From contig CAJQUW010001866.1 in NCBI GenBank assembly GCA_907163375.1, forward strand, positions 744,001-808,000: a stretch of DNA of 64,000 nt. The letters run 5' to 3'. The stretch's first letter is position 1. Each line of letters opens with the position of its first letter. The position numbers were made by a program, and so were the translations under genes. Under the pieces are notes generated by a model, which worked only from the letters and a program-made list of their open reading frames with translations, did no database searches and had not been told where the DNA came from. Source of the DNA: Prostheceraeus crozeri. Its lineage: Eukaryota; Platyhelminthes; Polycladida; Euryleptidae. This document shows, in pieces, positions 1-64,000 of this stretch.

Positions 1-572
1 AATGAAAAGAGTAAAATTATGAAATAATGAAGATCAAGGAAGGGACATTTCAGAGGAACATGCAGCAGAGTTGAGGAATAGAAGAATATAGATATACGAC
101 AAGTAGAACAAGAAGATACTGTTGCAACAAGCGGTTTCCTCGGTCGTCACATAACACGCTTAGAATACCAAATATCAGACAGAGCTGCAAGGATGAATTC
201 TATTAAATTCTCTGCGGTTCCTTTTCAACATCGTCTATCGTGAATTTGACATTGAATTTTAATGCAACAATTTTGAAACATCAATTTTGCTCATCATTTT
301 ATTGAGTTGTCAGTTCAAACTTCAATGTATGGGAGAGATCCAGTTCATTTTTGTGAAGCAATTTGCTTGCGGTATTATCTTCGTTGTCTTTGACAATTGC
401 AATGAATTTTATCAATAATCATCCGAGAGGTCAGCTAAAGGATGAATACTTCCCAATTTTGATCAAATTCGACGACAGAACTTGTCCCAAATTCGTCCAA
501 ATTGTCATCAAATTCGACACAAATTAATGAAAATTCAAGCATGAATCCTGACGAACCAGAAGATTGACACTA
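1..572. other. no gene seen
   Basis: AT-rich sequence with no long open frame and no recognisable repeat end before the MITE that starts at 573. The short open frames here have no family resemblance. Confidence 0.6.
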
Positions 573-1535
573 CACTGTAAATCGCTGGATGCGAAAATTA
601 CATGCAATTTGAGACTAACAACTGATACGAGATTCTCGTATGCATACAGAGATCTGGTATGTTTTTCATACCAAATCTCATTTACTTTTGTATGTGATTG
701 GTATGTAGCGATACGAACTATTCTATCTGTGATTGGCTGTTTTACACTGAAATACGAGTTGTTGGTATGTTTTATATACGAGACCTAATGAAAATTCATC
801 TATATTCGCATGCCTCTGGTATGAATTTCTTATGTAGAGCTTTAAGTCACATAGCAAGAAAATATATGTATTACATACTACTGTCAAATAACTTTTTTCA
901 GTAATACCAGTCGCGAATATTTTTTGTTTGATAGAGTGATATTTAACTAAATTAGATTTATTGCAAATCATATGCTCCACGAGATTATCGTTGTTGTTAC
1001 TTGTCTAGCAGCATTAACAGGACGTTTGGTTAGCTCTACTTTATGAGCCAAGTTGATTAACATCAATTCATTCAAACGATATCTTTCGTGCAATCATGTT
1101 GACTTATATATCTCAAACATAACTATTTTTGCGTTTAATGAATTATAATGTGTTCTTACTTCGCATTGATATGCGCAATTTCAAAATTACATAATGCATA
1201 ATTGTTGATGATTGAATACTTATTGATTATTCATGAATTACCTTACACTTACGTGTATTAAAATCGAATTCAGTATTGAAAGTATCACTCTTGAATGTCA
1301 TCATCTAACTACTTACAGAAAAGTAGTAACATCAGTGTGATCTTTATTGACAAAAAGCCTTAAATCAACATACTTTGGACATGATTTATGCTTTCTTTGA
1401 ACATTGTGCTGGTATGGCTTTAGTATGTAAAACATACCACATTTGAAATAGCATACGAAAAGCATACGAATATATACCAAAAAATATTTTGGCATGCATC
1501 CTTCGTATGTGATTGGTATTGAGCGATTTACAGTG
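573..1535 (+). mobile_element. MITE copy A, CACTG-ended, TA target
   Basis: A 963-bp element bounded by 14-bp inverted termini CACTGTAAATCGCT, flanked on both sides by TA. The subterminal 200 bp on each side are full of GTATG/CATAC motifs in both orientations, as in the subterminal repeat arrays of CACTA-type elements. It has no transposase-like frame, so it is non-autonomous. A second copy lies inverted at 11,315-13,310 and is 964 bp long once its own insertion is removed, which fixes the ends. The CACTG terminus and subterminal repeats suggest the CMC (CACTA-Mirage-Chapaev) group. That placement is inference. Confidence 0.8.
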
Positions 1536-1599
1536 TACATCAAAAACATTAAACGTACACTGTCAGTAAACTTAGATCACGAAGAGTCGAGCCATGTGA

Positions 1600-2320
1600 A
1601 TAACATATTTCTATTTGACAAATCGGTCGTGAACAGGCAAAACAACGTATTTTGAAAATAGTGGTTTTGAGAAATACGTGGTGAAAGCAAACAAAGCAAA
1701 CAGGCACTTTCCAGCTAAAAACAACTGCGTTTTTATTTTCAGAGGCATGAAGCGCCAAAACAACGTATTTTAAAATGCTTTTCTCAGTTGTAGAGGTATG
1801 AAAGACCAAGACACCGTATCTCAAAACGTGCCTTTTCAGTTTCAGAGGTATGAAAAGTCAAAACAACGTGTTGCATAATACTTTTTATCAGAAAGAAGAG
1901 GCGTGACGCGATTGCGAAAGTGTACAATCTATTTTAAATCTCTTATCGGTATTATTGTGAATGAAGAGTCAAAGATTGTAGCGTATTTTGAAATACGTTG
2001 TTTTGCCTATTCATAGTTTGTCAAAATGTCAATCAGATGAAACGCATTTTGAAATACGTGGTTGTATAGATTTATTAGTAAAGATATTTCATCGTACCTC
2101 GATGAGACAGTTAGTTCTATTGACGTGTAGCTTATACTTCCAAATTGGTTTATCCTAAAAAACATTATTTTTTCTTGTTTAAAATAACTGACTAACTAAT
2201 CTCAGACGAAAATAGACATACTGAACTACTCAAATGACCATGTTAAGGCAAAACAAGGCATTGTAAAATACGTTGCTTTGCCTTTTCATGGCCGAAATGT
2301 GTAACTATGAAAAGTTGAGG
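1600..2320. repeat. cluster of self-complementary AACGTATTTT repeats
   Basis: About seven diverged units of a motif like CAAAACAACGTATTTT, or its complement AAAATACGTTGTTTTG, at about 1,640, 1,757, 1,812, 1,859, 1,979, 2,040 and 2,252. Some units are back to back and form imperfect palindromes. No coding frame. It lies immediately upstream of the truncated BEL element and may be the end of another non-autonomous element. Confidence 0.55.
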
Positions 2321-2338
2321 CAGGATAGACATTGATGA

Positions 2339-3658
2339 TTGCTTGATGGACAGGCTAAGGCTACATTCGAGGGTACAATTCCCACAAACGAACTGTATTC
2401 TGATATCAGAGATCAATTACAGGAAAGATTTGGTAGAGAGCAACTCGTAACATTGACTCATCTCAGATCATTACTCCACATGCCTCGATCTTCCGATTCT
2501 TCATGTAAATTGAGAAACATGATGAATAATTTTCAGACTCACGTACGATATCTTTCGAATATTAAGATAAGCGACTGGAAGGATTTGGTATTTGTTGCTC
2601 TGCTATTGGACAAAATTCCCACAGATGTAGAAGCCAACATAACGCGTCAGCAAGAAAATCAGGATTGGGATTTCAAAACGCTATGTAAAATGCTCGAAAT
2701 TGAAATAATGGCTCGTGAACAGCCAAGGAAGTTAGACGAATCTGAGAAACGACCCTACACGTATGTACAAATAAAGGCAACAGTGGCTCTAGCTACGAGG
2801 AGCTCAGACGAAAACAAACACAATTGTGTGTTTTGCCATTTAAGCAACCACACTGCTGAGAAATGCAGAAAATGCGCCAAAGCAGATGTAAGAAAGGACA
2901 TTTTGAAAAGAGATAATCGATGCTACATTTGCTTAAGCCGAGGTCATTCTGTAAAGTTCTGTAGAAACCGCACACCTTGTACTCATTGCAATCTCTCACA
3001 TCATCACGCCAGTATTTGCTACAAAAAATACGGAGTTACGTCTGCTCAGATATCTGAGAAAAAAATTACTAATACTACAGAAGCTACAGAATCAACAAGC
3101 GAAAATGTCCTGATTGCAAGTGATGTTGATGTTTTTATGCCAAGTGCCTGGGTTAACCTGAAGAACCCCTCAAATATGCGCAGTTCACATGGGCGAGCGA
3201 TAATGGATACGGGTAGTCACCGAACAAAAATCACAGAAGCAAAAGCGAAGGAATTAGGTCTTAAACCTATTGATCATGTCAGTCTGCAGATCGGAACTTT
3301 CGGTACTGACCAATTTCAGACGTTTCAGGTTCCAGTTGTTGAGATAACGTTGCATGGATTAGAAGGTCAAATAATAGAAACTCGTGCACATGTCTTTCGA
3401 GTTTTGACTGGAACGATAGCAAGGCCAGGAATCGATAAGACCAAATATCGAATATTAGATCAAGTTCCCCTCGCTGACCCACCCGGCGACAACCCTGAAG
3501 ATTTCAAAATTGATCTCATAATTGCATCTAATATCTTGAATAAAGTCTATTGTGGGGATTCAATTATTCTCAACAAACGACTTGGCTTAGCAATCAGAGA
3601 GAGTATTTTCGGATGGACGATCTCTGGACCTCTAAGGAAGATGAAGGGCATGAGATAA
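2339..3658 (+). pseudogene. BEL/Pao gag (partial) and protease
   Basis: This 439-residue frame begins inside the gag domain common in BEL elements (DUF1759-like, residues about 1-130); the usual N-terminal half is missing. Three zinc-knuckle-like clusters follow at about residues 163-225, including CYICLSRGHSVKFC and CTHCNLSHHHASIC, which would bind nucleic acid in the capsid. An aspartic protease core with DTG lies near residue 290 (about 3,205), in the context AIMDTGSHRT. In BEL elements protease is normally fused in frame to RT. Here the frame stops at 3,658 and RT resumes in another frame from 3,670, so at least one indel separates them. The start Met is only the first ATG in the frame, not a real initiator. 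Confidence 0.85.
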
Positions 3659-3669
3659 ACGACTGAACA

Positions 3670-5706
3670 ATGCTCACGACAGTGTCTCCACTTTCTATTA
3701 ACTATCATCCAGAGGACTTTTGGAACCTTGAGTGCATCGGAATCAAAGACTCTCCTACGCAAACTGACGCAGACGAAACGATAAATCCATTCAATGAATC
3801 TATAAAATTCGAAGATGGACGCTATCATGTTAGATTCCCCTGGAAATTGAACGGACCGGAATTACCTAAAAACTACGAGTTGGCACGAGGACGGTTGTCG
3901 AGTCTATGGAAAAGATTAGAAAACAATCAAACTTTGTTGACCACGTATAGTTAAATTATGAAAGAACAAGAAGATAAAGGAATAATCGAAGAAGTTTATT
4001 CTGACTTTGATACTGAAGAGAAAACGAACATTCACTATCTCTCGCCTCATGGTATAAAGAAAGAATCTGATACGACAAAGGTACGAATTGTGTACGACGC
4101 CTCAGCAAAGACAAAGCGAACAAATCCTTCATTAAACGACGCCCTTTATCCAGGGACGGTATTATTGCAAGATATGTGTGGGATATTATTGAGATTTTGT
4201 ATGTCGCCAATAGCAGTCGTCAGTGACATTGAAAAGGCTTTCTTGGCTATTGGACTTCAATTACCTGATCGAGGTGCAGCACGATTTTTATGGATGAAGG
4301 ATCCCACAAACCCTCCCACAAACGACAATTTACGAATAATGAGAATTACGCGAATTCCCTTCGGTACCATTGCCAGCCCGTTTTTACTGAGCGCGACACT
4401 ATTACATCATTTGAGACAGTCGAGCACGGAAACTGCACAACTCATTCAAGATAATGTTTACGTCGATAACGTAATTATCGGAAAGGATAATAATGAAGAC
4501 GCTCTTCTATTTTATGATGAAGCCAAATCATTGCTCGATAATGCAGGCATGAATTTAAGAGAATGGGGATCGAACTCACTGCAGTTCATGAACGGCATTC
4601 CAGTGAATGATAGATCGAAAGAAGAGAAGTTAAAGGTTCTTGGAATTGCATGGGATGCAAGGCAAGACGAAATTCATATTCCGCAAATTGATTTTATGAT
4701 CTCTAGTTCTCTTACCAAACGAGCTCTTCTACAAGCTACAGGAAAGGTTTTCGACCCTTTAGGCCTCTTCGCTCCCATAACAATCAAAGGCAAAATCATT
4801 TTCCGACAGGCGAATGATAGCGTAAATGACTGGGATGACAATCTTCCAGATGTTATTCAAAGTGAATGGAATAAACATGTTCATGAATTACAATTGATTC
4901 CAAGCATTAAATTACAGAGATTCATCGGGTTAAGCAATTATGAATCAGTACAGCTGCACTGCTTTTGTGACGCCTCAGGACAGGTTTACGCAGCGAGTGC
5001 CTATATTCGTTTCGAATCAAGTGAATGTGTAAAAACGAATTTGATATATTCAAAAAACCGCTTGGCCCCTTGCAAATCTATCACAATTCCTCGCCTTGAA
5101 CTTCTAGGAGTTCTAATTGGAGCAAGAATGATCAAGTTTCTCACAAGGCAACTGCCTTACACTTTCTCTCGCATAGTCTTATGGTCAGATTCGCAATGTG
5201 TCTTGCATTGGCTTCGAAGTAATAAACTTCACACAATATTTGTGGAAAATCGCCTAAAAGAAATAAGAAATGTCCCGAAAATTGAATTTCGCTATGTGAG
5301 AACACACGACAATCCGGCTGATCTCCCAACTCGAGGTGCCACATTTTCCGAGTTACGTAATGCCGAAATGTGGTGGAATGGACCCGCTTGGATTATAAAG
5401 GATGAATCGGAATGGCCAGCATTATGTCTTGAGAACAACGAACGAGAGCACGAACTAAAAGAAACTTCAGAGAAAACTGCTACGTCTCTTACTACTCATG
5501 TCTCAGAGTATCCTTTCGATATTGATCTCGGAAACTTTTCTTCGTTACGAGATGTCCTGAAAGAGACGGCAACTCGACTAACTAACAATAGCGACCCATC
5601 GGCAAATGAGTTAGAAAGGGCTCGACAGGCATGGGAGCTGGCAGATCAGAAGATGAGTTTACAAGAATTGAGAATAGCAAACGCTCAACCACAAATCACG
5701 AAATGA
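3670..5706 (+). pseudogene. BEL/Pao reverse transcriptase and RNase H
   Basis: One frame runs from 3,670 to 5,706 with a TAA at 3,952-3,954. The RT domain shows the BEL/Pao signatures VRIVYDASAKT, SDIEKAFLAIGL (first catalytic Asp) and NVYVDNVIIG, where YVDN replaces the usual YxDD, as is usual in this superfamily. RNase H follows: FCDASGQVYAAS, LELLGVLIGARM and LWSDSQCVLHWL, with the catalytic acidic residues present. The C-terminal part leads toward the integrase linker. A frame change at about 5,706 separates this from the integrase frame; the ancestral polyprotein would have been continuous. Confidence 0.9.
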
Positions 5707-5707
5707 T

Positions 5708-6523
5708 AACGTCTCAAAACTTCGACTTTATATTGACGAAAACGATATACTGCGTTCACGAGGTCGCATAGACAATGCTGAAGACATTCCGTATAACGCT
5801 AAGTATCCGATCCTCCTACCAACTAATCATCCCTTCACAAGATTAGTTATCAGTGATTGTCATGTCAAGTGTGGTCACTCAGGAGTAAGTCATACTCTGG
5901 CTGAACTCCGTCAACGTTATTGGGTAGTTCCTGGACGAAGGCAGGTCTCTAAGGTTTTGAATAAATGTACCACTTGCAGACGATGGGAAGGTGGATCTTA
6001 TCAACCCCCAGAATTTTCAGTATTGCCAAAGGAGCGAGTATGCGGGAGCTCACCCTTCACGACTGTCGGAATAGACTACATTGGACCTCTTCTCATCAAG
6101 GCTGATTCTCACGATAATGAGTCGAAAAACGAACCACAAAAGGTTTGGATAAGTCTGTTTATTTGTGCAACGACACGAGCAATTCATATCGAATTAGCTA
6201 ACGATTTGACGGCACAAGAATTCCTCAATTGTTTAACGAAATTCATCGCACGAAGAGGAATACCGAAAACAATTATTTCAGATAACGCAAAAACGTTTAA
6301 GCTCAGTAATCAGACACAAATTGAATTATGGAATGCAGATAAAATTGCTAAAGGTGAAGTCGCTGAGAAGGGCATTGAATGGAAGTTTATAACGGAACGA
6401 GCTCCATGGATGGGAGGTTTCTATGAGAGGATGGTGAAAAGTGTGAAAATGGGACTTAGGAAAATGACGAACGGTTCTTTTCTAAGTAAGCGTCAGTTAG
6501 ATGTTTTAATCTCTGAGATTTAA
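5708..6523 (+). pseudogene. BEL/Pao integrase
   Basis: The frame opens just after the RNase H stop. It contains the HHCC zinc-binding region (VISDCHVKCGHSGVSHTL followed about 40 residues on by NKCTTCRRW). The DDE core is GIDYIGPL, then IISDNAKTF, then GGFYERMVKSVK, so all three acidic residues can be seen. Integrase would insert the reverse-transcribed copy into chromosomal DNA. The frame is stopped by a TAA at 6,521-6,523 inside the conserved helix before NNRPLTYV, which continues in the same frame to 6,757. The stop is therefore a point lesion, not the natural end. Confidence 0.88.
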
Positions 6524-6970
6524 GGAATACTTAATAACAGGCCATTGACTTACGTAAGGGTAGATATTAAGGACGGTCACCCTCTAACTCCTAATAACCT
6601 GCTCGGCACTCGACATGATACAGCTCTCCCACAATCGCATCACGAGAACGACCCAGACTTTGAACCAGGAGGGCGATCGTCATCATCAAAGACTTTGATT
6701 AGTGTTTGGAGACGAAGAGAACATCTTCTGCAGCAATTTTGGTCTCGCTGGCGGTGAGATTACCTCAGTGGCCTACGAGAACGCAATGACTCTCATCATC
6801 ACACTCGTGGGTGCATCAGTATCAGTATCAGTATCAAAAGCTTAATTCGATCACAAGGAGAGGCGGTTCGATCTGCCACGGTACAATTGGAGAATGGAAG
6901 AATCCTACATCGTCCAATCAAGCTGCTTGTGCCATTAGAATTCACGGAGGAGAAGCCGCGCGCGCACGAA
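6524..6970 (+). pseudogene. BEL/Pao integrase C-terminal remnant
   Basis: After the in-frame stop the frame continues with NNRPLTYV and a typical C-terminal linker up to 6,757. The BEL-specific tail then reappears in another frame at about 6,855-6,960, including RSATVQLENGRILHRP, a variant of the tail that ends most BEL integrases. A short AGTATC repeat (about 6,817-6,838) lies between and may mark the indel that moved the frame. Confidence 0.7.
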
Positions 6971-9269
6971 ATCCACGGCCCAACATGACAAACGGGAGCC
7001 GCAATCCGATGCTCACGTAATGGAAGAAGAGGAGATCTCTCGCCATGTACGAAGGGCGGCGGCTATCGCTAATCTTCGAAATCGACAATTCGCTCGTCGG
7101 GAGTGTCGCGGGGCGAATATGGAGCGAGGAGATTTGACTGACGGAGCAGCTGAACGACTTATCTCCTAACTCTGGCGGTAGCTTGTTACATGTAGCTGTC
7201 AGAGTAATGAGGAGAATCAGTGATTGATGTAAAGGAGTGGCAGGAGCCGATAATTCTCGGGCTCTGCCAACAATCAACACTTCTCTCTGCACACCTCTAG
7301 CGGAAGGGAAGTGATTAAACTTACGCTTATTTGTGTACGGAACTACTATTAAGAGAAATCGTGGAATCGATGTTTTTATTACGAGTATAAAAATTTACTA
7401 CAATATCACGAAATACGTTTGTTTTTGGCGAATACGCTACAGTGGACATGCGCACCATCAGTTTTCATCTGATCGGGAAAAGTTTGGGATGGGAATTTCT
7501 ACATCTTCTGATACCTGAGGGGGTGGTCCAGTGTACCCCATTGGCCTGTCTACCACACTTCTACGGATTCAATTGAAATTGAATACACATGTAGATTCAT
7601 TGTCAAAAAATGATGATTTTTCATGGGCATGAACGGTTGATGTATCCTCATCACAAAAAGTGAAATAGAATGTGGCTCCGGGGTCCCGTGGATCCCCCTC
7701 AAGTCGCTAAAGGTCAAAGCATACGCTGCAAGTATCGCAACTTACTGGTTGAAAAGGAATAGCATTTTTGAAACTGAAGCCTTCTGCTGCCTTGAATAGT
7801 TGAAGATCTTGGTAGATACAAAAAATGCTCTGAAATTATGACTGTGTATTGTAAAGGATGAAGTTAAGCCCAAGACATCAAAAGTTAGATACCGCAAAAA
7901 ATCGAAAGACTGCAAACAGTTTCAGAATAAAGAATACTTTGCGGAAGTAAAAACTGACAAAACAAGCAGAATAGAAAACAAACAATATTGAAAAACGATG
8001 AAATTTCTTCACAAGCAAAAAAGGTCTAAATGATTTATCCACAAACAAGCGACTTGAGTATTTTAAAAAATGAAAATCAAGGAAGAGCTGTGAATACGAA
8101 TAGCTTCAAAGATAAATTGCAGAAAAATGAACAAGAAAGTTACTTTGCACAAGGACCAAAGCTTCCAACGTTTTTAATTCGGTTAAGAATCCTGAAGATA
8201 AAGTTGACCACGATTTTCCAATGATGCCAATGCTTCTTGTTATTAAAATCCCAGTGGATTCGTGTAATTCACTTGTGAAACCGTCGTGTGACGCTTTGTC
8301 ATGCATAGAATAGGCCTAAATGAACACATGCCTCGAAACATCACAGGTAGAACAACACATATTTTTCTCATGGTGAGATTAGCGTGCGATTGGCAGGCCG
8401 CTACTATTTAGTACAACTGACTTAACAGCATAATTTCTAGCTGTTAATCCAGGCATAAATCAGAAAGCATTTGTGGAGTGTAAGGTAGAAATATTTGTAA
8501 ACACCCAAATTATTACACACAAAAGTGCTTCAAGTAGCAGAGAATTTGACATCTAGTATATTAGTTCTACTACTGGTAAATAAAAAAGTAGAACGCATGA
8601 AATGAACATTAACACAGTAGACAAAATTTGAAATAGCGAATCGTGAAATAATCACAGTGGACTCACCCCTAGTGATCATTTTCTATGGAAATCCCACAAA
8701 ATTTCGCAGTAGAATTATCGCGCATTGTCTACTGCAAAAAGCACTAATTCTCTACTGCCAAAAAGACCTACAGACATCAATCGTCTACTGCCAAAAAGGC
8801 CTACAGACATCAATTTATAAACGCATTCAGACAAGCAACAATTTTCACGATATTTTGCGATTAATTAGGAATAATATAAATGCCGATCGAACCTCAAGCA
8901 AGCGTAATTTTAAGTCCCGTGGATACATTAAATCATCCACCAGGATTCAAAACTACCGAATTTGAGGTATTGATCAGTACCTAAAAATAATGATAAAACT
9001 CACATTATATTTTCCATTTTCTCCAATCCTCCTTCAGAGATTCAACTTGCATTATTCAATTTGTATTTGTTCGACTGTAGCTGTGTGTTGATCGAATATT
9101 TGATTACAATATAATTTCACTTCAAATGACTTTTCAGCAATGTAATCAATCACTTGTTTAATGGTTTTCAGCGAAAGTGAAAAGATACTAGGTAGTTGAG
9201 TCAGAATGATGCGAATCAAAACGTGTAGATGAAGATGATGTTGAAGGTTAGGAACAAGAGGTAGTTCAA
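6971..9269. other. no gene seen; possible BEL 3' end, short tandem repeat
   Basis: The first 350 bases could contain the BEL 3' LTR, but there is no 5' partner to compare. No recognisable protein follows. At 8,728-8,814 a unit of about 33 bases beginning CTACTGCCAAAAAG is repeated twice with a partial third copy. The rest is unremarkable AT-rich DNA. Confidence 0.5.
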
Positions 9270-9555
9270 TTTTCCTGGCATTGTGCTAAAAACAAGCTGG
9301 TCTCTCGTTTGTATTTGCCTTTTATTTGAGGTTATGTGCAAGATAGAAATCCAGCAAGGTAATACCACAGCGCTTCTACATGTAGTGTCAGGTGGGACCG
9401 TGCAGTAAACATTCGCACTGCAAGGTTCCACCCCTTGATGTGTCTGTGACACGAAGCGCTGTGGTTTTACCTTATTGATTTTCTATCTTGTGCATAACTT
9501 CAAAGGCAAATACAAAGGAGTGACCCGCTTGGTTTTAGTACAATGCCAGGAAAAG
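9270..9555. repeat. 286-bp near-perfect hairpin
   Basis: The outer arms run inward from TTTTCCTGGCATTG at 9,270 and its complement ending near 9,555. They pair through CTTTGTATTTGCC, ATAGAAAnnCA and GGTAAnACCACAGCGCTTC. The tip is a strong stem, GGTGGGACCGTGCAGT against ACTGCAAGGTTCCACC, with a loop of about 10 bases. Arms are about 135 nt with scattered mismatches. This shape fits a foldback MITE or a long hairpin RNA precursor. No coding frame. Confidence 0.8.
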
Positions 9556-10151
9556 AGAAGATCGATAGTGAAAAGATTTCCATAGTGAAAAAATGCGTCG
9601 GCGTAATCCTGAAATTGGTTGTGAAAGTCGAATTACGACAGAATCCTCTGAATGTCCAAAGCACAAATGACTGACTTGAGGCGTATTTGAAAGTTTTGTA
9701 AATCCACAAGTATAAGACAGTAGAACGACATGCATTGACGCTGCTGGGATGACTGAAACATGCACGATGCACTGAGAGGAATGACTCTGCAATTGATGAC
9801 GCCTGGTTGATATAGCATACACAGTCTGTCCGCTCGCATCCTCTTTGTCGTGTGACTCATGGACCGAAGGTCGTTATGAGGGCATTCATTAGTCATTAAC
9901 AGGCAGGCGATCGACGAGTTGTTCATTCCACAGTAGGGAGAGAGATGTGTGTAGAGGAAAATTGTGACGGATACCGGTATATACATTACGTCATTTAGTC
10001 ATTATAGTCTTGCAAATAGGGGAACAACTGATCCGCATTGTGACCTTGAATATTCCAGCTGAGATACATTCAAAATCAGAAAATCAGCTTTCAAATGGAG
10101 AAAAGAAAATAAAAGAAGATGAATGGAGAGATGGAGATAAGGAGAGAGAGA

Positions 10152-10187
<36 letters not shown>

Positions 10188-11314
10188 AAAAAAGAGGAAG
10201 ATTGTTCCCCTGTGCTTCGCGCACTATGGCCCCGATCAAAAACAAACAGTTCGAGGAGACTCCGGAGTTTCCGGAGAGAGAGAAAGAGAGATAAGAAGAG
10301 ACTAGAAGGACTTAGTTCTATGCCTCGTGCATTGTGACACTCCATCAAAAGCGAATCATTTAGAGGAGACAAAGTAGCAAGAGAAGGGACGCATGTATAA
10401 AACCAAATGTTCTTTTTACAGGTGCAAAGTAAGTAATAAATGAATATAATGCATGCACATTTACATATCACATTCATTTATTCATGTGATATTTAATATA
10501 ATAAGTATTAAATGTGATGTAGACATAATATCAATATATCAAATATATAAACATAGCAATATATTTGATAAGATAGAATTTTGTAATTGCGTATAAAATT
10601 GTATTACATGTATATATTCCGATGAATACATTAGATGGTAATAATACGAGATTTATATACAAATATCTTTCTTTTGTATATTACAGCAAAAGAATTGCTG
10701 TATTATACAAAAATGTTTGAGTTCAACGTTCTTGTAGAGGTTATGTCTGTCGTCGATAAATGTTTAGAGACACGTGTCTCCAGCAAACATTTACAGATAT
10801 ATTTGCCTACTAAACATTCTATGGATGCCATGAATGCCAGTAAGAATTCTCTAGAATTGCAGTAGGCATTATCAGCTCATACAAATGTCTCTAAAAACCA
10901 TAAAAAGCTTACTGCCAAATCAAATATCTGTAGCGATTTTGAAAGGCAGTAGAAAATCGTAAAATCTCTGGAAAATTATCACTCGAGACAGGTTTGGTTC
11001 CTGGGACAAAGAAGTGAAACTTTCTTTGTGATGTGATGAAAGTTTTGGTGTCGCCTTTCGTTTTTTCTACTTTGTCTTTTGTGGAAATTTTCGTCTCTTA
11101 CCTCCTACTTTTGCATGGATGGGTAGTATTATTGAATGGCTTTGAAATTCTAGGCATCGTATTCTTTTTGCTGATTTATTGACTTTTGAAATTCACTCAC
11201 AACGTTTGTTGCGCTTTGGTTTACTGTCTCATGTACCGGTATTTCTGATTATGACTGTGATTTATAATGTCCATCTAGTGATTCAGGATGGTCTACTGCC
11301 CTCTGGGGTACGTA
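9556..11314. other. no gene seen; GT/GA microsatellite
   Basis: A (GT)n tract joined to (GA)n lies at about 10,140-10,190. A diverged duplicate of about 55 bases (10,206-10,262 against 10,317-10,372) ends in GAGGAGAC in both copies. A self-complementary AGAGACACGTGTCTC lies at about 10,768 inside an AAATGTTT/AAACATTT inverted pair. No coding frame of interest. Confidence 0.5.
10140..10190. repeat. (GT)n-(GA)n microsatellite
   Basis: Uninterrupted dinucleotide runs: GT repeats followed by GA repeats. On the minus strand they read as Ser/Leu and His/Thr runs in frames that are not genes. Confidence 0.95.
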
Positions 11315-13310
11315 CACTGTAAATCGCTCGATAGCACATACGAAGGATGCATGCCAAGATATATTTTTGGTATATTTCTGTATCTATTTTACTTCTGTTA
11401 TTTCAACTGTGGTATGCTTTACATGCTAAAGCCATACCAGCACAATGTTAAAAGAAAGCATCAGTTATGTCTAAAGCAGCGGCGGCCTGGGGCGCAGCAC
11501 TCCATTAGATAATACACCAAAATTAAAATAAATCATCAAGTTAAATGAACGCTAGCTGAACGGTCAGTGGCTCAACCTATCCAATAACCAAGACTGCACA
11601 AACATCAATCAAAGCGCGTTTCAAGTGACTCAGACGTCACCGTCCCTATGTCTCATGGATGGGGCGCACAGCAAATTCGCTTCGTTTCATACAGGTTTTG
11701 CTGATCATGCATTTGCATACATCAAACATTTCTGGCTGCATCACACGAGCAAATCGTGCTGAGATGGGGCGCTCTCACGATGTCCCTCTGGTACAGTTTC
11801 GCGCATTCTTATTAGTTGTAACGATGCAGCATGTGTTGGGAAGTCAATCTAACGTCAATTTTATGAAACATGTGCAAGCATTGCAGACTGCAGTCGAAAC
11901 GCATTCGGTCACTATTCACTGATGTCTCTAGTGTATATTCGATGGAAATTCAATCAGATTATCTTTCTCAAGAAAGACTTTATTTCAGCATTTCATATAA
12001 AGAAAAATTCGCATTGACTCACCAAGGTTACGAATAATCAGGAATTACGTTAACGTTTCACAAAACCTTGTCTGTAACCTTCCGAATTTCAAATGATAAA
12101 GTTGCTCAATAGTTTTGACATGTTTTTTGCCTTGAAAGCCGATTTAGCATTAAAAAATTGTGAATAATTTGAAATTAAATTGAGTGAAAGAACTTTATAA
12201 TGTTTTTTTAATTTCAATTACCTGTTGCGAATTCAAACATATTTTCTATTTTTGCTTGATTCAGAGTTCTTATTATAAAAATATTTTTTTATTATCAAGG
12301 CATCGCAGTTAGCAAATGGAGCAATTCAATTTTGTCATGTCATAATTAAACACTTTCATATAAGTCTAGGCTTGCATGCATAACTAATAGTAATTGTAGT
12401 ATGTATAGTTAGCTGCAACTGAGACCATATTAGCTTATGAGCTTAAATAATGAAGTTTGGACTGCTCCCCACTTCAGCTGAACTGCACGAGCCGCCACTG
12501 GTCTAAAGTATGTTGATTTAAGGCATTTTGTCAAGAAAAATCACACTAATGTTACTATTGTTTTGTAGTACGATAACGACATTTTAGAGTCAAACTTATA
12601 ATACTGAATTCGATTTTAATACAGGTAAATCTAAGTCATTTCAGAAATAATCAATAAGTATACAACCATCAACGTTTATGCATTATGTAATTTTGAAATC
12701 AGGCTTATTATCAATCCGAAATGAAAACACATTATAATTCATGAAAGCAAATGTAGTTATGGTTGAGATATATAAGTCAAACATGGTAGCTCATAAGTTA
12801 TCGTTTTATTGGAATGACGCTTATCAACTTAGTTCATGGAGTTCAGCTAATTATGAGTCGTGTGAATGTTATTAGACAAGTAGCAACAATGACACACGGC
12901 ATTAATTTCATAGTAAATCGAGTCTAGAACAAATACTCTAAATACCACGCTATTCATAAGAGTGTATATGACTGATATTGTTGACAGAAATTATTTGAAA
13001 GTAGTATGCAATATAAATAATTTCTTGCTAAATGACTAAAGTCTCTTCATACGAAAGGCGTGCTAATGAGGACAAATTTGCATTGAGTCTCGTATATAAA
13101 ACATACCAACAACTCCTATTTCATCGTAAAACAGCCAATCACAGATAGAATGGTTCGTATCGCTACATACCAATCATATACGAAAGTCGCATGGAAAACA
13201 TACCAGATCTCTGTAAACATGCGAGAATCTCTTATCAAATGTTAGTTTTAAATTGTATGTAAATTTGGTATATGCTTGTATGCAATTTTCGTATCCAGCG
13301 ATTTACAGTG
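11315..13310 (-). mobile_element. MITE copy B, inverted relative to copy A
   Basis: It ends in the same CACTGTAAATCGCT inverted termini as the element at 573-1,535, again flanked by TA. Read on the minus strand it follows copy A from end to end: for example, 13,080-13,310 matches the complement of 573-800. A hAT element with its 8-bp duplication (1,032 bp) sits inside. Without it the MITE is 964 bp, against 963 bp for copy A. Confidence 0.85.
11477..12500 (+). mobile_element. non-autonomous hAT element
   Basis: The element starts CAGCGGCGGC and ends GCCGCCACTG, giving CAG(C/T)GGCGGC inverted termini typical of hAT transposons. It is flanked by a perfect 8-bp duplication GTCTAAAG (11,469-11,476 and 12,501-12,508), the hallmark target length of the superfamily. 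It is 1,024 bp long with no transposase-like frame. It lies inside MITE copy B, so it arrived later. Confidence 0.92.
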
Positions 13311-13454
13311 TACATGTCAGCAGACAGCATTTTTAGAAGTGTCCTGTGTAATAGTAGGTGTAATAGTAGGGTTCGTCCGTACGGGAGGTTAGTCATAATT
13401 GTGTGAAAAAACAATCGCTCCCTTTGTTTGACGTAAATCTACTTTAATCATTTT

Positions 13455-13512
13455 TTCAAAAAATCACCCGACGCGTTTCGTCAATCCGACAGTCTCAAGG
13501 GCTTAGTATGTG
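13455..13512 (-). other. retroelement-terminus-like hairpin signature
   Basis: On the minus strand AGCCC...ACTGTCGGATTGACGAAACGCGTCGGGTG can be read: a GCCC/GGGT stem enclosing a GACGAAACGCGTC core. The GAAA-CGCG-TC part resembles stem III of the short hammerheads found in PLE ends, but the first core box (CTGANGA) is not conserved. It may be a decayed retroelement end. This assignment is weak. Confidence 0.3.
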
Positions 13513-15083
13513 ACACAAGTGTTCAAAGGTAGGTTTATATACAACAAATCAGTAGTCCAGTCAGGGCAACTCATCATGTCAGCTCATGCCGCCTGTTCAA
13601 TAGAGGCATTCAATTTTAATTTTCCTTAAAGCTCACTGTAAAAGTCCTTCCCGGTGTTTTAAACAAAGAGATGATTTTCGTCTGAAGAAAATTAAATATT
13701 ACCTGGAAAAGCCACGAACAAATGTTGAATTGTGCAATTTTTGCGATAACACGAAGTCATATTTGGATAAGGAGATCCAAATGTCGACAAACAGTAAAGG
13801 CAATAATTCTTAACCTGAGAACTTGAAAGGAAGTGGAAGCATTAGGGGGACGTGAATATGAGAAATGGCTTTACCTGTCATCGGTGCTCGTCTAAAGTTG
13901 AAGTGATACATCATTTATGAGCTGAAATGCCGGAACATATTTATTTGCTCGACATATTTGCTTCAGATTGCAAACGATATTATCAAAATCAGTAGATAAC
14001 GCAAAGGATGCAGAGAAATAAATATGAGAATTGGAAGAAGTCTTCAGATGTAACTTAAATATGCAGCAATTTAAATAAGTATTAACTGTTTTCAATAGAG
14101 ACATAAGTTTCACGTTTGAAAGTTCCCGTCATTATTCAACAGCCAGGAGACACCTCAGTCCATAGAAATCCGACTTTCAGCTTTATTTAAATTAGTGAGC
14201 CTAGAATGGACCAAGCGATTACACGGGCGCGAAGCAGGAGCTTAATCGAGAGTTATCTAGCCGCATAAACTGACATTACTTGTAACCACCCTGTCAATTG
14301 TTTTCTGTCACACTGACAACGCTTCCTCGATGCATGACTTGTGTGAATCGCAGATATCGGATCGCGTGACCAATAATTTCTGAATTTGTTTTTAAATTAT
14401 CGAAAGGTTACAGTGGAAATGTGATCAATCAATTCCTGCTGCAGCTAATAAGTTCGCAGACATGTTTAATCGTGTTTCTAATCTCTCTCTTCGATTTACG
14501 CTAGTTGACCACCTAGTTCAGAAATATCACATTGCTTTGCATGACGTGAAGTTGTCAATGCCATTCACTTGCGATCGTTTAACAAATCCGCATTGATTTG
14601 ATAAAGTTCTTGGTTTTGATAAAACCAAAGTGATCAGAAGATCGCTTTGGCAGAATCGATTATGCTATTACAACAGTCGATGTCAAACTTTAGATTTACG
14701 TGAAGCCGTTTAAAAATGGTTTTGTTTAACAAATCGGACGTTTTATTAAAACCGTTTTAATTAATCTAAATCTACATGAAGTCAAACATGCGTTTACAAT
14801 AATCCGCTTTAATATGTTGCGATTTAACAAAGCGGATTTATCAAAACGAGCTTGTTGAAACCGATTTGTCGAATCTAGTCGAAAGTTTGACCTGACCTTC
14901 TGCAAGCGCGACATAAGTAGACGACACTAACGAATGCTATAATTTTCAAATGTGGATCCCGCTGATACTGAGATTTGTTGCATGTACACTCATTGAAATG
15001 CTATGTTCTATACTCACTTGACAAAGGCAGATAAAACCAATAAATTGCTTACTGATGAAAGCTGGTAGTATGTAAAGTTATAC
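13513..15083. other. no gene seen; imperfect inverted repeats
   Basis: No recognisable protein. At 14,682-14,892 a block begins GTCAAACTTTAGATT and ends AAAGTTTGAC, with repeated AACAAATCGG/AAAGCGGATT words inside. It looks like a small decayed MITE. Confidence 0.5.
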
Positions 15084-15259
15084 TGTAGAACATGCAGCTT
15101 TGGCAGTCATGAGATTTGTATTTACTATTTGACTTTCAAATGCACAGGTGCATGCACAGAAGTCTATGTTCAACAGCTAACTATGAACAACGCATGACTA
15201 TTTGCAAATATCATAGCAATAGTCGTGTACCAAAAATGTCGATAATGTTGGTCACTACA
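15084..15259 (-). repeat. Gypsy 3' LTR (176 bp)
   Basis: The partner of 19,284-19,457 with roughly 94% identity, same TG...CA ends. It lies directly after the polypurine tract. Confidence 0.92.
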
Positions 15260-15600
15260 GAAGTCCCCCTTCAGATACGCAGTATCGGTCAGGTTGTCGC
15301 AAAGGACTACCGAAACGAGAAGTAACTATCTCTGGAGGTTGTTTTTCAGGATCACTTATACACGACTGATTTTCGGATTCAATATGAGCTGGCTTCAGTC
15401 GGTCAATGGAAACTAAATCCGTTTTGCCATCGACGTCCAATAAGTAGGCCTTTTGTCCTCGGTTGATTATCCAGTATGGTCCTTTATAATGGGGTTGAAG
15501 AGGTTCCGATGTGCATCAACTCGTACAAAAACATGTGTCGCATCTTTGAGTGACGAAAATATGAATGGTCGTCTTCTACTATTTTCCAAACTACGGTGCC
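15255..15600 (-). pseudogene. Gypsy integrase C-terminal tail
   Basis: Two frame segments carry the usual tail: ATHVFVRVDAHRNLFNPI near 15,500-15,560, and DLVSIDRLKPAHIESE at 15,365-15,425. The tail ends at 15,255 just inside the 3' LTR, as is common in Gypsy elements. Confidence 0.75.
15260..15274 (-). promoter_or_regulatory. Gypsy polypurine tract
   Basis: GAAGGGGGACTTC on the element strand abuts the 3' LTR. This is the expected place and composition for the plus-strand primer. Confidence 0.7.
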
Positions 15601-15618
15601 ATGAGGTATCAGCAGGTC

Positions 15619-16245
15619 TTAAGTCGTTAAATTTCCGTTGCAATTCCCTTTGGGCCTTAAATGTAGGTATACAGTAGAATCAGATGATTCGAAAAATTCT
15701 CCTGGCAATCTTAGAGCTTCTCCAAATACCAGCTGTGCTGAAAATGTGCCAAGATCGGGTTTATATGATGCTCTCATTCCTAGTAATACCAAAGGAAGAG
15801 CTGTAGTCCAATCACTCCGACCGTCCAACACTGCAGTTAATGAAGCTTTGAGATGTCTATGAGTTCTTTCAACTAGACCATTCTGTTGAGGCATGTAAGC
15901 ACATGTGGTGAGATGTTCTACACCAAGATATGTCCATAGTTCCTTCCACATTTCACTGACGAATTGTCTTCCCCGATCTGAAGTAATACGCACACACATA
16001 CCATGTCGAGATATCCACAATAGAAGAGCTTTTGCACAAGATTTGGCTGTAGCGTCCAGTATGGGTACTGCATCATTAAAACGAGTAAAGCGATCAATTA
16101 TTGTGAAAATGTATCGAAAGCCATCTGATTCTTGCAATGGTCCTACTACGTCAATATGAATTGATGCAAATCTTTCGGTTGGTGCTGGAGGTCTGGAGAG
16201 AGTTGTACGTTGATGTCTCGTTACTTTTGCTTGTTGGCAATTCAT
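15619..16245 (-). pseudogene. Gypsy integrase catalytic core
   Basis: It opens with CMNCQQAK (end of the HHCC finger). The DDE core follows: SIHIDVVGPLQESDGFRYIF, ITSDRGRQFVSEMW and PQQNGLVERTHRHLKASL, with all three acidic residues present. The C-terminal chromatin-side part contains LVFGEALRLPGEF. The frame ends at 15,619. The remaining tail, including VFVRVDAHRN and the SIDRLKPAHI motif, lies at 15,255-15,610 in other frames. Confidence 0.9.
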
Positions 16246-16296
16246 GCAATTTTTGGCCCAAGCAGTAACTTTGGATGATATATTCTTGAAAACAAA

Positions 16297-16890
16297 TCAT
16301 TCTGAAATTAAGCGTCGAGTTGTTCTTGCACTAGGATGATGCAAATTATGAAATCGATTGTACACTTCTCTCTGCATGGACTGTGGTACAAGAGGTCTAT
16401 CCAAGCCGGTTGAGGTATCTACCAATAATGACTCTTCGAGATTCAGAATTCGACGTTTTTCAATTCTGAGTGAAGGAGATGAAGATAATTCAATAACATC
16501 ATCTGCATTTGTTTGCAGTGCAGCCATTCTAGAGAGATCCAAACCAATCTGAGTAAGTCCTGTTACAGATGCAACCGCAAGCGCTTTATGAAGTGTAGGT
16601 CTACTCAGATAATCAGACACTACATTTTCGTGTCCACTGACGTGTCTTATATCGGTAGCAAATTCGCTCAGAAATGCAATCTGTCTCTGTACACGAGCAG
16701 AACGTAAAGTTTTTGACGTAAACAAATAGACAAGCGGCTTATGGTCTGTCAGTAGCTGCAGGTTTGTGCGTCCTTCTAGCATATGGTAAAAACGTTTAAC
16801 AGCACTAAACAAGGCAAACAGTTCTTTGTCTCTAGTGCTCCAAATAATTTGCTGAGGATTTAACTTTTTTGAGTGATACGCTATTGGTAC
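16297..16890 (-). pseudogene. Gypsy RNase H and integrase zinc-binding region
   Basis: Directly after the TGA the frame continues as VPIAYHSKKLNPQQ and KELFALFSAVKRFYHMLEGR, then LLTDHKPLVYLF and RHVSGHENVVSDYLSRP, the classical RNase H end. The linker and the H-H part of the integrase zinc finger follow (NRFHNLHHPSARTTRRLISE). The frame then stops at 16,297; the C-C part (NCMNCQQAK) is in the next frame segment. Confidence 0.9.
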
Positions 16891-18195
16891 TCAACGACCA
16901 GACTGAAATTGTTGAATGACTACACCAACTGCTTCATTTGATGCGTCAGCAACCACTTGGGTAGCGACATTATTCCTTGGGTACGCCAATTGCGACGCTG
17001 ATGCAAGACTAGACTTCGCATTCTCAAATGCGTCATTATGTTCATCAGTCCATTTGAACCTGTCTTTTGTCGAATTTGTCAGTTCATGTAGAGGCTTCAA
17101 TATCTTCGCAAGCTTAGGCACAAATCGATGATAAAAGTTAATCATACCGATAAATCGTCGACATTCGACTAAATTGTTGGGCGGTTTCATTGATAATAAA
17201 TTGTTCACCTTGTCAGGTAAAGGGTTTACTCCACACATGGAAACTTCTAAACCAAGAAATTTTACGACAGATTTCCCAAACACACATTTTTCTGGCCGCA
17301 CGACAAAGCCATGTTCAGAAAGTCGAGAGAAAAGATTCATCAAATCCTGACGATGCGTTTCAGGATTAGGAGAATATAGAAATATGTCGTCTATGTAGGC
17401 AAATACTCTGGGCATCCCACGCAAAACTGTATCAATCAGTCTTTGAAATCTCTGTGCTGCGTTGCACAATCCAAAAGGCATGCGAGTATATTCAAAGAGT
17501 CCATATGGGGTTGTAATTGCAGTTTCCTTCCTATCTTTTTCATGCATTGGAATTTGAGCATGTGCTCTCGCCAGATCAATTGTACTGAAAATGCTTGATC
17601 CATCTAGACTATCTGAAAACGTTTGTATATCTGGGACAGGATAGTGGTCCGGTATTGTGATAGCATTTAAACGCTCATAGCAACCAACCATGCGATACTG
17701 TTTGCCACCATCCTTCGGCACTAGATGTACAGGACTCGCCCATTCTGAGTTTGAGGGTTTCAATATCCCCCACTTCAAAAGCTGATCAATTTCTTGACGT
17801 ATCGCAGTCATCCTTTCTGTCGTCAATCGGCAAGGACGTGCATAAACAGGACTACATTTAGTAATTATCCGATGAGAAACACCTGTTGCTTTTATAGAAG
17901 GAAAACCAAGTGAAGGGATGCAAAGGCTTTGAAATTCCTGTGATTGTCGAATATCATCAAATGAAGGATCATCACATTTAGATGCTTGTTCAATTTTCAC
18001 CTGAGCAATGACAGGATGTTGTTTCCTCGAAGTATGACAGGCTATAGTCGAGTAAGTTTTGCCATCAAGAAGACGATTTCCACGAACATCTGGAATTATG
18101 TCATGTTGTCTTAAAAAATCCGCTCCAATGATTGTTGTTGGAGCGTCAGCTACTATAAAATTAAACGTAAATTTCTTTCCAAGGCCAAAATCCAA
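16891..18195 (-). pseudogene. Gypsy protease C-terminus, RT and start of RNase H
   Basis: A 434-residue frame. Residues 1-40 finish the protease (IIGADFLRQHDIIPD). RT covers about residues 105-330: WASPVHLVPK, STIDLARAHAQIPM (first catalytic Asp), TRMPFGLCNAAQRFQRLID, and FAYIDDIFLYS with the YIDD active site. MINFYHRFVPKLAKIL marks the connection. RNase H begins with VVADASNEAVGVV. A TGA at 16,891-16,893 interrupts where Trp is usual (position after QSGR), and the RNase H domain continues in the same frame in the next segment. Confidence 0.92.
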
Positions 18196-18362
18196 ATTAA
18201 CACGTTTGTTGATCTCGTAAACAGTAATTTCAGTTCCGTTTGCTCTTTCAAGCGAATAGTTGGATCGGACAATGAAGTATGGAAGACTGTTGGAGGAAGT
18301 AAAGAAACTTCGCTTCCACTGTCAATAAGAAAACAACGGCCATCTTGGTCACTGACATACAA
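18153..18362 (-). pseudogene. Gypsy aspartic protease, N-terminal part
   Basis: The frame contains YVSDQDGRCFLIDSGSEVSL, with the catalytic DSG of a retroviral-type aspartic protease. It then runs out of frame near 18,230. The C-terminal half of the protease continues in the pol frame, where GADFLRQHDI is the usual second hallmark. A single frameshift therefore splits the domain. Confidence 0.82.
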
Positions 18363-18399
18363 AAGATTACAGGCATAATTGCAAGAAGAAGTGCAACCA

Positions 18400-18600
18400 A
18401 CAGTCGCCTCTACTGAGGGTTGCTGCGCTCGTTTCCCGAATTGCGCATGTCTTCATGGAATGTACATGGTCTTATGCACTTTTGTGCATTCTGCCCATAT
18501 CGCTTATGAATGTAACACCAACGATCCACAAAGTCACAATTGTTAGCATTTGGTCTTCAGGCCTGAGCATTGGTATGGTTGCGGTTTCCTGTGGCTTGGG
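18400..18600 (-). pseudogene. Gypsy nucleocapsid zinc knuckle
   Basis: In a frame shifted relative to gag, the minus strand encodes CDFVDRWCYIHKRYGQNAQ and then KCIRPC, a CxxH-x4-G-x4-C-like cluster typical of this Gypsy lineage. It would bind the element RNA. It lies between gag and protease as expected. Confidence 0.65.
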
Positions 18601-18629
18601 CTCTCTTCTTGTCAGAATGTTCATTCTGT

Positions 18630-19256
18630 TCATTCTGTTTTTGTAATTCTTTCGAAAAATGTGAAATGTCTCTTCTTTTTCGTGTGCGCATTCATTTCTT
18701 GATCTTCAACATTATCACTTTGATTTACCAAAGACACTATTGTATCTGTTTGTGAATTGAAATATAAATCTGCTCGTAGTGCAATATCCGACAAGGTTGA
18801 GCAATTCAACCAATATCTACATAACAATTGTAAAGAAGTTGGCAAGCGCCGCAGAAAGTGCTCCTGTATTATTTCATGATCCAGATCGTGGGGATACAAC
18901 AATTCAAGCTCATTGAAAAGAGTCGATGGTTTACGATCTAATGAACAGGAAGGTAAATGCTCCAATCGTCTGAGCTTTTCAGCTGGTGTCAGTTTCAATC
19001 GTAAACACAGGCACTTCTGTAGCTGATCGCAACAATCCGAAGCCAACGGAGATGCTTTGACCAGATGTTTTATCAATCGGAAATATTGGGACGGTAATTT
19101 AGCGATTGTCTTGCGAAATTTTGCAGCTTGTGTGGTAATGCCAGCGTCTGCCATTAAATTATCACACATTAGCAGCCATGTATCAATGTCAGTTGAATCA
19201 AATGAAGGTGACCCAACGCGAACTGACGCGCAAGTTGTTAATTCGCTAGTTGCCAT
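18630..19256 (-). pseudogene. Gypsy gag
   Basis: A 208-residue frame starting ATG at 19,256, about 30 bases inside the 5' LTR, and typed as gag by position and content. It starts MATSELTTCASVRVGSPSFD and carries the region common to many animal Gypsy gags: a short segment around the WLLMCDNLMADAGI helix, and YFRLIKHLV, EKLRRLEHLP and FLRRLPTSLQ motifs. The product would assemble the virus-like particle. The zinc knuckle belonging to it lies downstream in another frame (about 18,475-18,518), so the frame stop at 18,630 is probably an indel lesion. Confidence 0.8.
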
Positions 19257-19261
19257 ATTTA

Positions 19262-19283
19262 ATCACGTCGGGCTCACCAAATA
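19262..19283 (-). promoter_or_regulatory. Gypsy primer binding site
   Basis: Just inside the 5' LTR, on the element strand, the sequence TGGTGAGCCCGACGTG starts a few bases after the LTR end. It begins with TGG, the complement of a tRNA CCA 3' end. The tRNA species was not assigned. Confidence 0.75.
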
Positions 19284-19457
19284 TGTAGAACATGCAGCTG
19301 TGGCAGTCAAGAGATTTGTATTACTATTTGACTTTCAAATGCACAGGTGCATGCACAGAAGTCTATGTTCAACAGCTAACTATGAACAGCGCATAACTAT
19401 ATACAATATCATAGCAATAGTCGTGTACCAAAAATGTCGGTAATGTCGGTCACTACA
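19284..19457 (-). repeat. Gypsy 5' LTR (174 bp)
   Basis: Begins TGTAGTGACC and ends CATGTTCTACA on the element strand, giving TG...CA ends. It pairs with 15,084-15,259. LTRs of about 175 bp are short for the superfamily. Confidence 0.92.
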
Positions 19458-20837
19458 ATACATTGACTAAAAGCTCCATTCCGCTGATTCATCAAATTAT
19501 TATCGCCATTGGCTTTTGGCATGATTGATTCAAATATCAGAGGTTCGTAGTACGAGTAATTCCCAATTATCGAGAAATTGTCTCCTTAGGACTATTCGCA
19601 TGGGTAGACAGCTCTGCTGGAGATGGATTCCTTCTCAGTTGCTCGCTTATCCAAGTACTAAATGGGCGCTTGTTAGTGCTCATGTACCACACACAGCATC
19701 ACATGAGCATTGGTATATCACTTAAAATGATTCAATAATTTAGTGACTTTATAAACAGGCCGAATTTCTGCATTCGACTGAAGGTTAATGTTTTTTCAGC
19801 TTCATCACAATGAGCGGAATGGACCAAGCTATACATTTCCTTCTTTCAACTTAACTGATCATCGCATCGTTGTTGAAAATTCTCTTCAACTATTTCATTA
19901 CGCATGTGACTGAATCCTTTTTAATAAAGCATTTCAGTCAGTGATCATAATATTCGTCACACAAACAGCGACCGCATCGCATACAATTTGTGTCTCATGG
20001 GGGTAGTCCTGAAAAGGCATATAAAAGCAGGTGTTCGTCTTGTTCGTCAAATGTTCGTCTTTCAAGTGTTCAACCTTTATAATATGCAGGTTGATCTGAA
20101 ACGAATCAATCATCTTTGTACATAATCTTAGTATCAGGGATATCAGAATTCTTCTTGGGGTTCTCCATAGTGAATTGGATATTCTCATCAAGAGAATAGA
20201 GGAAATTGAAAAATTTCTCCACCTAATCCGTCCAAAAATGGCCTGGGGAACAGTAGGCCTACCTCTGATAAAATATCTGGGACTGATCTTCATGATTATT
20301 GAACTGAGATTGAATATGATTCAATCCTAGCTCAATAACTATGACAGTCGTCAGTCTCACAGTCGTCACATTTCTTCTCTTCTCTCGATGTCACAATGTT
20401 GAAACCGGGCTGGCCTGAGAACGAGGTAGGCCTGGCCGGGCGTGGATTGGGCCTGCAAATAAGAAACTCGCACGGGCCTCGACATCCTAAATCTGACGGC
20501 CTCTGATTGTTATCTTTTGATCAAACTGTGATAAGGCTTGAAAGTCAGAGGCGGAGAAAGGTGTGAATGTAATCAGATCTCTGTTTGAATGAGTCAGGAT
20601 CTTCTATCAATTTGTGTATGGCAGCCTAGATGCTAAATTAGGTTATTACTTTCTCGAAAACATCAAGAATTGCCACATCTCTGAAAGCGTCCACGAGAAG
20701 AGACAGTTATCACTGCATTATTGCACTTCTCCTTCATATTTCTCATCTTATCACTAGAATCTGCCCTCCTCCACTATCTTCTTCTCCTTCCTCTTCCGTT
20801 TACATTTAAGTCTTCTCTTAGCCTTCACGCTTCGTAG
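19458..20837. other. no gene seen
   Basis: Intergenic DNA with no convincing protein and no repeat boundary that I can define. It leads into the large trinucleotide tract. Confidence 0.55.
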
Positions 20838-21375
20838 CCTCCTCCTCCTCCTCCTCCTCCTCCTCCTCCTCCTCCTCCTCCTCCTCCTCCTCCTCCTCCT
20901 CCTCCTCCTCCTCCTCCTCCTCCTCCTCCTCCTCCTCCTCCTCCTCCTCCTCCTCCTCCTCCTCCTCCTCCTCCTCCTCCTCCTCCTCCTCCTCCTCCTC
21001 CTCCTCCCTCCTCCTCCTCCTCCTCCTCCTCCTCCTCCTCCTCCTCCTCCTCCTCCTCCTCCTCCTCCTCCTCCTCCTCCTCCTCCTCCCTCCTCCTCCT
21101 CCTCCTCCTCCTCCTCCTCCTCCTCCTCCTCCTCCTCCTCCTCCTCCTCCTCCTCCTCCTCCTCCTCCTCCTCCTCCTCCCTCCTCCTCCTCCTCCTCCT
21201 CCTCCTCCTCCTCCTCCTCCTCCTCCTCCTCCTCCTCCTCCTCCTCCTCCTCCTCCTCCTCCTCCTCCTCCTCCTCCGCCTCCTCCTCCTCCGCCTCCTC
21301 CTCCTCCTCCTCCTCCTCCTCCTCCTCCTCCTCCTCCTCCTCCTCCTCCTCCTCCTCCTCCGCCTCCTCCTCTTC
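20838..21375. repeat. (CCT)n microsatellite, about 535 bp
   Basis: Almost pure CCT/CTC/TCC repeat. Three single-C insertions (CTCCCTCC at about 21,006, 21,088 and 21,179) change its phase, and a few C-to-G changes lie near the 3' end. After the last phase change it is in frame with ORF1 of the downstream PLE and reads as poly-Ser with Ala interruptions. Long Arg, Glu and Gly frames on the other strand are artefacts. Confidence 0.97.
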
Positions 21376-22048
21376 ACAAGGGGATGAACTTCCAGCATCT
21401 TCGACCACCAATGCTGCCGAGTTGCCTTCTACTCCTCAATCCCGCAAGCGAGCCCAGCCATCCGACTTCACAACACCAACAACTCAACTCAATCTCTTCG
21501 GCACTCCACTCATTGAGCCACCAAGGAGCAGAGCTCGTTCAAACTCTCTACCAACCTCCAACCTTTCCATCTCTCCAACAAGTGAGCACAAACATATAGT
21601 ATATGGAGACTACAACATTCTCCAGTATAAACGATCTGACATCTTAACCGTGTCCCATCAAATGGGAAAACTGAGCCATTTCAAGGTTATTATATCAAAC
21701 CTCAAGAAAGTTTACAGCGACATTGAGACTGTTGTCCTTTGCATTAGTGCTCTAGATAGAGCAAATGCTTCCATCACAAACACTAAATGTTTTAAGACCT
21801 TCTTATATCATGCCCGACAAAAATACCCGGAAGCCAACATCATCGTGATTCTTGGAGGTATCTCCACAACTTTTTCTGAGTCGGAGATAAGCAATGTAAA
21901 TGCTTTCAATGAATTCATACGCGAAAAATGTAAGGCTGATTGTCTGACCGTTCCTCCTCCCGATCCATACATTATAACGAACTTGAATGTTTTATCAGAT
22001 CAGTCGAAAAATGATCTCTTCGCCATCTTAGATAATTTTTTTCCATAG
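21182..22048 (+). CDS. PLE1 ORF1: Ser-rich, SGNH-like protein (5' partial)
   Basis: The frame is open from the last phase change of the CCT tract: about 65 Ser/Ala residues, then a Ser/Thr/Pro-rich linker, then a globular domain of about 150 residues from HKHIVYGDYN (near 21,590). Conserved blocks are TVVLCISALDRANASIT, NIIVILGGISTTFSESE and a proline-rich LTVPPPDPYI. The same blocks occur in the copy at 29.9-30.6 kb, where block I reads GDSN. GDSN followed by a beta-alpha layout suggests an SGNH/GDSL-like fold; here the nucleophile Ser is Tyr. The first Met is at 21,422. The stop at 22,046-22,048 lies just after a slippery heptamer. Function is unknown; esterase activity in this copy is unlikely. 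Confidence 0.8.
   Translation, partial: SSSSSSSSSSSSSSSSSSSSSSSSSSSSSSSSASSSSASSSSSSSSSSSSSSSSSSSSSSASSSSQGDELPASSTTNAAELPSTPQSRKRAQPSDFTTPTTQLNLFGTPLIEPPRSRARSNSLPTSNLSISPTSEHKHIVYGDYNILQYKRSDILTVSHQMGKLSHFKVIISNLKKVYSDIETVVLCISALDRANASITNTKCFKTFLYHARQKYPEANIIVILGGISTTFSESEISNVNAFNEFIREKCKADCLTVPPPDPYIITNLNVLSDQSKNDLFAILDNFFP
22036..22042 (+). promoter_or_regulatory. candidate -1 ribosomal frameshift site, PLE1
   Basis: T-TTT-TTT in the ORF1 reading phase (codons AAT TTT TTT CCA TAG). The RT frame is the -1 frame and is blocked just upstream by a TAA at 22,033-22,035. A slip here would read through into ORF2. The second copy has T-TTA-AAC at the same place. Confidence 0.7.
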
Positions 22049-24198
22049 GAAAAAGACTATCTGAAAACGAACTTTCTAACATAGTGATATTAGCCAAAAA
22101 CTTTGAGCCTAATCATCATACATTTTCATTACTCAGTAACAGCACAACATTTGTGCCTGTTCCAAAACATTGCCCTCATAAAGAAATAGTTAAGCAAATT
22201 TTGGAATACATTCGGAAATTCCAATGGCAAAATGCATTTAAATGGCCTCGTTCATATGACAGCACCAGAAATAGATTCGGGTTTTCATTATCAAATTACT
22301 GGCCACATCCTAATGTTGTCCCGGACAATACAAAGCAATTGTCCAAAGAAATTTTAGCCTCTACCTTCTCAATTTTGAAAAGCTGTCCTAATTGCTTTCC
22401 TGATGATAATCTAAACCAATATGAAAGAAAGGAAATAAGGCGATTACAAGACGAAGAGATCACTATTCGACCTACCGACAAGGGGCAAAGATGGGTGATA
22501 ATGTCTACCAATTCCTATAGGAATGAGATTAACAGACAATTGAGTCAACAAGGCACTTACTCACAGATTGACGATTCGGTCTCTAAAAATAATAGGCTTC
22601 GAATTATTCAATCGCTTGACAAACTGAAGTCAACTCGTCTCATAACTAACAAAGAGTACAACTATCTGTACCCCTCAAAAGATTACAGTCATCGGTCTTT
22701 CAACATTTTGCCAAAAATTCATAAGTCAACCTGGATCAAAAGTGATATGCCTCCGGGCAGACCTATTATATCTGATGTTAATTCCGAGTCTAGAAATTAC
22801 TCTGACATGATTGATTATTTCTTGAAGCCTATTGCTCAAAAATCCGAGAGTTATTTACATGATACTTTACATATGATAGCCATACTTAGAACTATTGAGC
22901 TTCCTGATAACGCTTTTTTATTTACACTTGATGTCGAGTCTTTGTACACTATGGTGCCTGTTCAAGAAACTATTAATCTCATTTCTAATTTATTTCTTGA
23001 AAATCCTGATGAAAAGAGACCAGACCTTACTCTTCTGACACAGATGAATATGATACTAAACAACAATGACTTTCAAGTTGATAATAATTTCTGGCTCCAA
23101 ACGTCCGGCGTTGCCATGGGAAAAGCCTTCGCTGGCTCTTTCTGCAATATATTCATGAACCGTTGGGAACAGACAGCTTTATTGTCTTTTCCTTTAAAGC
23201 CAAAAGTTTGGTTAAGATATCAAGATGATATTTTTGGGATTTGGAACCACAGTTTAAATGATTTTGATAGGTTTGTGTCTCACCTGAATAGACATCATCC
23301 CAACATTAAGCTAGAAACCAAAATAAATCATAACGTCAAATTCCTAGATTTAGAAATTTACATTGAGAATAGCAATTTAGAATATAAGCTCTGGTTTAAA
23401 CCTTCTCATTCACATTTTATCTTACCCGAAAAGTCCTATCATCCTAAACATGTGCATAAAGGCATAATTTATAGCCAATTATATAGAGCAGTAACTCACA
23501 GTTCATCTAAAGCCAATTATCGCGAAGCCAAGTCTAAAATGACAAAGGTTTGGTATAATTTAGGTGTAACCAGAACACTCGTGCGCAACACCGAGACAAA
23601 AATATTTAATACAACTGAGCAAAGGCAATATTGGGAGACTGGTTTTTTCCCATGTCAAAACAACAATTGCTTTTGTTCATGTTCCAATAATAAAATCACT
23701 TTTAATAATATTCATAACAATATATCCTACCCTATTGTTCATAGAACTACATGCGATACCATAGGAATCATTTATCTTATTCAATGCAAATTATGTCTAA
23801 AACAATACATCGGTGAAAGTTCACGCTCTGTTGTAGATAGAATAAAGGAACACCTATGCGCTATACGTAGCAAAGACGTAAGCAGATCTATTGTAGCAAA
23901 GCACTTTAATTCCATTGATTGCAAATTAGAAAATTTTTCTTTCCATGTGATCGAACATTGCATTAATAGACCTAAACGACTTGAAAGGGAATCATACTGG
24001 ATAAGAAAATTAAAATGCTATCAACCACATGGCATGAACAATTCTACAATAGCTGACTCCAATACAACCAAATTGATCATTCCGTTCAGTAATTGTGCTG
24101 AACAAATCGGAAATATGGTTCGCAATAAAAGTTCAAATCTTACTAAGACAAGGGTCATCTATACCAAACATAGAAATCTAAAATCACTACTAAACTAG
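22036..24198 (+). CDS. PLE1 ORF2: reverse transcriptase with GIY-YIG endonuclease
   Basis: The RT frame opens at 22,036 with no ATG near its start, which fits translation by frameshift from ORF1. N-terminal motif: TTFVPVPKHCP. RT core: RRLQDEEITIRPTDKG, ILPKIHKSTWI, GRPIISDVNSE, FTLDVESLYTMVP (first catalytic Asp), SGVAMGKAFAGSFCNIFMN, LRYQDDIFGIW (YQDD active site) and KFLDLEIYIE. After a Cys-rich linker (FPCQNNNCFCSC) the GIY-YIG nuclease follows: GIIYLIQCKLCLKQYIGES, then the Arg in DRIKEH and the Glu in RLERESYWI. It would nick the target and prime reverse transcription in the nucleus. There is no internal stop over about 720 codons. Confidence 0.93.
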   Translation, partial: FFSIGKRLSENELSNIVILAKNFEPNHHTFSLLSNSTTFVPVPKHCPHKEIVKQILEYIRKFQWQNAFKWPRSYDSTRNRFGFSLSNYWPHPNVVPDNTKQLSKEILASTFSILKSCPNCFPDDNLNQYERKEIRRLQDEEITIRPTDKGQRWVIMSTNSYRNEINRQLSQQGTYSQIDDSVSKNNRLRIIQSLDKLKSTRLITNKEYNYLYPSKDYSHRSFNILPKIHKSTWIKSDMPPGRPIISDVNSESRNYSDMIDYFLKPIAQKSESYLHDTLHMIAILRTIELPDNAFLFTLDVESLYTMVPVQETINLISNLFLENPDEKRPDLTLLTQMNMILNNNDFQVDNNFWLQTSGVAMGKAFAGSFCNIFMNRWEQTALLSFPLKPKVWLRYQDDIFGIWNHSLNDFDRFVSHLNRHHPNIKLETKINHNVKFLDLEIYIENSNLEYKLWFKPSHSHFILPEKSYHPKHVHKGIIYSQLYRAVTHSSSKANYREAKSKMTKVWYNLGVTRTLVRNTETKIFNTTEQRQYWETGFFPCQNNNCFCSCSNNKITFNNIHNNISYPIVHRTTCDTIGIIYLIQCKLCLKQYIGESSRSVVDRIKEHLCAIRSKDVSRSIVAKHFNSIDCKLENFSFHVIEHCINRPKRLERESYWIRKLKCYQPHGMNNSTIADSNTTKLIIPFSNCAEQIGNMVRNKSSNLTKTRVIYTKHRNLKSLLN

Positions 24199-24396
24199 AA
24201 TTGGCTTCTGATTCCCTGATAAATTGTCTAGAAACCAGTACATTCCACTTAACATCAATCAGGCAATTTTCCAATGCATAGATTCTGCAAGTGACAACGA
24301 ATATAATTCAAAACGAATGGTCTGGTCTCTTATCATTTCAGTATATAAGCTTTTTCTCACCTACAGTTGTTTGCTGTCAAGTTACAGAATTTTGTA

Positions 24397-24441
24397 TTTG
24401 GAGCTGACGAAAAATACACTGAAACACGTGTCCTCCAGCTA
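24397..24441 (+). ncRNA. hammerhead-like ribozyme motif in PLE1 3' region
   Basis: Core boxes CTGACGA and GAAA are both present. Stem I is TTGGAG against CTCCAG. Stem III is the tiny ACAC/GTGT directly after GAAA, with the cleavage-site triplet GTC. Very short stem III hammerheads are known from PLE termini. Stem II (AAAATACACT) barely pairs, so activity is doubtful in this copy. Confidence 0.55.
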
Positions 24442-24525
24442 CGAGTTTTTCTTATAATTCACTTCGGGTACACATTCGCATCACTTGTGCGAGTGGCACA
24501 GCAAGGGGAGCCGCCCTCTCCTTGC

Positions 24526-24641
24526 TCTCTCTCCTCCTCTCCTCCTCCTCCTCCTCCTCCTCCTCCTCCTCCTCCTCCTCCTCCTCCTCCTCCTCCTCCT
24601 CCTCCTCCTCCTCCTCCTCCTCCTCCTCCTCCTCCTCCTCC
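24526..24641. repeat. (CTC)n microsatellite, about 115 bp
   Basis: Pure CTC repeat ending in CTCATCCC. It lies in the PLE1 3' region, upstream of the second terminal-type segment. Confidence 0.97.
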
Positions 24642-24839
24642 TCATCCCTTATTTAGATATCTATGGTTTTCACTTTGTCTGCTTGACTATAACTGACGTG
24701 TATAGATATCTATGCTTCCTTTTAGTGACAGTGCATGATGACGTCGTTTTTTCAGCCTGATGTGAGGCCACAAGGTTCTATGTTAGATTTTCATGACTGT
24801 TCACTATTAATGCAAGCGCCTTTGTTGACGCGTTCACTA

Positions 24840-25010
24840 CACTTCGTGACTTTGTATCCACTGACGAAGCCCATAAGAAGGGCGAATATATTGGTGATCT
24901 CCGACTTTCGCTATTTTTCAACAACCAACGTTAATTGGGCAGCGGGCAGAGCGAGCGACATGCGTCGGTCAGCCTATGGTCGACGCTTCCTACTACCTAC
25001 TCCTCCTCCT
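24840..25010 (+). repeat. PLE terminal-type segment (start of a second unit)
   Basis: Similar to 29,060-29,230 upstream of PLE2. Both carry CACTGACGAAGCCC, a short variable loop, GGGCGAATATATTGGTG, and about 50 bases on a GCAGAGCGAGCGAC motif followed by a Gly-Arg-Arg-rich frame (GRRFLLPTP here, GRRYLLPTP there). PLE units are often arranged head to tail with partial copies, so this may be the 5' end of a truncated downstream unit. Confidence 0.65.
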
Positions 25011-26210
25011 TCATCTCTTCTACTCAGGATTTCCATCTGTTTTCATGAATTTTCTCAAATCTTCCACATTATCGAACATACAGGAATAAACATGAATATT
25101 GTTCAAACGAGCACACTCTGTTCTTCCCTCAAATACGTCAAACAAATAGAACAGTCGAAAGACCTGAATCCTGTCTGCAAAGAATGTAAAGCCGTTTTCT
25201 ATCATAGTTTCACTCATCACTGCTTTGATAAGAGTTTTCTGTTAATAAATCCGTCTCATTTTGCACAAGAACTTAATAATTCTGAACGTCTCCTTCACAT
25301 GTGTATAGACATAACAAAGTTTCGTGACAGCGATGTTGGCGCCTTCATTTTCGCTCCTGCTCTGCCAACTAGTTCAAACATGAAATTGGTAAGTTTGTTT
25401 TCTTTGAGAACAAGATATTTGTTATTTTCAGCGTCTCTAAATGTTCATCAAAGGACAAGAGAATAAATAAAAAAGACAGAGGTTTCAAGAAAATAGAGAC
25501 ATTGGGAGCGACGACCGAATGCTTTGCCGATGTGATCGTAGGCAATGTTCACAAGAAGAATTGTTTAAGCAATGCAAAGTTTGACCTCTTAGAACGAGAA
25601 AAAGAAGTGATTTGTCACAATAAGTGAGAAATTAATCACGCATGGACTTCGATATACTGTAGAAGCAAGAGCACATGGATCGATTGAAAAGTCAGATTTA
25701 AGATTATCTTTTTCGGGGACAGAGAGAGAGAGAGAGGAGGGAGAGAGAAGAGAGAGAGAGAAAGTAACCGTAGGACAAGAGAAAAAATACACGTTTGTTT
25801 CCTTTTTCAAGTGCATTTTAATGGTGTTTCGATAGATTTAATAGTCACTAATTACGGGATTTTTGTAGTCATTCAACCCTCGTCCCACTGGCAAATTTCT
25901 TGAATATATTTTAATGCAAGGAAACTATGGCCAACAGATTTGAATAGCTTACTTTCTACGTATTATGCAACTTTTGACAGAAGGAAAATAAATTTGGCAC
26001 AGTACTTTTGGCGTGAGAGCTATTTTATAATTTGAATGTTTGGAATATTTTGGCTGATTTCGGTTTATATTCACTTCTAATGTATATTGCGGCAAAAATT
26101 CTTGATGAAATAAGTTGAGATTACATAAGAGATTCGTCCTATCAATATAAAGATATTCACAGATGCAAAGTTTTTGAGTTTGAAATTATCTACTTATTTG
26201 TCTGCATTTT

Positions 26211-26247
<37 letters not shown>

Positions 26248-26251
26248 CTTA
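25011..26251. other. no recognised gene; one open frame, GA tract, (AT)n
   Basis: An open frame continues from 24,735 to 25,466 (about 150 codons beyond the PLE segment; it includes CKECKAVFYHSFTHHCF). I do not recognise it. A GA-rich tract lies at 25,718-25,762 and (AT)n at about 26,214-26,240 next to the Tc1 element. Nothing else stands out. Confidence 0.5.
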
Positions 26252-27643
26252 CTCACTGACATAAATAATGAAACCAACTATCATTGACTTGAATGGAAGT
26301 TTGTTTCATTTTTTTCTATGGTTTGAGATGATATCTCGCTTTCTATGTATCACCATTGAACTCCATATGATAAGGGAAATGATATAGGACCATCAAATTT
26401 CAAAATTTGATATTGATCACAGTAACAGCTAGAAGTTGAACAGAATCACCACCTACTGCTGACCAGATTTGACTTATGAAATGGCGCACGATAACTTTAC
26501 CAGAGGAATGGCAATTGGGATGATGCGTTGTGGGCAAAGTTCTACAACTGTTGCGAAAGAATTGAAAATTTCACGGGTCGTTGTATGGAGGTGGTGGTGT
26601 CGTTGGAAAGCAGAAGGAAATGTGGGAAAGAAGAAAGGATCAGGAAGACCAAGGGTATCATCCAAACGGACAGATGCACGCTGAGTTTTAGCTGCTAAAA
26701 GAAACAGATTTGTGTCCGTCCCGAAGCTAATTGTGTACTGGAAGGTTGCTGGGAACGTTGCTTGTAGCGTTCGAACTGCATATCGAAGATTGCGAGAAGC
26801 TGGTATACAGTCTCGACGACCCGCTGTGAGAATTCCGCTGAGCCTGGAACATCGAAGGAGACGAGTGACGTGGTGTCAAGGTCATCAGTCGTGGAGTGAC
26901 AGTCAGTGGGAACGTGTGCTCCACGACTGATGAATCGAGGTTTACTCTCGATTTCAACGATGGTCGGATCCGTGTTCATCGCTTGCCAAGTGAACGATTT
27001 GCTCCATGTTGCGTCAAAGAACACGACCGGTACGGCGGCGGTAGTGTCATGGTTTGGGCCGGTATCTGATACAATGGAAAAACACCAGCAATCGTAGTGA
27101 AAGGAACATTGACAGCGATATGCCGACGAGATCGTGACACCGGTCGTGGTTCCAGCAGTGACATCGAATCAATTGATTTTTCAGGATGACAACGCAAGGC
27201 CCCATCGCGCTTCAGTGGTCTCTAACAGGATGGCAAGCAGTGGAATCCCAACCTTGGAATGGCCCTCACGTTCTCCCGACCTCTCCCCCATCGAGCACTG
27301 CTGGAATGAACTTGGTCGCAGAGTGAGGGAGAGGTACAACCACCCACCAGTGTCTTTGAAGATGTTGGCCGACAGACTGATCGAACAGTGGAACCTCTTA
27401 GACCTGGCATTCATCCGGCGACTGTGCTCATCCATGCCCTCACGCATCGATGCCTGTTTGGATGCTCGCGGTCGTCACACCCGTTTCTAACTTAAGTTGT
27501 TAAATTCATGAGTATCAAATTAAATGTTTTTGAGTAAAGCATTCGAGTTCTCCTTTTACAAACAACAAACAAAAGTGCAGTACAACCAAGTTTAAGTCAT
27601 AAGTATTCATATCAGGACTTGTTTCATTCTTTTTGTCACTGAG
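26252..27643 (+). mobile_element. Tc1/mariner transposon, inactive
   Basis: 1,392 bp between TA dinucleotides (26,250-26,251 and 27,644-27,645). Inverted termini are CTCACTGACATAAATAATGA on the left and CTCAGTGACAAAAAGAATGA on the right, matching over about 26 bases with a few changes. It encodes a broken Tc1-type transposase. TA targeting, size and transposase type agree. Confidence 0.92.
26469..27490 (+). pseudogene. Tc1-type transposase
   Basis: The N-terminal helix-turn-helix is intact (GMAIGMMRCGQSSTTVAKEL, then SRVVVWRWW). A TGA at 26,682 ends the first segment. The second HTH is in another frame from 26,712 (SVRTAYRRLREAGIQSRRPA). The catalytic region shows TDESRFTLDF (first Asp) after a one-base frameshift near 26,925, then GGGSVMVWAGI followed by a TGA. 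After another frameshift come FQDDNARPHRA (second Asp) and PDLSPIEHCWNELGRRV (Glu), consistent with DD34E. It would cut and paste the element into TA sites. At least four lesions inactivate it. Confidence 0.92.
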
Positions 27644-27834
27644 TATATATATACATATATATATTTCGTTAAACTTCACAAAAGGAGACGAAAGTTACAA
27701 TATCGATACATCAGTAAGGGCACACTTAAAGACATACATAAGTAAAGAAATACATAAGTAAGGGCATGCATTTTTGAAGTGCAAATTTTTTATATGATTT
27801 TTTTTATTTTTGCATTTTTTAGTTCTGCATCCAA

Positions 27835-28430
27835 TCAGCAATTATTGAAGATTTTCAGAACCATGTTGCTTTTGACCTCGGTGTCTTGATAAATGTCACA
27901 GAAATGTGCTGCTTCTTCACCTGTGGAAACTAAATATCGTACTAAAAAGTGCGATTCTAGTGCTTTTTGAGTTGAACTAAAAGTTTGAACTATTTGATCT
28001 TGACCTTCACCCCAGCCCAGTGATGATCTTACAAAAAGGAGTGCTGTTTTTCTGGTTTTTCATTCAGTGCCCATTCGATTGATGTGTGGTTTGGCAAAAT
28101 TGGTGTAATATTTTTGGGAAATCAGCAAGGGGTGGAATTTGCCCCCCCAAGTGCGGCGCGTTCCGAAAAACACCCCAGTAGGGTGAAATATAATCTAAAA
28201 AAGGTTCAAACTGTATACGTTCAGTAAAGTTAATTTGCGAAAGATTGTCAGCGATATCATGGCATGCTTGAGTTAGTTCAACAATATTGTGTTGATGAAG
28301 CAATGAAGATTCTGCTGCTAACCTCCTGAGGATGGGTAACTCAAATACAATATATTCAATATATTCAATTCTTTTGAGCTTTCTTAGAAAGCTTTTGGAC
28401 AGTGACTGTGCTTGAATAGCGCTTCGTCAA
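27835..28430 (-). pseudogene. unrecognised coding remnant
   Basis: Two minus-strand frame segments look protein-coding. Upstream (28,064 to about 28,430): FELPILRRLAAESSLLHQH, NLSQINFTERIQFEPFLDYI and FRNAPHLGGQIPPL. Downstream, in another frame (27,835 to about 28,055): VRSSLGWGEGQDQIVQTFSS and EEAAHFCDIYQDTEVKSNM, ending in TGA at 27,835-27,837. The residue pattern is convincing, but I do not recognise the family. It could be an element-borne protein or a decayed host exon. It abuts the P-element transposase and may have been cut by it. Confidence 0.5.
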
Positions 28431-28477
28431 AGTACTAATAATGATCAGTAATTCCTATCTTCACCTGCTTTGCGAAC

Positions 28478-28957
28478 AACAGATGTGCCTATACTTGTTG
28501 TGTTCAAAGATGCACATCAGGATGTCCATCAAAAAACGGCAGCCAGAAAATACCATTTCACAAATTCCCTGTGACGTTGATGACGTGGTTTATGGATTCG
28601 TCGTATCGCTGTAGACCTAACTTTGTGCCAAATGATAGTCTTCGAACTTGCTCTATTAACTTCAGAGAATCTGATTATAAAACCGTGAGTCTTGATGGAA
28701 ATAGGAAACGAAGGCGTGTACATTGCGAACTGCAACGGAGAATTCTTAAGTCATCTGAACATCCTTCAATATATCCTCATTTACCACCCTATTTTTCAAG
28801 TGAGACCATAAGAAAGACAGACAGTAAAGTAAGCTCATCTGAAAGATCGATAACTGAAAATGATCGCTTATCACAACAAATTGCTAACTTTGAACAATCT
28901 GACAAAGTGGAGAATGTTAAAGACAATGAACGATATATGCAACAAAACCATTCATAG
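28478..28957 (+). pseudogene. P element-type transposase, THAP domain end (fragment 1)
   Basis: The frame reads CCVQRCTSGCPSKNG, then about 45 residues on TCSINFRESDYK, then RRRVH and HPSIYPHLPPYFS. This is the order of a THAP (C2CH) zinc finger as found at the N-terminus of P element transposases. The fourth ligand, normally the His of CSLHF, is Asn here (28,658-28,660). A charged coiled-coil-like stretch follows to the stop at 28,957. The rest of the transposase lies 15 kb downstream at 43,733, because a PLE and a pogo element now sit in between. The upstream start was not defined. Confidence 0.78.
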
Positions 28958-29156
28958 ATATCTGTCATGTTGCATCAACAATGTCTCATGTGCTTTGCTT
29001 ACACGAACCAAGATCGATTGGCAGTCAAGTGTCAATTCAACTATCACAGACATCATTGTGCACACTTTGTCACTTCATAACCACTGACGAAGCCCTTAAA
29101 CGTGGGGCGAATATATTGGTGCTCTTCCAACTTGATAGTGTTTTCAACTACCGATT

Positions 29157-30634
29157 TTGTGGGATTTGGGCAGAGCGAGCGACGGTCGTCGACCAACCCA
29201 TGGCCGACGCTATTTATTACCCACTCCTATGCGTCCAGTGCCTGCCCATTCTCGCTCTATCCTAGGACCCTGTCCACTTCTCAACGCGTCGTCCTCAAGC
29301 AATTTCTCAAACTCTTATCATCGCATTCCTGTTCAGTACAACAGAACTCTCTCGTCTCGCCAAGTTCCACCAGCTCATTTTGAACTCACCAAGGCGCATT
29401 TCTGTGTTATAAAATGCTTTCATCATCTCGCTCTGCTAAATCAAGGCCCTCCTCCATCCTTAACACGTACGTGTAACAAACTCTCCACTCTCCTGACTCC
29501 AGCCTTCGCTTCACCCGACTTCAAGAGGCTTTCACCTCGTCTAGCTGATGAGTGGCTACTCGCTAGTTTGAGCTATCTGAAGGAGCATTTCTCTTCGACT
29601 TTGGACCGTACTTTGATCACCATCTGCTCAACACCGATCCCGGCAGATGTGCTATCTTCTTCGTTATCAGTCTCATGCCATTGGGCCCGCAAACAACTAG
29701 GAAGAAAACTCCGCAACACCGTTTTAGATGACGCATTGTCATTGATCCACCCAAACCAGTTATCTGCCACCGACTCAACACCAGACCCACTTCCAACCAT
29801 CGACTCATCTTCGTCAGCATTATCATCGGTACCTCCTCCAACCTCCACATCTCCTCCAGCGATTAGTGCTTCTCAGTTTTTCTGTTAATGAGATCTCGTC
29901 TACACTTGCTCTTTCATCTGCGATGGTTACGCATGGTCTTGGTGCAAGCTCTTCCACCGCTAGGCCGACCGCACCTGCAAATCCTGCAGCCTCGTCGTCA
30001 ACGAGTTCTTCCGTACGTGATCCACCTCCCGACTCAAACGATAATCTTGACGGTACTTCTCCGAATTCAAACTCCAATACACCTACTCTTCCCACTACAT
30101 CGACTTCGTCAATTGACTCGTCTGTCCTTAATACAAATCTGAGTTCTCCTACAACTGAAAATTCTGCTTTACACCATCCGTCCGCTCTCATTTTTGGTGA
30201 TTCCAATTTAGAATCTTTCAATGATTCTCGTTGTCAAAGTCGTTTCCTTGCCGAATGGAAGACTTTCCGCCCTTCGAGCCTACGCCTGTAACTTGACAAG
30301 TGTTCCCCGGTATTCGAAAGTCTTCATTTGTCTGAGCCTTCTTGACCGCAGAAATAGACTGATAACAAATTTCAGCGCCCTCAAAAGTTTACTAGCTCGT
30401 CTGCACCATTTGTTTCACGACGCGACTCTGTTTGTAATTTTATCAGGTGTCACGGATATCTTCACGCCTGCGGAACGTGCTGTTCATCAAGAATTTTCAG
30501 CATTAGTAAGCAATAATCATCCTTCTAGCTGCATGGTCCTTGCAGCTCCGCATCCTTTCATCCCCTCCGGCAATACCTGGGATGCTGGCACCAGATCGCA
30601 AGTGTTTTTGAAAGTCACGAACCATTTAAACTGA
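29157..30634 (+). pseudogene. PLE2 ORF1: N-terminal domain, Ser-rich linker, SGNH-like domain
   Basis: Three frame segments. 29,157-29,888: GRR-rich start, a helical domain (HFELTKAHFCVIKCFHHLAL, LADEWLLASLSYLKEHFSS, WARKQLGRKLRNTVLDDAL) and the start of a Ser/Pro linker. 29,866-30,291: Ser/Thr/Pro linker and SGNH block I, ALIFGDSNLESF. 30,260-30,634: VFICLSLLDRRNRLIT, LFVILSGVTDIFTPAE and MVLAAPHPFIPS, aligning block by block with PLE1 ORF1. It shows that PLE1 has lost its N-terminal helical domain to the microsatellite. GDSN keeps the putative nucleophile Ser. Two frameshifts (about 29,880 and 30,255) inactivate this copy. Confidence 0.8.
30625..30631 (+). promoter_or_regulatory. candidate -1 ribosomal frameshift site, PLE2
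   Basis: T-TTA-AAC in the ORF1 phase (codons CAT TTA AAC TGA): a canonical X-XXY-YYZ heptamer directly before the ORF1 stop at 30,632-30,634. The -1 frame continues as CTG ACT TAT GGG into the RT N-terminus, homologous to the start of PLE1 ORF2. Confidence 0.75.
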
Positions 30635-31116
30635 CTTATGGGAGGCTTGCCGCTGAAATGCTCAACTCTATCTACAATCTGTCGTCGTATTTACCCACCT
30701 CGTATGAGCTACTTTGTCTTCTAAACACACCAACTACTTTCATCTCAACTCCTACAAGGTGCAATCACGCCTCAGCATTCTGTTTTGTTCTCCCGAAAAA
30801 AATTTTTCCCGAAAACTTCAATGGTCTTCCTGCCTACGCAACAATTCTCCTTCCTCTGTCCGCTGTCGATTTGGAACTCCTTGTATTGAAATTGAAGAGA
30901 ATTTGAATTTTGTTGTTACTAAAGATGGATGTGACATTGACCACAGCTGTTTATTTCACTGCATGCAACTATCCAAGAAGTTGATCCCCTACTCTGATTT
31001 AGATAACTTTATGAGCAATTACACCATCGATTCATGTACTACTGCATCTTTTCGTGACGACATTGAAAATTATCTACAAAAGTATACTTCACTAACTGAA
31101 ATTCAACGATACAAGT
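30631..31116 (+). pseudogene. PLE2 ORF2, N-terminal fragment of RT
   Basis: After the slippery site the frame gives GRLAAEMLNSIYNLSS and LLNTPTTFISTPTRCNH, matching PLE1 GKRLSENELSNIVILA and LLSNSTTFVPVPKHCPH. A frameshift at about 30,790 moves it to another frame (FSRKLQW, then RCRFGTPCIEIEENLNF). The catalytic RT core is missing. The last 60 codons before the pogo insertion have no clear PLE match. Confidence 0.7.
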
Positions 31117-32010
31117 AAGGTAAAATGGGGTGGTATGGACACGGGGGATATGGACACTTTCTGATCTAATTTTCGCTGATAATTCCATGCTAACATATTC
31201 ATGAAATTCTATTCGATTTGGTTTATATTGTTAAGAAATGATCTGGTGCTTCTTAAGATCAGTGATTTGTAGCCAATATATTGGTGTTCTGGCATCCAGT
31301 GGGCTATTTACACAAAGGGATTTTTTTGCATATAATCACTTTAATCTTCAGACTCAAATTTTGGGGAATAAAAGTATCCTTGCATAATGCCACATGTTAT
31401 TTCATGATTCACAATGCTTCTAAATATTCCACCGCAAAGCTGAACCTGTATGAAGTTACAGTAAATAATATAAGAGGAGAATCGAAACTTTTTTTGAAGC
31501 AGGGGTGATATGGACATCTTCGATATCCATATTTTGAATACCTAAAGTAGATAGTTAAAGCAGAGTTAGTAACCAATTTTCTTTTACATGATTGACAATG
31601 AGTTCATAAAGATAATCGAACACTTTAGACAGCCGTACAAGGAATTTTGAATATTTCAATGTAATAATAACTTGATTTAGCGCTGTAAATATTGATTTGG
31701 TGAAATATGATCGACGCTATCTATGCAGTATACAATCTGAAATATTTGCAAAACTCAAATCATAATATAGAGGAATATCTATGCAAGTCGAGAGCGCGTC
31801 ACCGAAGTTGACTACATAGCTTACTGATTTATCATAGACTGCTAGGCGCACGTGTTCATATCACCCCGATACGATTGGCTGATAACGTGATGAAACTTTT
31901 GCTGCCTATGCGATAATAAAATTGAATTCTATGATTCTGTCATCGCTTCTACTCAAATTCATATTAGTTCATTCATAGTTACTGTGACTAATTGCTGCAT
32001 CTAATTTGCA

Positions 32011-32171
32011 ATGCCTAGAACCTATAAATCAAAAAACGCTCGTCTTAACTACAGCAACGATAGCATGTTAAATGCGATCTGTCTCGTAAAAAAGGGTACA
32101 CCTCTTTCAACGGCTGCTCATCGTTTCAGCGTTCCTCGAAATACTCTCCGTCGACATGTGAAAAACGAAAC
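32011..32171 (+). pseudogene. pogo transposase, N-terminal DNA-binding part
   Basis: It starts with ATG at 32,011 (MPRTYKSKNARLNYSNDSM) and encodes a Psq/CENP-B-type helix-turn-helix: MLNAICLVKKGTPLSTAAHR followed by FSVPRNTLRRHVKNET. This domain would bind the element ends. The frame is broken after codon 53 by the CMC element. Taking that element and one TA out restores the reading frame across the site, so the gene was intact there when hit. Confidence 0.9.
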
Positions 32172-32173
32172 TA

Positions 32174-32335
32174 CCCAGTGAAAAAAAATATGTCGGCCCG
32201 ACAACGAAATATCGTTACTTTTCGCTGTCGGCAAAAAGGTGGACGGTTCCTGATTTACTGCTTAATTGCCGACAGGCGTCATTACGTTACTGTGCCGACA
32301 CGTCATATCGCTCATTTGCCGACAATTTCTTACGA
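32174..32335. repeat. CMC left subterminal repeat array
   Basis: TGTCGGC at about 32,191 and 32,225, and GCCGACA at about 32,268, 32,294 and 32,318. Similar words occur in the right end. In CACTA-type elements such arrays are bound by the element's accessory protein. Confidence 0.75.
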
Positions 32336-32566
32336 CCGTTTTAGCTTCCCATTTACCTTAAAATTCATTAATAATCATAACATTAATTGTATTTTTGAAC
32401 AGATACACTATAAGATAGTCCCCTTTAAATACCTATACTCAAACGCAGTCCCTCAGACTCAGAAAACTCGAGAAAGATACAACATATGAAGTAATTTATT
32501 CTGCAAGAAATTGGCAGCCCATTCCAGTCATTAACAATTCAGTCAAATTTCAAAAGTTCTTTGACA

Positions 32567-35500
32567 CTAGCGGTTCATCTTGCGCTTTGGTGTCTCTCCA
32601 GACTCGCGTCTTCGACGGCCTCCCTCTTTGTCGCTGGCATCCTTCAGGATTCGTCGGATTGCGTCCTCGATGGTCTTTTCATCCGACCCTTCGATATTCA
32701 TTCGAAAAACTGCAGCTGTAAACCGAAAAATTCTATCATTATGATTTAATCAATTAAGAAACTGCTGTGGTTTAATTGAGAACATGATACAACTTGAGAA
32801 CAACAGAAAAACAGCAAATACGTCGTATGATCTAAATAGTAAGATCTACAATTACAATGTTTCATTGAATTAAGGTCAAAAACTATATCGTACGGGCGAA
32901 AAAACCGGCCAATTATTTATCCGATTCAAATTATTTCTGGAGCCTTGTCCTTAACGACCGAAATAATTGGCCAATCTTCACCCACTACTTATTTCTATTA
33001 ATTGAATTACAAAATAGATTTATTTGAATTATTTGCACACATAGAACAATCCTTCTACAACGCTTACGACGAGACTAAATCATAATTCCTCAGTTATCCC
33101 ACTATCAACTATGTAAGGCATCATGAAAAATAATCCATTGGTCTACTTTCCCCTTATTCTTCCACATTCGATGCAATATAACATTTCCTTCACACACTAT
33201 CATAGAAAAACGGGACGAGGATTTTAAGAAACAGTTTTGATAAGGACACGCAAATTTTACCATCGTTCAAATTTATGAAACTTCATCGTACAATGAGAAA
33301 GACTAACATATTGATGATGTCATTCAGCCAGTCAAATGTGTAGAAAAATGTGCGCGAGTCAATCCCCTTCATTAATAATCATATTTTTGTATGGAATACA
33401 CATACGTCTAGTTACTACGTTTTAATAAAACTTTTATAAAATCATTACGAAAATTTGACTTATCACACCATAATGAGACTGTTGAAAACTCGTCTTTAGA
33501 GATGAGAATGCTCTTTAAAACTCAAGCAAACGTGACATATTACTTTCTGATGTGCTGAAAATCCATATCTTCACCAGCATACTCCATCATTGGCAATTTT
33601 GACAACTGCCAACTGGCTAATTATGTAAATCAGAAGCGCCTGTGTATAAAGGCCTATTTAGCTTACTTGGTTTCTGATCTTAAAGCGACTGGCGATAAGC
33701 CCCTGATAGTTGAAGATTCCAGTATGTCCGCAACATGTAGGAAAATTAATTCTTAGATAAAAAATTCGTTGCAGCAACAGTGAATATCATTTATTTAAAG
33801 AAGCAATTATCTGATTTATGAAGCTAATTCGTTTAGCACCATAATAACACTCACTCCACTTAAAATACTAAAGCTAAACTGAATTATGAGATCATAACGC
33901 GTAAGAAACTGCTAATCATTAAACTAAACGGATGAACTTAGTATCGCTTGAGTCCTTGGGCTTCTTCAGTTTATGAAAGCTTTTAAAGATAAGCCGAGAC
34001 CTCGAAGGGAAAAGATTAATAAGATGATAACAATACTTAATTAAATCAAAGGAGCTACAAACGTTTCTGGCTCATTAGCAGTCATCAGTGCATCATACTT
34101 TATTGATAAGAATTCAGAATCAGAGCGAACTTCATCAGAACAGAATCAACTTCACTTTGATTCTGAATTCTTAACATCTATAATAAATTATGATGACGGC
34201 TAATGAGCCAGAAACGTTCATAGCTTCATTGATTTAATCAAGTATCATTATCATTCTATGAAAGCTTCGACTTAATCTTATTATATCTATGCACCCCAAT
34301 CGGGTGCGTAGATTGGTTTAAAAAATCACTGATTTTTTTAGCAGCATTTTTACCTTATAAAGATACAATCGTATGTAAAACTTTATCAGTTTTCTACTAT
34401 ATTTTTCAAAATCATTGTCATCTATTAACTCTCGATTAACTGATGCGACATAGGAGCTTGTTCGAAATAGACATTAAGATAGATCTACAATACTCATATT
34501 TAAGTTCACATAGTCATGCAGTTTAGTTGACTAGTCTTTGCATAAAACTGAGTCAAACTTACTTTTGACCAATGGCTCCAAATTGTCGGTGAACGGCATG
34601 CGGTCATGTACACCTGTGCGATTGAATCTCGTCTGCATCTCGACCGATAAAAGACGATTGACCATTCGCCGAACTGCGTCTCTGGTGTCCATCCCACCAA
34701 CAAAAGTAAGCTGATTCACCTGCAAGTACACGAATTAAATATTCACAAATAATACGAAGCATGATTTAATTTTTCATCAATAAATGTAGGCTCCTTTAAT
34801 GTAATAAATGTAGGATAACATTTCCATCTAACTTCAAGAATTCAATTTTTGCAAGCGCTATAAAACTGTATCAATTACGGAATTGCAATTTCATCTCTAC
34901 TGAGATCTCAACTGACAATTACTAGGTCTAAGGCCTCTAGGAGACTATATTTAGTTTGCACATACATCTTTGTCAGGACTTCAACTAAAATGTTGAGTTC
35001 TAATGCCTCAATGAGATTTTATTTAAAATATTCTTAGAGATTTTCTCTAACATTAATAAATTTCCGGTGGGAAAATGTATGACAGCCAAAAGCTGAATCT
35101 GAGTTTCCCACGGAAGATAAAAAAGTGGGAAACTGAGTGTCGTAACACCAGGACGCTGCTAGTGCAGCCTCTTCCACTGCGGAATAGTTTTCGCGACGTC
35201 ATTCAGTGGATTGTCAACTGACTTATGGCTTGTTGAGATTACTTGGGGCATGAACTGCTGCAGTGAGTGAGCCTCATCAGTAGTAGACCTGGTGTAACAA
35301 CTTTTCCCGTCATTGTAACAACTTGTCCCGAGAGAACTTTTGTAGGAAAAATCATTCTACAGCAAAAACCGGTAATTGACGAATAATTGGTAAGCGCAAT
35401 CTCAAGAACAATCTCGTGCTAGTGTCAATCAGTCGATCATTTGATGATTTCATGTCTAAGTATTTTAAGTTTTTCATATTTAAGTAACCATGCATCAGGA

Positions 35501-36951
35501 TTCATGCAGCTTCATAAAGCTAAGTTTCGGGTTCATCTCTACGACATGAATGTGTCACATCAACAATTTATAAATTAACATAATGAACATGTTCATATTG
35601 TCGAAGTAGGCCTAATTATCTGCAAAGCCACTGATAAAGCACGATAATGCTCATATACATCAGTCAGTCCGAGTGGCAGCGATGTTTTTAGGATACGGGG
35701 GCCTAGAATTACTCCAGTTAAATTAATAATGCTCAATAAATCAATACCTCTTTGACAGATTGAGAGGCTTTGGGGGAGGAGTTTCGAATGGGTGGTTCAG
35801 CATCTGAGTAGTCCGTCGAAGATTGTATTTGGCTTACGAAGTTCTGAAAGAAAATATTAACATAATTTTTCGTAAGTAGGCACCTATATTTTCTTTCATT
35901 AGTTCAGTTGTAAACGTAACGTACCGACAGAGGTGGCAAAATTTGACGAACACGTGGAATCCACACAGCACTAAAGTTTGATTTAATTTGTTCCAAGCGG
36001 TAGCCCAATTTCTTCAAATGACGTGTGAACAATAATACATCTTTTAATTCCTCCTTTGTGGTGGCAACTTGCAAAAGGAATACCTAAAAATTAACATAAA
36101 TTAGCTGAATGGTATCAATGACAATTCACGCTACGCGAGCAGTGTTCTAATTACAGACAATAAGTTACTAAACATCACGTATGGTTCCTGCGGTTTTCAG
36201 AAAAAAAATTCGAGGACCTGGTATGAAAATCTAAGAATTCAAATTGAACAACGAAAGCATATTTTACGGATGAACGGTAAATGAAGTACGACTATTTGGA
36301 AAATCTACATGTTCGTCAAAAAAACGATCCCTTTTTTATCAACATGTAGGGGACAGTGGGGCAAGTTGTAAAATTGCTCTAAGATCTTAATATGATGTAT
36401 TCTAACTAATTCGACTATGGCATATCTTGGCCCTTCTGAAAACAGGAAAATCAACAATTTTTTGGAGTTTTCATTTCAGTTTGTTTTAATTTGACTTTCG
36501 TCATTTCAACATCTTAAGGTGAAAATTTCATAGCACGGAACGTATGGTCCCTCATTCATAAAAAGTCATGAAAACTTTTGTGTATGCCAAATTTAGGTCA
36601 TAACATGTGTAGTCCTTAAGTTTGAAATCCATACATTACAACTTGTGCTTACAAGGTATGATACCTAATATCATTTGATATTTTCATTTGAATGAAAATA
36701 TTTTCAGCTACCCGGTAGGAGAAAAGATGTATACGTTCAAGTGATACACTTACGCGATACGTAACGAAATCATAGTCCGCCGTGAGCATCACTTTATCCT
36801 CCCTTTTCAGTGACTCATAATGAGTTTCACTCCAATTATGAATTTCTTTTACATCGAAAGTATCAATTGTTTTGTCTGATACAAAGTAGATGACAACAAA
36901 CTTGATTTCACAAAAAGCCGGATAGGCACGGTTGATTTTGACATCTGACAT
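32567..36951 (-). CDS. CMC accessory gene, five exons, DUF4806-like
   Basis: Exons on the minus strand: 36,951-36,754 (starts ATG right at the acceptor; 66 codons), 36,083-35,925 (53), 35,843-35,748 (32), 34,719-34,563 (52 plus one base), 32,715-32,567 (ends TAG). Every intron is GT-AG (donors GTAAGT, GTACGT, GTATTG, GTAAGT), all phases match, and no stop occurs, giving about 252 residues. Exon 1 carries KFVVIYFVSDKTIDTFDV; exon 4 carries LTFVGGMDTRDAVRRMVNRL, as in DUF4806 proteins that accompany such elements. The tail is basic (EGGRRRRESGETPKRKMNR). A DNA-binding helper of transposition is plausible but not shown. Confidence 0.8.
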
Positions 36952-37525
36952 CTGAAACAAACAGAAATTCTTTAAACTGTAGATATATATATACTCACTA
37001 CACAAGTACACGTTGAATAGTGATGTGATTCAGTTTAATGGGCAAAGGATTCAGATTCAAGATAGGTATAGGGAAACAATCAGGGAGACGCACATCATAA
37101 AGTTGATATATCAATAGATAGATATATCGATAGATTAATAATATACTAAAGAGGGAGTAGACTGCCAGAACATGGAACATGGGAATTTAAGCCATTTTTC
37201 TAAAATAAATGGATTATCATCAAGGTTAGTTTATGATTACTGTATATTGCGTCACTAGAATAAAGTTCATTCACGACTACTAATTACACGAGAAAACTCT
37301 AGATGGTTGCCGTTTGAAAGCAGGAGCCGAAGGCTAGTCACTTCCTACAATACGAGTATTATGTTCGTACATGACTTGTCGATCAAGAAAATTTCATATT
37401 AATTCACAAACTTTGTATTTCAAAAATAAGTTTGCCACTTCTAAGATCAAAGAATTTCACGCACTTCATTATCCAATTTTATATCTCTTTACTGAATATA
37501 TTTACAATCGATCAGGCAAACATGA

Positions 37526-39329
37526 CTAGGAGACAAGGGGTGAAAGAATGTATTCACCATTATACGGAAAGCCAATAACTTTGTTTGTAGGCTTTCCTTT
37601 GATTATCCTCTTCGTTACAGCGTAGTGACCGATGCCTAAGTTGGATGAATCGAACGGCTGGGTATACAAACTCTTTCTCATGGTAAGTACCTTTCCAGCA
37701 ATCAGTCCATCCGGAAAAACATCGGAGATGATAACACACTGATCACCTATCATGGCAATATTGTTTGGGACATTCTTCGTGTATCGTAGAGGTGGGACTT
37801 CTACTTTACTTACATCACGCAGATGGCGTACTTGGTGCACAACATGAGCGAAGGTATGCCTGGTTACTTTGATTCGTCGTTTCAACTTCCCCAAGAAGTT
37901 TTCGAACATAAAAGTAGAGAAATTACTAAGGCGACCGTAACGAGTGACCGCCTCATACAAATGAAGTAGAATGTGTACATTATATGAAACAGATTGAGGC
38001 CCAAAAATATGGGGGAAATTTCGTACAAATTCTTGCATACTTCTATGTGCCTCTGCGTAATACATTGAATAGTTAGTGGAGGAAAATACAAAATAAGAAT
38101 AATGCAAACACATGAGATGATTGTACACTTCGACTGACAATTACTTCCTGAACAAAAATGGAGTAAAATAGAGCAACAAGGTCCTATACTCAGTCCCCTT
38201 ATAATGAACAAGATCGATCAGAGAACGAACTTTCCTCTGAAACACAGGGAATGAATTCCCGATAACGTTCAATGTCGGCAGATAAGGAATCAAACTGATT
38301 ACCCCTAACTCTTCCATGAAATTTTACATTTTTCACACGTGAAAACAAGTAGAAACAAATACGTCGAAAAACTCCTAAACACACGCAATGGAGTTCGTCG
38401 ACAGGAAAGTGGGTGTTCAGTCCTACTATAGAGATCAATGGAGAGACACTTGTTTGGTTGTTTTCATCGTTATTTAAATATCGATCATCAGTTCTCTCAC
38501 GACCGGCCTCTACAGGAAAAACAATTCGATCCATCAAATAAGTCCTCTCTGCATCACAATAACTACACCCTTTCTTAGCGGTATGCCCCTTGACACACTG
38601 TAAGTGGGCACGCGCTGGAGCATCACAAACAAAGATGACGGTTCCAAGTCTCGTAAGTACTCCGTCATAACGATATCCGTCACTGCGCATCATCTTCACC
38701 TCATCAATTAAGTTTTTCAAATAACTATCCAACACAGGTTTATGTCGTCCGAGATGAATAGCAACGGGATATGGTTGGGGATCAGATCCAAACGAAATTA
38801 GAATAGGCCACAAGGATGTTGAGGAGCTCTTGTACAATGGCAGACCGTCTATATTGATTTTTACATTAATACGTAATTCTCCAGTATACGATGAGAATTG
38901 CTTGCGCTGTAAAAAGACCTTCAAATTTTCCTCAATGCCGATATATGTGAACATTCCTGAATCCACGTTTCTGACAACGAGATTTTTATGAGGTAGTTGC
39001 ATTTTTTTCAATCGATAAAGTGAGCTAGGAACTCCTTTAAAACCACGCTTATTCAATGACTGAAGTAAGAAATTCATACCAGCAACTGAAATATTGAAGT
39101 TGATATAAAATGCCAAAAGATCATCTGCAATGGAGGAATCACTATAAGAATCAGCCTCCTCGTCGCTTCCATCTGAACAATCAGGTGAAAAATAATCCAT
39201 ATCATTATCATCACTGTCAAGATCGCTCTCCACATCAGAATCAGTATTTTCACAATTGCCGGATATATATTCCATATCGCAAATGGTGTCATCTAATAGG
39301 ATGGGCTCCATATTGCGAGAATCACCTAC
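37526..39329 (-). pseudogene. CMC/EnSpm-like transposase, main exon
   Basis: The exon begins after a 3' splice site (TTATTTGTAG before GTGATTCTCGC, 39,329). An acidic N-terminal stretch (ESDLDSDDNDMDYFSPD) precedes a TNP2-like core: KINIDGLPLYKSSSTSLWPI, IFVCDAPARAHLQCVKGH, KKGCSYCDAERTYL and PVDELHCVCLGVFRRI. A one-base frameshift near 38,245 leads into RKVRSLIDLVHYKGTEYR. A TAA near 38,147 interrupts before LSVEVYNHLM. The DUF4218-like part follows (HIFGPQSVSYNVHILLHL, then FENFLGKLKRRIKV). It would excise and insert the element. The two lesions suggest an inactive copy. Confidence 0.85.
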
Positions 39330-41699
39330 AAATAAATAAGATTTCATTTAGAAAATTAAAAATGATTACATCTTACGAAGTGCATTAGAATTGAAAGGTA
39401 GGTTTATGCGTTAACTGCTTTCCTGTAGTGCTGATCATAAAAAACGGTAAGTTGTCGAAAAAATAAATTTTGAGTTTTTATTCTCATACCCAGACAACTG
39501 CCGGACTCAAGCATCTAAAATAATTGGTAACATAGGAAGTATTAGCTTCAACGACAAAAATACGAAAATTGAGCATTACACGATATGTCAGTAAAACTGA
39601 ATGTTATTTTCTAAGTTAACACGTTGGATGCCACACGATTTTCATAAAATTACCCTTGGGGCAACGATATAAATTAAAATATTAAATTCTTATAAACTCC
39701 GACATGGAAAAATCAATCATTTAACTTTTTAGCAAATTCGTCAGCCACATACGGCTGACGTGGCTCGTAGGACAGGTTGAGTGTCAGGCATATATGGCAG
39801 ACGTGGCACTCAATGTGTTAAAGATTTACTGCAATTGCGATCGACCTGATATACCTACTTATTGGAAGTCAAGGACGTAAATCAAACGTCCCCTAGCTCA
39901 ACTAATGAACAGCCAATTTTCTCATCGAATGGTATTGTTGTAAAAGTAGATATGTAACCTATTTCTAATATGCAAATCCTGTATCAACTATTTTCCAAGT
40001 TTTGTGTTCGCCATCTTTAAATTTGTAGAGGTTACTCCTACCGGTATATATCTGTTTCGCTATCTTACCTTCACGTTGTACTTCTTCATTATCTCCAGAA
40101 GGATTTTCCATTGAAAAAGCTGACTCGATATCAGATACCAATTCAATTCTAGCTCGTTTGTTGATACTTCTCCGTGAAATCATTTCCGAAAATGACCGTG
40201 GCTCACACACTCAACAGGCAAGATAAATGAAAATGTTCTATAGTTTGAATCAACAATGTTTATTAAGAATTAAAACAAAAGTGTTGTCTTACAATATCAG
40301 CGGTCAGTCATCGCAATTAATGTGAAATCTTTGTTTTCTTTCGGTAGTTGTGCTTGCAAGTAAAATGAAATGACATCCTAAAAACCTATGCAATGCAATA
40401 GTATATAATACTAGTAAGCTCCCCGACCTATGGGCAGGTTAGTTGGTAGATATGACTTATTATAGGGGGCATGTTTATAGGAAGGTATATAATTCAGATT
40501 GGATTTCTTACCTTTAGACACGTAGTACTTCGGGATATACGACGTTGCGTACAGAACCATTTGACGATGCCTTGACTATGATTGAGTCTCTCGATTTGCA
40601 TCTCGATAAAGCAACATACAACATGCCATGGGTGAATACTTGTTCACTTAACTCTATTCCTATCCTACTAAAAGTTTCCCCCTGGGACTTATTGATAGTT
40701 ATCGCAAAGCATAATTGTACAGGTCCTAGTTCTCCTACTGGGCGGGTTTATTCTTGAAAAAGGGGCTTTACGTTTTCTAGGCATAGTATTTTTGCAATCG
40801 TAGATCAGATGATAGGACTGACCTTGCAAAGTTATTGAAATAAATCTACTACTAAAATAAGTAGTAACATAAATGTCAGTGTATTTAATAAAAAATAAAT
40901 ATATATTCTTCAATCAGCTCTTTGTGTCAAAGAAAAAGCACTTCGACATTATAATTTCTTTATGTGCATAACAACCTTAACAGCATTTAGTATGCCTTGT
41001 CTCCACTCTAAATATTACAGGAGATGCAATGTAAAAGCCTGCATAATGTGGTGTCTTTTATTAACATTTTGTGAACAATATTAATTTTAATAATTGAGCA
41101 ACGGATTTGACCACGCATTGTATTCAAATCTTTAAAGAAGTGAATGTATTAATTGGTCTAGAAGTATTACACATATTTTGGCTAACTATTCTGACTACCT
41201 ATTTTTCGATTTTACGTGAAAACGGCTGAATGAATTAGGCTGAAATAAGTTGCATTACACTCAGCTCATCCGAATTGTATAGAATGGCTACCACAGTCAC
41301 GTGTCGGCGGATGTCCCAGAATAAGAACCTGTTTTTCGCTCACCACAATTATATATATAGATGTGCATGTCCCTCTAAATAATAAAATGCAGAAAGTAAT
41401 TTATCTCGTAGGTAAACATACCCTTCATATTGACAGTAAATATAATAATTAATATGGATCAAAGTATTTTTCATATTACAGCGGAAAATTTCATGTCAAT
41501 TTTAATTATAGGCTACACAATGATCCACCTTTATTGTAAACGCGACAACTGTAACATTCGTTTACGCTTTAATAAAACATCTGTTATTATTAAATCCCAA
41601 CTTACATGTCTGCAGACTGTACTCATCACTTTTGACATAAAAATTTTCACCGAACAGCCCTTTGCGCTAGTAGCAGATAAGTATCAAGAATTACAACGG
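39330..41699. other. CMC interior without further recognised gene
   Basis: Apart from the possible first exon at 39,965-40,201 nothing coding is recognisable. It should hold the transposase promoter, 5' UTR and intron. Confidence 0.5.
39965..40201 (-). CDS. possible first exon of the CMC transposase gene
   Basis: Minus-strand frame MISRRSINKRARIELVSDIE, acidic and charged, in the right place upstream of the main exon. A GT suitable for splicing lies near 40,043 (ACCG before GTAGGAG), which could join it to the acceptor at 39,329. The exact exon ends are a guess. Confidence 0.45.
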   Translation of the reverse strand, partial: PRSFSEMISRRSINKRARIELVSDIESAFSMENPSGDNEEVQREGKIAKQIYTGRSNLYKFKDGEHKTWKIVDTGFAY

Positions 41700-41853
41700 T
41701 ATGCCGACATGTCGGATTGGAAACGTAATGCTGCAGGTTTGCCGAAGTTAATGTGTCGGCAAATAGACGATATCTCGTTACAGCGAAATGTCGCTCCCAA
41801 AACGAGATTCCGTTTAATTGCCGACTTTTTGCCGACATTTTGTTTTCACCGGG
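41700..41853. repeat. CMC right subterminal repeat array
   Basis: GCCGACA at about 41,703 and 41,831, TGTCGGA at about 41,709, TGTCGGC at about 41,754 and GCCGACT at about 41,820, all within 154 bp of the terminus. Confidence 0.75.
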
Positions 41854-43417
41854 TATACGCCCAGGTGGGAAAACTATTTTCACTTATCAACAAGAAAAGA
41901 TTTTGTGTAAACGCATTCTATATGCAGCTGAGCGTGGATTTCCTATGACTATTTCTAACATTCGATTCGCGGCTTATGAATACGCACATACTGTACTCTT
42001 GATCGTCGCAGAAAATTGAATTCCAGTGTTCCAAATAATTGGCAGAAGAACAAGCGGGCATCACTTGACTGGTGGGAGTCGTTCCGCAAACGAAATCCAG
42101 ATCTTTCGTTACGAAAACCTGAAGGACTCTCTGCTGCGCGTGCGCAGGCCTTTAACAAGGAAAGAGTTGATGGCAATTTCAATGATTTAAGAGAACTGTT
42201 TGATCTTCTCAATTTGAGAGACTTTCCTCAGCTTGTCTACAACACAGATCAGACAGGGATATCCACAGTGCCTAATAATCCCAGCAAAGTGATTGCACAG
42301 AAAGGAGCTCGAAGTGTGCAGGCTGTTCGCACAGGTGAGCGAGGAACATTAACAACAATCATACCGACTGTTTCTGCATCGGGAGACATTCTGCCACCTT
42401 TCGTCATTTGCAATGAGGGCAATGTGAAGATGACTGTACGAAACATCTACGAAACTCATAATATCGGCGTCGCCTCCACGAAGTCTGGTTATAATGATTC
42501 AGGAACTTTTGTTTGATATATGAATCATTTTGATAGACACAGGACGAAAATTCCAGGCAAGAAGTGTGTTTTACTTCCGGACGGACATGCTTCACATGTT
42601 TCCATCGAAGCTACTGATTTCTGTATTAATCATGACATTGAGTTAGCTTGCATACCACTTCATTCAAGCTATAGATTACAACGCTTGACACGCATTTTAA
42701 TGCAGTCCTCAAACGCGCGTGGTGCAAGGCCCGTGAAAATTTTCTAAACGAGAGCGGAGTCTCCGCGATTACGACCAAAAATTTCGCTTCGCTTTTTTGT
42801 GCTGTTTTCAAAGAAATTGAGAGGAAAAGAGGTCTTGTTGTTGACGCATTTGCACACTGCGGAATATATCCATTGCAAAATACAATCAGTGATCATTAGC
42901 TCTCCGTTTCAAAGTCATTCCTTTCAGAAGTTGAAAGTAAGATGGAAATTGATTCAGTCAAGCCTTGTGATGTTCAAGATAATAATTCTGAAGGTATCTT
43001 AATCAGATCTATAATTTGCAGCCATAAGAAAACTTTGAATCCTACACATACTAAAGTCCATAAGATTCACATCACGTCTCCAGAAATTAGGGAGAAAAAA
43101 CTTATAGTTCGAATGCGATTTGATCAGAAGAAGAAACCATCGTGCCGTTTGATAAACGATGGACAACAATCGCCATGCACATCCAGAGGTATCGAAGACA
43201 GTATTTTGCAGCCCTCAACGTCAAAATCTCCAAAAAAGGATTCTGCAAAGCAAACGAAAAGAAAACTTGATAACAAGGAACACCAATTTTGCTGCTGCGA
43301 CGCAGCTTGGGAAGAAACGACAGAAGATTGGATGAAATGCGAATCTTGCAACAAGTGATGTTGTGAATCCTGTTTCGGCACTTTTTATTGCTATAAATGC
43401 TCTGTAAAGTTTATGTG
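41854..43417 (+). pseudogene. pogo transposase, catalytic and C-terminal part
   Basis: It continues with the second HTH (YQQEKILCKRILYAAERGF), shifts frame near 41,990, then gives NNWQKNKRASLDWWESF and the DDE domain. First Asp: VYNTDQTGISTVPNN. Second Asp: VLLPDGHASHVSIEATD. The third (LDTHFNAVLKRAW) is only readable after another frameshift near 42,680. A TGA at 42,514-42,516 interrupts before YMNHFDRH. The C-terminus carries a Cys-rich finger (FCCCDAAW, WMKCESCNK, CCESCFGTFYCYKC) with a TGA at 43,356-43,358 where Trp is expected. Such PHD-like fingers are common at the end of pogo-family proteins. Dead copy. Confidence 0.88.
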
Positions 43418-43732
43418 AGCCTTCTAGATAGACTGGTGTTGTCTCACCTTTAATAGACTACTTTGTTTTTTTTAGATTGCTATGTTGAATAAAGAATTAC
43501 TCGTTGGTGTCCATATCACCCCGACTCCTTTTTTCCCTTGAAATTTGTATCCCTTACGCGATGCTATATATAAATATCATAATGGATTTTCATTCCCTTG
43601 AGACATAATGTTATAGAAAGGCAGTGCCCTAAGCTACAATTTAGCGTATTAAATGTATGCATTCGTCCGCTTATTACTTAGAATTTAGACCCTAAGCAAA
43701 AAGTGTCCATATCACCCCATTTTACCCTACAT

Positions 43733-44234
43733 GCATTCTTAAATGAGCAGCTAACTTTAGTTGATATACATGCAAATAGACAGACGTCGTTACTCGAACA
43801 GTTGCTTAATCAATCCATTGCTTAGGAAATCCACCAGTTCATCATGCTGTAGATCACTAGTAGAACCAGAATGCTTGACTCTTCCATCCATTGGAACTCT
43901 TTGCCGTCTTTCTGGATTTCAGCACGATGACACCACAATACACCAATATCTTCTGAGACGACGTGGTGCACTATGAGATGAAGAGTCTAATGCTCTTATT
44001 TTCGATGAAGTGTATGTGTTTCAGCGTCCTGATTATCAAAATGGCCACTTTCATGGTCTGACAGCTGAAGAAAATTCACCCGCATCCACAGCTTTGGGTG
44101 TATATTTGATCTCATCACTGTCTTCATCGAATAACGATGTAGTTGCTATGATTCCGTATTCTCTATTGGCAACAGAAATACTTCAATCTTCATGTGTAGA
44201 AGTATACAATCTTCTCACAACAAACACCATGTAA
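43733..44234 (+). pseudogene. P element-type transposase, catalytic region (fragment 2)
   Basis: Right after the pogo element the reading resumes in P-element style: FLNEQLTLVDIHANRQT, a frameshift near 43,785, then CLTLPSIGTLCRLSG, a TGA at 43,974-43,976, then NALIFDEVYVFQRPDYQNG followed by FHGLTAEEN, and DVVAMIPYSLLATEIL. LPSxxTL and the IFDEVYV acidic site are hallmarks of P element/THAP9-like transposases. It complements the THAP fragment at 28,478-28,957. No clear continuation is seen after 44,234. Confidence 0.8.
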
Positions 44235-46289
44235 GGTTAAGAAAGGTTGAATACAGGACAATTAGCGAAGGCATGCCTATGTTCTCTCTGCCGATTATTT
44301 ACCTTTATTGTTTGTCTACTTTTGCGGAAATGAGAAAAAATATTGAAGAAGTTTGAAAAAGAACTATTACATTAAACTTACATGAACATAACTTGCACAT
44401 TCGTGCTCTTCACATCGCAAGGATTCTGAAGAAACCAAACATGAACCCTTTTGATGAAAAAGTGAAAAAAGAGCTATGATTTTGTGAAAACTTCACGATA
44501 TCACTCATTTTTTATTGGTTCACCGATTTTGATGACCAGTATGTCAAAAGAGATGTCAGAAAGTGATCGTTCTCCCCGTGTTTGATTCCTCATCATACTC
44601 ACATTTTTTCATTTTGAAAAATAGTGATTTGTACATTGAGTGATTTTCATATTTTGAGCACTGCTCACCAAATACAATAATCGATACGAGTCTGTCATGA
44701 CCCATTTTAAAGCTGAGAATGCAAGCTCTCGAATAATGCATGGTACGTTGTTGTGCGATGCGACTGGAAGGCATGAGAATCGACTGAACTTCAAGGAAAT
44801 AGGTGGTCCGTTTTTTATAATCAGCTCTGTAGTTATTGGCTTAATTCATTTGGTTTTTCCTTGAAGCAAATGTCTACCATGATGTCGAGCGATCCTATGA
44901 TGTGCATAATTCTGTAATGAGTGCACTACATTATATATATCAAGGAGTCTATGACTCACCCATTGAAATATTCTTGTCACTAACAGCTCACTATTTAACA
45001 CTGTTTCGGTGAGGTCGCCCCGAATAGCTGCAAATTCATAGCCAATGGGATGTGCACAGCTCGACCTCGAATTGGGGCTGCTTTTTCATTTGAGCAACTT
45101 CACACTTGAATGAAAGTCCCGAGTGCTAATCATTTGTCATCAACAGGTTAGATGCCCACAAAGAGTTCTCATTGCATCATCAATGTAGGTGGCAGAAGAA
45201 TATGAAGGAGAAATTTAGCAGCGAAGAAAGAACACGTAACCTTTCCAAGAGCAGCTCACTCGTCAATCTGCGGAAGCACAGTAGACGCAATTGACTTTGC
45301 TGCAGTTATTTTCGTTTTTAACCTCATGGGGGAGTGATACTTCAATGATTCAATCACTCTCAGATAATCTGCGCAACACTAGCTCATACCACAGAATTGG
45401 ATTGTTTAACAGTATCACTTTACTAGAGGTACCGGTACTAAACGATGGCACACAGGAACTTACTAAGTGGGCAAAAAGAAATTTTCAATACCTTACTGGG
45501 GTAGCAAAAATAATCAAGCGTCGCTTGCGGATTGCTGAAAATTTCTTCAAAATGCTCCGATCGCCACGATTCCTTCAGATTTGAAGAATTCAAGTCATTG
45601 CGCAAAAGGTTTCTCGATAATGTTGATCCTTCCGATCATTATAAAAAAAGTTGAAGAGCGCACGAAAACGTTCAGAAACTTCTTTGTAGAACTTGACATA
45701 GTCTGTGTCTCCTTGCTGTGTGATCCGGTTGATAACAGTCACTGAAACTTCGCACAATTTAGCGTGTTTAATGTTGAAATGGTTGCTCAATGTTCGATTT
45801 TTGTGGTATCATGTCAGCAGATTGCGCCATTTCATAAGCATTACATGTTCTAGTGCTTCCTTTCTAGTCAAATAGAAGAAGAGACGACCTGTCTAATTCT
45901 GTGGCTCATACTCGCTCAAATGGTGGCATCCGGTTTTACCATATAAATATAACTCTCTATAATAATACAGGCATAGACGTTCAAAATAGACGTTCTTCTT
46001 AAGATCCAGGAGCATTGTAGATCGGTGCCTTATTGATTGGCTGAAGTTTTCGCTAACTTAAACAATGCGAAAATCGGATTTCTATGGCTTTTATCAACCA
46101 GACCATCTCGTTACTACAAGCACGAATTCTAGATCTTCACTTTTTTCGAGAATTTCAATCACTTGAGCAGCATCCTATTGAATTTGATGGAAAAATGGCC
46201 TTGGTGAACGTAATACTAGGAGAAAGAGTAGAAAGCAATATAAAACTAAAGAAATTGCTTTCGAATTCCGCATCCCATTCCATTATGTC
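44235..46289. other. no recognised gene; possible decayed P-element tail
   Basis: Several moderate open frames occur (for example 45,291-45,584 on + and 45,590-45,790 on -; the latter includes KFYKEVSERFRALFNFFYND). None is recognisable. The remainder of the P transposase would be expected here and is probably decayed. Confidence 0.45.
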
Positions 46290-47955
46290 TGTCGGGAAAG
46301 AAAGTGTTGATTCTGATGCACTCAGATGCACCAAATCTATGATAGGCTACGGGCTTTTTATCACTTAGTTACATGTATTTAGTGATGCAAATGGAAAATT
46401 TTCCAGAAAATTTTCCAATTTTTTCAAAATTTTCCATTGGAAATTTTTGAAATTTATTTTTCGGTGATTGACGTTTTTGTTTTTGTTTTGGAGACTCATT
46501 ATAGTCGTTTGAAAAGACTATGTAATATTCAAAGACCGAAAACTTCTCTATCATTCCTGTATGTTAACTTATGGAATCAACTGCACCTTTTCCATGTCTA
46601 GTCAGATCTTTCCAAATGAATTTCATACATAGATGGATTTCAGATTTCTCTAGCTGAATTTCAGATATCTGTGGGAAACTCAACTTTGAAAAGATCTTTA
46701 ATTCAACTGGAGATCTTCATGTGGATCATATCTGAAATTCATTTGAGCAGATCTGAAATCGATTTGGAACTATCTGAACCATCTGAACTAGAAATGGAAG
46801 ATGTGTATCCTCAACGAAAATATCGGACAGAAGCTAGAAGCTATCATAGATATTCTTCTACTCATCACAGATATCTTTAGTTTCCAAACATCTCACGAGT
46901 TTTACAGTCTTTATATCTTCTAACAAGGTCGCTCATGTATATAATGCTGCGTGGACTGTGTGCTATATGTACTTCACATGTTCATCAACACATGGAGAAT
47001 TTGCATCACTATGAGGAACACTTTAGATCAAGCTGACAAGCAAGCTCCAAAATAAAGTACATTATTCTTGTTCCAGATCTTTCACATTGCATAAAATTAT
47101 ACCCCTATTGTAAAGCAAGATTCACGTGATCCCAAACGGTGTCTGTGTGATAATTGAAAATGCCAACAAATCAGCACAAGTCACTGGTGGCAAAGGAAAG
47201 TTCAAAAGTCCGCGGACGGAATTGGTATTGCTACGATCGCTTTAATCGAAATAATGATGAAATCAAGAATTTAGACCCATTCTGTTGGTCCGTAGCTGCC
47301 TCGGCAGTGGAAGCGCTAAAATTATACGACCCATCAAAAAAATCAAAACTTTCAAAATTTTCCAAAATTTCCCATAATTTTCCAATATTTCCAAAATTTT
47401 CCATAATTTTCCACGGAAAATTTTGATTCAAAATTTTCCGGATAATTCATCACTAGTATTTAAGACAAGCGCGCAATGTCCAAATATGTTAGTGATGAAG
47501 ATTTTGATCAAATTTTAAAATTCCGAAAATTGCACATTTTAGCACAATTCATTGCTTTTATACACAATTTATAACTAATACATGAATATAATACACATTA
47601 TCTGAATATATGCATTAATGCAAATATACATTTCACAATTATATATATATACAACATTTACACTTTGAGTACAAGTCTATTCGAGAAGACATCTGCATTT
47701 ATAATTAGGAATCATATGGTTATCCAAAAGAATCGCATTACCGATACATGGAAAATTTGATGGAATGTTGCAGTAAAATCGAGTCCAATGGAATAATTTC
47801 AGAATGTATAGGCTAATGATAAACAATTGACATATTCACACTATTTTTTTCAAAAATTGAGATTTTAGCCAACCATGAATAAAAATAGACTTGCCCATGG
47901 CCAACTTAGCACATTCTCTCTCATCTATATCAGCATTCAGTTGTGGCAAGCAATT
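46290..47955 (+). repeat. dispersed repeat, copy 1 of an inverted pair
   Basis: Matches the complement of 61,990-63,555: TCACTTAGTTA, then AAGACAAGCGCGCAATGTCC, TCTATTCGAGAAGAC, GGAATCATATGGTTATCC and ATTCTCTCTCAT in order. It lacks the two insertions present in the other copy and has one of its own (46,381-47,454). Confidence 0.8.
46381..47454 (+). mobile_element. AGTGATG-ended MITE with GGAAAATTTTCC repeats
   Basis: Absent from the other copy of the surrounding repeat, where TTAGTTATTTAAGAC is uninterrupted near 63,500. Ends are AGTGATGCAA and, inverted, AGTGATGAAT; both subterminal regions are full of GGAAAATTTTCC/AAAATTTTCC words. Flanking GTATTT(A) is repeated on both sides, suggesting a target duplication of about 8 bp, as in hAT. 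An inner block (46,590-46,880) has repeated CAGATATCTG/TCTGAAAT words and could be a further nested MITE. Confidence 0.7.
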
Positions 47956-48189
47956 CTTCCGGAGATTTTTTCCTGATGAAAGGTGCCGCTGGTGCTAATA
48001 TCTATGCTGGCCGACCCCACTCATTCCCTCTCTCTCAACACCAAAGACAATGGAGAATAGACATTATCTTTGCTCAACTCGGCTTGAGATGGCTAGATGA
48101 TCGAATTTCATGTTCATCCTATCCATTTCAATGAACACTTCTTTCAACCAGGTTGCAATATATGGTGCTGTTCCTACCTCTATACTATG

Positions 48190-49210
48190 ACTAAATTCAA
48201 TCTGGAGATCTCGATCTCGACCAATTTTTAGGCGTTCGAGATCTCGAAATTACACTGCCGAGATCTCGACTTTTTGCGATTAGATTATTGATACTAACAT
48301 GAAAATTAATGTTGCAATGGCATTGTTTGCTGTAACGTTTGGTCAATTGTTGACGCCAAATGTACTAATATTACCATAATCACTTATTGAATGCCACTTA
48401 AAAGGTCAGTTCAAAGTAAAAGGATTACCAATGCAACTTATTATATTATTCTAAGTCTGCATCAGAATTTTTTCTGATTTCTTTTTCTATCTTCAGGGAA
48501 CTTAGTATTAAAGTTTTTGACACTAATTTACATTTCATGAAGATAACTTCGTGAAGAAGTCAGAAATTAATTGGATTCTTGGTTATAAAAGTAAAACAAG
48601 CTAACTTGGCATTCCATTACTTGTGGATTACTTTTAATAAGTCATGGTACATTTTTACAATAATTTGAAAGTTAATGAATGATATGTTCTTGAAGATGCA
48701 CAATGTTGGATGACAATGCCTTTGAATTGTCTTTTAAATGACTGGTAACTGTGGTTACCAAACACCATGAATATTAAGTGTGTATCAACTATTCCGATTG
48801 GATAAATATGGCAACTTTGACGCTGCGTTTGAATAATTACAATTTCTTTCCATAAGAAGGCTTGCTGTTCTTACATGTTATTCTAACAGCCATTGTAATC
48901 ATTTTCAGATATGAAATTATTTTTACATGTGATTTTTTGAGAGTTTGTATTTTCAAAGACGTAAAAATGACCGTCGATGAACAGTGAAAAGCCACGCATT
49001 TGCCATATCATATCTCTCAAGAAATTTTCTTATTTTGTTTACTGATTTTGCCGAGTCCTTTATCAAATGAGAGTATGCATCTAATTAAAGCAATTGACTA
49101 TTAAATAACATATGTATAGGCAAGTGAGTGCCAAAATGCACACCGTAGGGAGGGCGGGCAGCATTGAATATGATTTTAAAAATTTTCCCAACAGTTTGAA
49201 TATACTAAAT
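48190..49210 (+). repeat. dispersed repeat with GAGATCTCGA words, copy 1
   Basis: Starts with three GAGATCTCGA-type palindromes (48,204-48,270). It matches 59,190-60,080 in the same orientation over about 0.9 kb: GACGCCAAATG/GACACCAAATG, AACTTGGCATTCC, GCACAATGTTG and AAAnGCCACGC in order. No coding frame. A third partial match lies at 50,695-50,780. Confidence 0.75.
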
Positions 49211-49324
49211 CAGATGAGCCAAAATCAAACTCGAATGGAAAGTTGAGGGCATGCTAATCTGAGTTGTTGGAGGTTTCTGTAAAATTTGATCTTTCTACCA
49301 AAGTGGTTCATGTGTGGGTCACAT

Positions 49325-49620
49325 CCCGGTGAAAAATTCCGCGTGGATTCGACTTCGGAATTGCTATATAGATTATACGTATTAGTTTGACCCGCCTCTC
49401 CACGTGGATTCGACGTGGATTTATACCCATGAAATCGACATCGAAGCTGGTATCCACGTGGAAACTGTACCTATATCATCCACGTGGAAACATAACGAAT
49501 TTGCGTAAAAACAAAATAATTTTGTCGATTGCTTCAAGAATTCATGGCTTCCACAAAGAGAATGCTCGAAGCAAGTCGGCAAAACTCTCTTTCTACTAAA
49601 ACTAAAAATTGTATTGGCCA
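49325..49620 (+). mobile_element. CMC-like terminus with CCACGTGG repeats
   Basis: Begins CCCGGTGAAAA, identical to the right terminus of the CMC element at 41,853, but the subterminal word is different: CCACGTGGA at about 49,400, 49,452 and 49,480, with half sites at 49,340 and 49,412. No other end was found, so the limit at 49,620 is arbitrary. Confidence 0.5.
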
Positions 49621-51654
49621 AAAATTATTTAAGGGGACACGTGAAACAAATTCACAATGAAGCCATCACACCTGCATATAGCCATAAGGTGGTGATGCGT
49701 GGACACAGTTTGATATTTTTTCTTTGAGAGCTATGCGCAATGAACCAGTTATTAGAAATGAAATTAAACTTTGCTTAAAAATTATCCAAAAATAATTATT
49801 GACATGTACTCTTATTAGATGACACGAATTTTGACATATTTTTATAAGCTTAGTTTTCCGTGAAGTAAAATATTTTGCAAATGACTTTCATTACAGTCAA
49901 ACCAAAATTTTGAAAAACAATGGTTTCTGTGCACAATGATTCATGTTTTCCAGGAATAAGTTACTTCGTAGTCATCTTGTTCATATTACATAGTTAATTG
50001 TATGCAACATTCGAGCTTCATGGATTTTGAAGTGTTCGAAATTTGTTTCGAACATGTTTCTCATTTTCATCAAACAGCTATCTATTGCAATTTGCCAATG
50101 CAAATTTGGAACAGATTTGATGACAGTGAACGTGGAAAGATTTGAAATGAAGGCCCTTAATAAACTAAATAAGGGAGCAATTGAATAAATATTGATTCAT
50201 ATGCACAATTTTGGCTATTAAATTATGCTTTTAATTGGCCTTCACGGAATTTACTTTCCCAAATAATTTCAAGAATAGAGTCAAGTGATAAAAAAATATT
50301 CACATACATATGACCGCACGCTGTTTTCTGCCATCAAGTTATGTTTTTGTGCATATTATGTGACCGTATATGCTCCTGTTTTCCAATGTTCTTGAAAATA
50401 AACATTTTATGACTTTTGACTATATTGATATAATAATAATGCACGATAAATTTGACTTTTATGTCCCCACTATTTTAAAATTGATTCAGTATTTTGCGAC
50501 AGAAATGATTGAGATCCATCAGCCATGACAGCGCATAGAACTACAACAGTTTTGATCAACAGCTTTATCATCAAATCAAACTCATCAACTTATTGAAATC
50601 GAGTGAAAAATAAAGGTACTCAAAACTAACTGAAGTTTAGTCAGTGACAGGTGTCATAAAATCGCAATTTTCCAAACATTGAAAATATTTTGAACACTTA
50701 ATATGTTGAACAGTTATTCCAAGTCAATAGATTTATCAGCGTGACGTTTGATTTGAATATTTAATTCTTCCCATAGGCAAGATTATTAAGGCCCGTTCAG
50801 ACAGAGCACGTTTTTGCGACTATTTTCTGTCGAGCTAACTGACTTCCCGAATTCTATCATTAAACTCACTACAAAATCGGAGATGTCGTTCAAACACGAT
50901 GCGGTTTGCCGCAGTTGAAATGGATCTGAACCCATTTCAACTGCGAAGTTTTCATTTTAGAAAATAAAATTTTGCTTCTGATTGTAAAATGATTAATGGC
51001 ATCGCATTCTCCATACAATTTCGATCAATACGAAGTCCATTTCGGTAATGTTGGTCAAGTATTGAGATAACTAGATCAAAGAAATCATTTGATAGCTAAC
51101 CTCATGCTTTAAGTGTGCGGGGCGGCAGTTAACAGACGCTTATTACCAAAGTCATTATTTTATATTGTTCTCGATCTACCCAACCGATTCTACACTGCAA
51201 ATAAATCGCAGTGATGTAATGAATCTGATGAGAGTAAGGACTTCTTAAGTTAACAAATTTTAATTTTTTATTATCAGAGTGTCAAAATTTATGTTCAAAG
51301 TTAACAGAATATCGGTAAGTGATTGGCATTTCAGTTACATGACCTCTTTGTTCTAGACGGCGATCAACTCTAATTATGTGTGTCGTGCCCACGCCGATGA
51401 GACATTCGCAGCTCGTGAAATTGTCAGCGATGAAACTGTTTGATGACCTTAGAAGACCGATCCCTTGCTTTTTTTAATGACGTCTTTGAAATAGGATGAA
51501 ACCATGAAACAAATCAATTGCATAATGCGGTACTTCTATTTTTCCCCCCCACATTTTTCAAGTTTTCCAAAATCATCAAATTTCGCCAAAGTTAGTCACA
51601 TTGGTAGTGATATGGCCCTGAGGCCGAGTCCTCCACGTACCCGGTTCCATAATA
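49621..51654. other. no gene seen; one perfect short hairpin
   Basis: No recognisable protein. 50,910-50,945 is a perfect 14-bp stem (CGCAGTTGAAATGG) with an 8-base loop, close to a GGCCCGTTCAGACAGAGCACG-like MITE terminus at about 50,791. Confidence 0.5.
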
Positions 51655-51904
51655 TAAAGTGTTCAAAAGAAAAGATTCTTCGAGTACTTCCAAGCGATTA
51701 TTATTGCGTGTGTGACGGTTCGCCCCAAAGGCTTAATCATGCACGAATGAAGATGTACAGCGCAACATTCACATCATACGACCGAAGAAAATCGATAAAG
51801 AAAATTATCACGTAAGCACATGTTAAGGTTAAAAAATTCTACTGATAACAAAGATCAAAAGTACCATGAAAATTAAGAAAATCTTGAGGCGGATGTGCAA
51901 AAGT

Positions 51905-52270
51905 TCATATGGTTGAGAAAGATTCTTGTCTGTTCATAGATTGGTTACCAGCATCCTTGATGCATCTGCTTTCCAAGCTCCTTCTCTTCACATAACCTTT
52001 CAGATTTCGGTGCACGATCTCCCATTCAATATTCATTGAATGTCCTTTATGGTCAGAAACAAAGTGTTCCTTCACTGCAGAGGGATTACTCGACATTACG
52101 TGTTCCTTTATGCGCGTCCCTACCAATCTTGATGTCTCACCGATATAGTATTTCGAGCACAACTTACAGGCTATCTTGTATATCAGGTTTTTCTCAAAAC
52201 AGGAATCTTTCTCTTTTTTAGAAAAGTTACATGCACAGCAATCGGCACAGCATTGAGGCCTTTCCTTAGG
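51905..52270 (-). pseudogene. PLE3 GIY-YIG endonuclease (minus-strand copy)
   Basis: After the poly-C tract: KERPQCCADCCACNFSKKEK (Cys-rich linker), NLIYKIACKLCSKYYIGETS with the GIY-YIG core, GTRIKEHVMS with the conserved Arg, and KGYVKRRSLESRCIKDAG near the catalytic Glu. It ends at 51,905. It would nick target DNA. It is out of frame with the RT because of the homopolymer length, and identical in protein sequence to the plus-strand copy. Confidence 0.9.
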
Positions 52271-52279
52271 GGGGGGGGG

Positions 52280-53226
52280 TGGAATCTCCGTTTTAAGCTG
52301 CTTCCAGGGTCGTACCAAATGTTCATCAGGTCATGTACACCTGTTCTTTTCATCAAGCTGGATATCTTCCGTTTCAGGACTTCATCAATGAAGGGGATTT
52401 TCATGAAGATTTTCTTTTCTTTATCCTTCTTCGATTTAGGCTTGTCTCTAGATCTTAGCTTTCTGTATGTCTTTTTGATAAATGGCAATGGATATCCATT
52501 TCTCACGAATTTGTTAAAAATCAAATCGATGGAATAATGACGGTTTGCTTCGGTTGTGGACCGTCTCTCCCCTCGAATTAGTTCCCCAATCAATGTTCCA
52601 CGTTTTTGAGGAATAGGTCCTCCCGCATTCCAAGAGAAAATGCAGCCACTGTTTATCTCCTTCGTGTAAAGTCCCGAGGAGAACGTATTGTCAAAACTTT
52701 GCTGTATTTCACAGTCGAGAAAGGGAAGATAGCCGCTGGTTCTCGGTTGGTCTATGGTAAATTGTATGGCTTTGGAGACGGAGTTGCACGTGCTCAACAT
52801 TTCCGTAGAGGAGATCTCTGCTGGCCAAACAATCCAAACGTCATCAATATACCGTTTCCATATAGTGTCAGGGGGTAATTGACTCAAAATACTTCTTTCC
52901 ACAAAATCCATGTAAATTATAGCCAATTGAGGGGCTATGGAATTTCCCATCGAGAGGCCATCATTTTGCTTATAGGTAGTACCATTCATAAGAACGAAAT
53001 CATTTTCCAAAGCCATTGAAACTAACGTCATGACATGATCGATGTCCATAGTATTCAAAATCTCATTTCTGCGTGAATGTCGCGAAACGAATTGTCTCAA
53101 TACTGTGAAGATACCAGGTTCTCCGTTCGCATCTGTCCTAGGCACACTACCGTAGAGATTGACAGCATCCAGAGATGCTTGACTCAACGTTTTCGTGTAG
53201 GATCTGGCTTCAAGGATGCCAACCAT
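52280..53226 (-). pseudogene. PLE3 reverse transcriptase (5' truncated)
   Basis: Begins just before motif A (LDAVNLYGSVP, with catalytic Asp), then NDGLSMGNSIAPQLAIIYMD and WKRYIDDVWIVWP (YIDD active site), YLPFLDCEIQ, and the thumb/linker region (PFIKKTYRKLRSR and FIDEVLKRKISSLMKRTGV). The frame runs into the C11 tract at 52,269-52,279. There it leaves the frame of the endonuclease: 9 or 12 Cs would keep the two domains fused, 11 do not. The other arm has 9 Cs. Confidence 0.9.
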
Positions 53227-53237
53227 TGGACCCCCCC

Positions 53238-53603
53238 CCTAAGGAAAGGCCTCAATGCTGTGCCGATTGCTGTGCATGTAACTTTTCTAAAAAAGAGAAA
53301 GATTCCTGTTTTGAGAAAAACCTGATATACAAGATAGCCTGTAAGTTGTGCTCGAAATACTATATCGGTGAGACATCAAGATTGGTAGGGACGCGCATAA
53401 AGGAACACGTAATGTCGAGTAATCCCTCTGCAGTGAAGGAACACTTTGTTTCTGACCATAAAGGACATTCAATGAATATTGAATGGGAGATCGTGCACCG
53501 AAATCTGAAAGGTTATGTGAAGAGAAGGAGCTTGGAAAGCAGATGCATCAAGGATGCTGGTAACCAATCTATGAACAGACAAGAATCTTTCTCAACCATA
53601 TGA
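53238..53603 (+). pseudogene. PLE3 GIY-YIG endonuclease (inverted plus-strand copy)
   Basis: The same domain as 51,905-52,270 with no amino-acid difference, preceded by 9 Cs (53,231-53,239) instead of 11. It has no RT in front of it; on this strand the sequence upstream is the antisense of PLE3 RT. Confidence 0.9.
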
Positions 53604-54059
53604 ACTTTTGCACATCCGCCTCAAGATTTTCTTAATTTTCATGGTACTTTTGATCTTTGTTATCAGTAGAATTTTTTAACCTTAACATGTGCTTACGTGA
53701 TAATTTTCTTTATCGATTTTCTTCGGTCGTATGATGTGAATGTTGCGCTGTACATCTTCATTCGTGCATGATTAAGCCTTTGGGGCGAACCGTCGCACAC
53801 GCAATAATAATCGCTTGGAAGTACTCGAAGAATCTTTTCTTTTGAATACTTTACATGTAAAGTCACATTGGGTTTAGAGTGGACTTGATATTTCACTGAG
53901 TGACACTACAACACGACTGAAAAGTCTTACTTGAACTCTGGGATGAATGATTGGTACCTCTTGGATACTCAGCTAGAATACAAGGTACAGTTGTGATCAT
54001 GAACTTCGTGAGATTGTTGTCTACAGTCAAATGACGAGCAAGAAAATCATAAAATCTTG

Positions 54060-55455
54060 ATTTCGGGATCCCGGGATTGAGTAGAATCGTAGACATCCTC
54101 TTATAAAGCACAGATGCATGTAAATAGCATGGGATCTCGGCAAGGACTGCAATCCCGGGATTCCTTGGGTTTGCGCAAACCCCGAAATCCCATCATTGAT
54201 TGATTAATTTGTTCTTATCTTCGTAGTAGCTTATAGATGCTTTACTGCTTCGTTAGTGGAAACCGAAAAGACTTTCGATTACTTTTCGATGTCTTTCTTT
54301 GAATTACTAATTCAACAATATTGTAGCCCATATATTACAGTTGTGTCAGCATACTTGTATGTGTGACTATATATTTACGTACTTTATGTTTATCTAATCA
54401 TATGTACGTGAGATTCCACAGTCTCGGAAAATCTCAATCACATGATTCCGGGATTAAGTTGAGCAGCAAATGTGCTATGACAAATCACATGTGTACGTTA
54501 ACAATATGGGATACCGAGATGTGAGAATAGCCATAAGTTGGAATTGCCGCAAGTCGGTTTACTTACAATATCGCAATCGACTTAAAATTTATTCCGCTTT
54601 AAGCACTAATGGATAACGATTTACAAAGTTAATTATATAGCTACTAATAGAGTTACAGAAAACAGTTACGAATTCCTGATTAGGCACTTTCAATCTACAG
54701 TTTCCAGAGATTTGGGATTGGTATAGGTTGAAGATCCGGGATTACAGCCTGCCTAAAACTCCCGGCTTTTCTCGATCCCGGGATTCGGTATCACAAGCTC
54801 TGACCCAAGATCGATATTGACAAAATACAAGTATACCATTTGTAGCTAAAAAAAATGGCAATCAAGATAATCATGATTCACGACTATCAATGCATTGCAC
54901 TAGCACATTGAGATATTCCAAAATCCCAAGCTCGGGATTGCGCGATTGAAGAACCTTTTACATGTCTTTTTACTGCATAAGCTAAACTAATGCTGTGAAT
55001 AACAACTATGGTCAAATAGAATTATTCTTCCTGAACAAATTAATCCCGGGATTGAGTTAAACAGAATAATAATGTAAATATATACTGCAGTCTGGTGAGC
55101 AATTTGCCTCTTAAAGATCTCAATCTCGAGGATTAGTTCGATTCCTTATTCCGGTATTATGTAGGCCTACTTCGCCAGCAATGTTCATCTTCAAATTGGT
55201 CATGCTCTAATATATTGTTTGCTTTTGGAAATGAAAAGCTCAAATTTAAGTCTCTACCTAATTCAAAAGTCTCATTAATGGATTATTGAAAACGTAACGT
55301 TGACGATTACATTGAAATGTGAAGAGCCTATAACCATCGTGGGTGGATTTCTGGTAACTTCACCTTCGGCAATCTGTCTTTCTTCAGACAAAATACAGCT
55401 ATATTGTTAATCTCTCAATGCCGGGATTTTGAACCTCCAATCCCGGGATTCCGGG
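54060..55455. repeat. dispersed palindrome AATCCCGGGATT cluster
   Basis: (A)ATCCCGGGATT occurs at 54,068, 54,151, 54,775, 55,042 and 55,439, with near copies at about 54,444, 54,731, 54,943 and 55,423. Spacing is irregular and the DNA between is unrelated, so this is not a tandem satellite. No coding frame. Confidence 0.75.
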
Positions 55456-55659
55456 GATTGGCATGAAGTCACTATTGCTTTGGAATCATCATGAAAAAGT
55501 GACAGGTCAGTTTATGAACTTTTACAATATGAAGTGAGCACAAGTGACGACTTATCATTTCATTAAATCAAAATTCTTGTTAGGCAGCCCTACAGAACGT
55601 CGTTGAATGATGTCGATATCAATTTATCTCAAAATGGACCTAGCACACGCAGATATGCC

Positions 55660-55950
55660 AACTCCCACGCATTGGGCGTGAGTCTCACGCATTCAGGCCT
55701 CTTCTCACGTTGGAGGCAAAATTTCTCACGCCTGTTGTATTTATCTCACGCATTCGTATTATTGATGTAATTCTTAACGCCATTTTTTGATAGAACTGCA
55801 CTTTCGTGTAAAATTTATGCAGTTAAGCGAACTGACATGCTAACAGGCCTAGATATCTACTTCTTTGAGATGCAGAAAAAATGCGAATACTCGTGTTAGA
55901 CGTCTCAAGATGCAGTATATTTATCTAATACAATAATCTCACGCATTCCA
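55660..55950. repeat. CTCACGC(ATTC) repeat cluster
   Basis: CTCACGC or its complement is repeated about six times (55,672-55,945), often as TCTCACGCATTC. The cluster starts with CCCACGCATTGGGCGTGAG, itself an inverted repeat. Confidence 0.7.
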
Positions 55951-57419
55951 CTCAGCAAATATTGGCAACCATGCACACGTGTATGTCACACACATTAGCA
56001 TAATCATTAAATTGTCCAATTTGTGAGACACATTTCTTGCCTGTCTATTGCAAGTGGTCATCATAGAAAACACCGATCGGCGGGCTTCAACGCCGTCAGC
56101 GTCAATTAGGGAGAGCATTACATTCACAGAATTAAATTTAATATTTTACATCTGTTCCTCTCTAAATCTGTGGTCGGCTGACGTCATCCCTCGAGTAAGC
56201 GGATAGACGGTAGCGAGGAATTGCTGTGTTGCCAATTCAAGTCAGGAAAGTCTGTATGCGTCGTGCGCGGGTAAGTTTCGTGCATGCGTTTCACATACAG
56301 TGGAGACCAGACTTGTGCTGGCTTCACTCGTTCGAGCAAGCAGATGGAAGTTCTTATCTTTGTTAGTTGATGACGTCAGCCTTCTGCTCGGTATGGAAGC
56401 AGAGATAGTAAGGGAAAGACAGTTAACTGTCTCGGACTGCAATGTTAAAGAAGTGAAACGTGGAAAGAGATGACACGCACCCACAAATGGTGCGACATTC
56501 AAACGCTGATGAAGTGATGATGTAATTGCAAATTAACTAAACTTTAACCGAGTTTGAAAGTCAAACAGTTATCTGATCATGATAGGACTAACACAAACTG
56601 CTTCAACAGTAATTGCAAAAAAAAGCTAGGCCATTTTCAAATGAAATTTTTGTGTTGAAGTCCCGGATCAATTTGATAAACGGCATATCATATGAAACTT
56701 ATGTTCCATAGATTGTTTTGACATATATTTCGTTTTCATGTGTGGTCAGTAGGCCTTACGATAAAAATTGAGCGTTTTCTTTGATGCAGGATTTCAACAT
56801 GAAGACGACAAAATTTTTTTATGAAAGTTGGCTGACAGCATGAACTATCAGTCAGCTTCATCATGATAGACGGTTTTTAGGATTGGCTGTATGTGCAAAA
56901 AGATAAAATACCAATTAGTTTTATCAAAAAATGTTGCTAATAAAATCTCACAAGATTTTCTCATTGATGAAGATGTTCAATTTCAATAACCTTCTTACCA
57001 TGTGAAAAGTTATGTCAAGCACTTTAATTTGGCAAAGCATTTAGCTTATGCCTGGTCAACTGTGGTCAGCAGACTTAAAAGTATGAATGTTTGGTCAATT
57101 CGTTCACCGACAACTACAGACAAAAATATGCAATACAGAAAATTGATATTATCACCATTGAATCAGGCTCGTGTCAAGCTTTCAGATGATGATATATTGT
57201 TTTTCGAATTCGGACATCAATTTGTGCAATTTCATTCAATTTACACTTTTATCTAATTTTACTCCACTTTCGCGTTAACAATGTTCAACAACGGTCAACT
57301 GCACACAACTTAACAACTTCTGTTGTATTAACGCTGGTGCTTCAAAATTTTTTCACAATTTCTATGTCAAAATTGAGTAATAGCAACTTCAGTATGTAAC
57401 TTATTGTCATCGCCATGCC
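55951..57419. other. no recognised gene
   Basis: The open frames at 56,242-56,502 (-) and 57,002-57,256 (+) have no recognisable family. The rest is plain AT-rich DNA. Confidence 0.5.
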
Positions 57420-57562
57420 GTTTTTACTCTCATGTCACTTATTTATTTGATGTTGTTTTGCCTTAATTTTTTGCATTTTGATCTGACCTTGTAAAGTTGA
57501 ATGCCCCACGATTCCCAATATTGGGACTTGAAATAAATACGTCATTATTATTATTATTATTT
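57420..57562 (+). mobile_element. probable non-LTR retrotransposon 3' end
   Basis: A GC-balanced stretch ends in AATAAATACGTC followed by an (ATT)n tail at 57,543-57,562. A microsatellite-like tail just after an AATAAA-type word is typical for LINE or SINE 3' ends. No RT sequence remains. Confidence 0.5.
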
Positions 57563-59189
57563 TGAGTTTGGGTTTAAAATAATGCTGGTATTATCAGCTC
57601 CAAGAATATGTAGGTTTTATCAAATCGGCCCACCCGTTCACTGACTAACTTCAAATTTGTATTATTCCCACAATCAACCATTGCGTGAGTCATCATTACA
57701 CTCACTTTGAGGTCAGAAGAAATTCGAATCTTGGATCAGACAAGGGCTTGTCTCGTCTCTGCACCTGCTCACAGCAAGCAACAGCATTTCCTTCACGTTG
57801 TAGGTATGCTAACACTTGCGTTGCGTCCGATTAATGGAGCAGCTCATCAATGATGAAGAGGAGAATGAGTGACACATGGGCCAACATGATATTGATATCT
57901 GAAATAGTATCGTGAAAGTAACAAAGCAGATAATCACTAATTACTTCATTCAATTAGGCAAGCCACACCATTATGTTTCCTGAACCAAGCGTTTCAGCTG
58001 ACCAAGTAAATAAGTTTATTGATCGATTGGCAGCATGCAATTAAATTTGATGAGAATATACAAGAGATATAAGAATTTTTTTTGTGCTGTGCAACGATTT
58101 ATAAAACGGTCTGTATATTCTCAATGTTTGCAAAATTGCGATTTTCATGACACTCGACCAATTCAATTAATATATATTTTAACTACAACAATTCATCCAA
58201 TTTCAGAAAATATTGAGTTATATTTCGTAGCCGATCTCAATGATTCCTTTGAACGAAATAAAAAAATATATTGTTATAAAAACATATTGTTGGCACTTGT
58301 ATAAGTCACATTTATTGTGCACTATGTCAATGTAGTGGCAGATATACATTTAATATTAGTGAATATTAGTGAATATTAGTGAGCAAATAATTTGATTGAT
58401 CCGATTCAAATTACTATTTACCTATTCAGACAATTTCTTTTGAACGGTAAACATCGAACACCTGATGAATAATGAATATCTGTCAGTGAAAGGGACTGTT
58501 GTTGAAAAGTTTATAATCACTAATCGGTTGTGGATGTTCAACCTATTGTTTCCCTTTGTTTCCCTTGTCCCTTTGTTGATGTCGATAAGGTTTTCACCGA
58601 AGTGTTTAACAAGAGTGAGAATGAAGTGGTTTGCAAATATTGAGTGGGCTGTTTCAGTTTGTTGTCATGTTGAGTAAAGGTTAAAGGATGGCTCAGAAAT
58701 TTTAACCAGAGATATCGAGGTATAGAATTGAGTCAAAATCCCGAGGCCGTAGGCCGAGGGCAATGTTTCCCGGCAATGTTTCCCGATTACATTGCCAGTT
58801 TCGCAACTGCCTCGTCCGCTTTCAAAAGCGACCAACTGCATCGAGGATGGAGATCGAATCCTTCTCGAGTTATCAATCTTGTGTCAAAATAGCACATCAA
58901 CGTCAATTCTACAGTAAATTGGCGAAATACATCAACCATAGCAGAATGCAAAAGAATACTTGAAAGATCTTTCTGAATTTGTTTCAGCTGACGAAGAATT
59001 CAACACATGATATCGCGGCCATGTATTGATGAATGCAAATGCAGTCCAGATTTGTGTTGTTCATTCAATTTCAATTACAAATAGGACTGCGTAATTGCAA
59101 ATCTAGGCCTATGGACTACTGCACAGTAAATGGTAATTGTCTGTAATTAATTACATTTTCTGAGTAATTGGAACAATCTGATAGATGCC
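57563..59189. other. no recognised gene
   Basis: A triplicated AATATTAGTG lies at about 58,352-58,382. A block at 58,672-58,735 (GAGTAAAGGTTAAAGGATG...) resembles 61,583-61,650. Otherwise nothing. Confidence 0.5.
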
Positions 59190-60080
59190 TATACTCGTAA
59201 TAACAAATTCGAGATCTCGATATTTGGAAAATGTTGATCCGAGATTTCGAGATTGAGAGGCCAGATCGAAATTGAATTCACTTTGTTGATTAAAGCAAAT
59301 GAAAAATCCTGTAACATTTGAATTGCTTGTTGGAGCATTTGGTCCCCTGTCGACACCAAATGCAATCCCATACCCACTTTCTAGGTACCATATGAAAGGT
59401 AATTCAACAGTTAAAGGAATGCCAAGTTAATTTGCATTATTTGACAACAAAAAATCGTTCGACTTCGTCCGAAGCTATTCATTCATGAATATAGCATAGT
59501 GAGGAAGACAGAAATTAATTTAATTCTAAATACATGAAAAAATAATGCAAGTTAACTTGGCATTCCCACACTTTTGAATTATTTTTAATTAAGCCGCGTT
59601 ATATTTTCACGACGATCATCTGAAAGAATGAAATGTTCCTGAGAGTGCACAATGTTGTATGACTGTGCCTTTGAACTGCCATTTAAATGACCTTAACTGT
59701 TGATATCTGTCATCCATGAATAGCTGCGTTGATCGTAGATGTTGAACAGTTTTCCAAGTCAATAAATATGTCAGCTCGGCGATGTGTTTAAATATTTCCA
59801 TTAGAAGACTTGCTATGCACTTACATAGACCTATTATTTATTCTAGCGGTCAGGGCCATTGATCATCACTTTCTGACACAAATTGATTTTTTTCGAGAAC
59901 TTACATTATAGAAGATGGTGACTGAAATGCCACGCGTTTGCCACATCACATCTTGAGAACTTTTCTCACTTCTTTTACTGATCATCCTTTATTAAAAGAG
60001 AGCTATCATGTATATGTAATTAACAGATGCTGTGATGAATAAATAACATCTGCTGCAGTGTGTGCGCCAAATATTCAGAC
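59190..60080 (+). repeat. dispersed repeat with GAGATCTCGA words, copy 2
   Basis: Partner of 48,190-49,210, same orientation, about 70-75% similar by eye with indels. It begins CGAGATCTCGATATT and has GAGATTTCGAGAT 30 bases on. Confidence 0.75.
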
Positions 60081-61989
60081 AAATATTTCAGCATTGACAG
60101 AGAGAATTTGACTTGATATGTAAAAAGGAGCAGATGGCGCAGTGAAAAATGAAGAATCATGGCCTCAGCAGTGCCGGCTTTATGCTGTGCGAGGTTCATC
60201 CCTCACCATAAAATTTTGACTACATTTTTCAATTACAACTGCTTCACGTGCAATTCCTAAGGCTGGATACTAAACTTAGCCTTATAATTGGCATCAGAAT
60301 GTATTGCTATGCTCCCGGTTGCTGACTCGGATAATGCCAAGTTGCAAGGACTACAAATAGATACTTCTATGCATAAATACATATAAGCCTAATTATGAAC
60401 CTATTTGTGGAAGTCCTTCCTAGCTATTGGCTAATCATAACTCGCCATTATGAACCTCATACCATATTTCGAAACCGTGCATCGGTGAAATCATGTCTTA
60501 ATTTGATAATAATGTTTACAATGCTATTTTGGAATTATTGGAATTGCTGTAGCCTAGACCATACATATTATGATACATCTGTAAAAATGGAAAAATTCAC
60601 TCAAAAATAGGTTACAAATTTACAATAAAAATATATTTCAATTTTTTCACAACTGAATTTTCTGAGCTTTCATTGCGGCAAAATCATTCATCATGGTTTC
60701 TAGATCAAGTTCATTACATATTTCATATTCTACTGGCATGAGAGTGCGGTAGTTTTTAGTCTTTCTTCGAGCATTTGTTCGATTTATTCATCATGGCATT
60801 CAACAATTCAGACCACACGATCATCGAGAGAATGAATTCCCAAGAAGACACTTCGTCAAAGAGTGAGCTTGCTTCACTAGTTGTACTGTTATGTGTTATC
60901 TTGCCTTTTTTATAGAATTTTTCTTTAATTCTTTTAGAGTCTTTCGCATCTTTTTGAGCTCATACGTGATGGCTTAACAAAATTTACATTTGCCTCCCAT
61001 TGCGTAGTACAACGGTTTTTCAGAGTGATAGATATGTTTTCAACCAAAGTATCCCATCGGACTGGTGAAGAAGAAAAGCGCACTTCGCTTCTCTCATGGC
61101 TTCCTGATGGCGATGTGATTATTCTTTCCGACAACGAGATAAATGATTTTGTTGAGAAACTGCAAAAAATTGGCAGACTTTACAACCTCAACATGTTTAG
61201 CAACATGATTAACGAGTTAGGAAGGGTAGGAGGTAGCTTTCCCTGCATAAACTCGTCATAGCGGTCGTAACACAACGCCTTCAATTGTCGATCTTACAGT
61301 TGTGATGTACAGGACTCATTGGCCAAGACTCTTACCCGAGTAAGTCAGCTCAACAACGTTTCATTTGATTTATAGCTGTAATTTCAGGTCAGTAGTGGAA
61401 AATTTCAGTTTAATGGCGGCAATTTTGATGGATGATGGCTACTAATATTGCCGCTTTTTCACTGAAAATTCCTGCTATTGTTTTCCGATTTCCTTTATAA
61501 TCATCTGCAGTTGCTAACTGGATTTGCCGTTATTGTTGTGATAAATGTCGTTGGCCTATGAAGCTATGGATCTAAATTGAAAGTTGAGTAAAGATTAGAG
61601 GATGCCTTGGACATTTTAAACAGAAATACCGAGATATTTCTGAATTACAAATTTATAAGGTCATCCTTTAACCGTGTTAAGGAATTATTGACTATCTATA
61701 TGATGAAGTAAATTTGAACAAGGTCAGATTGACTAATGTGAACAGATGTCTTAATTTCTCTTCCAATAAATGGTGTAGAAACTCTCCCCTGGGTCATAAC
61801 ACACTCACGATGATAATCACGAAAAGACGGGAATTTCACCAACCCTAGTGGGCGTCGGACGAGTGCTGCCCGAATTGAAGCAACGGGTGACAAACAGTTA
61901 GCCAAAAAAAGTAACCGGTTATCGATCTGATTGTGTCGAGGTGTGTAAGAGCACAAAATACTGAAGAGAATGAGAACTAATGCGAACTG
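60081..61989. other. mostly featureless; one possible exon
   Basis: Apart from the frame at 61,025-61,261 nothing recognisable was seen. Confidence 0.45.
61025..61261 (+). CDS. possible exon, unrecognised
   Basis: A 78-residue frame, MIDMFSTKVSHRTGEEEKRT, then LLSWLPDGDVIILSDNEI and MFSNMINELGRVGG. It is preceded by a good 3' splice site (TTTTTCAG at about 61,023). Composition is more protein-like than its surroundings, but no domain is recognised and no partner exon was found. Confidence 0.3.
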   Translation: MIDMFSTKVSHRTGEEEKRTSLLSWLPDGDVIILSDNEINDFVEKLQKIGRLYNLNMFSNMINELGRVGGSFPCINSS

Positions 61990-62639
61990 CTTGACACGAC
62001 TGAATGCAGGTATGGATGATAGAGAGAATGTGGTAAGTTGGCCATGTGTAAGTCCATGTTTATTCAGGATTGGCTAAAATCACAATTTTTTGAAAAAAAT
62101 TATGAATATTAATTGTTTATCATTAGCCTATACATCCTGAAATTATTGCATGAAATTGGACTCGATTTTACTGCTAAATTCCATCAAATTTTCCATGTAT
62201 CGGTATGCGATTCTTTTGGATGACCATGTGATTCCGAATTACAGCATAAATGCAGATGTTTTAGAAAAAGGTTATAGAATGGCGGAAACACGCACTTCGA
62301 AACTGCACTCCTATCGTAAATCCACACCGGTTCTTGGTTTGCGAAAGTTGTCAATTTCTAATTCTTGTTGCCGATTTCTGATCTTACAAGAGCACGTGGA
62401 AGAAAGTCTACATTTCTGACCATGTCTGTGCAGTTCTCTCAATCCCAGTATTGAAAACTTGTTTTCGTGGAACAGGAGGCTTCCAAGGTAAGAGCGGTTT
62501 TGCTGTATATGTAGCAGGTGCTTATGTAAAATTTCAGAAAAGCTGGAATTTAAAATCGTCTATCTTCTCATTCATTACCTCTCTATGCTCGGTTGAAATA
62601 CATTCTTGGAAATCTTCTCGAATAGACTAGTGCTTAAAG

Positions 62640-62640
62640 C

Positions 62641-62671
<31 letters not shown>

Positions 62672-63320
62672 GAAGCAAGTATATATAGTCTAGTTTTTTG
62701 GAAAAACCGGTAACCTACATAAAATTTCATCATAGGTTTACCTGAACCTATCTTTAGTGATCATTGCTGTATCAATTATCAATCATTTTCGATGAAAGTT
62801 TATCAAATGTCGCTTTAAGTTGGATGCATACGACTTGGCTCCTCCCATCTTGTTGATGTGTGCGTCACACGGTTTTCTCCAGTCTCTACATGCAGGAAAA
62901 TCCCCATCCTTTTTCAAAAATATGAGTAGACTTTCGATTTTAATACGCGCTTTTGAGGAGAAATCACACACGATTAACGTTCGGGTAAGTGGTATGTGTT
63001 CTCAAACAAACTAATACACTGTATTACATTTTTGTCTCTGATGTGACCTTTGGTGCGTAGGTGTGATCGAGGCTAGGAAGACTTGTCTTCTCTACTAAAC
63101 CGCCGAGTGAAAAGACAATCCTTTTTTCACTTTCACAGTTCATTTTCTCAACTATTACAAGCTTTACATGCAGCAGTGTCTCCTTACTTTTATTTGACAG
63201 AGAAAGTTGACATCATATTTCTGGTCTAGTTATAGGCCGGAGTCCGGTGTCCTATCATTTGACAGGACTCCGATTCCAGCAAAAATGACAGGACTCTGGG
63301 ACTCCGACTCCGCATCTCTG
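62640..63320 (-). mobile_element. hAT element remnant (681 bp)
   Basis: Ends CAGGGATATA on the left and, inverted, CAGAGATGCGGAGTCGG on the right, with 8-bp flanks GCTTAAAG/GTTTAAAG (7 of 8 identical). The matching site near 47,676 is empty. The termini are typical of hAT. It carries (TA)n at 62,645-62,671 and a short BED-like finger frame. Internally deleted. Confidence 0.85.
62783..62971 (-). pseudogene. hAT transposase fragment, BED-like zinc finger
   Basis: A 62-residue frame including KPCDAHINKMGGAKSYASN and LKRHLINFHRK. The spacing Cys ... NLKRHLxxxH resembles the second half of a BED finger, as found at the N-terminus of hAT transposases. The first Cys pair is not clear. The location inside a hAT element supports the reading. 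Confidence 0.55.
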
Positions 63321-63555
63321 GTTTAAAGTGTAAATATTGCATATATATAATTCTAATGTATTGTGATAATGTATATATTCAGATAATGTGTATTATATTC
63401 ATGTATCAGTTATAAATTGTAATGTGTAATTTTTGGAGCATTAAAATTTGATCAACATTATCATCACTAACATATTTGGACATTGCGCGCTTGTCTTAAA
63501 TAACTAAGTGATAAAAAAGCCTATAGCTTGGTGCGTCTGAGTGCGTCAGATGGTT

Positions 63556-64000
63556 CGAGTCCATCCTTCTTTCGGTTCTAGGACAGTCTTCAGAGAATTT
63601 GGAAGGGCGCTATACTTGGATGCATCGATAATAGCATATATACATATCTCGTCAGAAAACTGGTCACATAAACTCGCCATTACTCGTCTTCAGAATTCAT
63701 GCCTTGAGACGACTCGCTCACGGACATTTTACGCCAGCTGAGATGTGCTTTTTGTGACGAGCTGAACTGTCTTCAATCGTGATAAGTCGTCGTCTCAATG
63801 CTGCAAGGGTTTAGTCTCACATAGCAGCAAAAACTCCCCGAGTAGTTTTAGGTCGAAGTAATATTCCAAAAGTAAAATTTCCAAAAGAAAACAGACTGAT
63901 CTTCGGCGTCCAGCGCCTTCGTTGGTCGATCTTACAATAGCGTTACGGGCCAAGCAAGCCGTGTGAAGATATATGAAGAGTGAGTGAGTGATATTAAGAA
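63556..64000. other. no gene seen
   Basis: No recognisable coding frame or repeat end. A tRNA-like B-box word (GGTTCGAGTCC) lies at its left edge, 63,552. Confidence 0.5.

Follow-up and report, generated by a model that had tools for sequence, protein, structure and literature searches.

A candidate -1 frameshift site between ORF1 and the reverse transcriptase frame of a putative Neptune-like Penelope element in the flatworm Prostheceraeus crozeri

Introduction

How is the reverse transcriptase (RT) of a Penelope-like element (PLE) translated when its frame lies directly behind an upstream ORF1, in a different phase and without an early start codon? The question is raised by a locus of the flatworm Prostheceraeus crozeri that resides in a stretch of 64,000 nucleotides (contig CAJQUW010001866.1, positions 744,001 to 808,000), which was analysed as a whole and is termed the window in the following; all coordinates refer to it. 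In retroviruses and many LTR elements, -1 frameshifting at X_XXY_YYZ heptamers is the classical route to Gag-Pol. An initial annotation of the window put forward that a programmed event of this kind also joins ORF1 to RT in one PLE (copy 1) and pointed to a second copy (copy 2). The comparison presented here is based on these two copies (n=2), both located in the 64-kb window, one of them decayed and the other without an ORF1 start.

Results

The following features, all on the plus strand, define copy 1 and its surroundings:

20822-22048, +, copy 1 ORF1, stop to stop, 408 aa
21575-22045, +, C-terminal domain of copy 1 ORF1, putatively SGNH/GDSL-esterase-like, with GDYN at the position of the block-I serine
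22036-22042, +, slippery heptamer T_TTT_TTT of copy 1 (T7, in ORF1 phase)
22046-22048, +, stop codon TAG of copy 1 ORF1
22036-24198, +, copy 1 frame for RT, Cys-rich segment and GIY-YIG endonuclease, 720 aa, stop-free, -1 relative to ORF1
24839-25004, +, pseudo-LTR-like repeat 3' of copy 1, 75% DNA identity to 29062-29228, with CTGACGAAGCCC at 24861
29062-29228, +, pseudo-LTR-like repeat on the 5' side of copy 2

The junction itself (22030-22060) has the sequence AGATAATTTTTTTCCATAGGAAAAAGACTAT. Read in ORF1 phase, copy 1 ORF1 ends with AAT TTT TTT CCA TAG, which verifies the earlier statement that T7 is in slippery phase, and only 3 nt separate the heptamer from the ORF1 stop. The RT frame is exactly -1 relative to ORF1 and is closed upstream by a TAA at 22033-22035, again as originally described, such that the two frames overlap exclusively at 22036-22048, over 13 nt that include T7. 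Likewise, the RT frame was said to have no early ATG, and its first one is indeed found at residue 156 (position 22501).

The C-terminal end of the copy 1 RT ORF contains a GIY-YIG domain (PF01541, E 9.4e-08, residues 577-660) that is preceded by a cluster of cysteines recognized by eye (C540, C545, C547 and C549). The RT itself is presumed from motifs such as YQDD seen by eye in this frame; no Pfam RT family was matched in the ORF at E up to 1, a PDB sequence search with RT gave no match at E up to 0.01, and NCBIfam returned only a group I intron endonuclease match below cutoff, on the GIY-YIG part. An AF2 model of the RT ORF was unusable (pLDDT 33.6). Copy 1 RT is similar to a PLE-like fragment at 52-53 kb of the window (tblastn, E 8.4e-09). 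This fragment (52049-53603) has an inverted arrangement, with RT on the minus strand and GIY-YIG part on both strands. The Cys-rich segment between RT and GIY-YIG points to a Neptune-like PLE, and this assignment, the SGNH-esterase-like nature of ORF1 and the -1 frameshifting proposed below are, taken jointly, regarded as probable.

For the C-terminal domain of ORF1 an alpha/beta fold is predicted with low confidence (pLDDT 62.7). Structure matches of the model in the PDB include the SGNH esterases EstL5, TesA and PAF acetylhydrolase; the top match (E 2.8e-03) is a TubZ, all Z values are under 8, and unrelated folds score equally well. A PDB sequence search with ORF1 at E up to 10 yielded no match.

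A (TCC)n/(CTC)n array makes up the first half of copy 1 ORF1, whose frame has its sole ATG at 21662. The true 5' end of the copy therefore appears to have been lost or replaced. Since ORF1 runs into the (TCC)n array and has no ATG before 21662, and since a search for a second pseudo-LTR-like repeat upstream of copy 1 found none within the 64-kb window, the copy may be unexpressed. Long (TCC)n/(CTC)n arrays flank copy 1 on both sides (about 20840-21375 and 24531-24642), the former reading as poly-Ser/Leu/Pro in the ORF1 frame.

The pseudo-LTR-like repeat thus lies on the 3' side of copy 1 and on the 5' side of copy 2, and neither copy has it at both ends. Both repeats contain CTGACGAAGCCC ... 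GGGCGAATATATTGG (24861-24894 and 29084-29119), which resembles a hammerhead core by eye. As Rfam detected no hammerhead, either in the whole window at the gathering score or in the two repeats at E up to 5, and as the short core pattern has two further exact occurrences on the minus strand, the repeats are designated only as hammerhead-like by eye. Elsewhere in the window, ORFs at 2339-6523 (+) and 15619-19262 (-) are taken by eye to resemble BEL/Pao-type and Ty3/gypsy-type LTR retrotransposons, and those at 26474-27168 and 41980-42516 look, again by eye, like remnants of Tc1/mariner and pogo/Tigger-type transposases.

Searches for relatives in other collections did not add copies. In viral contigs, copy 1 RT as query gave 6 stretches, the two-row RT alignment 100 and the two-row ORF1 alignment 98, with 0 confirmed in each case; 9 stretches from a collection of genome contigs likewise included 0 confirmed relatives, and tblastn against phages and plasmids produced no match. 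These outcomes say little about distant PLEs because scans with a single protein reach close relatives only.

Copy 2 extends from 29062 to about 31118. It is a different element from copy 1 and is decayed. Its features relevant to the junction are:

30242-30634, +, C-terminal domain of copy 2 ORF1, ending CAT TTA AAC TGA, with the upstream part in other frames (decayed)
30625-30631, +, slippery heptamer T_TTA_AAC of copy 2 (TTTAAAC, the canonical U_UUA_AAC, in ORF1 phase)
30625-30915, +, start of the copy 2 RT frame, -1 relative to its ORF1 and homologous to copy 1 from Arg 30643

The ORF1 stop of copy 2 (TGA, 30632-30634) follows its heptamer after 0 nt, and its RT frame carries an ATG at residue 12. 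Apart from the junction, frame changes were seen by eye at three places, of which one falls within 29746-29888 and the others lie near 30250 and 30800. The last of these regions (RT, 30785-30830) shows an apparent further -1 change close to an A7T5 run, which is likely decay, again judged by eye. From the pseudo-LTR-like repeat onward copy 2 also has an open frame of 249 aa (29139-29888), in another frame than the downstream ORF1 domain. This frame had no match in Pfam and could either belong to ORF1 as its N-terminal part or be an ORF of its own.

Despite the divergence of the two ORF1 proteins (30% identity over 105 columns), the region around the junction can be compared between the copies. 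The RT starts can be aligned over 42 aa without a gap, with a score of 62, a value reached by 0 of 2000 shuffles (22.2 +/- 4.7); with either of its other two frames, copy 2 reaches only 17 against the RT start of copy 1. Homology had originally been placed just past T7; it commences at the Arg codon at 22054, 11 nt after the heptamer, and the distance from heptamer start to the homologous Arg codon is 18 nt in both copies (22054 and 30643). Equally, 81 nt lie between the last similar ORF1 residue and the Arg codon in copy 1 and copy 2 alike. Ahead of the site, first, second and third codon positions in the ORF1 frame are identical in 56, 65 and 36 of 123 cases; from the heptamer onward, the corresponding numbers in the RT frame are 16, 22 and 5 of 42. 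This distribution of identity by codon position indicates selection in ORF1 phase before the site and in -1 phase after it, and the constrained frame shifts by -1 within the 81 nt in both copies. Compared between the copies, the RT frame upstream of the heptamer scores 19 and the ORF1 frame downstream of it 24, values that have no shuffle control of their own and are taken as no similarity because they are near the shuffle mean of the RT start (22.2).

The final 24 ORF1 codons of copy 1 are not similar to copy 2 (score 14; shuffles 14.8 +/- 3.1, 2999/5000 reach it), and the ORF1 stretch that ends in PYI/PFI is still similar between the copies (56/5000 shuffles reach the score). When the ORF1 ends are aligned as proteins with gaps, the two heptamers are offset by one codon, and the exact heptamer register is the one given by the RT-side alignment. 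Three-row alignments including the other-frame piece of copy 2 were discarded, as this piece was misplaced, and the counts were drawn from other alignments.

In both copies (2/2), an X_XXY_YYZ heptamer in 0-frame phase is thus combined with a downstream ORF in -1. The idea that the heptamer is conserved at the ORF1 end stands in so far as the homologous place in copy 2 is occupied by another canonical heptamer, in a comparison of two copies of which one is decayed. Different letters at the same place and in the same phase look like the pattern expected when function is conserved and letters are not, as far as two sequences can suggest it.

The chance of such an occurrence was estimated with canonical in-phase heptamers defined by XXX as any base, YYY as A or T and Z as not G. 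They are present at 19 of 4647 codon positions in 15 stretches (summed by hand, both junctions included), some of these stretches not being clearly retroelement ORFs. Each ORF1 has one further in-phase heptamer (GGGAAAA at 21664 in copy 1, AAATTTC at 30367 in copy 2), and copy 1 RT has five. When codons were shuffled, a heptamer arose at the fixed place of copy 2 in 86 of 20,000 cases, at the own place of copy 1 in 92 of 20,000 and at any of the last three places of copy 1 in 259 of 20,000; anywhere in the overlap zone of copy 2 it arose in 2107 of 20,000, that is, not rarely. The figure for the fixed place in copy 2 is the strong one since that place is set by copy 1.

Frame damage is the alternative that survives best. 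ORF1 and RT would then once have been continuous in active elements and would have been put out of phase when the T run of copy 1 changed by one base, through mutation or assembly error, and copy 2 independently suffered an indel. Runs such as T7 are prone to indels, and the three further frame changes in copy 2 (about one per 650 nt, three in about 2 kb), including the one near the A7T5 run at about 30800, imply that the change near its junction could be damage as well. Canonical or typical PLEs are moreover described with a single ORF in the accessible parts of PMC11167929, PMC6515669 and PMC3846280. Damage would, however, require independent hits of the same sign within the same 81-nt interval, the length of which is unchanged in both copies, and, in addition, canonical heptamers that came to stand in phase at one and the same place by chance (the 86/20,000 of copy 2). 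We consider this course of events unlikely.

Splicing could also join ORF1 to RT if T7-CCATAG of copy 1 acted as polypyrimidine tract and 3' splice site, so that an intron would remove the ORF1 end. TTTTTTTCCATAG/G is acceptor-like, and in 21374-22040 seven in-phase GT donors are available to this acceptor, among them 21929 AAT/GTAAGG (119-nt intron), 21857 GAG/GTATCT (191 nt) and 21581 CAA/GTGAGC (467 nt). Copy 2 offers in-phase pairs too, the best by eye leading from 30505 TTA/GTAAGC to 30594 (89 nt), and PLEs are able to retain introns according to the available part of PMC3846280. In-phase GT-AG pairs are nevertheless plentiful (12 in copy 1 and 16 in copy 2, counting donors from the conserved ORF1 part and introns of at least 50 nt). 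Those pairs that look best by eye occupy non-homologous places and different phases in copy 1 (21929 to 22048) and copy 2, and an intron starting at 21929 or 30505 would delete the very ORF1 stretch ending in PYI/PFI that has remained similar. Splicing is accordingly rated as highly improbable and, like frame damage, as less likely than -1 frameshifting. Lower still we place separate translation of RT by reinitiation, an internal entry site or a non-AUG start with heptamers present by chance, a possibility that agrees with the close overlap of ORF1 stop and RT frame, comparable to termination-reinitiation, and with the ATG at residue 12 of the copy 2 RT frame but is opposed by the lack of any ATG before residue 156 in that of copy 1 and by the improbability of two chance heptamers at one place.

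A pseudoknot 5-9 nt downstream of the heptamer had been suggested as a point to be checked, and on this point the prediction came out negative. None of four stretches folded 3' of the heptamers contained a stable stem (z of -0.91 and -0.48 for copy 1, +0.98 and +1.23 for copy 2), and a simple scan for H-type pseudoknots found one in 0 of 2 copies, 60 mononucleotide shuffles averaging -2.2 and -5.7, so that both copies performed worse than their shuffles. These tests cover local folding and simple H-type pseudoknots. As folding and scan were both empty, a stimulatory structure is not claimed as support. What stands of the programmed -1 frameshift originally proposed is the -1 relation, the slippery phase and the absent early RT start codon, to which the heptamer of copy 2 is added here; the stimulatory structure was not found.

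Discussion

The arrangement described here is probably best explained by programmed -1 frameshifting that would generate an ORF1-RT-endonuclease fusion in the style of gag-pol, in a Penelope element that is Neptune-like and carries an SGNH-like ORF1. The majority of ribosomes would terminate at the ORF1 stop just past the heptamer, and a minority would slip back by one base on T_TTT_TTT in copy 1 or T_TTA_AAC in copy 2. Slipped ribosomes would continue into the RT-endonuclease frame and thereby provide the fusion in low stoichiometry, which could serve to bring RT-EN to particles or RNPs assembled by ORF1. That ribosomes slip, how often they do so and what the fusion is for are what we infer from the architecture of the two junctions. 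It is conceivable, if rather tentative, that -1 frameshifting is a rule throughout the lineage of PLEs with esterase ORF1, in which case the heptamer would be under selection while its letters turn over.

If this interpretation is correct, PLEs would have to be counted among the retroelement classes with a recoded RT. Should the slippery site be conserved, some PLEs would tune the ratio of ORF1 to RT as retroviruses do and produce RT-EN as a fusion. A word of caution follows for annotation, as describing PLEs as single-ORF elements can overlook an ORF1 in another frame.

Frameshifting between ORF1 and RT of a PLE was not reported in any title or abstract among the matches listed for the open-licence PMC literature, a collection beyond which key PLE papers lie. 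Within the accessible parts of individual articles, 'frameshift' refers to gag-pol of an LTR element in PMC5408684 and to decay in PMC6431247, the word is absent from PMC11167929 and PMC3905857, and frameshifts in PMC3846280 are defects only, in 12 of 18 places where 'frame' occurs. The proposed mechanism would be a known recoding device in a retroelement class for which no such report was found.

Esterase ORF1s as such have already been published for Penelope-like elements (PMC3905857, PMC5408684, accessible parts), and Neptune-like PLEs of fish and molluscs are named among those with GDSL/SGNH esterases (PMC5408684, same part). The elements in these articles share with the present one the PLE character and, putatively, the esterase-like ORF1, to which cysteines clustered between RT and GIY-YIG are added here; the joining of the esterase ORF to RT and frameshifting in PLEs are not mentioned in the portions of both texts at hand. 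Canonical Penelope/Poseidon elements, as far as covered by the available sections of PMC3846280 and PMC11167929, possess RT with a C-terminal GIY-YIG, of which the GIY-YIG is matched and the RT presumed in the present element, as well as pseudo-LTRs, to which the pseudo-LTR-like repeats may correspond. Their repeats carry a hammerhead motif, whereas the repeats studied here are hammerhead-like by eye only, and they consist of a single ORF, whereas an upstream ORF1 in another frame is present in the element from P. crozeri.

From retroviral and LTR Gag-Pol the present case differs in belonging to another class of retroelements and in that a stimulatory structure was not detected. It shares with Gag-Pol a heptamer located where the first ORF ends, the location of RT in the -1 frame and, in copy 1, the lack of an early RT start.
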